Part shown: piece by piece, positions 1-47,218 of the stretch | Layout of the letters: each line of letters begins with the position of its first letter | Position numbering within the stretch: the first letter of the stretch is position 1 | From: an uncultured Oscillospiraceae bacterium | Lineage (GTDB): Bacteria; Bacillota; Clostridia; Oscillospirales; Oscillospiraceae | Assembly (NCBI GenBank): GCA_949494735.1 | Contig: CATABD010000011.1 | Location: 1 to 47,218 of the forward strand | Direction: 5' to 3' | Length of the DNA stretch: 47,218 bases | Notes under the pieces: model-generated | Database searches by the model: none | What the model saw: only the letters and a program-made list of their open reading frames with translations | What the model was told of the DNA's origin: nothing | Position numbers and translations under genes: made by a program

Positions 1-177
1 TGCATCGGCTGCCGCCTGTGCGAGAAGAACTGCCACACCGGGGCCATCACTGTCACCGACAACCTGGCGAGCATCGACTACGCCAAGTGCGACGGCTGCG
101 GCAAGTGCATCGAGGTGTGTAAGGCCGGGTGCCTTGTGGCCTTGAACATCACCAAGGCGGAAGTCGTCAACGGCTGA
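1..177 (+). CDS. RnfB-like ferredoxin-domain protein, C-terminal end (partial)
   Basis: Only the last 58 residues are inside the window, open at the left edge and ending in TGA. Two 4Fe-4S cluster motifs of the CxxCxxCxxxC type are visible: CIGCRLCEKNC at the very start and CDGCGKCIEVC about 30 residues later, followed by a short tail. This pattern and spacing match the C-terminal ferredoxin part of RnfB, the iron-sulfur subunit of the ferredoxin:NAD oxidoreductase (Rnf) complex, which would fit the butyryl-CoA/Etf genes elsewhere in the window. Other two-cluster ferredoxins or ferredoxin-domain oxidoreductases cannot be excluded because the N-terminus and upstream neighbours are missing. A strong hairpin terminator follows, so it is the last gene of its operon. 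Confidence 0.6.
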   Translation, partial: CIGCRLCEKNCHTGAITVTDNLASIDYAKCDGCGKCIEVCKAGCLVALNITKAEVVNG

Positions 178-196
178 CGCGTCAGAAAAACGCCAA

Positions 197-236
197 CGGG
201 GGAGCGGCCATTGGGGCCCTCCCCCGCTGCGGTTTT
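197..236 (+). terminator. Intrinsic terminator after the RnfB-like gene
   Basis: An 8-bp GC stem, CGGGGGAG at 197-204 pairing with CTCCCCCG at 219-226, is followed by CTGCGGTTTT. It lies 19 bp after the stop codon of the partial ferredoxin gene. Confidence 0.75.
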
Positions 237-256
237 GGAGGGATTGTGCCCGGCGG

Positions 257-285
257 TTGAAAACCCGCCGGAACGGTGCTATACT
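257..285 (+). promoter_or_regulatory. Sigma-A type promoter for the small membrane proteins and glmM cluster
   Basis: TTGAAA at 257-262 and TATACT at 280-285 are separated by exactly 17 bp. The predicted start of transcription is near 292, only about 10 bases before the ATG at 302, so the 5' leader would be very short and the GAGGTGG ribosome site at 291-297 would lie at the extreme 5' end. Confidence 0.6.
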
Positions 286-301
286 TTGGCGAGGTGGTTA
301 G

Positions 302-496
302 ATGATAAAGAACCTGAAGAGAAGCACAGTCGAGCGAATTAAGGCGGTTCTGTTCGCCCTGTGCGCCCTGAGCTGGCTGCCCGACTGGCCGGTGGAGCGG
401 GTGAGCTGGCTGCGAACCGTTATGCCCATCGTCTGCGCTGCCATCAGCGTTTTCTTCCTGGTGAGGTATTTCAAAACCCGCAAGGCGGGTGGATGA
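302..496 (+). CDS. Small two-helix membrane protein, unknown function
   Basis: A 64-residue protein with ATG start 5 bases after GAGGTGG. I do not recognise a family. Two hydrophobic stretches are visible, roughly residues 14-27 (AVLFALCALSWLPDW) and 39-55 (TVMPIVCAAISVFFLV), with a basic C-terminus (RYFKTRKAGG), as expected for a small inner-membrane protein. The C-terminal half resembles that of the next gene (a hydrophobic VCA stretch, then YFK plus basic residues), so the two are probably distant paralogues. It is followed within 10 bp by the second small protein and lies in the same orientation as the hexapeptide transferase and glmM. Confidence 0.6.
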   Translation: MIKNLKRSTVERIKAVLFALCALSWLPDWPVERVSWLRTVMPIVCAAISVFFLVRYFKTRKAGG

Positions 497-506
497 GGAG
501 GTTTCC

Positions 507-713
507 ATGAAAAAGAAATCATTTCGGACTTTTTTGATTGCGGGCGCTGTGGCTGGGGGAATTGTGTACGCGGTCTGTGTAATCTGGGCCATCTATGATT
601 CCGTGACCGGCGGGCCGAGCAGATGGCACTATCTTTTGGCGCCGACCATGTGCGTTCTCGTATGCGCCTTCAACCTCTATCAGTATTTCAAGGATGAAAA
701 AAGCAGGAAATAA
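507..713 (+). CDS. Small membrane protein, paralogue of the preceding gene
   Basis: A 68-residue protein. The ATG at 507 is preferred over an upstream in-frame ATG at 489 because GAGGAGG (495-501) sits 5 bases before it. The sequence starts with KKKSF, has a hydrophobic segment at about residues 8-27 and a second at about 45-58, and ends in YFKDEKSRK. It repeats the pattern of the preceding protein (two membrane helices, C-terminal aromatic-YFK-basic tail). Function unknown. AAGGAGG just after its stop serves the next gene, consistent with co-transcription. Confidence 0.6.
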   Translation: MKKKSFRTFLIAGAVAGGIVYAVCVIWAIYDSVTGGPSRWHYLLAPTMCVLVCAFNLYQYFKDEKSRK

Positions 714-725
714 GGAGGAATATCC

Positions 726-1388
726 ATGAATCTGAACACAACCGGGCTGTTCGACCTGAGCCGCACCCTGGCCGGGGACTATCTGGCCCGCTTTGAATAC
801 CCCTGGCAGGCGCTGGACGGGATCAAGGAGCTGATCCTCACCCTGGGCCCGGCGCTGGAGGATGATTATGAGGAGCGAGCCCCCCAGGTGTGGGTGCACA
901 AGACGGCGAAGATCGCCCCCACCGCCTTTCTGGGCGCGCCCTGCATCATCGGCCCTGACACCGAGGTGCGCCACTGCGCCTTTATCCGGGGCTCCGCCCT
1001 GGTGGGGGCCAACTGCGTGGTGGGCAACTCGGTGGAGCTGAAAAACGTCATCCTTTTCGACAGCGTACAGGTTCCCCACTACAATTACGTGGGCGACTCC
1101 ATTTTGGGCTACAAGAGCCACATGGGGGCGGGGTCCATCACCTCCAACGTGAAGTCGGACAAAACCCTTGTCACCGTGAAGGATGGGGATGAAAAAATCG
1201 AGACGGGCCGGAAAAAGTTCGGGGCCATCCTGGGCGACTATGTGGAGGTGGGCTGCAACAGCGTGCTCAACCCCGGCACTGTGGTGGGCCCCCGCACCAA
1301 CATCTATCCCCTGTCCTGCGTCCGGGGCGCGGTGCCGGGGGACAGCATCTATAAGACGGGCGGCGTCACCGTCAAAAAGGAGAAGTGA
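726..1388 (+). CDS. Left-handed beta-helix (hexapeptide repeat) transferase-like protein
   Basis: A 220-residue protein, ATG with AAGGAGG 9 bases upstream. From about residue 55 to 200 it shows repeating hexapeptide-type turns, for example the segments around AKIAPTAFLGAPCIIG, GNSVELKNVILFD, VPHYNYVGDSILG and VGCNSVLNPGTVVGP, typical of left-handed beta-helix acyltransferases and of the C-terminal half of GlmU. The YVGDSILG/HMGAGSITSN region resembles the acetyl-CoA-site part of GlmU/NeuD-like enzymes. It lacks the GlmU N-terminal uridylyltransferase domain, although such proteins are often annotated as UDP-N-acetylglucosamine pyrophosphorylases. The stop overlaps the ribosome-binding region of glmM, so an amino-sugar activation role is likely by context. 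The exact substrate is not visible. Confidence 0.75.
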   Translation: MNLNTTGLFDLSRTLAGDYLARFEYPWQALDGIKELILTLGPALEDDYEERAPQVWVHKTAKIAPTAFLGAPCIIGPDTEVRHCAFIRGSALVGANCVVGNSVELKNVILFDSVQVPHYNYVGDSILGYKSHMGAGSITSNVKSDKTLVTVKDGDEKIETGRKKFGAILGDYVEVGCNSVLNPGTVVGPRTNIYPLSCVRGAVPGDSIYKTGGVTVKKEK

Positions 1389-1393
1389 GTTTT

Positions 1394-2764
1394 ATGGGTA
1401 AATATTTCGGCACCGACGGCTTCCGGGGCAAGGCCAACGTGGGGCTCACCGCAGACCACGCCTACGAGGTGGGCCGGTTTTTGGGCTGGTACTACGGCCG
1501 GGGGGACCACAAGGCCCGCATTGTGGTGGGTAAGGACACCCGGCGGTCCAGCTACATGCTGGAGTACGCCATCAGCGCGGGCATGGCCGCCTCGGGGGCG
1601 GATGTGTACCTGCTCCATGTGACCACCACCCCCTCTGTGTCCTACGTCACCCGCACCGACGGCTTCGACTGCGGCGTGATGATCTCCGCCTCCCACAATC
1701 CCTACTACGACAACGGCATCAAGCTGCTCAACCGGGAGGGGGAGAAAATGGACGAGGGCACCATCCGGCTGGTGGAGGACTACCTGGACGGGAATCTTTC
1801 TGTGGACGGCCAGACCTTCCCCAAGCTGCCCTTTGCCGCCGGGGAGGCGGTGGGCAGCATCGTGGACCACACCGCCGGGCGCAACCGCTACATGGGCTAC
1901 CTCATCTCCCTGGCGGTGTACTCCTTCCGGGGGAAGAAAATCGCCCTGGACTGCGCCAACGGCTCCGCCTGGTCCATCGCCCCCAACGTGTTCCGCTCCC
2001 TGGGGGCGGACGTCCACGTCATCAACGACCGGCCCGACGGGCTGAACATCAACCTGGACGCGGGCTCCACCCACATCGAGGGGCTGAAAAAGTACGTCAA
2101 GGAGCAGGGCTGCGACGCGGGCTTCGCCTTCGACGGGGACGCCGACCGCTGCCTGGCGGTGGACGAGAACGGGAACCTGGTGGACGGCGACCAGATCATG
2201 TACCTGTACGGCGCGTACATGAAGGAGCGGGGCAAGCTGCTCACCAACACGGTGGTCACCACGGTGATGTCCAATTTCGGGCTGTACAAGGCCCTGGACA
2301 AGGCGGGCATCGGCTACGCCAAGACCGCCGTGGGCGACAAGTACGTGTATGAGGAGATGGTCCGGGGGGGCCACCGCCTGGGGGGCGAGCAGTCGGGCCA
2401 CATCATCTTTTCCAAGTATGCCCGGACGGGGGACGGCATCCTCACAGCCCTGAAGGTGATGGAGGTGATGATGGCCAAGAAGGAGACGCTGGGCCGCCTG
2501 GCCGGGCCGGTGACCATCTATCCCCAGGTGCTCATCAACGTGCGGGTGAAGGACAAGAGAACCGCCCAGGACGACCCCGCCGTCCAGGCGGCGGTGAAGG
2601 CCGTGGCCGATGAATTGGGGGACACGGGCCGCATCCTGGTGCGGGAGTCGGGCACGGAGCCCCTGGTGCGGGTGATGGTGGAGGCCCCGGAGAAGGGGCA
2701 GTGCCAGGCCCTGGCCCAAGGCGTGGTGGATGTTATTATCGCCCAGGGGCATAAAGCGGAATAA
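1394..2764 (+). CDS. glmM: Phosphoglucosamine mutase GlmM
   Basis: A 456-residue enzyme converting glucosamine-6-phosphate to glucosamine-1-phosphate for peptidoglycan precursors. The N-terminus KYFGTDGFRG is the family signature. The phosphoserine loop SASHNP places the catalytic serine at residue 100. The metal-binding DGDADR is at 247-252, and the phosphate-binding ESGTEPLVR begins at 418. The length is normal for GlmM. An in-frame GTG at 1385 is rejected because it would sit on the ribosome site (AAGGAG at 1378-1383); the ATG at 1394 is spaced about 10 bases from it. The gene follows the hexapeptide transferase with a 5-bp gap and ends in a strong terminator. Confidence 0.95.
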   Translation: MGKYFGTDGFRGKANVGLTADHAYEVGRFLGWYYGRGDHKARIVVGKDTRRSSYMLEYAISAGMAASGADVYLLHVTTTPSVSYVTRTDGFDCGVMISASHNPYYDNGIKLLNREGEKMDEGTIRLVEDYLDGNLSVDGQTFPKLPFAAGEAVGSIVDHTAGRNRYMGYLISLAVYSFRGKKIALDCANGSAWSIAPNVFRSLGADVHVINDRPDGLNINLDAGSTHIEGLKKYVKEQGCDAGFAFDGDADRCLAVDENGNLVDGDQIMYLYGAYMKERGKLLTNTVVTTVMSNFGLYKALDKAGIGYAKTAVGDKYVYEEMVRGGHRLGGEQSGHIIFSKYARTGDGILTALKVMEVMMAKKETLGRLAGPVTIYPQVLINVRVKDKRTAQDDPAVQAAVKAVADELGDTGRILVRESGTEPLVRVMVEAPEKGQCQALAQGVVDVIIAQGHKAE

Positions 2765-2767
2765 AGG

Positions 2768-2806
2768 AACGCCCCGGAGGAGATTTCCTCCGGGGCGTTT
2801 GCGTTA
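2768..2806 (+). terminator. Intrinsic terminator after glmM
   Basis: A perfect 14-bp stem, AACGCCCCGGAGGA at 2768-2781 with its complement at 2786-2799, a GATT loop and a T-rich tail, 4 bp after the glmM stop. Confidence 0.9.
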
Positions 2807-2861
2807 TCCTGAATTATGGTAATCGTTATCGTCTTTTAGAGATTTTAAATATTTGCCCTTT

Positions 2862-3350
2862 TCAATTTAGACGATTACAAAGAATAAAGAGTATTATTAG
2901 AATAATGAATAAAAACACAACAAACCACTTGTATGGAGGGCTATACATCGGTTTTTGAGTCGTCCTGTTACTGGAAGGCAGAGCATTTTTCGACACCGTA
3001 ATGGACGCTTGGCGGGAGAAACTTTGTAATTTTTGTTTCACCTTTCTTGCGGCAGCAAGAGGATCTTGCCGATTCAGTATACGGCTATAAAAATTCTTAA
3101 GCTGCTCTATATCGTTAAAACTACAGCCGGTCTCGGTCGTTTCATGGGCGATTCGATTTCGCAGCCACCGCAAATGTTTTAAGGTTCGGTAATCTTTATC
3201 CCATGATGGAATCTGATTCTTTATGTAGGAGGGAATCTGTTCCATCTGGCTGATGTATTCGCTCACACCATGTTGGCATGAAAACATATCGCGGCAAAGG
3301 GCCTCTAAACGCTTATACTCGTCAAATAATTCTCTATCACACTCTAACAT
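2862..3350 (-). CDS. AT-rich orphan protein with C-terminal membrane helix
   Basis: A 162-residue protein of unknown function. Residues 1-110 are helical and charged and contain LRNRIAHE near residue 64, a sequence type seen in HEPN-like and other RNase/helix-bundle folds, though that match is weak. Residues 111-138 are rich in Ser, Arg and Pro and look like a linker. Residues 140-159 (WFVVFLFIILIILFILC) form a single strong membrane anchor close to the C-terminus, so the body would be cytoplasmic and tail-anchored. The base composition is clearly more AT-rich than glmM on one side and the beta-CASP gene on the other, suggesting horizontal acquisition. No partner gene is adjacent. Confidence 0.6.
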   Translation of the reverse strand: MLECDRELFDEYKRLEALCRDMFSCQHGVSEYISQMEQIPSYIKNQIPSWDKDYRTLKHLRWLRNRIAHETTETGCSFNDIEQLKNFYSRILNRQDPLAAARKVKQKLQSFSRQASITVSKNALPSSNRTTQKPMYSPPYKWFVVFLFIILIILFILCNRLN

Positions 3351-3365
3351 TATTCCAACATCCTC

Positions 3366-3393
3366 ATTATAAAGCTTGATTCATAATTCTGAA
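3366..3393 (-). promoter_or_regulatory. Possible promoter for the AT-rich orphan gene
   Basis: On the minus strand, TATAAT (3371-3366) is preceded 16 bp upstream by TTCAGA (3393-3388, 4 of 6 consensus bases). The -10 box is perfect. The predicted transcript start would fall about 9 bases before the ATG, so the message would be almost leaderless. Confidence 0.4.
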
Positions 3394-3456
3394 AAACTTC
3401 TGTTTTCGCTTCCACCGGGGGACAGAAAAGGACTAGGAGCCCTATTGATGCGAGAA

Positions 3457-5052
3457 CTACCTGTCCCACTTGGAGATGAGCGCCCGCAGCTGGTCGGCAA
3501 ACTTGCCCAAGTCCTTGTTGGACCCGCCCTTGTTGTGGGCGATGACCTCCATGAGCTTCTTGCCCACGTCCTCCAGGCGGCGGTAGGCGGGGGAGCCGGG
3601 ATCCACCGGGGCCGCCTTGGGCTCCAGCGCGATGCCGGGGGCGATCATGCGGTCCTCCAGCAGGTCGTAGACCTCCTCATAGTTGGGGGCGTGGGCGGAG
3701 AAGCCCATCTCCGTCAGGGTCTGGGCGTAGTTCTCCGCCGCACGGGCCTCACCGTGAACCACGAACACCTGCTGGGGCTTGGGGGTGTACAGGTTGATCC
3801 ACTGCACCAGCCCGTCCCGGTCGGCGTGGGAGCTCAGGCCGTGGAAGCGGACAATCCGCGCCCGGACGGCGATCTCCTCGCCGAACAGCTTCACATGGTC
3901 CGCCCCGTCCAGGATGCGCCGGCCCAGGGAGCCCTCCGCCTGGTAGCCCACGAACAGGATGGTGGACTCCGGCCGCCAGAGGTTGTGCTTCAAATGGTGG
4001 CGGATGCGGCCCGCGTCGCACATGCCGGAGGCGGATATGATGACCTTGGGCCGGGCGTCCAGGTTCAGCTCCCTTGATTCCCCGGTGCTCTCGGTGATGT
4101 TCAGGCCGGGGAAGCGGAACAGCGCCCCGCCCCGCAGGTGCTCCACCGCCTCCTCGTCCAGGTAGCCGGTGAGATCGCCGGAGAAAATCTCGGTGGCCGC
4201 CCCCGCCAAGGGGGAGTCCACATACACCTGGAAGTCCGGGTCGGCGTCCACCAGCCCCTGCTCCTTGATCTCCCGGATGAAGTACAAAAGCTCCTGGGTG
4301 CGGCCCACGGCGAAGGAGGGGATGACCAGGTTGCCCCCTTTGGCCAAGGTCTCGTCGATGACCCGGGCCAGGTCGTCGGCGTAGTTGGGTTTTTCCTTCA
4401 CGTTGTGCAGGCGGTCGCCGTAGGTGCTCTCGGTAACCACGTAGTCCGCCTCGGTGATGGGCTGGGGGGAGCGGATGATGGGCTGCTTGCGGTTGCCGAT
4501 GTCGCCGGAGAACACGATTTTTTTGGTAAAGCCCTGCTCGGTGAGCCACATCTCCACACAGGCGGAGCCCAGCAGGTGGCCCGCGTCCACAAAACGGATC
4601 TTGATGCCGTCGGATATGTCCAGCTCCCAGCCGTATTCACAGGTGACGATGTGGCGCAGGGTTTTTTCCACGTCCTCCAGGGTGTACAGCGGCTCCACGG
4701 GGGGACGGCCCGCCCGCTTCCCCTTCTGATTTTCGTAGGCGGCATCGTTCTCCTGAATCTGGGCGGAGTCCCGCAGCATGATGGACAGCAGCTGGGCGGT
4801 GAGCCGGGTGCAGTAGATATTGCCCGAGAAGCCCTGCTTCACCAGCAGGGGCAGGCGGCCCGAGTGGTCGATGTGGGCGTGGGTGACCACCACGTCGTCG
4901 ATGTAGCCGGGTACGAAATCTAGCTCCCGGTTGTCCTGCTCGTCCCGGCCCTGCTGGAGGCCGCAGTCCACCAGCACCTTGCGACCATTGACCTCCACGC
5001 AGTGGCGCCTGCCGGTGACCGCCTTGGCCGCGCCGAAGAATGTAAGTTTCAC
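3457..5052 (-). CDS. Metallo-beta-lactamase/beta-CASP ribonuclease-like protein (RMMBL family)
   Basis: A 531-residue protein of the CPSF-73/YSH1-like bacterial family, predicted to cut RNA with two zinc ions. The metal-binding HAHIDH is at residues 58-63, with GHLLGSA and FSGDIGN further on as the later MBL motifs. The beta-CASP insertion occupies about residues 200-390, and GLSSHADRDGLVQWI followed by VFVVHGE near residue 430 is the RMMBL motif. A C-terminal extension of about 70 residues lacks known motifs. The start is GTG at 5052, with AGAGGTG about 8 bases upstream. It is transcribed alone, divergently from the c-di-GMP operon. Whether it acts on RNA in vivo is inference from the family. 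Confidence 0.85.
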   Translation of the reverse strand: MKLTFFGAAKAVTGRRHCVEVNGRKVLVDCGLQQGRDEQDNRELDFVPGYIDDVVVTHAHIDHSGRLPLLVKQGFSGNIYCTRLTAQLLSIMLRDSAQIQENDAAYENQKGKRAGRPPVEPLYTLEDVEKTLRHIVTCEYGWELDISDGIKIRFVDAGHLLGSACVEMWLTEQGFTKKIVFSGDIGNRKQPIIRSPQPITEADYVVTESTYGDRLHNVKEKPNYADDLARVIDETLAKGGNLVIPSFAVGRTQELLYFIREIKEQGLVDADPDFQVYVDSPLAGAATEIFSGDLTGYLDEEAVEHLRGGALFRFPGLNITESTGESRELNLDARPKVIISASGMCDAGRIRHHLKHNLWRPESTILFVGYQAEGSLGRRILDGADHVKLFGEEIAVRARIVRFHGLSSHADRDGLVQWINLYTPKPQQVFVVHGEARAAENYAQTLTEMGFSAHAPNYEEVYDLLEDRMIAPGIALEPKAAPVDPGSPAYRRLEDVGKKLMEVIAHNKGGSNKDLGKFADQLRALISKWDR

Positions 5053-5186
5053 CTAAAAGCACCTCTACTCTCTATGGATGATATGTATAGTTTCCCCAAT
5101 GCCATTGTATACCATAGGATGGAAAATGTAAAGCGCAGCCGCGTGATTTTTCCGCAGGGGGAGCGCTCTGGATTTGGGAAATCCGC

Positions 5187-5216
5187 TTGTCTTTTCCCAG
5201 GGGGTTGTGGTATACT
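5187..5216 (+). promoter_or_regulatory. Extended -10 promoter for the c-di-GMP/phosphorelay operon
   Basis: TTGTCT at 5187-5192 and TATACT at 5211-5216 are 18 bp apart, with a TGG extension before the -10. The predicted start near 5223 leaves a leader of about 90 bases before the TTG start codon at 5313. I looked for a c-di-GMP riboswitch in that leader and did not see one. Confidence 0.65.
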
Positions 5217-5312
5217 ATAGCATCATACGGCGACTGCGCCCGCCGGGGATCGGCGCCAACGGCGGGATAGCGGCCGTGGGTGAACGTGCAGGGCAAAAGG
5301 AGGACGCATACC

Positions 5313-7409
5313 TTGGAGAAGATCACGGACAGGCAGAAAATATTGATTGTGGACGACTCGGAGATGAACCGGGCAATTCTGGCGGATATGCTGGACGGCG
5401 AATTTGATATCATTGAGGCGGAAAACGGCGAAGAGGGCGTGGCCATGCTGCAAAAGCACGGCCCCGAAATTTCCCTGGTGCTGCTGGACATCGTAATGCC
5501 TGTGATGGACGGCTTCGGCGTGCTCACGCAGATGAACAAATACCGCTGGATTGAGGACATCCCGGTTATTATGATCTCGGCGGAGCGGGGGTCCAGCCAC
5601 ATTGAACGGGCCTTTGAGCTGGGCATCACCGACTTCATCAGCCGTCCCTTTGACGCGCTCATTGTCCACCGCCGGGTGGTGAACACCATTCTGCTCTACG
5701 CCAAGCAGAAGCGGCTGACCGCCATGGTGGCCGAGCAGATCTACGAAAAGGAGCAGCGCAGCAGCCTGATGATCGACATACTCAGCCACTGCGTGGAGTT
5801 CCGCAACGGCGAGAGCGGTATGCATGTGCGCAACGTACATATCCTGACCGAGACCCTGCTCAACGCCCTGCTGCGCAAGACCGACCGCTACCACATCAGC
5901 CAGGCGGACATCTCCGTCATCAGCACCGCCTCCGCCCTCCACGATATCGGCAAGATCGCCATCCCGGAGGAAATTTTGAATAAGCCGGGCAAATTCACCC
6001 CCGAGGAGTTTGCCATTATGAAAACCCATTCCATGGTGGGCGCGGAGATGCTGGAAAACCTGCCCTCCTATCAGAATGAGCCGCTGGTGAGCTTTGCCTA
6101 TCAGATTTGCCGCTGGCACCACGAGCGCTGGGACGGGCGGGGCTACCCGGACGGGCTGGCGGGGGATGAGATACCCATTTCGGCCCAGATTGTGGCCATG
6201 GCCGATGTATATGACGCGCTCACCTCCGAGCGGGTATACAAGCCGCCCTTCAGCCATGAGCAGGCGGTGAACATGATTGTGGGCGGGGAGTGCGGACAGT
6301 TCAACCCCCTGATGCTGGAGTGCCTGGAGGAGTGCGCCGATGAGATCCGCCAGGAGCTGGCGGCCGGCGGAGAGCAGCGCCGCAGCCAGCGGGATATCCA
6401 GAACATGGCCAGGGAGCTGCACAGGCACAAGGAGCTCACCGCGTCCGAGCGAAGCCTTGAGCTGCTGGAGCACGAGCGGATGAAGTACAGCTTCTTTGCC
6501 TCCCTGACCAAGGAGATCCAGTTTGAGTACACCATCAGCCCCCCGGCCCTGGTGCTGAACAGCTGGGGCTCGGAAAAGCTGGACCTGCCCGAGGCGCTGC
6601 TGGATCCCTACCAGCACCCGGAGGCGCTGTCCATCATCAACAAGGATGTGCAGTCCAAGCTGGCCGATGCGCTGCACTCCACCACCCCCGGCAGCCCGGT
6701 GGTGCAGTGTGACTGCAAGCTGACCATTAAGGGTGAGGAGCGGTGGCACCGCATTGTGGCCAGGGCCTCCTGGTCGTCGGAGGAACCCCCCCGGTACACC
6801 GGGTGCATCGGCAAGGCCATGGACATTCACAACTCGCGCCTCCAGCTGGAGAACCTGGAGCGGCAGGCGTCCCATGATTCGCTCACGGGGCTGGTCAACC
6901 GGGCCTACGCCAAAAAGCGGATCATCGAGCGGCTGGAGGACCGGCCCGCCGGGCGCTATGCCATGGCCATCCTGGATCTGGACTACTTCAAGTCCGCCAA
7001 CGACACCTATGGCCATATGTTTGGCGATGAGGTGCTGAAATTCCTGGCCGAGCGGATGCGCCACAGCATCCGGGGCGGCGACATCGCGGCCCGGGTGGGC
7101 GGGGACGAGTTCCTCATCTTTCTGGAGTATAAGGACGACTTGGAGGGCGCCATTGAGGGCATCTACAGCCGGGTAAGCGGCGGCGTATATAAGGACTTTG
7201 CCATCTCGGTGAGTATGGGCGTGGCCAGCACCCAGGAGGCTGGGTGCGATTACGACAGCCTGTTCCGCTGTGCGGACCAGGCCCTGTACGTGGTGAAGCA
7301 CAGCGGGGAAAAGGGCCACTACAACTATTACCACAAGGAAAACGCCATTGATACGGCCACGTCGGCGGTGTCGCCCATCGACGCGGAAAGCAAGGAGGAG
7401 AGCGAATGA
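5313..7409 (+). CDS. Response regulator with HD-GYP, PAS-like and GGDEF domains
   Basis: A 698-residue cytoplasmic protein predicted both to make and to break cyclic di-GMP. Domains in order: receiver (residues 6-125) with phosphoacceptor D59; HD-GYP phosphodiesterase (about 150-350) with HD at 210-211 and RGYPDG around 276-281; a PAS-like region (about 400-520); GGDEF diguanylate cyclase (about 540-680) with an intact GGDEF at 596-600 and an RGGD inhibitory I-site at 587-590. The start is TTG at 5313, because AAGGAGG at 5297-5303 lies 9 bases before it; a GTG at 5280 has no such site. It overlaps the HPt gene by ATGA, so the three genes are translationally coupled. Confidence 0.9.
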   Translation: MEKITDRQKILIVDDSEMNRAILADMLDGEFDIIEAENGEEGVAMLQKHGPEISLVLLDIVMPVMDGFGVLTQMNKYRWIEDIPVIMISAERGSSHIERAFELGITDFISRPFDALIVHRRVVNTILLYAKQKRLTAMVAEQIYEKEQRSSLMIDILSHCVEFRNGESGMHVRNVHILTETLLNALLRKTDRYHISQADISVISTASALHDIGKIAIPEEILNKPGKFTPEEFAIMKTHSMVGAEMLENLPSYQNEPLVSFAYQICRWHHERWDGRGYPDGLAGDEIPISAQIVAMADVYDALTSERVYKPPFSHEQAVNMIVGGECGQFNPLMLECLEECADEIRQELAAGGEQRRSQRDIQNMARELHRHKELTASERSLELLEHERMKYSFFASLTKEIQFEYTISPPALVLNSWGSEKLDLPEALLDPYQHPEALSIINKDVQSKLADALHSTTPGSPVVQCDCKLTIKGEERWHRIVARASWSSEEPPRYTGCIGKAMDIHNSRLQLENLERQASHDSLTGLVNRAYAKKRIIERLEDRPAGRYAMAILDLDYFKSANDTYGHMFGDEVLKFLAERMRHSIRGGDIAARVGGDEFLIFLEYKDDLEGAIEGIYSRVSGGVYKDFAISVSMGVASTQEAGCDYDSLFRCADQALYVVKHSGEKGHYNYYHKENAIDTATSAVSPIDAESKEESE

Positions 7410-7771
7410 CGCTGAAGGAATGCTATGCCGCGCTGAACGGCGATTATGAGGAGGCCATGGGCTGGCTGCGCAGCGAACGGCTGGTGCAGAAGTTTGTGTT
7501 GAAATTCCTGGATGATGGCAGCTTTGACCTGCTGTGCCGCTCCATGGAGTCAGGGGACCAGCCCGAGGCGTTCCGGGCGGCACACACCATCAAGGGTGTG
7601 TGCGCCAATATGGCTTTCAGCGCCCTGCTGAAGTCCAGCAGCCAGCTCACCGAGCTGCTGCGGGGGGGGGACATGGGGGATCAGGCCCAGGAGCTGTTTG
7701 AACGGGTAAAGGCGGACTACGCCAGGACGGCCCAAGCGATCCAGGCTTTCCGGGAGGAGGCCGGGGGATGA
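7406..7771 (+). CDS. Histidine phosphotransfer (HPt) protein
   Basis: A 121-residue single-domain helix-bundle protein. The HPt signature AAHTIKGVCANM puts the phosphorylated histidine at residue 60. It overlaps the upstream GGDEF protein and the downstream hybrid kinase by 4 bp each (ATGA at both junctions). This places a free-standing phosphotransfer protein between a receiver-bearing output protein and a hybrid kinase with two receivers, so it is the probable relay carrying phosphate to D59 of the c-di-GMP enzyme. Confidence 0.9.
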   Translation: MTLKECYAALNGDYEEAMGWLRSERLVQKFVLKFLDDGSFDLLCRSMESGDQPEAFRAAHTIKGVCANMAFSALLKSSSQLTELLRGGDMGDQAQELFERVKADYARTAQAIQAFREEAGG

Positions 7772-10335
7772 AGAATAAGACGACCCGATTCCTCCTTACC
7801 AGCCTCATCGGGGTAGCTCTGCTGTGCGTATGCGTGTTCGGGGTTTTTGCTGTTCATATGGGCAACCAGAGCGCCGTTACCATCAACCAGGTGGGAACGC
7901 TGTACATGTCCAGCATGAGCCAGCAGACCTCCGTTCATTTTGAGAGCATCATCGGGATACAGATGAACCAGCTGCGGGCGCTGGTGGGCACCATTCCCTC
8001 CGACGCCATTCATGAGGATAAAACCTTGCAGCAGCAGCTTATGGCCCAGGCCAAGGCCCGGGACTTTGAATACCTGGGCTTCTACGGCAGCGACGGCAGC
8101 TTTGAGATGCTCTACGGTTCCCAGCTCACCGTCACCGATCCGAAACCCTTCCTGGACTCGCTGAACAAGAACCAGGAGAAGGTGGCCATTGGAACAAATG
8201 CTCAGGGCCAAAAGGTGGTTTTGCTGGGGATGCCGTCCCCCCATCCGCCCACGCCGGAGCACGACTGCGCCGCCCTGGTGGCAGGGTTGCCCGTGTCCTA
8301 CATCAGCGACAATCTCTCCCTGGAGGAGAACAGCGAGCGGGCTTATTCCTTCATCATCCGGCGGGACGGTTCCTTCGTGATCCGCAGCAACAACGCCTAC
8401 CGCAACAACTATTTTGAGCGGGTGCGGGTGCTCTACGAGGACGTAAACGGCCTTACGGCGGAGGAGTACCTTGAGGAGCTGAACGCCGCCATGGTGGAGG
8501 GGATTGACTACTCCAACGAGTTCACCATGGGAGGGGAGCGCTACCACCTCTACTGTACCCACCTGCCCTATTCCGAGTGGTTCCTGCTCACCTTCCTGCC
8601 ATACGGCTCTATGGACTCTATCGTTACCGGCTTCAGCCATGAGTGGAGCAGCCTGACTATCCTCAGCGGCACAATTATCCTTACCGCTCTGCTTCTGGTC
8701 TTTTACAAGTACTATGGACTGACCCGGAAGCAGCTGCGGGAGGTGGAGGAGGCCCGCCAGGCCGCCGAGGCCGCCCAGAAGGAGGCCGAGCACGCCAACC
8801 GGGCCAAGAGCGAGTTCCTGTCCAATATGAGCCACGATATCCGCACCCCCATGAACGCTATCGTGGGCATGACGGCTATCGCCACCGCCAATATCGACGA
8901 TACCCAGCAGGTGCACAACTGCCTGAAGAAGATCGCCCTGTCCAGCAAGCATCTGCTGGGCCTGATCAACGATGTGCTGGATATGTCCAAAATTGAGAAC
9001 GGCAAGATGACGCTGAATATGGACCAGGTATCCCTGCGTGAGGTGACGGACAGCATTGTGGCCATCTGCCAGCCCCAGGTAAAGGCCAAGAACCAGCAGT
9101 TTGATGTGTTTATCCATGACATTTCCACGGAAAACGTGCTGTGTGACAGCGTACGTCTCAACCAGGTGCTGCTCAACCTGCTGTCCAACGCCATCAAGTT
9201 TACCCCGGAGGGCGGGGAGATCCATATGGCCCTCTTCGAGGAGGCCTCCCCCAAGGGGGACGGCTTCGTGCGCATCCACATCGAAGTCAGGGACACCGGC
9301 ATCGGCATGTCCCAGGATTTCCAGAAGCATATATTCGATTCCTTTGCCCGGGAGGACAGCGCCCGGGTCCACCGCACGGAGGGCACCGGCCTTGGCATGG
9401 CCATTACCAAGTACATCGTGGTGGACGCCATGGGCGGCACCATTGAGATGGATAGCAAGCAGGGCAGGGGCACCCGGTTCTCCGTGACCCTGGATCTGGA
9501 AAAGGCACAGGTGATGGAGGAGGATATGGTCCTTCCCAACTGGAATATGCTGGTGGTAGACGATGACCGGCAGCTGTGCGAGTCCACGGTGTCCGCCTTG
9601 GGCTCCATTGGCATCAGCGCGGAGTGGACCCTGGACGGAGAGAGTGCCGTGGACATGGTGGTCAAGCGCCGCCGCCGCGGGGACGACTACCAGATTATCC
9701 TGCTGGATTGGAAGCTGCCCGGTATGGACGGCATTGCCACCGCCCGCAGCATTCGGCAGGAGCTGGGGGATAAGGTGCCCATCCTGCTCATCTCGGCCTA
9801 CGACTGGGGAGAGATCGAGGGAAAAGCCAAAGAGGCGGGGATCACAGGGTTTATCTCCAAGCCGCTGTTCAAGTCCACCCTGTTTAACAGCCTGCGCCAG
9901 TTTGCGCAGCCGCTCCAGGAGGGAGAAAAGCCGCCGGAGCAAAAGGGCCCGGATCTGCGGGGCCGGAGGGTGCTGGTGGCGGAGGACAACGAACTGAATT
10001 GGGAGATTGCCTCTGAGCTGCTCAGCGCCGAGGGGCTGGAGCTCACTTGGGCGGAAAACGGCCAGACCTGTGTGGAGATGTTTGAGCAGTCTCCTGTTGG
10101 TTATTTTGAGGCCATCCTCATGGATATCCGTATGCCGGTGATGGGGGGCTATGAGGCGACCCAGGTCATCCGGACCTTGGAGCGGCCGGACAAGGATCTG
10201 CCCATTATCGCAATGACGGCGGATGCCTTTGCCGAGGATGTGAAGCGTTCCCTGGATTGCGGCATGGATGCCCATATTGCCAAGCCGATTGACGTGCAGG
10301 AGGTCTTGCGGCTGTTGGACAAGTATCTGAAATAA
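7768..10335 (+). CDS. Hybrid sensor histidine kinase with two receiver domains
   Basis: An 855-residue membrane protein. A membrane helix at about residues 8-29 and a second at about 295-315 enclose an extracytoplasmic sensor of about 265 residues, possibly Cache-like. A coiled coil (about 320-350) leads into HisKA with MSHDIRTPMN, phosphorylated histidine H356. The ATPase domain follows with NLLSNAIKFTPEGG, DTGIGM and GTGLGM. Two receivers follow: one with D647 (LLDWKLPGMDG) and one with D786 (MDIRMPVMGG). With the HPt and c-di-GMP protein it forms a complete phosphorelay. The signal it detects is not evident. It ends in a strong terminator. Confidence 0.92.
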   Translation: MKNKTTRFLLTSLIGVALLCVCVFGVFAVHMGNQSAVTINQVGTLYMSSMSQQTSVHFESIIGIQMNQLRALVGTIPSDAIHEDKTLQQQLMAQAKARDFEYLGFYGSDGSFEMLYGSQLTVTDPKPFLDSLNKNQEKVAIGTNAQGQKVVLLGMPSPHPPTPEHDCAALVAGLPVSYISDNLSLEENSERAYSFIIRRDGSFVIRSNNAYRNNYFERVRVLYEDVNGLTAEEYLEELNAAMVEGIDYSNEFTMGGERYHLYCTHLPYSEWFLLTFLPYGSMDSIVTGFSHEWSSLTILSGTIILTALLLVFYKYYGLTRKQLREVEEARQAAEAAQKEAEHANRAKSEFLSNMSHDIRTPMNAIVGMTAIATANIDDTQQVHNCLKKIALSSKHLLGLINDVLDMSKIENGKMTLNMDQVSLREVTDSIVAICQPQVKAKNQQFDVFIHDISTENVLCDSVRLNQVLLNLLSNAIKFTPEGGEIHMALFEEASPKGDGFVRIHIEVRDTGIGMSQDFQKHIFDSFAREDSARVHRTEGTGLGMAITKYIVVDAMGGTIEMDSKQGRGTRFSVTLDLEKAQVMEEDMVLPNWNMLVVDDDRQLCESTVSALGSIGISAEWTLDGESAVDMVVKRRRRGDDYQIILLDWKLPGMDGIATARSIRQELGDKVPILLISAYDWGEIEGKAKEAGITGFISKPLFKSTLFNSLRQFAQPLQEGEKPPEQKGPDLRGRRVLVAEDNELNWEIASELLSAEGLELTWAENGQTCVEMFEQSPVGYFEAILMDIRMPVMGGYEATQVIRTLERPDKDLPIIAMTADAFAEDVKRSLDCGMDAHIAKPIDVQEVLRLLDKYLK

Positions 10336-10340
10336 GCCAG

Positions 10341-10376
10341 ACGGCCCCCGGTGAAAACCGGGGGCCGTTGATTTTT
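10341..10376 (+). terminator. Intrinsic terminator of the phosphorelay operon
   Basis: A perfect 12-bp stem, ACGGCCCCCGGT at 10341-10352 with its complement at 10357-10368, capped by a GAAA loop and followed by TGATTTTT. Confidence 0.95.
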
Positions 10377-10544
10377 GGCTGGTCCCGCCGCATATCGGAC
10401 GTGCCGGAGGAAATAGGGTGGAGGCAGGGGAGGGTGCAGGGTGCCGCGCACCATTCCCCGCCGCCCCACATAGATTGAAGGGAAACGAGAGGCAGCCCTG
10501 CCGGGCAGCGGCGGGCGGCGCCGAAACTTGGAGGAGGCTTCAGG

Positions 10545-10819
10545 ATGCCCAATATTCGATATTTTCTGGGCGGCAATACGCCCGCAGGTTTTTATTCCCT
10601 CTATCATCAGCTGTCCGATGCGGACCGGCTGCGGGCTCTGTATATCATCAAGGGCGGGCCGGGAAGCGGCAAATCCACCCTGATGCGCCGCGTGGAGCGC
10701 CACGCCCAAGCAGCCGGACTGGAGACGCAGCAAGTGCTGTGTTCCGGTGACCCGGACTCGCTGGACGCGCTGATCCTGCCCCAATTGGGGGCGGCGCTGG
10801 TGGATGGGACGGCGCCCCA
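10545..10819 (+). pseudogene. P-loop ATPase, N-terminal fragment interrupted by the integrative element
   Basis: The first 91 residues plus a partial codon of a P-loop NTPase. The start ATG has GGAGGAGG upstream. The Walker A GGPGSGKST is at about residues 37-45, after an N-terminus (RYFLGGNTPAGFYSLY) typical of PRK06851-like ATPases of about 360 residues. The frame reads GTAP at 10806-10817 and then enters foreign DNA at 10820; the chance extension stops at 10862. The missing 268 residues lie at 22401-23207. Joining the two at the shared CA (10818-10819 with 22401-22402) makes a CAC codon and an unbroken 359-residue frame. The insertion removes nothing, so the gene should be restored on excision. 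The truncated product is unlikely to work. Confidence 0.9.
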
Positions 10820-10840
10820 GGGGGTGGTGACGGGAGGACA
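10815..10840. other. attL (left attachment site)
   Basis: CCCCA at 10815-10819 is shared with the right junction. To its right, GGTGGTGACGGGAGGACA (10823-10840) is the element half of the site. Its reverse complement matches 17 of 18 bases of the arm at 22380-22397. The central dinucleotide inferred from symmetry is CA at 10818-10819. Confidence 0.85.
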
Positions 10841-10868
10841 CTTTGGGGGACAAGCTGTTTGAAATGAC

Positions 10869-10882
10869 AGGCGTAACTGCTC
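10869..10882. repeat. 14-bp inverted repeat, left copy (partner at 20722-20735)
   Basis: AGGCGTAACTGCTC here is the exact reverse complement of the sequence at 20722-20735, which lies just downstream of the serine recombinase -10 box. The core ACTGCTC also occurs at 20697-20703. This suggests a common regulator or directionality-factor site at the left end and the integrase promoter. Confidence 0.55.
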
Positions 10883-11079
10883 ACCCTTCGGGCTTGGAGG
10901 CCCGGAGAAAAAAGGCCCTGAATAATGAAAGCAGCCGTTCCTCTTCAAGGACGGCTGCGCGGGAGGTGAAGATTGCAGATTGATTGCGAACGCTATGAAG
11001 AAAAAAGGACTTTTAAACGAAACAAATCAGGCAAAAACGCATGATTTACAAAGGTATGCAACCGGGGGATGGTAACTCG

Positions 11080-11101
11080 TCGGGTTATGAGCCCGATGAG
11101 C
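11080..11101 (-). other. Initiator-tRNA(Met) anticodon-arm fragment, probable tyrosine-integrase att remnant
   Basis: On the minus strand this reads GCTCATCGGGCTCATAACCCGA (split here: GCTCATCGGGC then TCATAACCCGA). It contains a CTCATAA anticodon loop (anticodon CAT) closed by the three G-C pairs diagnostic of initiator tRNA. From memory of bacterial tRNA-fMet it differs by one base across 22. No acceptor or T arm is present, so it is not a tRNA gene. On the plus strand the same hairpin (stem 11076-11084 with 11092-11100) is followed by CCTATTTTT and may also terminate transcription. Confidence 0.6.
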
Positions 11102-11154
11102 CTATTTTTCCATAAACTTTAACATTGAATATAGCAACCGATAATCGAACTTTT

Positions 11155-11183
11155 TTGTTTGATTGTCGGTTTTTTGATATACT
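11155..11183 (+). promoter_or_regulatory. Promoter of the tyrosine integrase
   Basis: TTGTTT at 11155-11160 and TATACT at 11178-11183 are 17 bp apart, with TGA directly before the -10 (extended -10). The leader to the ATG at 11253 is about 63 bases. Confidence 0.6.
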
Positions 11184-11252
11184 TTTCTAACCATAAATCA
11201 CGGTCAAATGGCCAAAAGAAATTGCAAGATAATTGCAGAAAGGAACATAACT

Positions 11253-12365
11253 ATGATAACAGGCAGACTGGTAGAAGTCAACGACAAATACTACGCGATC
11301 CTCAACTTAAAGCACCCGGATGGGCGGCGACTCCAGAAGCGGTTTGACCTGGAACTGCCTGTACCCAACAACAAACGGCGGGCCCAGGAAAAGCTGAACG
11401 CCCTGTGCGCGGAATACACCCGTAAGCAGCAGGTGGAGCAGAACCACCCCAACGTGGTGTTTATTGATTTCGCGCTGGCCTGGATTGAGAAACGCAAGCC
11501 GGAAATCTCCCCGTCCACCTACCGCAATTACAGACACATGGTAGAGCATCATATGCGCAACTGCTTTGGCGATATGCCGCTCCGGCAGATTTCCTTCTGG
11601 GATATTGAGGACTACTACAGTTTTCTTGAGTTCAATGGGCTGTCCAGCACCACTGCCCGGCACCACCACGCCCTGCTGAAGTGCGTTTTCCATGAGGCAC
11701 ACAGGCTGGGAATCATACAGGAGGATCCGACAGAGTTTTTGAAGGCACCCAAACGTCAACCTCCGAAGGTCAGCTATTACTCTTTGCCGGAAGCACAACA
11801 GCTGATCGAGGAGGTCAAGGGCACCAAACTGGAGGTGCCGGTCACGTTGTCGCTGGCCTACGGGTTTCGCCGCAGTGAGGCGCTGGGCCTGCGGTGGGAG
11901 GACATCGACTTTGAAGGGAACCGTATCGTTGTACGCCACACGGTAGTGGAGGGGATTGAGGAGGACGGCAGGCGGATCTTGGTGGAGAAGGACACCATGA
12001 AGGCCAGGGCGTCCCGCCGGACGGTGCCTCTGTTTGAGCCCATTACCACCATGCTGAAAGGCGAGTGGGAGAGAAAGAAAGGGCTGAACCCCACATTTGT
12101 CTGCTCCGACAGCAAGGGGCAGATGATGAAGCCAGATGTTCTGAGCCATGACTTCAAAAAGTTTCTGGCGGATCACGGCCTGCGGCATATTCGTTACCAG
12201 GATTTACGTCACAGCTGTGCCAGCTTACTGCTGGCAGCCCACGTCCCGCTGATCCAGGTGCAGCACTGGCTGGGGCATGGTTCCATGCTGACCACCGCAA
12301 ACCTATATGCCCATCTGGATCCCAGTTTGGTGGATGAGTGCGGGGAAGGGATCAAAAAAATTTAG
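11253..12365 (+). CDS. Tyrosine-type site-specific integrase
   Basis: A 370-residue recombinase. An N-terminal arm-binding region (residues 1-60), a core-binding SAM-like domain (about 65-160; PEISPSTYRNYRHMVEHHM) and a catalytic domain (about 170-365) are visible. Catalytic residues: R206 (GFRRSEALGL), R319 and H320 in YQDLRHS, LGHGS, and the nucleophile Y352 in TTANLYAHL. The usual first His of the HxLRH box is Q316 here. The ATG at 11253 is chosen because AAAGGA lies 8-9 bases upstream; the longer ATG at 11208 has no ribosome site. Since the element ends belong to the serine recombinase, this integrase is probably from an older nested element, perhaps one targeting tRNA-fMet. Confidence 0.92.
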   Translation: MITGRLVEVNDKYYAILNLKHPDGRRLQKRFDLELPVPNNKRRAQEKLNALCAEYTRKQQVEQNHPNVVFIDFALAWIEKRKPEISPSTYRNYRHMVEHHMRNCFGDMPLRQISFWDIEDYYSFLEFNGLSSTTARHHHALLKCVFHEAHRLGIIQEDPTEFLKAPKRQPPKVSYYSLPEAQQLIEEVKGTKLEVPVTLSLAYGFRRSEALGLRWEDIDFEGNRIVVRHTVVEGIEEDGRRILVEKDTMKARASRRTVPLFEPITTMLKGEWERKKGLNPTFVCSDSKGQMMKPDVLSHDFKKFLADHGLRHIRYQDLRHSCASLLLAAHVPLIQVQHWLGHGSMLTTANLYAHLDPSLVDECGEGIKKI

Positions 12366-12411
12366 CGCAGACTGTTTTGCGCCAAAGCAAATGCTGTGAG
12401 CCATATTCTCC

Positions 12412-12440
12412 TTGACGCGCCCTGCGATGGCGAGTAAGAT
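12412..12440 (+). promoter_or_regulatory. Promoter of the RNA-end cassette
   Basis: TTGACG at 12412-12417 and TAAGAT at 12435-12440 with a 17-bp spacer, about 45 bp upstream of the first cassette gene and after the integrase stop. It would let the three genes be expressed independently of the integrase. Confidence 0.55.
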
Positions 12441-12484
12441 TCTCTTATAAGGCTATTTAACGCATCAAATGGGGGGCGGTCGTC

Positions 12485-12982
12485 ATGGAAATTACCGAAC
12501 AAGAAAAGCAGCGTATGAACGAAATATATTTTGCCCTGTCCACAAAGCAGGCGCAATTATTTCACGGGCTGTATCATCGTGTCTTTGAGCTGAGTACCGG
12601 TTTCTACAACGGCCACGAGCACCAGGCCCCGGACGGTACTTGGCAGACGGACTACTATCCCATCCCGGTGATTTCGGTAAAGGGCTTCTGCGATGTGGAA
12701 ATCAGCCCAGACGGCATCTCCGTCACTACGAAGAAAAAGCGAAAGGATGCGCTGGACTACTCCTTTGAGAAACTGAAGGGCTATTCGTATGAGGCTTTTG
12801 GCGTGGAGGGCTATCTGGACACCTTCTACCGGGACGGCATGACCGTCGCAGAAATGAAGGAGAACATTTCTCACAGCAAGGAGCGGGAAATCGGCTTCTG
12901 CTTCTCCTTGCCCTGGGACATCGACGGGGAGGCCATGTATGAGTTCGCGAAGCTGCTCCGGCAGGAGGGCTTCTACTATTGA
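12485..12982 (+). CDS. 165-residue unknown protein, first gene of the RNA-end cassette
   Basis: I do not recognise a family. The protein is soluble, with an acidic, helical start (MEITEQEKQRMNEIYFALS), a central beta-rich part (PIPVISVKGFCDVEISPDGISVTTKKKRKDA; split in reading as VKGFCDVEIS and DGISVTTKKK), and a C-terminal helical region ending EFAKLLRQEGFYY. There is no signal peptide or membrane helix. The ribosome site is weak (GGGGGCGG about 8 bases upstream). The next gene, an RlaP-like nucleotidyltransferase, starts 12 bp after its stop, so the two are almost certainly co-translated. By position it could be a partner or regulatory subunit of the nucleotidyltransferase, or an inhibitor-like small partner. 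That role is inference only. Confidence 0.7.
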   Translation: MEITEQEKQRMNEIYFALSTKQAQLFHGLYHRVFELSTGFYNGHEHQAPDGTWQTDYYPIPVISVKGFCDVEISPDGISVTTKKKRKDALDYSFEKLKGYSYEAFGVEGYLDTFYRDGMTVAEMKENISHSKEREIGFCFSLPWDIDGEAMYEFAKLLRQEGFYY

Positions 12983-12994
12983 GGGGGTGACCCT

Positions 12995-13996
12995 ATGAAT
13001 ATTCTGGATAGGCCGGAATACGGTTTTTTGAAAACCGGCCCGCATCTGGGGAAGAACATCATCTTCCTCACCTACGGCGGCAGCTACGCCTACGGCACCA
13101 ACGTGGAGGGCTCCGATATCGATATCCGGGGCTGTACCTTGAACAGTAAGGTGGATCTGCTGGGCATGGGTGATTTTGAACAGGTGGTGGACACGGAAAC
13201 GGACACCACCGTGTACTCCTTCAACAAGCTCCTGGACCTGCTCATCAACTGCAACCCAAACACCATCGAACTGCTGGGCTGCAAGCCGGAGCATTATTTC
13301 ATGCTGAGCCCCATCGGGAAGCAGCTTATCGACCGGCGCAAGCTGTTCCTGTCCCAGCGGGCCATCAGTTCCTTCGGCGGCTATGCGGGCCAGCAGCTTC
13401 GGCGGCTGGAAAACGCCCTGGCCCACGATGCCTACCCCGCCGAGGTGAAGGAGCGGCACATCAAAGGCTCCTGCGAGAACGCCATGCTCTCCTTCCGGGA
13501 GCAATACCGCACTTTTACCCCGGAGCAGATCAGACTGTCCGTGGGTGAGGCGGGCGGACGGCCCCAGGTGCTGGCGGATATTGCCATGGAGCGGGTGCCC
13601 CTGCGGGCCTTTACCGGGATGCTGGGCGAACTGGTGGAAATCACCCGGAATTACGACAAAATTCACTTCCGCAACAAAAAGAAGGACGACGCCCACCTGA
13701 ACAAGCACGCCATGCACCTGATCCGGCTCTACCTCATGTGTCTGGACATTTTGGAGCGGGAGGAAATTGTCACCTTCCGGGAGAAGGACCACGACCTGCT
13801 GATGGATATCCGAAACGGGCGCTATCAGCGGGCGGATCACACCTTCAACGATGATTTTTATGACCTGATCAACGAGCTGGAGCGGCGGCTGGACTATGCC
13901 GCAAAATACACCTCCCTCCCGGAAGCGCCTGACATGGCCGCCATCGAGGCATTCCAGATGGAGGTCAACGAGAGGGTGGTGCGGGGTGAAATTTGA
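12995..13996 (+). CDS. RlaP-like nucleotidyltransferase (DNA polymerase beta superfamily)
   Basis: A 333-residue protein with the minimal nucleotidyltransferase signature at the N-terminus: GGSYAYGTN (28-36), then SDIDIRG (40-46), giving catalytic aspartates D41 and D43. The rest is helical and contains a substrate region around residues 85-110 (NCNPNTIELLG) typical of the PF10127/RlaP-like group. That family has been linked to RNA repair in comparative genomics. The context supports this: its stop overlaps by 11 bp the start of a CCA-adding enzyme. The likely reaction is transfer of a nucleotide to an RNA (or protein) end, but the substrate is unknown. The gene is GC-rich and host-like in codon use. 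Confidence 0.8.
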   Translation: MNILDRPEYGFLKTGPHLGKNIIFLTYGGSYAYGTNVEGSDIDIRGCTLNSKVDLLGMGDFEQVVDTETDTTVYSFNKLLDLLINCNPNTIELLGCKPEHYFMLSPIGKQLIDRRKLFLSQRAISSFGGYAGQQLRRLENALAHDAYPAEVKERHIKGSCENAMLSFREQYRTFTPEQIRLSVGEAGGRPQVLADIAMERVPLRAFTGMLGELVEITRNYDKIHFRNKKKDDAHLNKHAMHLIRLYLMCLDILEREEIVTFREKDHDLLMDIRNGRYQRADHTFNDDFYDLINELERRLDYAAKYTSLPEAPDMAAIEAFQMEVNERVVRGEI

Positions 13997-15332
13997 CATT
14001 CCCGCCGGGGCGCGACAAGTTCTCCAAACGCTGACTGCGGCGGGCCATGAAGCCTATCTGGTGGGTGGCTGCGTGCGGGATCTCCTGCGGGGTGTGGAGC
14101 CCCACGACTGGGATATCTGCACCTCCGCCCTCCCAGAGGAGACGGAGTCTTGCTTTGCCGGACAGCGGATCATTGAGACCGGATTAAAGCACGGCACCGT
14201 CACCGTGCTGATGGAGGGTAAGCCCTACGAGATCACCACCTACCGCACGGAGGGGCCCTACTCCGACCGCCGGCGGCCGGACTATGTGCGTTTTGTCCCC
14301 AATTTGAGGGAGGACTTAGCCCGCCGGGACTTCACCATGAACGCCATCGCTATGGACTTGGACGGGAACCTGCGCGATCCCTTCGGCGGTGCGGAGGACA
14401 TCAAATGCGGGCTGATCCGCTGTGTGGGTGAGCCGGATCAGCGCTTCCAGGAGGACGGCCTGCGGGTGATGCGGGCCCTGCGGTTCGGGGCCGCATTCGG
14501 CTATGCTATTGAGGAGCGCACCGCCCGGGCCGTCCACGAGAACCGGGCCATGCTGGATCGGGTGGCGGCGGAGCGGATCAATGTGGAGCTGCGCAAGCTG
14601 CTGGTGGGGCCGAACGCCGGGGACGTTCTGCGGCAGTACCCGGACGTGTTCTGCCGGTTCTGGCCGGAATTGGAACCGTTGGCGGCGCTGGAGCAGCACA
14701 ACCCCTGGCACTGCTGGGGCGGCTGGGAGCATACCATCCGCGCTCTGGAGGCGGCCCCCGCCGATGTGACCCTGCGGCTGGCCATGCTGCTCCACGACAT
14801 CGGCAAGCCCGCCTGCAAGTCCACCGACGAACAGGGTATCGACCACTTCTACGGCCACCCGGCCGTCAGCGCCAAACTGGCGGACGAGATGCTCCGGGCG
14901 CTGAAATTTGACAACAAGACCCGGGGGCGGGTGGTCTTGCTGGTGGAGCGCCACGACGCGCAGCTGCCGCCCAGGAGCCAGGTCATCCGGCGCTGGCTCA
15001 ACCGTCTGGGGCCGGGGGCGTTCTTTCAGCTTCTGGAGGTCAAGCGGGCGGATAATATGGGGCAAGCCCTGGAAAAGGTGAAAAACTGTTTAGCTGAGCT
15101 GGACGTAATTAACAGTAAAGCGGAACAGATTCTGGCGGAAGGGCAGTGCTTCACGTTGAAAGATTTAACCGTGAACGGCTGGGATGTAGTTTCGGCAGGT
15201 ATCGAACCCGGACCAGAAGTGGGGCAAGTACTCAATGGATTATTGGAACAGGTGCTCAGTGGGAATGTGCCAAACGAACGAAGCGCATTATTAAAGCTGT
15301 TGAATTGCAAGTCAATGAATAGCCCCAAGTAA
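13986..15332 (+). CDS. cca: CCA-adding tRNA nucleotidyltransferase / poly(A) polymerase family with HD domain
   Basis: A 448-residue class II enzyme. The head carries LVGGCVRDLLRG (25-36) and DWD at 41-43 as the catalytic metal ligands. RRDFTMNA, DPFGG, LRVMRALRF and ERINVELRKLL follow in family order. An HD domain has H270-D271 in MLLHDIGKP, which in this family can hydrolyse 2',3'-cyclic or 2'-phosphates. The start is GTG at 13986, reading MKFDIPAG, overlapping the upstream stop by 11 bp. Together with the RlaP-like gene this makes an RNA 3'-end repair pair within a mobile element, separate from any housekeeping cca gene. The family also includes poly(A) polymerases, which sequence reading alone does not separate. 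Confidence 0.88.
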   Translation: MKFDIPAGARQVLQTLTAAGHEAYLVGGCVRDLLRGVEPHDWDICTSALPEETESCFAGQRIIETGLKHGTVTVLMEGKPYEITTYRTEGPYSDRRRPDYVRFVPNLREDLARRDFTMNAIAMDLDGNLRDPFGGAEDIKCGLIRCVGEPDQRFQEDGLRVMRALRFGAAFGYAIEERTARAVHENRAMLDRVAAERINVELRKLLVGPNAGDVLRQYPDVFCRFWPELEPLAALEQHNPWHCWGGWEHTIRALEAAPADVTLRLAMLLHDIGKPACKSTDEQGIDHFYGHPAVSAKLADEMLRALKFDNKTRGRVVLLVERHDAQLPPRSQVIRRWLNRLGPGAFFQLLEVKRADNMGQALEKVKNCLAELDVINSKAEQILAEGQCFTLKDLTVNGWDVVSAGIEPGPEVGQVLNGLLEQVLSGNVPNERSALLKLLNCKSMNSPK

Positions 15333-15346
15333 CGCACTATTTAAAG

Positions 15347-15376
15347 AACCGCAGATGCCTGTGCATCTGCGGTTCT
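15347..15376. terminator. Bidirectional terminator between convergent cca and DRT1
   Basis: A perfect 13-bp stem (GAACCGCAGATGC at 15347-15359 with 15364-15376) and a CTGT loop. The T-rich tail (TTTAAAT) is on the minus-strand side, so it mainly serves the reverse transcriptase operon. Confidence 0.85.
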
Positions 15377-15396
15377 CACAGCATCGGTATCTATGG

Positions 15397-18300
15397 TTAA
15401 GCGCCAGTCAAATATTCCCATAAAGTGCCGTTTTGCTTGTGTTCCGGAATGCACGGATCAAAGCACGGTGGTGTCGGTTTAAATCGGGGGTCATCCCTCT
15501 GTAGCTCGTATTCCTTCCGCTGATAGTCGCGAAGGGATGCCAATTCGATATGATCCATCAAAATGGTATGATTGCGCCCGCCCTTTGTTTTGATCAGGTC
15601 GCGCTTCTCAGATTTCGCAGGAACCATGACCCGGCTGTCTCCATAATCGGAGGAATTGACCTGGATGCAGTAACAGTGCAAATCCCGGCATAGGGATTCC
15701 ACGATGCTGCTAAAATATGGAACATCTTTGTTCCACTCCACAGCTATGGTCAAATCCGCAAGCGCCTGGAACAGGGAACGATCCGCAATGGAGGCAAGCT
15801 CATAGCAGCAGTACACGGAGAACCACAGATCCCGCCAGCAGAACAACTGGTACTGAGTCCCATGAAACGGCTCCATCCGATAGCCCAGAATCATTCTGGC
15901 TTCATTTGGGGAGTAATGTACCTTTTGGTGGCATATGATTTGAGCAAACTTATAATCATTTTCCCGATATGGTAGAATGACCGCCGTCAGGTTGTAGACT
16001 TTTCGTGATCCCGACACAATGTGCTCAATGCCCGTAATCAACGCCATCTGATTGTTGGCGCACAGCCGTGAGATGTCGGGCAGCCATTCCCAGGGCAAAA
16101 AGTTTTCCGGCAGTACCAGCAGATCGGCCTTTGCCGAGAGGGCCTCCTTCAACAATTTGCGAACTTGCTGATACCGCGCAAAGGAACGGTTGGGTTTCCC
16201 GGTCAGGGCCTTTTTGAAATCGCTCTCATATAGCCGGGCATTGCCTATGGCCACCTTGATTTCGCCGGCCGCAGCACTGTCCACGCGAATTGCGCAGCAG
16301 CCCTGTGCGCTTCCCCACTTGATAAGCTTTGCCTGTGCGGGAGAGGGCGGAAAATCACCACCGTCATGCTCCATCAACTCGTAATTCCAAAGGTTATAAA
16401 GTGTGTGGATTTTTGTAAGTTGCTCCGAGGAATTATCCAGCGGCTCTCCCAACGCAATGTTTTTACAAGTGAGGGCATACGCGATCTCATGGGGTGTAAC
16501 CATATAGGGGAAATATGAGTAGGGCTCTTCCACCAGATCCCAGTCCGCATAGGAGCAAAAGGCTTCCATATGGCATAGGTTAACGGTCTTGCTTTCCTCT
16601 TCGAATACATCCTGCCTCAACCATCCCATCGGCAGCGGAAGCACATATTTATTCACCATGCGGCACTGGCAGTAAGACACGCGGCGTTCCTTCAGATCGT
16701 ATTCGTAAAACAGGGAGAAGTCCATAACCTTATCCCGCTTTTCCGCTGCCTGGATCGCCGCAAGAGCTTTGTTCATGCCCCTTCCCCAGCACAGTGCAGA
16801 GGTGCGGCAAACAGCCGCGCGAAGGGTCAGGTACAACCCTCGGCGGTGTGCCTGACTTTGAGCCAGCCAGTCTGGCGCATCGTATGCGGCGATAGCGGCC
16901 AGAATACTTTTGACCAGCTTTTCATAATAATCCAGGCGGTCATTTATGACCAAGATTTCCAAAAGCCGCTCCCACAGCGCGTAGTTTTCAATCAATGCGC
17001 GCTGATTCAAGATTGTCAACAAATCCCGGTCAAAGGCGCTCTCCTGCTTATCTCGGATCAGGTTCCCCACCTTGCGGTATTTGCCCAGAAATTTAGAAAG
17101 AGAGAACTTATCCAGCGCAACGCTGGACACGCCCCGCAGCTTGTGGGGTGTGTCGCTGTTAGTTAGCTTAAAAATTTCGCTGTAATCATTGTCACCCAAG
17201 GCGCGATCCACGTCCGGGAGATAGCGGAACTCGCTGGCATTGCGCCCGATTTCCACCCTGAAGCAGTCCAGCAGCGCCCGCGTGGATCCCTCTCTGAAAT
17301 AAAAGATCTTGACCTTGTCATTTTGTATCTGAATATCCGATCTGCCCGGCCCCTCCGCGTCTGGCTGAAAAATAGATTGATCGACCCGATAGACACAGAA
17401 GGGGGGTGCCTGCGGGTCATCCTCCTGTTGCCGGGAGGACTTCCGCTGTTCGGGGGTCATCTCCTCCTCCGGTACCCGGCAAAAGATGCGGGTTTTAAAA
17501 CTTGCACACCCCCCACCCCGCTCGGAGCAGGGGCCAAAATAGTACTCGATAATATCACCGGCCGTCAGCTTCGTCCGGTTCTCCGCGGTTCCCCGGGCCC
17601 GCTTGTGCAAGGGGCTGTTTTTTTCCACCTTGTCGACGATAATAATATCATCCACGTATCTGCCATAGTAAACGGGATTGATGCGCTCGCTGATTGCCTT
17701 ATCAAAGAAAGTCAGGGCCCAATTGGACAGTATGTACGAGGGGAAGAATCCGATAGGCAAAAATGTCCTTTGACCCAGGGGAAGCTCGTCATCTGCATTG
17801 ATCTGACGTACTTTATTGGAATATACCTGGAGAACCTGATAGACAAAGGTATGGACTCGTTCTGTCCAGGCCGGACATGTGCCCACTGATTCGCGGAATC
17901 CTCGATAGATTTCAGCGAAACCCTTCTCTGAGATGTGCACACTGTAGAAGAAATTGCGAAAATCAAGGGTGAGGATCAGTGCGTCCTGATTGTTATCCAG
18001 ACGCTCTTTTGCGTGGGCAAGAGCGGTATCCCGCCAGCTCTCGTATTGGGAAAAATAGGGCTCAAACAGGTAGGGGGAATAGGTGACTGTACCGCTGTCG
18101 GGATGGTATAGGTTTTTACGCAGTCGGTTCCCATAGGAATGCTCATACATCAAGCAGTGTTCCGGGTCGTCTCGGCCGTCCAGGTAGGCGCCGATCATCA
18201 ACACCCAGAGCGTACCGAGAATATGCCCCGCAACGGGAAGGTCAATAAAATATTTTGCCGATTCCAGCCTCGTTGGTTCACTGTCGGCGTTAAAGATAAT

Positions 18301-18570
18301 CTGTCCCTCCGCACAGCTGCACAGCCTCTTGGGAAAGACAAACACATCAATTTTTTCCAGGATATCCGCGGTAAAATCCTCCCAGCCATCGGAACGCCCT
18401 TTTAGGGCCTGAACAATAGTGGAGATATTTTCTTCTATCCCCTCGCTCTCAAAGGCGACCAGGTCATCTACCAACGGCAGCTGCGTTTTGTCAAAGTACA
18501 AGTAGCTTTTTAACTTTTTGTATGCTTTATATACCCATTCCCTGGTGAGAATATTTAGATTCTTTTCCAT
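15397..18570 (-). CDS. Reverse transcriptase-nitrilase fusion, defence-associated RT type 1 (DRT1, UG1)
   Basis: A 1057-residue fusion. The reverse transcriptase domain spans about residues 100-400, with the first catalytic Asp D203 in LTLDFRNFF and the active-site box YVDD at 305-308 (D307, D308). A helical middle region follows (about 400-760). The C-terminal nitrilase domain is about 765-1000, with the triad E822 (VLPENFLP), K883 (HQKVHYSP) and C922 (YCCYELAS). RT plus C-terminal nitrilase defines DRT type 1 anti-phage systems, and both catalytic centres look intact. The ATG at 18570 has GGAGGAAGG upstream. It overlaps the end of recQ by 44 bp. Role in phage defence is by family; its molecular product is unknown to me. 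Confidence 0.9.
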   Translation of the reverse strand: MEKNLNILTREWVYKAYKKLKSYLYFDKTQLPLVDDLVAFESEGIEENISTIVQALKGRSDGWEDFTADILEKIDVFVFPKRLCSCAEGQIIFNADSEPTRLESAKYFIDLPVAGHILGTLWVLMIGAYLDGRDDPEHCLMYEHSYGNRLRKNLYHPDSGTVTYSPYLFEPYFSQYESWRDTALAHAKERLDNNQDALILTLDFRNFFYSVHISEKGFAEIYRGFRESVGTCPAWTERVHTFVYQVLQVYSNKVRQINADDELPLGQRTFLPIGFFPSYILSNWALTFFDKAISERINPVYYGRYVDDIIIVDKVEKNSPLHKRARGTAENRTKLTAGDIIEYYFGPCSERGGGCASFKTRIFCRVPEEEMTPEQRKSSRQQEDDPQAPPFCVYRVDQSIFQPDAEGPGRSDIQIQNDKVKIFYFREGSTRALLDCFRVEIGRNASEFRYLPDVDRALGDNDYSEIFKLTNSDTPHKLRGVSSVALDKFSLSKFLGKYRKVGNLIRDKQESAFDRDLLTILNQRALIENYALWERLLEILVINDRLDYYEKLVKSILAAIAAYDAPDWLAQSQAHRRGLYLTLRAAVCRTSALCWGRGMNKALAAIQAAEKRDKVMDFSLFYEYDLKERRVSYCQCRMVNKYVLPLPMGWLRQDVFEEESKTVNLCHMEAFCSYADWDLVEEPYSYFPYMVTPHEIAYALTCKNIALGEPLDNSSEQLTKIHTLYNLWNYELMEHDGGDFPPSPAQAKLIKWGSAQGCCAIRVDSAAAGEIKVAIGNARLYESDFKKALTGKPNRSFARYQQVRKLLKEALSAKADLLVLPENFLPWEWLPDISRLCANNQMALITGIEHIVSGSRKVYNLTAVILPYRENDYKFAQIICHQKVHYSPNEARMILGYRMEPFHGTQYQLFCWRDLWFSVYCCYELASIADRSLFQALADLTIAVEWNKDVPYFSSIVESLCRDLHCYCIQVNSSDYGDSRVMVPAKSEKRDLIKTKGGRNHTILMDHIELASLRDYQRKEYELQRDDPRFKPTPPCFDPCIPEHKQNGTLWEYLTGA

Positions 18571-20398
18571 GATTTTCCTTCCTCCAATCCCGGATCGCCT
18601 TTAAAAACTCGTCCCCATAACGTTCTGCTTTGACGGCTCCGACGCCAGATACCTCCAGAAATTCTTTCATCGTGGTGGGCTGCCGAGCCGCCATATCCTC
18701 CAGCGACGCGTTAGAAAAAACCACGTAGGCGGGGATATCTCCCGCCGAGGCCAATCTGGTGCGAACAGTCCGAAGAAGCGCCAGCAGACTTGTGTCCGCT
18801 GGTGCGACAGACCTTCTCTTGAGAATTCTGCCCGCCGTATCTTGCTTCTTTGCGATATAGTTCACACGCTCCCCTTGAAACAGCACCTGCCTCGCCCGCT
18901 GTGTGGTGTGCAGAACAGGATAGTTCGTCCCCTCCACACACAGGTAGCCCTGATCCACCAGATAATCGATATACGCGCGAATTTGCATCCTGTCCACACC
19001 GGCCATGATGCCATAGGTCGGCAGCTTGTCCAGCTCCAGCTGGAGCACACGCTGATCCTTACTGCCCCTGAGCATTCGGACGACCAGGGCCGTGCCTAGC
19101 CCGGAGCGATATTGACGCTCCACGCGCGCGACCGCAGAAAGAATTTTCTGTGCTTCCAATGTGATATCCCTCTGCTCCAGCTCCCCGGTGCAGTTACTGC
19201 ATCTGCCGCAATAATCCGGCGCCGTCTCACCAAAATATCGCAGCAGATAGGCCCGGAGGCAGCCGGTGGTTTTGCAGTAGGCGGTCATCCGTTTTAGCCG
19301 CTCCAGATCCCGCTGCCGGAAGAACTCTCGCTCCTGCTCCGAGAGCTCCTCGTTATCAGAGACTGTGTCGATCAAAAATTTCATCGTCCGCACATCGTTT
19401 TCTGAAAAAAACAGTACGCAGTGGGCGTGGGCGCCGTCCCGCCCGGCCCGGCCCGCCTCCTGGTAGTAGCTTTCCATATCCTTAGGCATATTGTAATGCA
19501 ACACAAACCCTACGTTGGATTTGTCGATACCCATGCCAAAGGCGTTGGTGGCCACCATGACCCGGGCCCGGTCATACACGAAATCCTCCTGGTTCCGTCT
19601 GCGTTCATCCTCAGATAGGCCCGCATGGTATCGGGTTGCAGAAATCCCGTCCCCTGTTAGTCCGGCGCAGACGGACTCGACTATTTTGCGGGTGGCGCAG
19701 TAGACGATACCGCTCTGCCCCGGACGATCATTAATAAATTTTTTCAAATAGGCATCCTTACTCTTGGGACGAACCGTCTCAAAATAGAGGTTGGGTCGAT
19801 CAAAGCCGGTGGTGACGCACAGCGGCTTTTGCAGCAAAAGCAGACGCTTGATGTCCTCCTTTACCTGCTCGGTGGCGGTGGCGGTGAATGCCCCGACCGC
19901 CGGGCGGCGGGGAAGCCCCTCCAAAAACTCCACAATTTTCAGATAGCTGGGACGAAAATCCTGGCCCCACTGGGATACACAATGGGCCTCATCCACCGCC
20001 AGCAGGGAGATTACCGCCTCCTGTGCAAAGCGCAGGAAATTGGGGGCGGACAGCCGCTCCGGGGTCACATAGATCAGCTTATATCCTCCCTGCCGAGCCC
20101 GCTGGAACACATCCCGCTGCTGTTCCGAGGAGAGGGAGGAGTTGATAAAGGCAGCGGGGATTCCGGTCTGGGTGAGGGCCGCCACCTGATCCTTCATCAG
20201 GGAAATCAGCGGGGAGATAACTAGTGTCACCCCAGGCAGCAGCAGGGCGGGCAGCTGGTAGCAAATGGACTTGCCCGCCCCGGTGGGCATAATGCCCAGC
20301 ACATCCCGCCCGGTCAGAAGGGCGTCCACCAGCGCCTCCTGCCCTGAGCGAAATTCACTGTGGCCGAAATACTGCTTCAGTGCCGCATACTTGTCCAT
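18527..20398 (-). CDS. recQ: RecQ-family DNA helicase, co-operonic with DRT1
   Basis: A 623-residue 3'-5' DNA helicase with full RecQ layout. Walker A MPTGAGKS is at residues 37-44, DEAH at 136-139, and motif VI region QEAGRAGRDG near 325-335. The zinc site has cysteines in YCKTTGC and DYCGRCSNC (about 376-407). An RQC winged-helix region and a C-terminal HRDC domain (about 530-605, VSGVGAVKAERYG) follow. The ATG at 20398 follows GAGGTGG by 8 bases. The last 44 bases overlap the start of the RT-nitrilase gene, so translation is coupled. It may be a spare recombination helicase or a functional partner that unwinds the RT substrate. The latter is inference. Confidence 0.92.
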   Translation of the reverse strand: MDKYAALKQYFGHSEFRSGQEALVDALLTGRDVLGIMPTGAGKSICYQLPALLLPGVTLVISPLISLMKDQVAALTQTGIPAAFINSSLSSEQQRDVFQRARQGGYKLIYVTPERLSAPNFLRFAQEAVISLLAVDEAHCVSQWGQDFRPSYLKIVEFLEGLPRRPAVGAFTATATEQVKEDIKRLLLLQKPLCVTTGFDRPNLYFETVRPKSKDAYLKKFINDRPGQSGIVYCATRKIVESVCAGLTGDGISATRYHAGLSEDERRRNQEDFVYDRARVMVATNAFGMGIDKSNVGFVLHYNMPKDMESYYQEAGRAGRDGAHAHCVLFFSENDVRTMKFLIDTVSDNEELSEQEREFFRQRDLERLKRMTAYCKTTGCLRAYLLRYFGETAPDYCGRCSNCTGELEQRDITLEAQKILSAVARVERQYRSGLGTALVVRMLRGSKDQRVLQLELDKLPTYGIMAGVDRMQIRAYIDYLVDQGYLCVEGTNYPVLHTTQRARQVLFQGERVNYIAKKQDTAGRILKRRSVAPADTSLLALLRTVRTRLASAGDIPAYVVFSNASLEDMAARQPTTMKEFLEVSGVGAVKAERYGDEFLKAIRDWRKENHGKESKYSHQGMGI

Positions 20399-20445
20399 GC
20401 ACAGAACCACCTCATCTGTAATCCGAATGGGGCCAATTTTTTACT

Positions 20446-20474
20446 ATTTTACCATATCAAAAAGGTGGAAACAA
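20446..20474 (-). promoter_or_regulatory. Promoter of the recQ-DRT1 operon
   Basis: On the minus strand TTGTTT (20474-20469) and TAAAAT (20451-20446) have a 17-bp spacer, with TGG before the -10. The leader to the ATG at 20398 is about 40 bases. Confidence 0.65.
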
Positions 20475-20530
20475 GTCCATGCTCATATTCGGTACGGCAC
20501 GCCCATAAAATTTCATCGGGGGGAATTTTC

Positions 20531-20644
20531 ATGAAAAATCAGTCTTTCATTATTATTGAATACCACCCGGATTACGGAGATTCCGCCGGACAATGTATCT
20601 GCCAAACCATCACCACCTGGCTCACCAAAACCCTCCACCAATGA
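20531..20644 (+). CDS. 37-residue small ORF upstream of the serine recombinase
   Basis: ATG with GGGGGGAA about 8 bases upstream and a stop that runs into a hairpin terminator. The peptide begins MKNQSFIIIEYHPDYG and ends TWLTKTLHQ. There is no membrane helix or known motif. Its place between the recQ promoter and the recombinase, with its own terminator, suggests a genuine short transcript, possibly a recombination directionality or regulatory peptide. That is speculation; it could also be a non-coding RNA or spurious. Confidence 0.4.
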   Translation: MKNQSFIIIEYHPDYGDSAGQCICQTITTWLTKTLHQ

Positions 20645-20676
20645 TGCCTGCGTCGTTTTATCGGCGCAGGCATTTC
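20644..20676 (+). terminator. Terminator after the 37-residue ORF
   Basis: A 9-bp stem ATGCCTGCG (20644-20652) with CGCAGGCAT (20665-20673), then TTC. The poly-T tail is short. Confidence 0.55.
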
Positions 20677-20686
20677 AAATAAATCC

Positions 20687-20728
20687 TTGCGGCCCGACTG
20701 CTCCTGCGGTATCATAGTACCGAGCAGT
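20687..20728 (+). promoter_or_regulatory. Serine recombinase promoter with overlapping inverted-repeat operator
   Basis: TTGCGG at 20687-20692 and TATCAT at 20710-20715 with a 17-bp spacer. An inverted repeat ACTGCTC (20697-20703) / GAGCAGT (20722-20728) brackets the -10, and a second, CGGTA (20707-20711) / TACCG (20718-20722), lies inside it. This is a natural place for a repressor, perhaps the recombinase or its accessory factor. Confidence 0.6.
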
Positions 20729-20738
20729 TACGCCTTTG

Positions 20739-20755
20739 AGGAGGTGTAACAAATC
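20739..20755 (+). promoter_or_regulatory. Shine-Dalgarno pointing at an AUC start codon
   Basis: AGGAGGTG (20739-20746) is a near-perfect ribosome site. Eight bases after its GGAGG core is ATC at 20753, not ATG. The frame is closed by TAA at 20747-20749, so no upstream start exists, and the first in-frame ATG, GTG or TTG is the ATG at 20942. Confidence 0.65.
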
Positions 20756-22291
20756 CTTTGCGCGATTTATACACGGCTGAGTAAGGAGGATGAGGACAAA
20801 CACCAGCCCGAGTCCGAGAGCATCCAGAACCAAAAATCCCTGCTGACCCACTACGCCATCGACCACGGCTGGGACATCTACACCATTTACTGCGATGAGG
20901 ACTTCTCCGGCATTGACAGCGACCGCCCGGATTTCAACCGCATGATTGAGGCCGCCAAACAGAAAAAGTTCCAAATCGTCCTGTGCAAGTCCCAGTCCCG
21001 GTTCACCCGGGACATGGAGCTGGTGGAGAAATACATCCACGGACTGTTTCCTATCTGGGGTATCCGGTTCATCGCCGTGGCGGACAATGCCGACACCGAA
21101 GTCAAGGGGAACAAAAAAGCCCGGCAGATCAACGGCCTGGTGAACGAGTGGTATTTGGAGGACCTGTCCGAAAACGTCCGCATGGTATTCGACCTGAAGC
21201 GGAGGGAGGGCAAGTACATCGGCGGTTTCCCCATCTACGGCTACCAGAAGGATCCGACGGACAAAAACCACATCGTCCCCGACCCAGAGGCGGCGGAGGT
21301 TGTTCGCCAAATTTTCCAGCTGTCGTTAGAAGGCCATGGCCGCCAGAACATCGCCTATCTGCTGAACCAGCAGGGCATCCCCAACCCCACCCGGTATAAG
21401 GCCGAGCGGGGCTGGACCTGCAATCACCCCATGAAAAACGACTTCGGCCTGTGGAACAAGGTGACGGTGGGCCGCATCCTCACCAACGAGATGTACACTG
21501 GGGTGATGATCCAGGGCCGCCGGAAAAAGGTGAGCTACAAATCCAAGGTCATCATCGACACCCCGGAGGATCAGTGGTACCGGGTGGAGGGCACCCACGA
21601 GCCCATCATCGACCGGGCCACCTTCGACGCCGTCCAGCGTTCCCTCAAGCTGCGCACCAAGACCGACGGCTCCGGCGAGGCCCACCTGCTGTCCGGACTG
21701 GTGAAGTGCGCCGACTGCGGCTCCACCATGAGCAAGTGCTCCAACGGCAAGCAAAGCTACCTCCGCTGCAAACTGTATGCCGACAGCGGGAAGCCGCGCC
21801 TGTGTACCCGCCACTCCGTCCGGCTGGACCAGCTCATCGACCTGGTGTCCGAGCGCATCCGCTACTACGTCCAAACCTATTATGAACTGGACCCCAACGA
21901 CCTACAGCCCCAGAAGGACACCCGCCGGGACGCTTTGGAGCAGGAGCAAAGAGCCCTAACCGCCCAACTGGATAAGCGCAGCCAAGCTCTCAAAGCGCTG
22001 TACTTAGACAAGGTATCGGGCATTCTCAGTGAGAGCCAATTCGTGGAGCTGAACCAATCCTTCCTGGACGAAAAAAGCCGCCTGGAGCGGCGGCTGGCGT
22101 ATATTGGCGAGGAATTGGCCCAAAAGGAGGATGCTCAACAACAAACCGACCTGCTGGAGCGCGCCCGAGAGCTGCTCAAGCTGGAAACTGTCCCCCGGGA
22201 GCTGGTGGTGGGTTTGATCGAAAAAATCGAGATCGGAGAGAAGCACCCGGACACTGGCCAACAAAACGTGTCTATCGCCTGGAAGTTCTAA
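20753..22291 (+). CDS. Large serine recombinase (integrase of the element)
   Basis: A 512-residue protein if translation begins at ATC 20753. The N-terminal resolvase domain starts ILCAIYTRLSKEDED, giving catalytic Ser10, and continues with SESIQNQ and DEDFSGIDSDRPDFNRM. The recombinase domain (about 150-290) has the DPEAAEVVRQIF and LNQQGIPNPTRY region. A zinc ribbon with CADCG and later Cys residues lies near 320-360, and a coiled coil follows (about 385-470). An ATG at 20942 would remove 63 residues, including the catalytic serine, and is therefore not the functional start. The gene sits at the right end next to attR, as usual for these elements. Confidence 0.9.
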   Translation: MLCAIYTRLSKEDEDKHQPESESIQNQKSLLTHYAIDHGWDIYTIYCDEDFSGIDSDRPDFNRMIEAAKQKKFQIVLCKSQSRFTRDMELVEKYIHGLFPIWGIRFIAVADNADTEVKGNKKARQINGLVNEWYLEDLSENVRMVFDLKRREGKYIGGFPIYGYQKDPTDKNHIVPDPEAAEVVRQIFQLSLEGHGRQNIAYLLNQQGIPNPTRYKAERGWTCNHPMKNDFGLWNKVTVGRILTNEMYTGVMIQGRRKKVSYKSKVIIDTPEDQWYRVEGTHEPIIDRATFDAVQRSLKLRTKTDGSGEAHLLSGLVKCADCGSTMSKCSNGKQSYLRCKLYADSGKPRLCTRHSVRLDQLIDLVSERIRYYVQTYYELDPNDLQPQKDTRRDALEQEQRALTAQLDKRSQALKALYLDKVSGILSESQFVELNQSFLDEKSRLERRLAYIGEELAQKEDAQQQTDLLERARELLKLETVPRELVVGLIEKIEIGEKHPDTGQQNVSIAWKF

Positions 22292-22338
22292 GAAAAACCC
22301 CAAGCGAAACACAGTTTCGCAATTAAAGTTCTTTTTCG

Positions 22339-22366
22339 GTTCCTTTTTCTTTCAAGAAAAAGGAAC
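22339..22366. terminator. Hairpin after the serine recombinase
   Basis: A 13-bp A/T-rich inverted repeat, GTTCCTTTTTCTT (22339-22351) with 22354-22366, with only two unpaired bases at the centre. It lacks a clear T tail and could be a terminator or a feature of the element end. Confidence 0.45.
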
Positions 22367-22379
22367 AAAGCCCCCGTAA

Positions 22380-22402
22380 TGTCCTCCCGTAACCACCCCC
22401 CA
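22380..22402. other. attR (right attachment site)
   Basis: TGTCCTCCCGTAACCACC (22380-22397) is the element half; CCCCA at 22398-22402 is the shared core, and 22403 onward is host gene. Symmetry places the crossover dinucleotide CA at 22401-22402. Confidence 0.85.
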
Positions 22403-23207
22403 CATAGTAGAGCCCCAATGTCCCGGCGTGGTGGAGCGCTACATAGACCTGAGCCAGTACTATGACTGCGCTGGCCTCCAGCCGTTGAAGCGGGATATAC
22501 TGGCGGCAACGGCAGAATACCAGGGGCACTACAAGCGGGTGTATCGCTGTCTGGGGGCGGCAGGGGAGCTGCGCCGGGATATGAACGAATTGATAGACAC
22601 CCGGCCGGTCCAGAAGCGGCTGGGCAAGCGGGCGGCAGGCATTATCAGCCGGGAGCTGAAGGGGCCGGCACAGGGAGAAGGCCGGACGGAGCAGCGTTTT
22701 TTATCCGCAGTCACCCATAAAGGGGTTTTCACCCTATGGGACACGGTGTCCGCCCAGGCAGATCGGGTGTATGAACTGGCAGGGGACTATGGACTGGCCC
22801 ACCACATGCTCACCCCCATCCTCACTGCCGCATTGGCCGCAGGGCACAACGCGGTGGCCTGTCCTGATCCCATGGCCCCTGACCGGCTGGCGCATCTGAT
22901 CTTCCCGGGGCTGTCGCTGGCTTTTGTCACCTCCACCCAGGAGGATCCATGGCCCCACCGGGCATACCGGCGGCTGCGCCTGGATGCCATGGCAGACGCG
23001 GAGGCGTACCGCGCCAACCGGCCCCGGCTGCGCTTTGCGAAGCGGGTGGCATCGGCGCTGCTGGACGAAGGGGTGGCAGGGCTTGTCCAGGCTAAGGAGG
23101 CCCATGACCGGCTGGAAAAGCTCTACAACCCCTATGTGGATTTCGGCGGCGTAGCCCGGATGGCAGACCAGGTGGCAGACCAGATACTGGCGCTGAGGGA
23201 CGAGTAA
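22401..23207 (+). pseudogene. P-loop ATPase, C-terminal fragment
   Basis: The remaining 268 residues of the ATPase whose start lies at 10545. The frame opens with HIVEPQCPGVVERY directly after the element and continues through a helical, Arg-rich domain to the stop at 23205-23207. The region includes VTHKGVFTLWDTV and LYNPYVDFGGVARMADQ, typical of the second half of PRK06851-like proteins. A GTG at 22428 lies in the frame, but it has no good ribosome site and there is no promoter between the recombinase and this point, so this half is probably not made as a separate working protein. The split is otherwise clean, with no internal stop or frameshift. Confidence 0.9.
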
Positions 23208-23209
23208 AA

Positions 23210-23239
23210 GGGCGGGGAGAACCAAAATTCTCCCCGCCC
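23210..23239. terminator. Hairpin terminator after the ATPase gene
   Basis: A 12-bp stem, GGGCGGGGAGAA (23210-23221) with TTCTCCCCGCCC (23228-23239), 3 bp after the stop. The downstream tail is only moderately T-rich. Confidence 0.6.
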
Positions 23240-23260
23240 CGCGCTGGGTATTATATTTAG

Positions 23261-23363
23261 AGCCGTCGGACAGTTTACAGCCGGTAGGACAGTACAGCCG
23301 TAGGACATTTGAAGCCGGTAGGACAGTACAGCCAGGGACAGTTTACAGCCAGTCGGACAAAAC
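23261..23363. repeat. Six tandem degenerate 17/18-bp repeats
   Basis: Units start at 23261, 23279, 23296, 23313, 23330 and 23347. The consensus is AGCCGGTAGGACAGTAC; units 2 and 4 are identical. There are no spacers, so this is not a CRISPR array. The last unit runs into the 3' end of the minus-strand gene at 23343-23612 and encodes its final residues, so the array seems to have grown from that gene end. Confidence 0.85.
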
Positions 23364-23612
23364 ATCATTCAGGGCGGCGGGCGTAACGCCGTTACGTACC
23401 AGCAGGCCGCTGAGTTCATCAATACGGGCGGCGCTGCATGTCACATTTGGTACGCTGGCCTGCTCGCCGCCCTGTTCCGCGATCTTGACGCCATAGCTCT
23501 CACAGGCGAAGGGACCCACGTCCATCTCGCCAATGAGGATGGAATAATCAAAGCGCCGGACCGCGCCGGCCTGGTCGGCCAGTTCCACGGTTTGCAGGAA
23601 TAATTCGCGCAC
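23343..23612 (-). CDS. 89-residue DUF6514-like small protein
   Basis: A soluble 89-residue protein starting with GTG at 23612, with GAGAGGTG about 10 bases upstream. It has the layout of short clostridial proteins of the DUF6514 type: an N-terminal beta segment (VRRFDYSILIGEMD), a central YGVKIAEQGGE, and a C-terminal helix pattern TPAALNDVLSDWL. The family match is from memory and not certain. Function unknown. Its last codons overlap the tandem-repeat array, and a promoter-like TTGCAA/GATAAT pair lies just upstream. Confidence 0.6.
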   Translation of the reverse strand: MRELFLQTVELADQAGAVRRFDYSILIGEMDVGPFACESYGVKIAEQGGEQASVPNVTCSAARIDELSGLLVRNGVTPAALNDVLSDWL

Positions 23613-23643
23613 GTATTCGGTTCACCTCTCTTTCTCAACTTCT

Positions 23644-23671
23644 ATTATCCGTACTTCCTGCCCAATTGCAA
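23644..23671 (-). promoter_or_regulatory. Possible promoter of the DUF6514-like gene
   Basis: On the minus strand TTGCAA (23671-23666) and GATAAT (23649-23644) have a 16-bp spacer, about 32 bp before the GTG start. Confidence 0.5.
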
Positions 23672-23797
23672 GGGAAAGAAATCGCAAAATCCGACAAAAA
23701 GCGACACAGATACAAGATGTGGAAAAATTGGTCCATATTGGAATACCAGCACTGGTCAGCGTACATATTTTGGAGCAAAACTTCGGTTAAAATGCAC

Positions 23798-23837
23798 AAA
23801 AGCCAAAAGCGGCCCCAGGGAGGCCGCTTTTGGCTTT
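23798..23837 (-). terminator. Terminator of the butyryl-CoA operon
   Basis: A perfect 16-bp stem, AAAGCCAAAAGCGGCC (23798-23813 on the plus strand) with 23822-23837, just after the etfA stop on the minus strand. Confidence 0.85.
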
Positions 23838-23859
23838 AGAAAGGTAAAGGACGGCGCGC

Positions 23860-24966
23860 TCAGGCCTTGCTGGCCTTGAACGCCTTGATTGCTTCGGTGA
23901 GCATGGGGCCGACCTTGAACAGGTCGCCGGTAATGCCGTAGGTCGCCGCGTCAAAGATGGGGGCGCTGCCGTTCTTGTTCACGGCGATGATGCACTCGGA
24001 GTCCTGCATACCGGCCAGGTGCTGGATGGCGCCGGAGATGCCCAGGGCCACATAGATCTTGGGGTGGACGGTCTTGCCGGTCTGGCCCACCTGGTGGTCC
24101 GCGCTGATGAGACCGGCGTCCACCACGGCGCGGGAGGCGCCCACAACGCCGCCCAGTACATTAGCCAGCTCCTCGGCGATCTCAATGCCCCGGGTGGGGT
24201 TGGAGCTGATGCCGCGGCCCACGGCCACAACAACATCCGCGCCGATCAGGTCCACCAGCTTTTTGGCGGACTTCTTGATCTCCACGAGATCCACATGGAT
24301 GTCGGAGGCGTCCAGCTTCACGTCCACATGCTCCAGGACGGTCTGCTGACTCTTGGCCTCGTCAAAGGCCTGGGTCTGCATCACGCCGGGACGGACGGTG
24401 GACATCTGAGGCCGGTAGTCCGGGCACACGATGGTGGCCATCAGGTGGCCGCCGAAGGCCGGACGGGTCATCTTCAGGTTCTTGTTGTCCTCAAAGGGGG
24501 TGTTGTCCACGTCGATGGTGGAGGTGGTCTTGAGGAAGGCCTTATACTTCTCCACGTCCACGTCCAGGTGGGTGCAGTCGGCGGTCAGGCCGGTGTGCAG
24601 CCGGGCGGCCACCCGGGGGCCCAGGTCGCGGCCGATGTTGGTGGCGCCGATGAGGAACACCTCGGGCTTCTTGTCCTCCACCAAATCGCACAGCACCTTG
24701 GTGTATGCGTCGGTGGTGTAGTCCTTCAGCAGGGGATGGTCGCAGATGTACACGCGGTCCGCGCCATAGCCGCCCAGGGCCTTGGCGTACTGCTCGTTCA
24801 CGCCGCTGCCCAGCAGCACCCCGCACAGCTCCACGCCCAGGTCGTCGGCCAGCTTGCGGCCCTCGCTGAGCAGCTGGTAGCCGGTGCCCAGGATCACGCC
24901 GTCACGCTGCTCGCAAAATACCCACACGCCCTTGAAGGCGGCGGTGTCTTTACTATTATAAGCCAT
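23860..24966 (-). CDS. etfA: Electron transfer flavoprotein alpha subunit EtfA
   Basis: A 368-residue FAD-binding subunit accepting electrons from butyryl-CoA dehydrogenase. The N-terminal domain (VWVFCEQRDG) and the conserved C-terminal FAD domain are visible: GRGISS, GASRAVVDAGL, HQVGQTGKTVHP, then YVALGISGAIQHLAG and ECIIAVNKNGSAPIFDAA. The ATG at 24966 is chosen; an in-frame TTG six bases earlier is too close to the GGAAGGGA ribosome site. It is the last gene of the operon, 18 bp after etfB. In clostridial butyrate pathways this pair with Bcd can bifurcate electrons to ferredoxin, which would feed the Rnf complex hinted at position 1. Confidence 0.95.
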   Translation of the reverse strand: MAYNSKDTAAFKGVWVFCEQRDGVILGTGYQLLSEGRKLADDLGVELCGVLLGSGVNEQYAKALGGYGADRVYICDHPLLKDYTTDAYTKVLCDLVEDKKPEVFLIGATNIGRDLGPRVAARLHTGLTADCTHLDVDVEKYKAFLKTTSTIDVDNTPFEDNKNLKMTRPAFGGHLMATIVCPDYRPQMSTVRPGVMQTQAFDEAKSQQTVLEHVDVKLDASDIHVDLVEIKKSAKKLVDLIGADVVVAVGRGISSNPTRGIEIAEELANVLGGVVGASRAVVDAGLISADHQVGQTGKTVHPKIYVALGISGAIQHLAGMQDSECIIAVNKNGSAPIFDAATYGITGDLFKVGPMLTEAIKAFKASKA

Positions 24967-24984
24967 ATTCAAGCGCTCCCTTCC

Positions 24985-25791
24985 TTAAATGATATGCTTC
25001 TCGCCCAGAATGGATACCAGCTGCTCGCAGGTGGCCTTGTCGGCCCCCTCCAGCATGGTGCCCGCGCCCTTCACCGGCGGGGAGAAGGACTTGTACACCT
25101 GGGTGGGGGAGCCCTTCAGGCCCACGTTCTCCACGGCGCCGATCCACTTGCTGTCGATCAGGGCGTTGAAGTCCCACATGGTGTAGGGCTTGGCGTAGCA
25201 CTCCATGATGCCGGACACGCTCATATAGCGGGGGGTGTTCAACTCCTTGATGCAGGTGAGCACGCAGGGGGTCTGGACCTTGATGGTCATGTACCCGTCC
25301 TCCAGCTCGCGCCGAACGGTGAGCTCGCCGTCCTTGTAGTCGATGGCGGTGACATAGGTGACCTGGGGCAGGCCCAGCTTCTCGGCGATCTGGGGGCCCA
25401 CCTGGGCGGTGTCGCCGTCGATGGCCTGGCGGCCGCACATCACGATGTCGCCCTTGTCCACGCCGATCTTCTCGATGGCGGCGGTGAGGGTGTTGGAGGT
25501 GGCCCAGGTGTCGGCGCCGCCGAACTCGCGGGCGGACACGAGATAAGCCTCGTCCGCGCCCATGGCCAGGCACTCCCGGAGCATGGACTCCGTGGGCGGG
25601 GGGCCCATGGAGACGACGCACACCTTCACGTCGGGGTTGGTCTCCTTGATCTGGAGGGCGGCCTCCAGGGCGTTCATATCATCGGGGTTGGAAATGGTGG
25701 CCATGGCCGCGCGGTCCATGGTGCCGTCCGCCTTAACGGCCACCACGCCGGAGGTGTCGGGCACCTGCTTGACACAGACAATGATTTTCAT
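24985..25791 (-). CDS. etfB: Electron transfer flavoprotein beta subunit EtfB
   Basis: A 268-residue partner of EtfA. It starts MKIIVCVKQVPDT, with the conserved NPDDMNALEAAL and the signature CGRQAIDGDTAQVGPQIAE near residue 120. The ATG follows GTAAGGAGGT. It lies between bcd (18-bp gap) and etfA (18-bp gap). The family normally binds AMP, or FAD in bifurcating versions. Which applies here cannot be read with certainty from the sequence alone. Confidence 0.95.
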   Translation of the reverse strand: MKIIVCVKQVPDTSGVVAVKADGTMDRAAMATISNPDDMNALEAALQIKETNPDVKVCVVSMGPPPTESMLRECLAMGADEAYLVSAREFGGADTWATSNTLTAAIEKIGVDKGDIVMCGRQAIDGDTAQVGPQIAEKLGLPQVTYVTAIDYKDGELTVRRELEDGYMTIKVQTPCVLTCIKELNTPRYMSVSGIMECYAKPYTMWDFNALIDSKWIGAVENVGLKGSPTQVYKSFSPPVKGAGTMLEGADKATCEQLVSILGEKHII

Positions 25792-25809
25792 GGTGTTCTA
25801 CCTCCTTAC

Positions 25810-26964
<1,155 letters not shown>

Positions 26965-27000
26965 GAGATTTTCCCTCCTTATAGCTTTGCCGGACGGCGC

Positions 27001-27873
27001 TTACAGTTCGTCAACGGCGGTCTTGGTGCGGTCGGCGTTGTAGACATAGAAGCCCTTGCCGGACTTGACGCCCAGGTTGCCGCCCCGGACCATCTTGCGG
27101 ATCAGCGGGCAGGCGCGGTACTTGCCGTCGCCGGTCTCGTTGTACAGCACGTCCATGATGGCCAGGCAGATGTCCAGGCCGATGAAGTCGCCCAGCTCCA
27201 GGGGGCCCATGGGGTGGTTGGCGCCCAGCTTCATGGCGGCGTCGATGCCGGCGATGTTGGACACGCCCTCCATCTTGATGAAGGCGGCCTCGTTAATCAT
27301 GGGGATCAGGATGCGGTTGACCACGAACCCGGCGGCCTCGTTGACCTGCACGGGGGTCTTGCCCAGCTCCTGGGAGATGGCCACGATGGCGGCCACGGTG
27401 TCGGCGGGGGTGTTGGCCCCGGCGATGACCTCAATGAGCTTCATGCGGTCGGCGGGGTTGAAGAAGTGCATGCCGATGAGGGGGCGGCTCAAGCCCTTGC
27501 CGATCTCGGTGATGGACAGGGAAGAGGTGTTGGAGGCGAAGATGCACTCGGGCTTGCAGATCTTGTCCAGCTCGCCGAAGGTGGTCTGCTTCACGCCCAT
27601 GTCCTCGAAAGCGGCCTCCACGATCAGGTCGCAGTCGGCGCACAGGTCCTCCTTGAGGCCCGGGGTGATGGCGGCCACGATGCCGTCGGCCTTGGCCTGG
27701 TCCATCTTGCCCTTTTCCACCAGCTTGGCATAGCCCTTCTGGATCTTGGCCTTGCCGCCGTCGGCCCACTCCTGCTTGATGTCGCACAGGGCCACAGCCC
27801 AGCCGCTCTGGGCGAAAGCCTTGGCGATGCCCTGGCCCATGGTGCCCGCGCCGATCACGCCAACTTTTTTCAT
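27001..27873 (-). CDS. hbd: 3-hydroxybutyryl-CoA dehydrogenase
   Basis: A 290-residue NAD(P)-dependent enzyme converting acetoacetyl-CoA to 3-hydroxybutyryl-CoA. The nucleotide-binding GAGTMG is at 8-13. SNTSSLSITEI, GMHFFNPADRMKLIEVI and NEAAGFVVNRIL carry the catalytic Ser/His/Asn-type motifs of the family. AAAAGGAG precedes the ATG. It lies 77 bp after crt and 36 bp before bcd. The operon lacks a thiolase in the window, so acetoacetyl-CoA must come from a gene elsewhere. Confidence 0.95.
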   Translation of the reverse strand: MKKVGVIGAGTMGQGIAKAFAQSGWAVALCDIKQEWADGGKAKIQKGYAKLVEKGKMDQAKADGIVAAITPGLKEDLCADCDLIVEAAFEDMGVKQTTFGELDKICKPECIFASNTSSLSITEIGKGLSRPLIGMHFFNPADRMKLIEVIAGANTPADTVAAIVAISQELGKTPVQVNEAAGFVVNRILIPMINEAAFIKMEGVSNIAGIDAAMKLGANHPMGPLELGDFIGLDICLAIMDVLYNETGDGKYRACPLIRKMVRGGNLGVKSGKGFYVYNADRTKTAVDEL

Positions 27874-27950
27874 GATAAAAACTCCTTTTCAAAAAAATTA
27901 TGATGCATATAAGTACACCGCAGTTTCTTGCTGCGCGTCTACCCTCGCGC

Positions 27951-28736
27951 TCAGTTATTGGTGAAGACAGCCTTGGGCTTGGGCTTCTCCCGGGACAGGA
28001 AGCAGGCCATGCCCTCCACCTGGTCGTGGGTTTCGAAGCAGTCTCCGAAGAGCTTCTCCTCAATTTCCACCGCCTTGTCGATGGACACCTGCATTCCCTC
28101 GTTGACGGCCTTCTTGCAGGCGCGCACGGCGATGGGGGCGTTCTTGGCGATCTGGCCGGCCATCTTCAGCGCGGCGTCCAGCAGCTCCGCCTGGGGGATG
28201 ACGGCGTTGACCAGGCCGATGCGCAGGGCCTCGGCGGCGTCGATGTTTCGGGCGGTGTACAGCAGTTGCTTGGCCATGCCCATGCCCACCAGACGGGCCA
28301 GGCGCTGGGTGCCGCCGAAGCCGGGGGTGATGCCAAGGCCCACCTCGGGCTGGCCGAACATGGCATTGTCGGAGCAGATGCGGATGTCGCAGGACATGGC
28401 CAGCTCACAGCCGCCGCCCAAGGCGAAACCGTTCACCGCGGCGATGACAGGCAGGGGGAAGCCCTCAATCATCAGGAAGATGTCATTCCCCAGCTTGCCG
28501 AAGGCCTCGCCCTCCGCCTTGGTCATGGTGGACATGGAGCCGATGTCGGCGCCCGCCACAAAGCTCTTGTCCCCCGCGCCGGTGAGCACCACGCAGCGCA
28601 CGGCGTTCTGGTCGATGCCCTCGAAAGCGGCCTTCAGGTCGGCCAGCACCTCTGGGTTCAGCGCGTTGAGAGCCTTGGGCCGGTCAATGGTGAGAACCGC
28701 CACAGCGCCCTGTAGATCAACATTCACAAATGACAT
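27951..28736 (-). CDS. crt: Crotonase (3-hydroxybutyryl-CoA dehydratase)
   Basis: A 261-residue enoyl-CoA hydratase-family enzyme. The oxyanion-hole and catalytic region AGADIGSM, GFALGGGCELAMSCDIRI and FGQPEVGLGITPG give the two catalytic glutamates E111 and E131, spaced 20 as in crotonase. AAGGAGG is upstream of the ATG. It is the first gene of the butyryl-CoA operon and lies about 175 bp downstream of a strong promoter. Its product feeds crotonyl-CoA to Bcd-EtfAB. Confidence 0.95.
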   Translation of the reverse strand: MSFVNVDLQGAVAVLTIDRPKALNALNPEVLADLKAAFEGIDQNAVRCVVLTGAGDKSFVAGADIGSMSTMTKAEGEAFGKLGNDIFLMIEGFPLPVIAAVNGFALGGGCELAMSCDIRICSDNAMFGQPEVGLGITPGFGGTQRLARLVGMGMAKQLLYTARNIDAAEALRIGLVNAVIPQAELLDAALKMAGQIAKNAPIAVRACKKAVNEGMQVSIDKAVEIEEKLFGDCFETHDQVEGMACFLSREKPKPKAVFTNN

Positions 28737-28917
28737 CAGTTTGCCTCCTTAAGTAATGAAAAGTTGGAAGAAGACAGTGAACCATCGTCCCGCCGCCTCC
28801 AAAATTCGCCATTTTTTTAACAAACAAAGGGCAAAGGCGCGCGGCAGGAAACCGGGCGCAGACCGCCGGCCATGCCGCGTGGGGGAGGGAGAGGATCGTT
28901 CCCTATATTCTCACATA

Positions 28918-28946
28918 AGTATACTGCCTTTCCCCGCTCATTGCAA
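28918..28946 (-). promoter_or_regulatory. Promoter of the crt-hbd-bcd-etfBA operon
   Basis: On the minus strand TTGCAA (28946-28941) and TATACT (28923-28918) have a 17-bp spacer. The leader to crt is about 175 bases. Within it, TTGTTAA (28823-28817) matches a half-site of the Rex redox repressor, but the second half is poor, so Rex control is only a possibility. Confidence 0.7.
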
Positions 28947-28987
28947 GGATTTTCTTTTAAACTTTCCCCAAATTCCCCGCGGGGTGG

Positions 28988-29017
28988 AAAAGCGCCGCTC
29001 CCGGGCAGGAGCGGCGC
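28988..29017 (-). terminator. Terminator after the DUF554 gene
   Basis: On the minus strand GCGCCGCTCC and GGAGCGGCGC form a perfect 10-bp stem (29017-28992) followed by TTTT, immediately after the DUF554 stop. Confidence 0.85.
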
Positions 29018-29022
29018 GAAAT

Positions 29023-29742
29023 TCAGGAGAAAAAGGGGAAGGCCCCGGCGATGTATCCAGCGGCGGGGATGTACAGTATGGGGAGAAAGATGGCGGGCAG
29101 CATATTGCCCGCTTTGATTTTTTCCCGGCCAAGGGACAGCATGTTGATGGCGATGGCAATGATGAGCGCGCCGCCCACCGCGCTCATCTCTGTGACCACC
29201 GCCTGGGGCAGATAGGGCCCCACCCACCCGGCCAGCAGGGTGATCCCGCCCTGGTAGAGCAGCAGCGGGAGGGCGGAAAAGGCCACGCCGGCGCCCATGG
29301 CGGCGGCAAAGGACACGGCGGTCACCCCGTCGATGACGCCCTTGGAGATGATGATCTCATAGTTGTGGTTCAGCCCCGCCTCGATGGAGCCGGTGATGGC
29401 CATGGCTCCCACGCAGAATAGCAGGGAGGCGGTGACAAAGCCCTCGGTGAAGCGGCTGCCGCCCTCCCCCTTGACCAGCTTGGAGCGGAGCAGCTCCCCG
29501 GCGCCCTCCAAGCGGCGCTCAATGTCGATGGCGCTGCCGAGGATGCTCCCGATGACCATGCACACGATGACGCACAGCATGTCCGCCGTGCCGGTGAGGT
29601 AGCCGATGCCAACCCCCAGCACGCACAGGCCCAGGGCATGGGTGAGGACGCAGGTGAGGCGTCCGCTGATGAGGTTTTTGAACAGCAGGCCCGCGGCGCT
29701 CCCGGCGAGCACCAAAATGACGTTGATGACGGTGGCCGGCAT
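29023..29742 (-). CDS. DUF554 family membrane protein
   Basis: A 239-residue multi-helix membrane protein. From the N-terminus, hydrophobic segments alternate with short loops (VINVILVLAGSAAGLLF, TCVLTHALGLCVLGVGIGYL, MLCVIVCMVIGSILG and others to the C-terminus). The pattern and the early IDIERRLE segment match DUF554 (YdfK/YqgA-like) putative transporters of unknown substrate. The ATG at 29742 shares one base with the ribF stop (TAATG), so translation is coupled. A much longer upstream extension has no ribosome site and is low-complexity, so it was rejected. Confidence 0.85.
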   Translation of the reverse strand: MPATVINVILVLAGSAAGLLFKNLISGRLTCVLTHALGLCVLGVGIGYLTGTADMLCVIVCMVIGSILGSAIDIERRLEGAGELLRSKLVKGEGGSRFTEGFVTASLLFCVGAMAITGSIEAGLNHNYEIIISKGVIDGVTAVSFAAAMGAGVAFSALPLLLYQGGITLLAGWVGPYLPQAVVTEMSAVGGALIIAIAINMLSLGREKIKAGNMLPAIFLPILYIPAAGYIAGAFPFFS

Positions 29743-30650
29743 TACAGCCCCTCCTTCGCGGCAAAGTAGGCCCTGGTCTGGGCCGCGTTTTCCCCAATTG
29801 CGTCCCGCAGGGCCTGGAGGCTGGGGAATTTCCGCTCCGGCCGCAGGCGGGCATGGAATTCCACCCGGATATCCCGCCCGTACAGGTCGCCGCGGTAGTC
29901 CAGAATCCACGGCTCCACGATGACGGCCCGGCCGGCGCTGCTCACCGTGGGGCGCACCCCGACGTTGGTCACGGCGGGCCGTGCCCCGTCCGGCAGGACA
30001 ACCCGGGTGGCGTACACGCCGAAGCCGGGGGCGATGACCCCCTGGGGCACCGGCAGATTGGCGGTGGGGGAGCCCAGGGTGCGGCCGATTTCATTGCCGT
30101 GCACCACCGTTCCGGACAGCATGTGGGGATGGCCCAGGAACCGGGCGGCCTGCTCCAGCTCCCCCGCCTCCACCAGGGTGCGGATGTGGGTGGAGGAGAT
30201 GGTCACCCCGTCCAGCTCCACCTTGGGGATCACGTCGCAGCCCATGCCCAGCCGGGCGCATTTGTCCGCCAGCCGCTGGGGGTCGCCCTCCCCCCGGTAG
30301 CCGAAGTGGAAGTCGTGCCCCGCCACCACATGGACCGCGCCCAGCTCCTTCTGGAGGTACTGCCCCACAAAGTCCTGCCAGTCCATCTGGCGCATCACCT
30401 CAAAGGGGGCCACAACCACCTCCCGGATGCCGTACAGCTCCTGCATCAGCCGCGTCCGGTCATCCACCCCGGTGAGCAGGGGCACCGCCCGCCCGGTGAG
30501 GGCCGCGGCAGGGCTTTGGTCAAAGGTAAAAGCGCAGGGCAGGGCATCCAGCTCCGCCGCCCGCCGGGCCACCGTGCGCAATAGCGCCCCGTGGCCCAGG
30601 TGCACCCCGTCAAAGAAGCCCAGGGCGATCACCCGCCGTTGTTTATTCAT
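29742..30650 (-). CDS. ribF: Bifunctional riboflavin kinase/FAD synthetase RibF
   Basis: A 302-residue enzyme making FMN and FAD from riboflavin. The N-terminal adenylyltransferase domain has GFFDGVHLGH at 11-20 and ISSTHIR near residue 150. The C-terminal kinase domain (about 175-300) has GRTLGSPTANLP and the TNVGVRPTV motif. The ATG at 30650 follows GAGGTG. It starts 6 bp after truB, the usual truB-ribF pairing, and supplies cofactors for the flavoproteins of the butyryl-CoA operon. Confidence 0.95.
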   Translation of the reverse strand: MNKQRRVIALGFFDGVHLGHGALLRTVARRAAELDALPCAFTFDQSPAAALTGRAVPLLTGVDDRTRLMQELYGIREVVVAPFEVMRQMDWQDFVGQYLQKELGAVHVVAGHDFHFGYRGEGDPQRLADKCARLGMGCDVIPKVELDGVTISSTHIRTLVEAGELEQAARFLGHPHMLSGTVVHGNEIGRTLGSPTANLPVPQGVIAPGFGVYATRVVLPDGARPAVTNVGVRPTVSSAGRAVIVEPWILDYRGDLYGRDIRVEFHARLRPERKFPSLQALRDAIGENAAQTRAYFAAKEGL

Positions 30651-30656
30651 CAGCGA

Positions 30657-31544
30657 TTACACCTCGAAAAAGCTCTTGACCGTGGACAGCTTCCCGCCTG
30701 CCGCCCGGCCCAGGGCCAAAAATGTCTTGTCCGCGCCGTACACCCGGTATTCCCCGTCAGGGATATCCCGGGCGGCCAGCGCCGCGCCGTTGCGGATCTT
30801 TTTCTCCGCGCCGGCGGTCTTTAGAAGCAGCACCGGAAACTGGAGGAAGCAGGAATCCACCGGCAGCAGCAGGGACTCCCCCTCCCCCCGGCCCGCGGCC
30901 TCCTGGACGGCCTGCAATGTAACGCTGTCGGCCAGGGTAAAGCCGGCTGCCTTTATCCGCCGGAGGGAGCTCATGCACCCGCCGCACCCCAGGGCCTGCC
31001 CGATATCGTGGCACAGGGTGCGCACGTAGGTGCCCTTGGAGCAGTGTATCCGCAGAAGGAAGTCCGCCCCCTGGGGCGGCGGTCCGTCCAGCGCCTCCAG
31101 GGCGTGGATGGTAACGGGGCGGGGCCTGCGCTCCACCTCCTTGCCCTTCCGGGCCAGCTCGTACAGTTTTTTGCCGTTTATTTTGACGGCGGAGTACATG
31201 GGGGGCACCTGTTGGATGGCCCCGGTGAACCGGGGCAGGACGGCCAGAAGCTGTTCCCGGGTCACCTCCGCGGGCCGCCGCTCCAGGATTTCCCCGGTAA
31301 TGTCCTGGGTGTTGGTGACAACGCCCAGTTTTAACCCGGCGATATATTCCTTATCGGAACCGGCGGCGAACTCCACCGCCCGGGTGGCCCTTCCGATGAA
31401 CACGGGCAGCACCCCGGTGGCCATGGGGTCCAGGGTGCCCGCGTGGCCCACCCGCTTTTCGTGGAATATCCCCCGGAGCTTGGCGCACACGTCCATGGAG
31501 GTCCAGCCTTGGGGCTTATCCATGATAATAATTCCGTTTGGCAT
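30657..31544 (-). CDS. truB: tRNA pseudouridine-55 synthase TruB
   Basis: A 295-residue enzyme modifying U55 of the tRNA T-loop. The N-terminus GIIIMDKPQGWTS and the catalytic motif GHAGTLDPMATG, with D39 as nucleophile, are diagnostic. Later motifs include YVRTLCHDIG. A C-terminal PUA-like tail occupies about residues 230-295. AAGGAG is 8 bases before the ATG. It is part of the rbfA-nrnA-truB-ribF run. Confidence 0.95.
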   Translation of the reverse strand: MPNGIIIMDKPQGWTSMDVCAKLRGIFHEKRVGHAGTLDPMATGVLPVFIGRATRAVEFAAGSDKEYIAGLKLGVVTNTQDITGEILERRPAEVTREQLLAVLPRFTGAIQQVPPMYSAVKINGKKLYELARKGKEVERRPRPVTIHALEALDGPPPQGADFLLRIHCSKGTYVRTLCHDIGQALGCGGCMSSLRRIKAAGFTLADSVTLQAVQEAAGRGEGESLLLPVDSCFLQFPVLLLKTAGAEKKIRNGAALAARDIPDGEYRVYGADKTFLALGRAAGGKLSTVKSFFEV

Positions 31545-31571
31545 AGAGGAAGCTCCTTTTTTAAGGGCCCT

Positions 31572-32531
31572 TCAGTCCTGGGAGGGCTGGGCCAATTGCG
31601 CGTCGATGGCGGCCAGGATGGCCCGCTCCGCGTCCTCTACCGTCCCCTTTACGGTGCACCCGGAGGCGGCTTTGTGCCCGCCGCCCCCCAGCCGGGCGCA
31701 CACGCGGGTGGCGTTCAGCTTAGATGCGTCGGTACGCACGGAGATGCGGCACTCGCCGCCCTCGTGCTCCCGGATGGTGGCGGTGTGGAGCACCCCGTCG
31801 ATCTGCCCCAGGAAGGCGGCGATATCGTCGGTGTCCTCCATGGTGGCCCCCACCTCCGCCATCATGGCCAGCGAGACGGGGGCCACGGCCACCGTGCCGC
31901 CGTGATAGAGGCGCATATTTTGCAAAATCAGGCTTTCCAGCTTCATCCGCGCCATGGATTTGGTGCGGAAGTGCCGCTTGTTCAGCGCCTGGACGGGGAT
32001 GCCCTGCTCCATCAGCGCCGCCGCTACCTTGTGGGTGTGGGGGGTGGTGTTGGCGTAGACAAAGCAGCCGCAGTCGGTGGCCACCGCCACGTACAGCGGT
32101 GTCGCGATGTCCCTGTCCATGGTTCCCAGTTCCACGCAGATTTTCCAGATGATCTCGCCGCAGGCGGCCTTGTCCGCCTCCAGGCAGGTCTCTTTGGCGA
32201 AAAACTCCTGGGAGGGGTGGTGGTCGATGGCAAGGTCGATCCGGTCCTTGTAGGGCAGGGCGTTGTCCGGCAGCAGGTTCACCGTGGCCACGTCGGTGCT
32301 CACCACCGTATTCGGAGTAAAGCCCTCCGGGGCGGTGAGGCCGTCCAAGTAGCCCGCCAGCAGGGTGGTGGCGTCCAGGCTGGGCAGGGCATAGGCGGTC
32401 TTGCCCAGAGCGCGCAGGGCGCGGCACAGCCCGGCGGCGCAGCCGATGGTGTCCCCGTCGGGGCGCTTGTGGGTGAGGATCAGGTAGTTGTCATGGGCGG
32501 CCAGAAACGCCGCCGCTTCCCGGAAGTCCAT
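31572..32531 (-). CDS. nrnA: DHH-family phosphoesterase NrnA (oligoribonuclease / pAp phosphatase)
   Basis: A 319-residue enzyme that degrades very short RNAs and dephosphorylates 3'-phosphoadenosine 5'-phosphate. The metal sites are HKRPDGD at 21-27 and the DHH box IDHHPSQ near residue 110. The DHHA1 domain ends with GGGGHKAASG near residue 293. The ATG at 32531 is preferred to an in-frame TTG at 32540, which would touch the AGGAGG site. It begins 5 bp after rbfA. In a c-di-GMP-using cell it could also degrade pGpG, which is inference. Confidence 0.92.
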   Translation of the reverse strand: MDFREAAAFLAAHDNYLILTHKRPDGDTIGCAAGLCRALRALGKTAYALPSLDATTLLAGYLDGLTAPEGFTPNTVVSTDVATVNLLPDNALPYKDRIDLAIDHHPSQEFFAKETCLEADKAACGEIIWKICVELGTMDRDIATPLYVAVATDCGCFVYANTTPHTHKVAAALMEQGIPVQALNKRHFRTKSMARMKLESLILQNMRLYHGGTVAVAPVSLAMMAEVGATMEDTDDIAAFLGQIDGVLHTATIREHEGGECRISVRTDASKLNATRVCARLGGGGHKAASGCTVKGTVEDAERAILAAIDAQLAQPSQD

Positions 32532-32536
32532 GGCCG

Positions 32537-32932
32537 TCAATCCTCCTCGTCCAGCACAATGTGCTCGTTGGCGGGGTTGGGGGGCTTGACCACCTGGGGG
32601 TTGCGGAGCATGTCCAGGATGTGGGCGCCCTTGTCGATGGAGTCGTCCCGCACAAAGGACAGCTCCGGGGTGGAGCGCAGGTTGAGCGCCTGCCCCAGTT
32701 CCCGGCGCAGCCAGCCGGAGGCGGACTTCAGCCCCTTCAGCGCCTGGGCGGAGGCGGACTTGTCCAGCACGCTGACGTAGATTTTGGCGTATTTCAGGTC
32801 GGGGGTGGTCTCCACGGCGGTGACGGAGATCAGCCCCGCGTCCGCCACCCGGGGGTCCTTCACCGTGGGGATGAGGGCGGCCAGCTCCCGCTGGATTTCC
32901 TCATTGATGCGTCCGATGCGATTGCTTGACAT
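32537..32932 (-). CDS. rbfA: Ribosome-binding factor A
   Basis: A 131-residue KH-like protein that binds the 30S subunit during maturation and cold adaptation. The signature begins NRIGRINEEIQRELA and includes DLKYAKIYVSVL and LRSTPELSFVRDDSI near the end. The C-terminal tail is longer than usual (about 15 acidic residues). AAGGAGG precedes the ATG. Unlike the normal order, it does not follow infB directly: about 970 bp with a plus-strand gene, a terminator and repeats intervene. A weak promoter-like TTTAAT/TATAAA pair lies near 33006-33033 on its strand. Confidence 0.93.
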   Translation of the reverse strand: MSSNRIGRINEEIQRELAALIPTVKDPRVADAGLISVTAVETTPDLKYAKIYVSVLDKSASAQALKGLKSASGWLRRELGQALNLRSTPELSFVRDDSIDKGAHILDMLRNPQVVKPPNPANEHIVLDEED

Positions 32933-33121
32933 AAACAGCCTCCTTTATAAAACGCTGCGGCACAGCGGAACAAACTGTGAAAAGAGACAAAAATTCTGTC
33001 TCTATTTTATACAAAAAGTAGATTTTTATTAAAATGAGTCTTAACTGCTAAGCAAATCAGGGCTTGAACCGTATTATATAGAGCGGCGTTTTTCCATTCA
33101 CAATAGAGAGGACGATAGGTT

Positions 33122-33397
33122 ATGAATTGCGATTGCTCCTTTACCTGCGACGAATTGTTGACGATGGCTATCCGCACCTTTGAAAGGCTGGATGCGGGAA
33201 CACAGTTTATTGTTCAGGACCTTTTGCCGCCCGCCATATGGAGGACGCTTCCTCTAGATCCAACCCGCCTCAACTTAGGAAAGGCTTTTTCCAAGGAAAT
33301 GAAGAAGCATTCCAATGTGTGCGTTTTTGGAAAAACGGAAAACGATCAGGCAGTATATATGAAAACAAATCCTTCCGGCCAAAACAGTGATGTGTGA
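33122..33397 (+). CDS. 91-residue unknown protein inserted between infB and rbfA
   Basis: A soluble small protein on the strand opposite to the surrounding translation operon. The sequence has an N-terminal cysteine cluster (NCDCSFTCDE), an aromatic stretch FIVQDLLPPAIWRTLPLDPTRLNLGKAF (split as FIVQDLLPPAIW and LPLDPTRLNLGKAF) and a KENDQ-like end. The middle is reminiscent of DUF1413 (a small domain with a conserved Trp and a LGxxF motif), but I am not certain. Its codon use and flanks are more AT-rich than neighbours. A shared bidirectional terminator follows. Confidence 0.6.
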   Translation: MNCDCSFTCDELLTMAIRTFERLDAGTQFIVQDLLPPAIWRTLPLDPTRLNLGKAFSKEMKKHSNVCVFGKTENDQAVYMKTNPSGQNSDV

Positions 33398-33411
33398 TTT
33401 CATGCAAAGAA

Positions 33412-33442
33412 AAAGGAGGGCGGGCTTTGCCCGCCCTCCTTT
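33412..33442. terminator. Bidirectional terminator for infB and the plus-strand 91-residue gene
   Basis: A perfect 14-bp stem AAAGGAGGGCGGGC (33412-33425) with 33429-33442 and a TTT loop. Its T-rich tail in the minus direction (TTCTTTG) fits an infB terminator. It lies 5 bp beyond the outermost infB tail copy, which marks that copy as the original gene end. Confidence 0.9.
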
Positions 33443-33447
33443 CGTTG

Positions 33448-33989
33448 TCACACCTCAATCTGCTCCATCACGAAAGCCTCGATAACGTCGCCCTCCTTGA
33501 TGTCGCTGTACTTCTCGATGCCGATGCCGCACGCCCCACAAAATCTCCGATTTTGCGGGGACCCCGAATTTTACAATGCTCGGCGGAAATGAATTCCGCC
33601 TGCGCAAATCTCCGCCTGCGGCTCCGATTTTACGCGCCATTCGGCGCGCCCCGCTGCGCGGGGTACTCGTGCGGCATTATACTTCTATTTGTTCCATCAC
33701 GAAGGCCTCGATGACGTCGCCCTCCTTGATGTCGCTGTACTTCTCGATCCCGATGCCGCACGCCCCACAAAATCTCCGATTTTGCGGGACCCCGAATTTT
33801 ACAATGCTCGGCGGAAATGAATTCCGCCTGCGCAAATCTCCGCCTGCGGCTCCGATTTTACGCGCCATTCGGCGCGCCCCGCTGCGCGGGGTACTCGTGC
33901 GGCATTATACTTCTATTTGTTCCATCACGAAGGCCTCGATAACGTCGCCCTCCTTGATATCGCTGTACTTCTCGATCCCGATGCCGCAC
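33448..33989 (-). repeat. Triplicated infB 3' end with intervening 143/144-bp structured spacers
   Basis: In plus-strand coordinates: tail copy 3 at 33448-33532, spacer 1 at 33533-33676, tail copy 2 at 33677-33761, spacer 2 at 33762-33904, tail copy 1 (the end of the intact infB) at 33905-33989. The two spacers are nearly identical (one extra G in spacer 1). Each 85-bp tail encodes the same 27 residues to the stop. Tails 1 and 2 are bracketed by a 9-bp inverted repeat, GTGCGGCAT and ATGCCGCAC. The unit period is 228-229 bp. Confidence 0.9.
33533..33904 (-). ncRNA. Hairpin-rich non-coding spacer, two copies (candidate structured RNA or tiny mobile element)
   Basis: Each spacer copy (33533-33676 and 33762-33904), read in the infB direction, can fold into a row of hairpins: CCCCGC-GCA-GCGGGG, CGCGCC-GAAT-GGCGCG, GGCGGAA-TTCA-TTCCGCC and CCCGCAAAATC-GGA-GATTTTGTGGG. 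The last stem needs a G-U pair and is therefore better on this strand as RNA. There is no open reading frame longer than a few codons. RNA function is inference; the copies could equally be a DNA transposition unit. Confidence 0.45.
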
Positions 33990-36259
33990 TCGTAGCCCCG
34001 GGCGACCTCCTTCACGCTGTCCTTGAAGCGTTGGAGGGAGTTCATCACGCCCTCGTGGATGACGATGCCGTCCCGCACCAGACGGATTTGGGCGTTCCGG
34101 GCCACCTTGCCGTCGGTGACGTAGCAGCCGGCCACAAAGCCCACGCCGGTGATCTTGTACACCTGGCGCACCTCGGCCTGCCCCAGGGCTACCTCCTTGA
34201 ACTTGGGGGCCAGCATACCCTTCATGGCGGACTCAATTTCGTTGATGCAGTCGTAGATCACCCGGTACATCCGCATATCCACCTTGTTGCGCCCGGCGGA
34301 GTCGGCGGCGTTCTTGTCTGGGCGGACGTTGAAGCCCACGATGATGGCGTTGGAGGTGGCAGCCAGCATCACGTCGCTCTCGTTGATGGCGCCCACCGCG
34401 CAGTGGATCACCCGGACGCGGACTTCCTCGTTGGAGATCTTCTCCAGGCTGGCCTTGACGGCCTCGGCGGAGCCCTGCACGTCCGCCTTGACGATGATGT
34501 TCAGATCCTTCATCTCGCCCGCCTGGATCTGGCTGAACAGCTCCTCCAGGGATACCTTCTGCTTGGCCGCGCCGGTGGTGGCGTTCTTCATCTCGCTCTT
34601 GCGCTGCTCCACCAGCTCCCGGGCCATGCGCTCGTCGGCTACGGCGTGGAAGTCGTCGCCCGCGCCGGGCACCTCGCCCATGCCGATGATCTCAACGGGC
34701 ACGGAGGGGCCCGCCTCGGTGACCTTGTTCCCCTTGTAGTCGGTCATGGCGCGCACACGGCCCACCGCCATGCCGGCGATGATCACATCGCCCTGCTTCA
34801 GCGTGCCGTTCTGCACCAGCAGGGTGGCCACCGGGCCCCGGCCCTTGTCCAGCCGGGCCTCGATCACCGCGCCGTGGGCGGTGCGGTTGGGGTTGGCCTT
34901 CAGCTCCCGCATTTCGGCAGTGAGGGTGACCATTTCCAGCAGGTTGTCGATACCCATGCCCGTCTTGGCGGAGATGGGGCAGACCACGGTTTCACCGCCC
35001 CACTCATCGGGCACCAGTCCATGTTCGGTGAGCTGCTGCTTGATGCGCTCAGGGTTGGCCTCCGGCTTATCCATCTTGTTGATGGCCACGATGATGGGGA
35101 TGTCTGCGGCCTTGGCGTGGTTGATGGACTCGATGGTCTGGGGCATGATGCCGTCGTCGGCGGCCACCACCAGGATGGCCACATCGGTAATCATGGCGCC
35201 CCGGGCCCGCATGGCGGTGAACGCTTCGTGGCCCGGCGTGTCCAGGAAGGTGATGAGCTTGCCGTTCACCTCCACCTGATAGGCGCCGATGTGCTGGGTG
35301 ATGCCCCCCGCCTCGCCGGACACCACGTTGGCGTTGCGGATATGGTCCAGCAGGGAGGTCTTGCCGTGATCCACGTGGCCCATGACCACCACCACTGGGG
35401 CACGGGAGACCAGATCCTCCTCCTTGTCCTCGGCGGTGTCGATGAGCCGCTCCTCAATGGTGACGATGACCTCCTTTTCCACCTTGCAGCCCAGCTCCAT
35501 GGCGACAAGGGCGGCGGTGTCGTAGTCGATAATGTCGGACAGGGCGGCCATCACACCGTTGCGGATAAGGCACTTGACCACCTCCGCGCCGGTTTTTTTC
35601 ATCCGGGAGGCCAGCTCGCCCACGCCGATTTCGTCGGGGATCTTGACGGTGAGCGGGGTCTTTTTGGCGATCTCCAGCTGGAGGCGCCGCATCCGGTCCT
35701 GCTCCTCCTGCCTGCGTTTGCTGCCGAAGTTCTGGCCCCGGTTTTTGCCGCCCCGGTTCTGGAACTTCTGCTTGCCGGTTTGCATTCGGTTGGCCTTGTC
35801 GGGGGCCAGGTCCTCCAGCCGCTGGTCGTACTTCTCCAGGTTGGGACCGCCGCCCTTGCGGGTGTCCACCACCTTTTTCTCGGGGGTGCGGCTCATGGGC
35901 TTGGCGGGTGCGGCCTTGGGCGGTTCCTTCTGCCCGGCGGGAGCGGGGGCGTTCTTGCCCTGGGGCTTGGCGGGGGCGGGCTTGCCGTCCTTCTGCCTGG
36001 AGGCCTCCCCCTTGGGGGCGGGGGCGGCCTCCTTGGCCTTGGACGGCTCGTGGTACACATCGGCATAGATGGATTCGATGGAATCCACCTGGTTTTTCTG
36101 GGTCAGGTGCTCGAAGATGATGGACAATTCCCGGTCAGTCAGGATTTTGGTGGGGGATACCGTCTCTTTGGTGTGCTCGGTGAGGATGGCGGTAATGGCT
36201 TTGGCTTGCATGCCAAAGTCCTTTGCCACGTCCCGGGCATTCAGTTTTGCAAGGCTCAA
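33905..36259 (-). CDS. infB: Translation initiation factor IF-2
   Basis: A 784-residue GTPase that brings fMet-tRNA to the 30S subunit. It has an N-terminal domain, a long Ala/Pro/Lys-rich linker (about 80-200) and then the G domain with GHVDHGKT at about 293-300, DTPGHEAF and NKMDKP. Beta-barrel domains II and IV follow. The start is TTG at 36259, 8 bases after AGGAGG; a GTG at 36268 would overlap that site. The last 28 codons form tail copy 1 of the repeated unit, and their final codons GAA CAA ATA GAA GTA TAA differ from the host-like GAG CAG ATT GAG GTG TGA of the outermost copy while encoding the same residues. Confidence 0.96.
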
Positions 36260-36271
36260 ACAGGCCACCTC

Positions 36272-36673
36272 CTAAGTTTCAGGCGCAGCGGGCCTTTGAG
36301 CCCGCCCATTCTTATTCTCATGCAGCAGGGGTTCGAGGCTGGGGCGCAGCCCCACGTCCGCCCGGACCAGCTTTTCCGCCAGGACCCCGGCCAGGCCCCG
36401 GTCTGTGAGGGCCGCCATGGCGCAGCTGCCGCGGCCCAGCGCGTACCCCAGGGTTTCCTTGTCCCAGGGGACAGGCGTGTGCGCGGCGCCGCCGCTTTCC
36501 GCCCAGCGGCGGGCGCGGTCCAGGCTGTTTTGGGCCGCGTCGGCGGCGGTCACCACCAGCACGGCCCGGCGGGCTTTGCAGGCGTCTGCCACCGGCTCCT
36601 CGCCCACGGCCAGGTTGTTTCCCCGCAGGGCCAGCCCCAGCAGGGATAGGGCGCTGTCAGTCACCGCCGTCAC
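36272..36673 (-). CDS. L7Ae/YlxQ-like ribosomal protein family member
   Basis: A 133-residue protein in the place of YlxQ (L7Ae fold, RNA kink-turn binding). The N-terminal LSLLGLALRGNNLAVGEE and central AVLVVTAADAAQNS stretch match the YlxQ pattern. The tail is longer than the usual roughly 100 residues. The start is uncertain: GTG at 36673 or GTG at 36664; both overlap the ylxR stop. Ribosome sites are weak, consistent with translational coupling to ylxR. Confidence 0.8.
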   Translation of the reverse strand: MTAVTDSALSLLGLALRGNNLAVGEEPVADACKARRAVLVVTAADAAQNSLDRARRWAESGGAAHTPVPWDKETLGYALGRGSCAMAALTDRGLAGVLAEKLVRADVGLRPSLEPLLHENKNGRAQRPAAPET

Positions 36674-36932
36674 CCGCCTTCATCTGCGCCTCCAGCGCAT
36701 CCCATACGTCCGGGGGCATGGGGGAGGCCAGGGCCCGCTCGATGGCGCGGCTCCTTTTGGCCCGGGCCAGGCAGGCAGGGTCGGGACACAGGTAGGCCCC
36801 CCGGCCCGGCTTCTTCCCCCGGAAGTCCAGGGACAATCCCCCATCGGGGGAGCGCACCACCCGAATCAGCTCGGGCTTGGGCTTCATCTCCCGGCAGCCA
36901 AGGCATTGGCGCATAGGTGTTTTTTTGGGCAT
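36657..36932 (-). CDS. YlxR (DUF448) family RNA-binding protein
   Basis: A 91-residue protein starting MPKKTPMRQCLGCREMKPK, with the family motif GRGAYLC near residue 45 and cysteines in CLGC and CPDPAC. In Firmicutes this family has been implicated in RNA-binding and RNase P regulation. It sits between nusA and ylxQ as usual. The nusA-ylxR gap is longer than normal (about 133 bp) because of a hairpin-rich repeat. The gene overlaps ylxQ by about 17 bp. Confidence 0.9.
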   Translation of the reverse strand: MPKKTPMRQCLGCREMKPKPELIRVVRSPDGGLSLDFRGKKPGRGAYLCPDPACLARAKRSRAIERALASPMPPDVWDALEAQMKAGDGGD

Positions 36933-36945
36933 TGCGCGTCCCCCT

Positions 36946-37058
36946 CTCGTCGAAGCAAAGTCCGCTCAACTGCGTTTCCCCCTGCGGGGAAAGCGCCGCT
37001 CGCTTCCCTGCTTCTCCTCTCCCCGCCGGATCCGCTTCGCTGGGCTCCGGCGGGGGCC
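36946..37058. repeat. Dispersed hairpin-rich intergenic repeat, copy A
   Basis: It starts CTCGTCG and contains GCAAAGTCCGCTC, CGCCGCTCGCTTCCCTGCTT and CCGCTTCGCTGGGCTC. These blocks recur in the same order at 41671-41779. It forms two strong stems, one around TTTCCCC-CTGC-GGGGAAA and one around CCCCGCCGGA-TCCGGCGGGG. It lies between nusA and ylxR, where it could act as a processing or attenuation hairpin. Confidence 0.65.
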
Positions 37059-37065
37059 CCATTAT

Positions 37066-38226
37066 TTACTCCTCAATTTCGATATCTTCCTCATCCGCCG
37101 CCTCTGGCGCGTCCTCCGGGGCCTCCTCAGGAGGCTCCGGCGCGCTGGCGGGGCGTATGTCAATTTTGAAGCCGGTGAGCCGGGCGGCCAGCCGGGCGTT
37201 CTGCCCCTCCTTGCCGATGGCCAGGGACAGCTGGTCGTCGGGCACCACCACCCGGCAGCTCTTGCCCTCCTCCAGCTCGGTGACGCTGATGACGTCGGCG
37301 GGGGCCAGGGCGGCGGCCACGTACTGGCCGGGGTCTTCCGACCACTTGATGATATCCACCTTCTCGCCCCGCAGCTCCTCCACTACGGCGTTGACCCGCT
37401 GGCCCCGGGGGCCCACGCAGGCGCCGATGGGGTCCACGTTCTCGTCGTCGCTCCACACGGCCAGCTTGGTGCGGCTGCCCGCCTCGCGGGCGATGGACAT
37501 CACCTGTACCGTGCCGTCGTAGATCTCGGGCACCTCCAGCTCAAACAGGCGCTTGACCAGCCCGGGGTGGGTGCGGGAGATGAGCACCTGGGGCCCGCGG
37601 GTGGAGCGGCGGACCTCCACCACGTACACCCGAACCCGGTCGCCCTCCCGGATAACCTCCCCCTTGACCTGCTCGCCGGCGGACAAAAACGCGTCGGTGA
37701 ACTCGGAGCCGGAGGTGAGGCGGATGGCCACCGAGCCGTTGCGCTCGTCCACCCGGGTGACGGAGCCGGTCAAAATCTCGTGCTCCTTGGCGGAGAACTC
37801 ATCGAAAATCATCCCCCGCTCCGCCTCGCGCATGCCCTGGATAATGACCTGGCGGGCGGTCTGGGCGGCGATGCGGCCAAAATTTTTGGGCTTGATCTCA
37901 ATGCGCAGCACGTCTCCCAGCTGGGCCCTGGGCAGGGCCCGCTGGGCGTCGTCCAGGCTGATTTCGGTGTGGGGATTGTCCACCGCCTCCACCACGTCCT
38001 TTTTGACGAACATGCGCACGGCCTCTAACTCTTCGTTGGCGTCCACAACCACGTTGTCGGTAATGCCCTCGTGGTCCCGCTTGTAGGCGGCCACCAGGGC
38101 CTGGGTGATCTTTTCCAGCATATAAGCCTTGGGGATGCCCTTGTCCTTTTCAATATCGGAGATGGCGGCGAAAAATTCCTTGGCGTCCAGCTCCGTGCTC
38201 TTTGCGGCGATTTTTTTCTTAGCCAT
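37066..38226 (-). CDS. nusA: Transcription termination/antitermination factor NusA
   Basis: A 386-residue protein of the Gram-positive short type. The N-terminal polymerase-binding domain is about 1-130, S1 about 135-200 (GSVTRVDERNGSVAIRL), then KH domains with LIKWSEDPGQY and CRVVVPDDQLSLAIGKEGQNARLA near 320-345. An acidic tail (PEEAPEDAPEAADEEDIEIEE, read in parts) ends the protein. The start is ATG at 38226, 9 bases after AAGGAG, not the upstream TTG. It starts 14 bp after the rimP stop. Confidence 0.96.
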   Translation of the reverse strand: MAKKKIAAKSTELDAKEFFAAISDIEKDKGIPKAYMLEKITQALVAAYKRDHEGITDNVVVDANEELEAVRMFVKKDVVEAVDNPHTEISLDDAQRALPRAQLGDVLRIEIKPKNFGRIAAQTARQVIIQGMREAERGMIFDEFSAKEHEILTGSVTRVDERNGSVAIRLTSGSEFTDAFLSAGEQVKGEVIREGDRVRVYVVEVRRSTRGPQVLISRTHPGLVKRLFELEVPEIYDGTVQVMSIAREAGSRTKLAVWSDDENVDPIGACVGPRGQRVNAVVEELRGEKVDIIKWSEDPGQYVAAALAPADVISVTELEEGKSCRVVVPDDQLSLAIGKEGQNARLAARLTGFKIDIRPASAPEPPEEAPEDAPEAADEEDIEIEE

Positions 38227-38240
38227 GTCGTTTAACTCCT

Positions 38241-38684
38241 TCAAAACTCGACGTGGAGGCGAACCTGGGCCACGTCTTTCTTGTCAAAGCGGACGCCGCC
38301 CACCACGACGGCCCCGCCGTCATACCCGGTGAGGACGCCGGTCATTTCCTTGCGGCCATCCACGGGCCGGTAGAGCTTCACGTCCACCTGCCGCCCCATG
38401 CACTGGGCAAAGTGCGCGCTTTTGCGCAGCACCCGGTCCAGCCCGGCGGAGGAGACCTCAAAAGTGTAGCTGCCCTGGATGGGGTCGGCGTCGTCCAGCG
38501 CGTCGGACAGGGGGCGGGAGACCGCCTCGCAGCAGTCGATGTCCACGCCGCCGTTCCGGTCGATATAGACCCGGAGGAACCATTCCCCGGCCTCCTTGAC
38601 GTATTCCACGTCCCACAGGGTGCAGCCCGCCTGCTCCACGATGGGCAGGGCCAGGGCGTACACCGCGTCGGTCACCTTTGCCAT
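38241..38684 (-). CDS. rimP: Ribosome maturation factor RimP
   Basis: A 147-residue 30S maturation factor, first gene of the rimP-nusA-ylxR-ylxQ-infB operon. Features are the N-terminal ALALPIVEQAGCTLWDVEY and VYIDRNGGVDIDCCEAVSR stretch and the EVSSAGLDRVL motif near residue 95. The ATG at 38684 is chosen because AAAGGAG lies 8 bases upstream; an upstream in-frame codon at 38711 is rejected. It is preceded by a leader containing an intrinsic terminator-like hairpin. Confidence 0.95.
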   Translation of the reverse strand: MAKVTDAVYALALPIVEQAGCTLWDVEYVKEAGEWFLRVYIDRNGGVDIDCCEAVSRPLSDALDDADPIQGSYTFEVSSAGLDRVLRKSAHFAQCMGRQVDVKLYRPVDGRKEMTGVLTGYDGGAVVVGGVRFDKKDVAQVRLHVEF

Positions 38685-38762
38685 GATGAGGCTCCTTTCA
38701 AGTGTTGTCATGCCCGAACCGATCCAAGCTCGCCTGCGCGGCTATCCTCGCGCTTCCAAAAG

Positions 38763-38790
38763 AAGGAGTGAGGCGCATGCCTCACTCCTT
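38763..38790 (-). terminator. Terminator-like hairpin in the rimP-operon leader
   Basis: A perfect 12-bp stem AAGGAGTGAGGC (38763-38774) with 38779-38790 and a four-base loop. In the minus direction a CTTCTTTT tail follows. It lies about 15-45 bases after the predicted rimP transcription start, so it could attenuate the operon that encodes NusA itself. Confidence 0.65.
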
Positions 38791-38811
38791 TCTACCCTTA
38801 ACAGTCAAGCT

Positions 38812-38840
38812 ATTTTACCACGTCCGGCGGGGGATTGCAA
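38812..38840 (-). promoter_or_regulatory. Promoter of the rimP-nusA-infB operon, inside an inverted repeat
   Basis: On the minus strand TTGCAA (38840-38835) and TAAAAT (38817-38812) have a 17-bp spacer with TGG before the -10. The -35 is enclosed by a long inverted repeat (38821-38851: CGTCCGG ... CCGGACG with G and C runs inside), which could be an operator. Confidence 0.7.
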
Positions 38841-39003
38841 CCCCCCGGACGAAAAATTTTCCCGGGCGCAGGCCGGCCGCCGCGCATCGGAGCGGCCTGA
38901 AGAGGGGCCGCCACTGCGGGGTGCGCCCTTGCGCCCGCACAAAAATGGTGGTATAATAAAATGTTATTATCTGCCGCGCCAATGAAATTGTGAGGTGTCC
39001 CCT
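38841..39003. other. Remainder of the rimP-polA divergent intergenic region
   Basis: This region holds the rest of the inverted repeat, GC-rich sequence with short palindromes (for example around 38870-38920) and the polA promoter. No gene is seen. Confidence 0.6.
38929..38957 (+). promoter_or_regulatory. polA promoter
   Basis: TTGCGC at 38929-38934 and a perfect TATAAT at 38952-38957 are 17 bp apart. The leader to the ATG at 39004 is about 40 bases. Confidence 0.75.
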
Positions 39004-41670
39004 ATGAAGCTAATGGTTATCGACGGCAATTCCATCGTCAACCGGGCCTTTTACGGTGTGAGCCAGAACCTGGCCACCCGGGAGGGCCTGCCCACCAACG
39101 CCATCTTCGGCTTCCTCAATATCCTGTTCAAGCTGCTGGACGAGGAAGAGCCCGAGGGGCTGGCGGTGGCCTTCGACATGCGCGCCCCCACCTTCCGGCA
39201 CAAAGCCTTTGCCGGGTACAAGGCCCAGCGCAAGGGGATGCCGGAGGAGCTGGCCGTCCAGATGCCGGTGCTGAAGGAGGTGCTGGACGCCATGAACATC
39301 CGGCGGTACGAGCTGGAGGGCTGGGAGGCGGACGACCTTCTGGGCACCATGGCGAGGGTGAACGGGGAGCAGGGGGGCGATACGGTGATCGTCACCGGCG
39401 ATAAGGACTCCCTCCAGCTCATCAACGGGCGCACCACCGTCAAGCTGGTGTCTACCCGGATGGGACAGACCACCACTCGGAACGTCACCCCGGAGGAGTT
39501 CCGGGCCGAATACGGCTTCGACCCCATCCACATGATCGACTTGAAGGCGCTGATGGGGGATGCCTCCGACAACTATCCCGGCGTGAAGGGGGTGGGGGAA
39601 AAGACAGCCCTGGCCCTCATCGGGCAGTACCGGACGGTGGCCGCCATCTATGAAAAGCTCCCCGATATCGAGGCCAAGCCCGGCGTCATCAAAAAGCTTG
39701 CCGAGGGGGAGGCGGACGCCCGGCTGAGCTACAGCCTGGCGGTGATCCGCACCGATGCGCCCATGGGCTTCCGCCCGGAGGACGCGGCCCGCCGGCCCTT
39801 CAACGGGCCGGTCTTGTACCAAAAGCTGCTGGAGCTGGAGTTCAGCAAGCTCATCGACAAGCTGAAGCTCACCCCCGGCCCTGCGGGGGCGGAGCCCGCC
39901 CAGGGGCCGGAGGAAATCCGGGTGACGGTTGTGCCCGTCCTCACCGGGGATGACTTCGCCGCAGCCCTGCCCAAATGGGAGGAGGCGGACTGTGTGGCCG
40001 TCCTGCCCCTGCCGGGGCTGGCGGGGGTGGCGGTGAGCCTGTCCGGGGACGGCGGGAAGCGGGCGTACCTCTATGACGTGCGCGCCGCCGCCTACCAGGG
40101 GGACTACCACGCCCTGCTCTCGGCCCTGTTCGGCCCCACGGTGAAAAAGATAGCCCACGGGGTGAAGGAGCTGTGCCGCGCCCTGCTGGACGAGGGGATC
40201 CAGCCGGAGGGCTTCGTGTTCGACACCGAGCTGGCGGCGTATCTGTTAGACCCCACGGCGGGGAGCTATGAGCTGCGCAAGCTGGCTGTATCCTATTTCA
40301 AAAAAGAGGTGGAGCAGTCCGCCGCTTATAAAGAAAAGGACGCCTTCTCCTTGCTGGACGACGGACTGAAGGCCCAGGCCGCATGGTACGAGGACACGGC
40401 CTGGATTGAGGCGTTTTACGAATTGTTCAAGCCGAAATTGGAGGAGTACGGCCTGCTGCCTGTGCTGGCGGACATTGAGCTGCCCCTGTGCCCGGTGCTG
40501 GCCCGGATGGAGCGGGCCGGGGTGCTGGTGGACGGCCAGGCGCTGGCCGACTTCGGCAGGCAGCTCCAGCTGGGCATCGACGCCCTCCAGGCGGAAATAT
40601 ACGGCCTGGCCGGGGAGGAGTTCAACATCCTCTCCCCCAAGCAGCTGGGGCATATCCTGTTCGACAAGCTGGGCCTGCCCCCGGTGAAAAAGACCAAGAC
40701 AGGGTACTCCACCAACGCCGAGGTGCTGGAGAAGCTCCGACCCCGCCACGAGATCGTGGGCCGGGTGCTGGACTACCGCCAGCTTACCAAGCTCAACTCC
40801 ACCTATGTGGAGGGGCTGGGCAAGGTGATCGATGCCGACGGGCGCATCCACACCAGCTTCCAGAACACCGTCACCGCCACCGGGCGGCTGTCCTCCGCTG
40901 AGCCCAATTTGCAGAACATCCCGGTGCGCACCCCCCTGGGGTCGGAGATGCGCAAGATGTTTGTGGCGCCAAAAGGGAAGGTGCTGGTGGATGCGGACTA
41001 CTCCCAGATCGAGCTGCGGCTACTGGCCCATATGTCCGGGGACGGGGCCATGATCGGCGGCTTCAACTCCGGGGTGGACATACACACCGTGACCGCCTCC
41101 CAGGTGTTCGGGCTTCCCCAGGACGCGGTGCCCCCGGAGCTGCGCCGGGCGGCTAAGGCGGTGAACTTCGGCATCGTATACGGCATCTCTGCCTTCTCGC
41201 TGTCGGAGGATATCCACGTCACCGTGGCCCAGGCCAAGGAGTATATGGAGAAGTATTTCCAGCACTACTCCGGAGTGCGCGCCTATATGGACCGGGTAGT
41301 GGAGCGGGGGAGGGAGGACGGCTATGTGTCCACCCTGTACGGCCGCCGCCGCTGGCTGCCCGAGCTGAAGAGCTCCAACTTCAATACCCGCTCCTTCGGC
41401 GAGCGGGTGGCGCTGAACATGCCCATCCAGGGCACGGCGGCGGATATCATCAAGCTGGCTATGATAAAGGTGGACGCCCGGCTCCGGGCGGAGGACCTGG
41501 AGGCCCGGCTGGTCCTCCAGGTCCATGACGAGCTGATCGTGGAGTGCCCCGAGGGCGAGGCGGAACGGGTGCGCGCCCTGCTCCAGGAGGAGATGGAGGG
41601 GGTTGCGGCGCTGTCGGTGCCGCTGGTGGCGGACGCCAAGGCGGGGCGCACCTGGGCGCAGTGCCACTGA
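39004..41670 (+). CDS. polA: DNA polymerase I
   Basis: An 888-residue repair and Okazaki-fragment polymerase. The N-terminal 5'-nuclease domain (1-290) shows IDGNSIVNRAFYG, EADDLLGT, TGDKDSLQL and GDASDNYPGVKGVGEKTA. The 3'-5' exonuclease domain (about 305-480) lacks the DxE metal motif, so proofreading is probably absent, as in Bacillus Pol I. The polymerase domain has DADYSQIELRLLAH (about 662-675), KAVNFGIVYGIS (about 717-728) and QVHDELIVE (about 839-847). The start is ATG 39004 with GAGGTG upstream; an earlier GTG lacks spacing. Confidence 0.96.
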   Translation: MKLMVIDGNSIVNRAFYGVSQNLATREGLPTNAIFGFLNILFKLLDEEEPEGLAVAFDMRAPTFRHKAFAGYKAQRKGMPEELAVQMPVLKEVLDAMNIRRYELEGWEADDLLGTMARVNGEQGGDTVIVTGDKDSLQLINGRTTVKLVSTRMGQTTTRNVTPEEFRAEYGFDPIHMIDLKALMGDASDNYPGVKGVGEKTALALIGQYRTVAAIYEKLPDIEAKPGVIKKLAEGEADARLSYSLAVIRTDAPMGFRPEDAARRPFNGPVLYQKLLELEFSKLIDKLKLTPGPAGAEPAQGPEEIRVTVVPVLTGDDFAAALPKWEEADCVAVLPLPGLAGVAVSLSGDGGKRAYLYDVRAAAYQGDYHALLSALFGPTVKKIAHGVKELCRALLDEGIQPEGFVFDTELAAYLLDPTAGSYELRKLAVSYFKKEVEQSAAYKEKDAFSLLDDGLKAQAAWYEDTAWIEAFYELFKPKLEEYGLLPVLADIELPLCPVLARMERAGVLVDGQALADFGRQLQLGIDALQAEIYGLAGEEFNILSPKQLGHILFDKLGLPPVKKTKTGYSTNAEVLEKLRPRHEIVGRVLDYRQLTKLNSTYVEGLGKVIDADGRIHTSFQNTVTATGRLSSAEPNLQNIPVRTPLGSEMRKMFVAPKGKVLVDADYSQIELRLLAHMSGDGAMIGGFNSGVDIHTVTASQVFGLPQDAVPPELRRAAKAVNFGIVYGISAFSLSEDIHVTVAQAKEYMEKYFQHYSGVRAYMDRVVERGREDGYVSTLYGRRRWLPELKSSNFNTRSFGERVALNMPIQGTAADIIKLAMIKVDARLRAEDLEARLVLQVHDELIVECPEGEAERVRALLQEEMEGVAALSVPLVADAKAGRTWAQCH

Positions 41671-41779
41671 CTCGTCGCAAAGTCCGCTCCGTTCGGAACG
41701 ACCTGGCGGGCATTCCTCACGCCGCTCCCTTGCTCCTCGTCTCCAACCGCGACCCGCTTCGCTGGGCTCGTGGTTGGGG
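41671..41779. repeat. Dispersed hairpin-rich intergenic repeat, copy B
   Basis: It begins right after the polA stop with CTCGTCGCAAAGTCCGCTC. It continues with a hairpin (CCGTTCGGAACGACC area), CGCCGCTCCCTTGCTCCTC and CCCGCTTCGCTGGGCTC, closed by a stem AACCGCGA/TCGTGGTT. The shared blocks match copy A at 36946-37058 in order and orientation, with stem sequences diverged but the stems kept. Confidence 0.65.
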
Positions 41780-41842
41780 CGGCCTGCGGCCGCGGCTATT
41801 TTGGACGCAAAGTATGCGCCCCTGCATGAAGGAGATTTCAAA

Positions 41843-42595
41843 ATGAGCTTATTCGACACCTTCGACCCGGTTTCCGAGGAGATTTTGAAGCCCTCCCACA
41901 TGATCTGCCCAGTGGCCGGCTTTCCGGAGACGGTGGTGCTCACCTTTGAGGAAAAATCCCTCCAGGCGCTGCAAAAGGGCTGGGAGACCCGGGCGGCCGC
42001 TGTCCTGAGCGGCGGGAGGGACATCCCGGTGTATGCCTTTATCCACAACGGACGGGAGCTGGGGATGGTGCAGTCCATCATCGGCGGAGCGGCCACGGCG
42101 GCGCTGGTGGAGGAGGTGCTGGCCCTGGGGGCGAAGCGGGTACTGCTGTACGGGGCCTGCGGCGTGCTGGATTCCGCGCTCACCGCCGGGCACTTTATCC
42201 TTCCCACCGCCGCCTACCGGGACGAGGGGACCAGCTACCACTACCTGCCCCCGGCGGACTATGTGGACATACCCACGGCCCGGCGGCTGGGGGAAATCTT
42301 TGACGGGCTGCGCCTGCCCTATGTGAAGGGCCGGGTTTGGACCACCGACGCCTTGTACCGGGAGACCCGGAACAACGTGGAAAAGCGTAAGGCGGACGGC
42401 TGCATTGCCGTGGACATGGAGTGCGCCTCCGCTATGGCGGTGGGGTGGTTCCGGGGCGCGGAGGTGTACCAGTTCCTCTACGCTGAGGACAGCCTGGACG
42501 GGGAGGCGTGGGACGCCCGCACCTGGGGGGCGGTGCCCGCGTCGGACTACGAGAAATATCTGCGCGTCGCGCTGGAAGCGGCGGCGCGGCTGTGA
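41843..42595 (+). CDS. Nucleoside phosphorylase (uridine phosphorylase-like)
   Basis: A 250-residue protein of the PNP/UDP phosphorylase family that would split a nucleoside with phosphate. Typical parts are the N-terminal HMICPVAGFPETV, MVQSIIGGAATAALVEEV near residue 75-90, the phosphate-site segment LLYGACGVLD, and the C-terminal substrate motif DMECASAMAVGWFRGAEVYQF (read in parts) around residues 193-213. The ATG at 41843 follows AAGGAG by 8 bases. The substrate (uridine, purine nucleoside or other) cannot be fixed from this reading. It starts a run to tsaD. Confidence 0.85.
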   Translation: MSLFDTFDPVSEEILKPSHMICPVAGFPETVVLTFEEKSLQALQKGWETRAAAVLSGGRDIPVYAFIHNGRELGMVQSIIGGAATAALVEEVLALGAKRVLLYGACGVLDSALTAGHFILPTAAYRDEGTSYHYLPPADYVDIPTARRLGEIFDGLRLPYVKGRVWTTDALYRETRNNVEKRKADGCIAVDMECASAMAVGWFRGAEVYQFLYAEDSLDGEAWDARTWGAVPASDYEKYLRVALEAAARL

Positions 42596-42608
42596 AGGGG
42601 TGGACAGG

Positions 42609-43214
42609 ATGAAGGGCGTACAGGAGTATTACGACAAGACCGCGGCGGAGTGGGCGGCGGAGGGGTACGGCGACGAGGCATACCTGCCCTGTCTGGACGA
42701 ATTCCTTTCCCTGCTGCCCCCCGGCGGGCGGGTGCTGGACCTGTGCTGCGGCGCGGGGTACGAGACGGGCCGCATCCGGGCGCGGGGCTTTGAGGCGCTT
42801 GGGCTGGACTTCAGCGGCGGGAGCCTGAGCATCGCCAGGGCGCGCAACCCGGACATCCCTTTCTTCCAGGGGGATATGCTGGGGGACTATTCCCAGGTGG
42901 GCATGGTGGACGGCATCCTCCTGTCCGCCGGGCTGGTGCACGTGGAGACGGCGAGGCTGCCCCTGGCCTTTGAACAGATGGCCAAGGTGGCGCGCCCAGG
43001 CGGCTGGGTGCTGGCCTCCATCCGGGAGGGGAGGGGGAAGCTGGCCGAGTGGAGCCTCCGGGAGATTGACGGCGAGCAGTATGACCGCAATTTCATCGCC
43101 CACACCCCGGACGAGGTGGTCCGGGCGGCGGAAGGGCTGTTCTCCTACTGCCGGGAGCTGCCCACGGATATGCCCATCTGGCGGCAGCTGCTGTTCCGGC
43201 GGGAGGGCGCATGA
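42609..43214 (+). CDS. Class I SAM-dependent methyltransferase
   Basis: A 201-residue methyltransferase. The SAM-binding motif I is VLDLCCGAGYETGRI near residue 43, with LGLDFSGGSLSIARAR as the following acidic strand and motif. LARPGGW-like (VARPGGWVLASIREG) marks the post-motif region. The ATG at 42609 follows an AAGGGG site. It overlaps rimI by ATGA, so it is coupled to the ribosome/tRNA modification run. The substrate is unknown. Confidence 0.85.
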   Translation: MKGVQEYYDKTAAEWAAEGYGDEAYLPCLDEFLSLLPPGGRVLDLCCGAGYETGRIRARGFEALGLDFSGGSLSIARARNPDIPFFQGDMLGDYSQVGMVDGILLSAGLVHVETARLPLAFEQMAKVARPGGWVLASIREGRGKLAEWSLREIDGEQYDRNFIAHTPDEVVRAAEGLFSYCRELPTDMPIWRQLLFRREGA

Positions 43215-43660
43215 GGCTGCGCATTGTCCCCATGGGCCCGGAGCACATTCCCCAGGTGGCGGCGCTGGAGCGGGCGTGCTTCCCCGCCGACCCCTGGAGC
43301 GAGGGGCTGTTCCGGGAAGCGCTGGATAACCCCGCCGCGGCCGTCCTGCTGGCCCAGGGGGAGGGGGGCTCCCTGCTGGGCTACGCCGTGGTGTCGGCGG
43401 TGCTGGACGAGGGGAATCTGGACAACATCGCCGTGGCCCCGGACGCCCGGCGGCAGGGGGTGGGGGACGCTTTGATGAGGGCGCTCACCGGCTTTGGCCG
43501 GGAGAATCTGGCCGCGCTCACGCTGGAGGTGCGCGCCTCCAACGCCCCGGCCATCGCCCTGTATGGGAAGCACGGCTTCGCCGCCGTGGGGCGGCGGAAA
43601 AACTACTACGCCGCGCCCCGGGAGGACGCGCTGCTGATGACATTGACATTTGAGAGATAA
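43211..43660 (+). CDS. rimI: Ribosomal protein S18-alanine N-acetyltransferase RimI
   Basis: A 149-residue GNAT enzyme expected to acetylate the N-terminal alanine of S18. The fold is visible in MGPEHIPQVAALERACFPADPWSEGLF at the start (read in parts), the acetyl-CoA loop RRQGVGDALM near residue 76-85, and VRASNAPAIALYGKHGFAAVGRRKNYY near the end. Its stop precedes a second GNAT, and TsaD follows, the usual rimI-tsaD neighbourhood. The partner genes tsaB and tsaE are not in the window. Confidence 0.9.
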   Translation: MRLRIVPMGPEHIPQVAALERACFPADPWSEGLFREALDNPAAAVLLAQGEGGSLLGYAVVSAVLDEGNLDNIAVAPDARRQGVGDALMRALTGFGRENLAALTLEVRASNAPAIALYGKHGFAAVGRRKNYYAAPREDALLMTLTFER

Positions 43661-43673
43661 GGAGGCGTTCCAA

Positions 43674-44315
43674 ATGGAACTCAAGCGTTTGGACAAGGAG
43701 GAACTGGCCGCCCTCTACCGCGACGAGATGATGGAGGACTTCCCCCATTCGGAGCTGAAGCCGCTGAGCGCCATGCTCCGGCTGATGGATATGGGCCGGT
43801 ACGACCCCCTGCTCATCACCCAGGACGGGCAGGCGGTGGGCTATGCCATGCTGTGGCTGGCCGGGGACCGCTCCGGCGCGCTGCTGGAATATTTCGGGGT
43901 GCTGCGGGGGCTGCGCAGCGCGGGGCAGGGCTCCAGGATCCTGTCTATGCTGTCCGGGCGGTACGGCCAGCTTTTCGGCGAGGCGGAGGCCCCCTGCTCC
44001 CACGACCCGGACATCAACGAGCTGCGCCAGCGGCGCATCGCCTTTTATGAGCGCAACGGCTTCCGGGTGCTGGACTACCAGTGCGCCCTGTTCGGGGTGC
44101 GGTTCAACTGCCTCTACCGGGGGCCGGAGGGGGATGACCGGAAAGTGGAGGCCCTCCACCGGGGGATATACGCGCAGTATTTTTCGCCGGCGCATATGGA
44201 GCGGTATATCCAGCTCCCCCTGAGGCCGGACGAGGCGGTGAAGCCCGCGCCGGAGTGGGTGGAGGAGGCGTTCCCGCCCCAGGGGAGCGGCGCAGACCGG
44301 ACACAGGGGGGATAA
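43674..44315 (+). CDS. GNAT-like acetyltransferase of unknown substrate
   Basis: A 213-residue protein with acetyltransferase-fold features: an N-terminal helix ALYRDEMMEDFP, MLRLMDMGRYDPLLITQDG, a possible acetyl-CoA loop GLRSAGQGSRIL, and the C-terminal RRIAFYERNGFRVLDYQ pattern. The ATG at 43674 is 8 bases after AAGGAGG (also the end of rimI), so a start 24 bases earlier is rejected. It is more divergent than RimI. The substrate is unknown. Confidence 0.8.
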   Translation: MELKRLDKEELAALYRDEMMEDFPHSELKPLSAMLRLMDMGRYDPLLITQDGQAVGYAMLWLAGDRSGALLEYFGVLRGLRSAGQGSRILSMLSGRYGQLFGEAEAPCSHDPDINELRQRRIAFYERNGFRVLDYQCALFGVRFNCLYRGPEGDDRKVEALHRGIYAQYFSPAHMERYIQLPLRPDEAVKPAPEWVEEAFPPQGSGADRTQGG

Positions 44316-44319
44316 CTGC

Positions 44320-45330
44320 ATGAATATTCTCGCCTTTGAATCCTCCTGCGACGAGACCGCCGCCGCCGTGGTGCGGGACGGCCGGACGGTGCTGTCCTCG
44401 GTCATCGCCTCCTCGGCGGACATGCACGCCGTCTACGGCGGCGTGGTGCCGGAAATCGCCTCCCGCAAGCATGTGGAGGCCATCTCCGGGCTGGCGGACG
44501 AGTCGCTGCGCCAGGCGGGGCTGTCCAAGGAGGACATCGACGCCGTGGCCGTCACCTACGCCCCAGGCCTCATCGGGGCGCTGCTGGTGGGGGTGTCCTT
44601 CGCCAAGTCCGCCGCTTTCGGGCTGGGAGTGCCGCTGATTCCCGTCCACCACGTCCGGGGGCACATCGCCGCCAACTATATCGCCCACCCCGGCCTGGAG
44701 CCGCCGTTTGTATGCCTGTGCGTGTCCGGCGGCACCACCGCCATTGTGGACGTGAAGGACTATACCCATTTCGAAGTGCTGGGTTCCACCCGGGACGACG
44801 CGGCGGGGGAGTGCTTCGACAAGACCGCCCGGGTGCTGGGGCTGGGCTACCCCGGCGGCGGGCCCATGGATAAAATGGCCCAGGGGGGCAATGACAAGGC
44901 GTTTGTGTTTCCACGGGCCCATTTGGCCGACCACCCGCTGGACATGTCCTTTTCCGGGCTCAAGACAGCGGTGCTCAACGCCATCCACAATGCGTCCCAG
45001 AAGGGGGAGGAACTGGATCTCCACGACCTGGCCGCCTCCTTTGCCGCCGCAGTGTCCGACTCCCTCATTCCCCGGGCGATGGAGGCGGACCGCATGACAG
45101 GGTATCATAAAATTGCTGTGGCCGGGGGTGTGGCCGCCAACAGCCGCATCCGGGCCGATCTGGAACGCGCCTGCGCCCAGGCGGGGGCGAAGCTGTGGCT
45201 CCCCCCCCTGGCCCTGTGCGGCGACAACGCGGCTATGATCGGCAGCCAAGGGTACTATGAGTATCTGGCGGGGCATACGGCGGGATGGGAACTGAACGCG
45301 AAGGCCAGCCTGGATATCGGAAGGGGATAA
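44320..45330 (+). CDS. tsaD: tRNA N6-threonylcarbamoyladenosine biosynthesis protein TsaD
   Basis: A 336-residue ASKHA-fold enzyme transferring threonylcarbamoyl to A37 of ANN-decoding tRNAs. The N-terminal FESSCDETAAAVV is diagnostic, and the iron/metal ligands HHVRGH are at residues 110-115. CVSGGTTAI and the C-terminal GDNAAMIGSQGY complete the family pattern. A G-rich ribosome site precedes the ATG. It is the last gene of this run; no clear terminator follows. Confidence 0.96.
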   Translation: MNILAFESSCDETAAAVVRDGRTVLSSVIASSADMHAVYGGVVPEIASRKHVEAISGLADESLRQAGLSKEDIDAVAVTYAPGLIGALLVGVSFAKSAAFGLGVPLIPVHHVRGHIAANYIAHPGLEPPFVCLCVSGGTTAIVDVKDYTHFEVLGSTRDDAAGECFDKTARVLGLGYPGGGPMDKMAQGGNDKAFVFPRAHLADHPLDMSFSGLKTAVLNAIHNASQKGEELDLHDLAASFAAAVSDSLIPRAMEADRMTGYHKIAVAGGVAANSRIRADLERACAQAGAKLWLPPLALCGDNAAMIGSQGYYEYLAGHTAGWELNAKASLDIGRG

Positions 45331-45446
45331 CTTTTGTGTTATGTCAACTAAAAACACGCTTTAGCCTGCGAAAAAACTAGGGTTTCCCGGTTTGAATAAA
45401 TATTTGAATTTATGTAAGTCTATTGGAACTACACGGATTGAGGCTG

Positions 45447-45475
45447 TTGAAAACCTTGTGGAAGCTGTGGATAAC
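45447..45475 (+). promoter_or_regulatory. fhs promoter region with an overlapping DnaA box
   Basis: TTGAAA at 45447-45452 and GATAAC at 45470-45475 are 17 bp apart. A perfect DnaA box TGTGGATAA (45466-45474, reverse complement of TTATCCACA) covers the -10. A second CTTGTGGAAG nearby resembles a weak box. The -10 itself is only a 4 of 6 match. Confidence 0.5.
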
Positions 45476-45534
45476 TCTCCGTATCAGGAGTTATGAACAT
45501 TATTATGGAAACCAAATGAAGAGGAGGAACCGCC

Positions 45535-47199
45535 GTGAAAACCGACATTGAGATCGCTCAGGGCGCCAATATGCTGCCCATCGGCCAGGTGGCCGCCCAG
45601 GCGGGCATTGATGGGGAGCTGCTGGAGCACTATGGCCGGGTGAAAGCCAAGATTGACACCACTCCCCTGCGCGGGCGTCCCCGGAAGGGGAAACTAATCC
45701 TGGTCACGGCCATCAACCCCACCCCTGCCGGGGAGGGCAAGACCACCACCAGCGTGGGGCTGGCGGACGCGCTGAAACGGCTGGACAAGAACGTGCTTTT
45801 GTGCCTGCGGGAGCCGTCCCTGGGTCCGGTGTTCGGGGTGAAGGGGGGCGCCGCCGGGGGCGGGTACGCCCAGGTGGTACCCATGGAGGACATCAACCTC
45901 CACTTTACCGGGGACTTCCATGCCATTGGCGCGGCAAACAACCTGCTGGCGGCTATGCTGGACAACCACATCCAGCAGGGGAATGCCCTGGGCATCGACA
46001 CCAAGAAAATCACCTGGCGGAGGTGCGTGGACATGAACGACCGGCAGCTCCGAAACATCGTGGACGGCCTGGGGGGCCGGATGCAGGGGGTGCCCCGGGA
46101 GGACGGCTTCGACATCACCGTGGCCTCCGAGATTATGGCGGTGCTGTGCCTGGCCTCCGGTTTGAAGGACTTGAAGGAGCGGCTCTCCCGCATCATCGTG
46201 GGCTACACCTATGACGACAGGCCGGTCACCGCCGCCGACCTGAAGGCCCAGGGGGCCATGGCTGCGCTTTTGAAGGACGCCATCAAGCCCAACCTGGTGC
46301 AGACCCTGGAGAACACCCCCGCCCTGGTCCACGGCGGGCCCTTCGCCAACATTGCCCACGGCTGCAATTCCGTCTCCGCCACCGACACCGCCCTCAAGCT
46401 GGCGGACTACGTGGTCACCGAGGCGGGCTTCGGCGCGGACCTGGGGGCGGAAAAATTCCTGGACATCAAGTGCCGGGCGGCGGGGATGGAGCCCAGCGCC
46501 GTGGTCATCGTGGCCACGGTGAAGGCGCTGAAGTATAACGGCGGCGTGCCCAAGGGGGAGCTGGGGGCGGAAAACCTGGAGGCGTTGGAGAAGGGCCTGC
46601 CCAACCTCCTCAAGCACGTGGAGAACATCACCCAGGTGTACGGCCTGCCCTGCGTGGTGGCCGTCAACCGCTTTGTCAACGACACCGACGCCGAGCTAGC
46701 CCTCATCCGGGACAGGTGCGGTGCGCTGGGCGTCAATGTAGCCCTGTCCGAGGTGTGGGCAAAGGGCGGCGCGGGCGGCGTCGAGCTGGCCCGGGAGGTG
46801 CTGCGGCTGTGCGGGCAGACCCATGAATTCCGCTTTGCCTACGGGCTGGAGCTCCCCCTGCGGGATAAAATCGAAACGATTGTCGAGCGCATCTATGGCG
46901 GCGCGGGCGTCAGCTACTCCGCCGCCGCGTCCCGGGAGCTGGACCGGCTGGAGGCCATGGGGTTCGGGGGCCTGCCCGTGTGCATGGCCAAGACCCAGTA
47001 CTCCCTGTCCGACGACCCCGGGAAGCTGGGCCGCCCGGAGGGCTTCACCGTCACCGTGTCCAAGGTGAGGGTGAGCGCCGGGGCGGGCTTTGTGGTGGTG
47101 CAGACCGGGGACATCATGACCATGCCCGGGCTGCCCAAGGTTCCCGCGGCGGAGAAAATCGACGTGGACGAAAACGGGGTAATCAGCGGACTGTTCTAA
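45535..47199 (+). CDS. fhs: Formate--tetrahydrofolate ligase
   Basis: A 554-residue ATP-dependent enzyme making 10-formyl-tetrahydrofolate. The N-terminus [15 protein letters not shown] is family-typical, and the P-loop [19 protein letters not shown] lies at about 62-80. [45 protein letters not shown] and [27 protein letters not shown] (read in parts) are the substrate-site blocks. The length matches the family. The start is GTG at 45535 after GAGGAGGA. The gene is complete, ending 19 bases before the window edge. Confidence 0.97.
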
Positions 47200-47218
47200 A
47201 CCGGGCATGGTCATGCCC

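Follow-up and report, generated by a model that had tools for sequence, protein, structure and literature searches.

Class 3 UG/Abi reverse transcriptases (RTs) are fused to a nitrilase or a phosphohydrolase (PMC13275509), and a nitrilase fusion has been described for both UG1 and UG5 (PMC8934634). A UG5 RT-nitrilase together with a membrane (TM) protein is a working antiphage system, which falls outside the clade of type I DRT (Rousset, 2022; PMC9122126). That paper mentions RecQ once, in the reference list. For DRT1, a second paper reports template-free, protein-primed DNA adducts and a defence that requires the RT and nitrilase residues of the enzyme itself (PMC13275509). According to the same source, DRT1 forms dormant filaments, its dormancy is maintained by the adducts, and cell death set off unintentionally is stressed as a risk. 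T4 phages that escape DRT1 have mutations in the Dda helicase, which is necessary but not sufficient (PMC13275509). Neither UG5 nor RecQ appears as a word in the main text of that paper. Defence by UG5 RT-nitrilases is already known; new here is an optional RecQ helicase encoded next to the RT. In the open literature searched we found no description of RecQ as partner of an RT-nitrilase, while an earlier mention is possible.

The DNA analysed here (the window) is a stretch of 47,218 nucleotides from a gut bacterium of the Oscillospiraceae, in which recQ and an RT-nitrilase gene form one overlapping pair on the minus strand (Table 1). The ORF coordinates bear out the 44 bp overlap given in the original prediction, and a GGAGG motif is located inside recQ just upstream of the ATG of the RT gene. 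The promoter proposed to serve both genes is weak by consensus and missing from the list of the consensus promoter scan, but a TTGTTT-17-TACAAT element, read by eye, is found at the equivalent position in the sister locus (L019/L029). The proposed common terminator stands similarly between two signals: the hairpin has a poor T tail and was not listed by the terminator scan, but an equally strong hairpin of unlike sequence (z -9.2) is present at the equivalent place in L029. An Rfam search of the whole window at the gathering threshold gave no matches.

Table 1. Features of the recQ-RT locus and its flanks (positions refer to the window).
Feature	Position	Strand	Details and source
cca tRNA nucleotidyltransferase, cargo-site flank	13896..15332	+	Pfam; synteny
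Segment exchanged among relatives	15225..20602	.	replaced by about 245 bp in G722 (L193)
Hairpin, putative shared terminator	15345..15376	-	lies between RT and cca, which converge; z -6.2
UG5 RT-nitrilase gene	15397..18570	-	1057 aa, ATG start; PADLOC PDLC03780, 760 bits
Gene overlap (recQ 3', RT 5')	18527..18570	-	44 bp; sequence
recQ	18527..20410	-	627 aa from GTG 20410, alternative start ATG 20398; Pfam
Putative promoter TTGTTT-17-TAAAAT	20446..20474	-	similar element at the equivalent position in L019/L029
Large serine recombinase, other flank	20753..22291	+	Pfam (scanned from first ATG, 20942)

The same pair, with an overlap of 41 bp, is encoded in genome G703 (locus L019/L029) of the same genus. 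Since this is a separate assembly, an assembly artefact can be ruled out. Comparison of the window with L029 yielded dN/dS values of 0.07 for the RT and 0.13 for RecQ, which are approximate because dS is high (1.9 and 1.2, respectively). Both genes are under purifying selection. The GC content of the RT gene is 51%, compared to 61% for the window.

The pair is located between cca and a large serine recombinase gene, the apparent start of which is an in-frame ATC (20753) 8 nt after a GGAGG. In G722 cca adjoins the serine recombinase gene, with approximately 245 bp replacing approximately 5.4 kb, and both RT and recQ are absent. In G720 (L192) the site is filled by two genes with best PADLOC matches to AriB and AriA, a pair that is PARIS-like (AriA/AriB-like) by sequence, and in G713 it contains a 314-aa frame, which we take to be metabolic. 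The RT was found in two of the 42 genomes of the genus, that of the window and G703, the latter matching positions 13001 to 22291 of the window at 78%. Because one relative lacks both genes and another has a PARIS-like pair at the same site, the recQ-RT pair is exchangeable cargo.

The RT-nitrilase had initially been taken for a DRT1 (UG1) enzyme, and this label had to be replaced. Residues 4-1045 match the PADLOC UG5-nitrilase profile (PDLC03780) over its full length with 760 bits, whereas the Drt1a profile scores 66 bits, with its best stretch in the nitrilase part. The Drt1a control in the class gave 0/391, a count that carries no weight because the control genomes were likewise without a match. 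The predicted RT aspartates and nitrilase triad are present and conserved: D203, D307, D308, E822 and K883 are identical in all 39 aligned homologues and C922 is kept in 38, with a serine in L054. S446 is the sole serine identical across all 39 and thereby a candidate for the primer residue of the RT. While the Pfam matches to RVT_1 and CN_hydrolase are just below the cut-offs, the homologue profile matches DRT1 (PDB 9yfd) in both the RT and the nitrilase region, C922 aligning with C1116 of DRT1. The AlphaFold2 model (mean pLDDT 86.6, pTM 0.88) matched nitrilases and amidases in Foldseek (best E 4e-9); 9yfd was not among the 50 of 432 matches listed in the PDB fold search. With its RT fused to a nitrilase, the protein belongs to the class 3 UG/Abi RTs.

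To see how often RecQ accompanies UG5 RTs, we compiled 85 non-redundant loci: 78 from an alignment-guided genome scan (best 80 of at least 370 confirmed relatives), the window and six from genome samples. Duplicates were merged (L005 with L045, L027 with L080, L259 with L072, L260 with L063, L007 with L038 and, by place, L019 with L029 and L010 within L026), a match in G234 (17 bits) was dropped before counting, and viral loci were kept outside the 85. A few loci are fragments or broken. In 58 loci the sequence extends 1.9 kb or more to either side of the RT match; 27 have less than 1.9 kb on one side and therefore some adjacent RecQs could be missed. Altogether, an intact adjacent RecQ was identified in six of these 85 loci (window, L029, L031, L052, L062 and L262), each time as the directly neighbouring gene on the same strand. 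No further true RecQ was found in the flanks. There are two other RecQ-like matches: in L030 the next gene encodes a protein with RecQ-like and UvrD-like parts, and L055 has a DEAD-box helicase of 420 aa, which length and domain order rule out as RecQ. Single-sequence scans of genome contigs and viral contigs confirmed no relative, and the phage records contained no match. The plasmid search returned 10 records, all below 60% identity and none covering 80% of the query. Viral scans with alignments found four loci (L107-L110) that match most of the protein and have no RecQ in their flanks; the other viral matches are short and concern the RT.

The original prediction had proposed RecQ as a second component of the system, to be abandoned if RecQ were absent beside nearly all homologous RT-nitrilases. 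Family-wide this is largely the case: 79/85 loci are without an intact adjacent RecQ, so RecQ is no universal partner and at most an optional, lineage-specific one. The pairing itself is real and recurrent. The genes overlap in L031 as well (19 bp), and they are separated by approximately 48 bp in L052, 47 bp in L262 and 29 bp in L062. In L062 the order is reversed, with recQ downstream of the RT gene, which shows that the adjacency is not one frozen junction. L052 and L262 share upstream type III restriction genes and thus have one origin; in L262 an insert with a serine recombinase splits the RT gene. A trace of the pair is also present in L030, where a GmrSD gene is followed by a C-terminal recQ remnant that ends just before the RT (E 8e-6 against the RecQ of the window; 74% over 23 aa with that of L020). 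The persistence of this remnant makes the pair look old in this lineage. The L030 RT is an open frame of 1090 aa despite the truncated recQ, and the protein with RecQ-like and UvrD-like parts encoded downstream is 1604 aa long.

An RT tree was calculated with 69 rows, leaving out 16 RTs that lack an open frame of 700 aa and have no RecQ in their flanks. RecQ-linked RTs are found in three places (window/L029/L031 together with L030; L052/L262; L062), which takes three changes with the L030 remnant scored as RecQ-bearing and four otherwise. The label is only weakly clustered, since shuffling it gave equally low numbers in 42/500 and 31/500 cases, and the tree appears compatible with separate gains of RecQ and with an early gain followed by losses alike. 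Within a Firmicutes-rich clade RecQ accompanies five of 27 rows, compared to none of the 42 others (p 0.007, with rows that are not independent); 21 of the 27 have both flanks of 1.9 kb.

As a control we analysed 24 stretches (365 kb) around 25 HsdR places of the same class, several of them cut by contig ends, and found RecQ in none. With this small sample the comparison gives p 0.05 for the clade (5/27) and p 0.59 for the window and scan loci (5/79, best 80 of at least 370). With random placement among approximately 2,500 genes, the 85 loci would be expected to show about 0.03 to 0.07 adjacencies, whereas three lineages were observed; this estimate overstates the case because defence islands are not random. 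Restriction domains lead among the neighbours of UG5 RTs (86 genes scanned of 98 listed; 11 Methylase_S, 8 HSDR_N), so what lies next to the RT may be defence cargo of no relation to it. Helicases, UvrD-like or other, also occur among these neighbours.

These data are best read as a variant of the UG5 system in which a helicase is an optional aid, since the pairing in several distant relatives points to a known phage-defence enzyme that is assisted by a helicase. We see about even chances that an ordinary RecQ and a UG5 RT-nitrilase form a two-gene, one-operon antiphage module, carried as exchangeable cargo, in which RecQ acts in defence. This reading draws on the overlaps and short gaps, the three RT lineages, the occurrence of both gene orders, the joint absence in G722 and the low dN/dS values, and further on the HsdR control, the L030 remnant, the need of DRT1 for Dda and the published UG5 defence. 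Against it stand the small number of loci with RecQ, the membrane partner in the published system, the missing RecQ clade, the weak clustering on the RT tree, the truncation in L030, the restriction neighbours, the small size of the HsdR control and a Dda that is unlike RecQ.

RecQ is a 3'-5' ssDNA translocase that acts on structures containing ssDNA. The window protein has the DEAD, Helicase_C, RecQ_Zn_bind, RQC and HRDC domains (Pfam) of a RecQ helicase, with helicase, zinc and HRDC parts intact as predicted. In RecQ trees, the second of which was calculated without L189/L190, the RT-linked RecQs are scattered among unlinked ones and form no clade. The linked RecQ of L031 is nearest to the other RecQ of its own genome, and same-genus RecQs without RT are among those nearest to the window RecQ. 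This rules out a dedicated, co-diversifying subfamily; by sequence the RT-linked RecQs are of the ordinary kind, which suggests that, should RecQ be a partner, no special type is needed.

An ordinary RecQ would also fit a passenger, that is, an autonomous repair helicase, with an RT-nitrilase that works alone and uses the transcript and the ribosome flow of recQ. We regard this as a possibility to be held tentatively. Most UG5 RTs lack an intact RecQ beside them, the linked RecQs resemble those of their hosts, and many other defence genes neighbour UG5 RTs. Moreover, other than the linked RecQ no RQC match was found in the window assembly (approximately 85% complete, E<=1e-8) or in the genomes of L029, L052 and L062 (for which completeness is not given), so that the linked RecQ could serve general repair in these four genomes. 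A passenger accounts less well for three RT lineages with RecQ in both gene orders, for the L031 genome, which already has another RecQ, and for the G722 site, where RecQ and RT are both absent. Neither is RecQ a fixed gene of the genus: at E<=1e-100 relatives were detected in seven of 41 same-genus genomes and 34 were without. In G709 and G719 this RecQ adjoins a TauE-like gene, in G709 it is also near typA.

If RecQ does take part, cooperation with the RT through physical or functional contact would be expected. By analogy with DRT1, the UG5 RT probably makes untemplated, protein-attached ssDNA, and this adduct probably assembles and holds the nitrilase, which would then halt the infected cell. 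RecQ would probably act on the RT-made ssDNA or on phage replication DNA and thereby set when the nitrilase fires, a role that possibly mirrors that of the phage helicase on which DRT1 is reported to depend. Protein-primed synthesis, oligomer control and an abortive outcome are what we infer for the UG5 RT-nitrilase. In a stricter version, a class 3 DRT would be gated by a helicase, with RecQ as its genuine second component: the bacterium's own ssDNA motor would control the adducts and license or fire the nitrilase, as the counterpart of the phage helicase needed by DRT1, and three RT lineages would have acquired it separately. We consider this version doubtful.

RecQ might instead be a safety factor that removes or limits RT-made ssDNA or protects host forks, keeping the nitrilase from firing in uninfected cells, and so contributes to host tolerance, not to defence. 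The dormancy conferred by DRT1 adducts and the danger of unintended cell death (both from PMC13275509) would agree with this, as would the general activity of RecQ on ssDNA-containing structures. It is nevertheless improbable, since RecQ is missing from most UG5 loci and was lost from L030 while the RT there stayed intact, the downstream RecQ-UvrD-like protein of this locus notwithstanding. Chance adjacency within helicase-collecting defence islands is very improbable: restriction genes do adjoin many UG5 RTs, helicases adjoin some, and an HsdR control of this size leaves room for chance, but every full-length RecQ match in the 85 loci is an immediate same-strand neighbour, the HsdR stretches have none, and RT and RecQ both show low dN/dS.

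For phage sensing by class 3 RT-nitrilases, the natural operon of a helicase and a DRT1 cousin offers a defined two-gene system to study a possible control of adduct and nitrilase by ssDNA translocation. Its closest described relative is the UG5 RT-nitrilase with 1TM of P4-like satellites, which shares the UG5 RT with C-terminal nitrilase, is carried in a mobile-element defence hotspot and is experimentally antiphage; it differs in its transmembrane partner in place of RecQ and in its enterobacterial satellite context (PMC9122126). DRT1 (PMC13275509, PDB 9yfd) also combines an RT with a C-terminal nitrilase, and its RT aspartates and nitrilase cysteine align with those of the window protein. 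It belongs to another profile (66 vs 760 bits) and is encoded as a single gene or with drt1b. Its synthesis is template-free, which for UG5 is a prediction, and the helicase for its activation is the 5'-3' Dda of phage T4, in contrast to the host RecQ of the window. A helicase is also recorded as RT partner in the PADLOC system RTasHel (PDLC03802), a profile that here matches UvrD-like proteins and is not among the 25 of 48 window RecQ matches listed. PsyrTA and Dpd likewise have a RecQ-family helicase in a defence context. The window RecQ matches their RecQ-like helicase profiles in PADLOC, which by sequence reflects the common RecQ family; to our knowledge, these helicases have no RT-nitrilase partner, whereas the RecQ of the window is encoded in one overlapping pair with it.

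The apparent start of the serine recombinase gene beside the cargo site, which holds recQ and the UG5 RT-nitrilase gene, lacks ATG, GTG and TTG. A pattern search found ATC or ATT (next CTT TGC or TGT) 8 nt downstream of GGAGG at seven places: the window, loci L029, L191, L193 and L200, and two copies in L196; L029 and L200 are one genome region and both are counted. The recombinase copy of L192 does not match this pattern. In the window, a TAA is located in frame two codons 5′ of the ATC. The gene may be AUC/AUU-initiated.

Between the window and genome G703 (L199/L200), which belongs to the same genus, the block from integrase to recombinase is inverted relative to its flanks: the flanking genes w22428 and w7768 have swapped both side and strand. 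The block may be an invertible or re-inserted segment.

Features and their coordinates in the window and in two further UG5 RT-nitrilase loci.
Feature	Sequence	Coordinates
Integrase-to-recombinase block	window	7768-23207
RlaP-type frame and cca	window	12995-15332
Recombinase start pattern	window	20740-20755
Interrupted UG5 RT locus	L262	8210-17118
Syntrophomonas locus	L030	5954-16437

In L262 the UG5 RT gene is broken by an insert of approximately 6 kb, which encodes a serine recombinase as well as a MatE transporter. In L030 the recQ remnant stands between a GmrSD restriction gene and the gene for the UG5 RT-nitrilase; the next gene encodes a protein of 1604 aa that combines RecQ-like with UvrD-like helicase parts.

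Immediately 5′ of cca, and overlapping its reading frame, lies a frame for an RlaP-type nucleotidyltransferase (Pfam RlaP, an RNA repair family). The same gene order is found in L192, L193, L194 and L199, and the two frames are of interest as a tRNA/RNA-repair pair.
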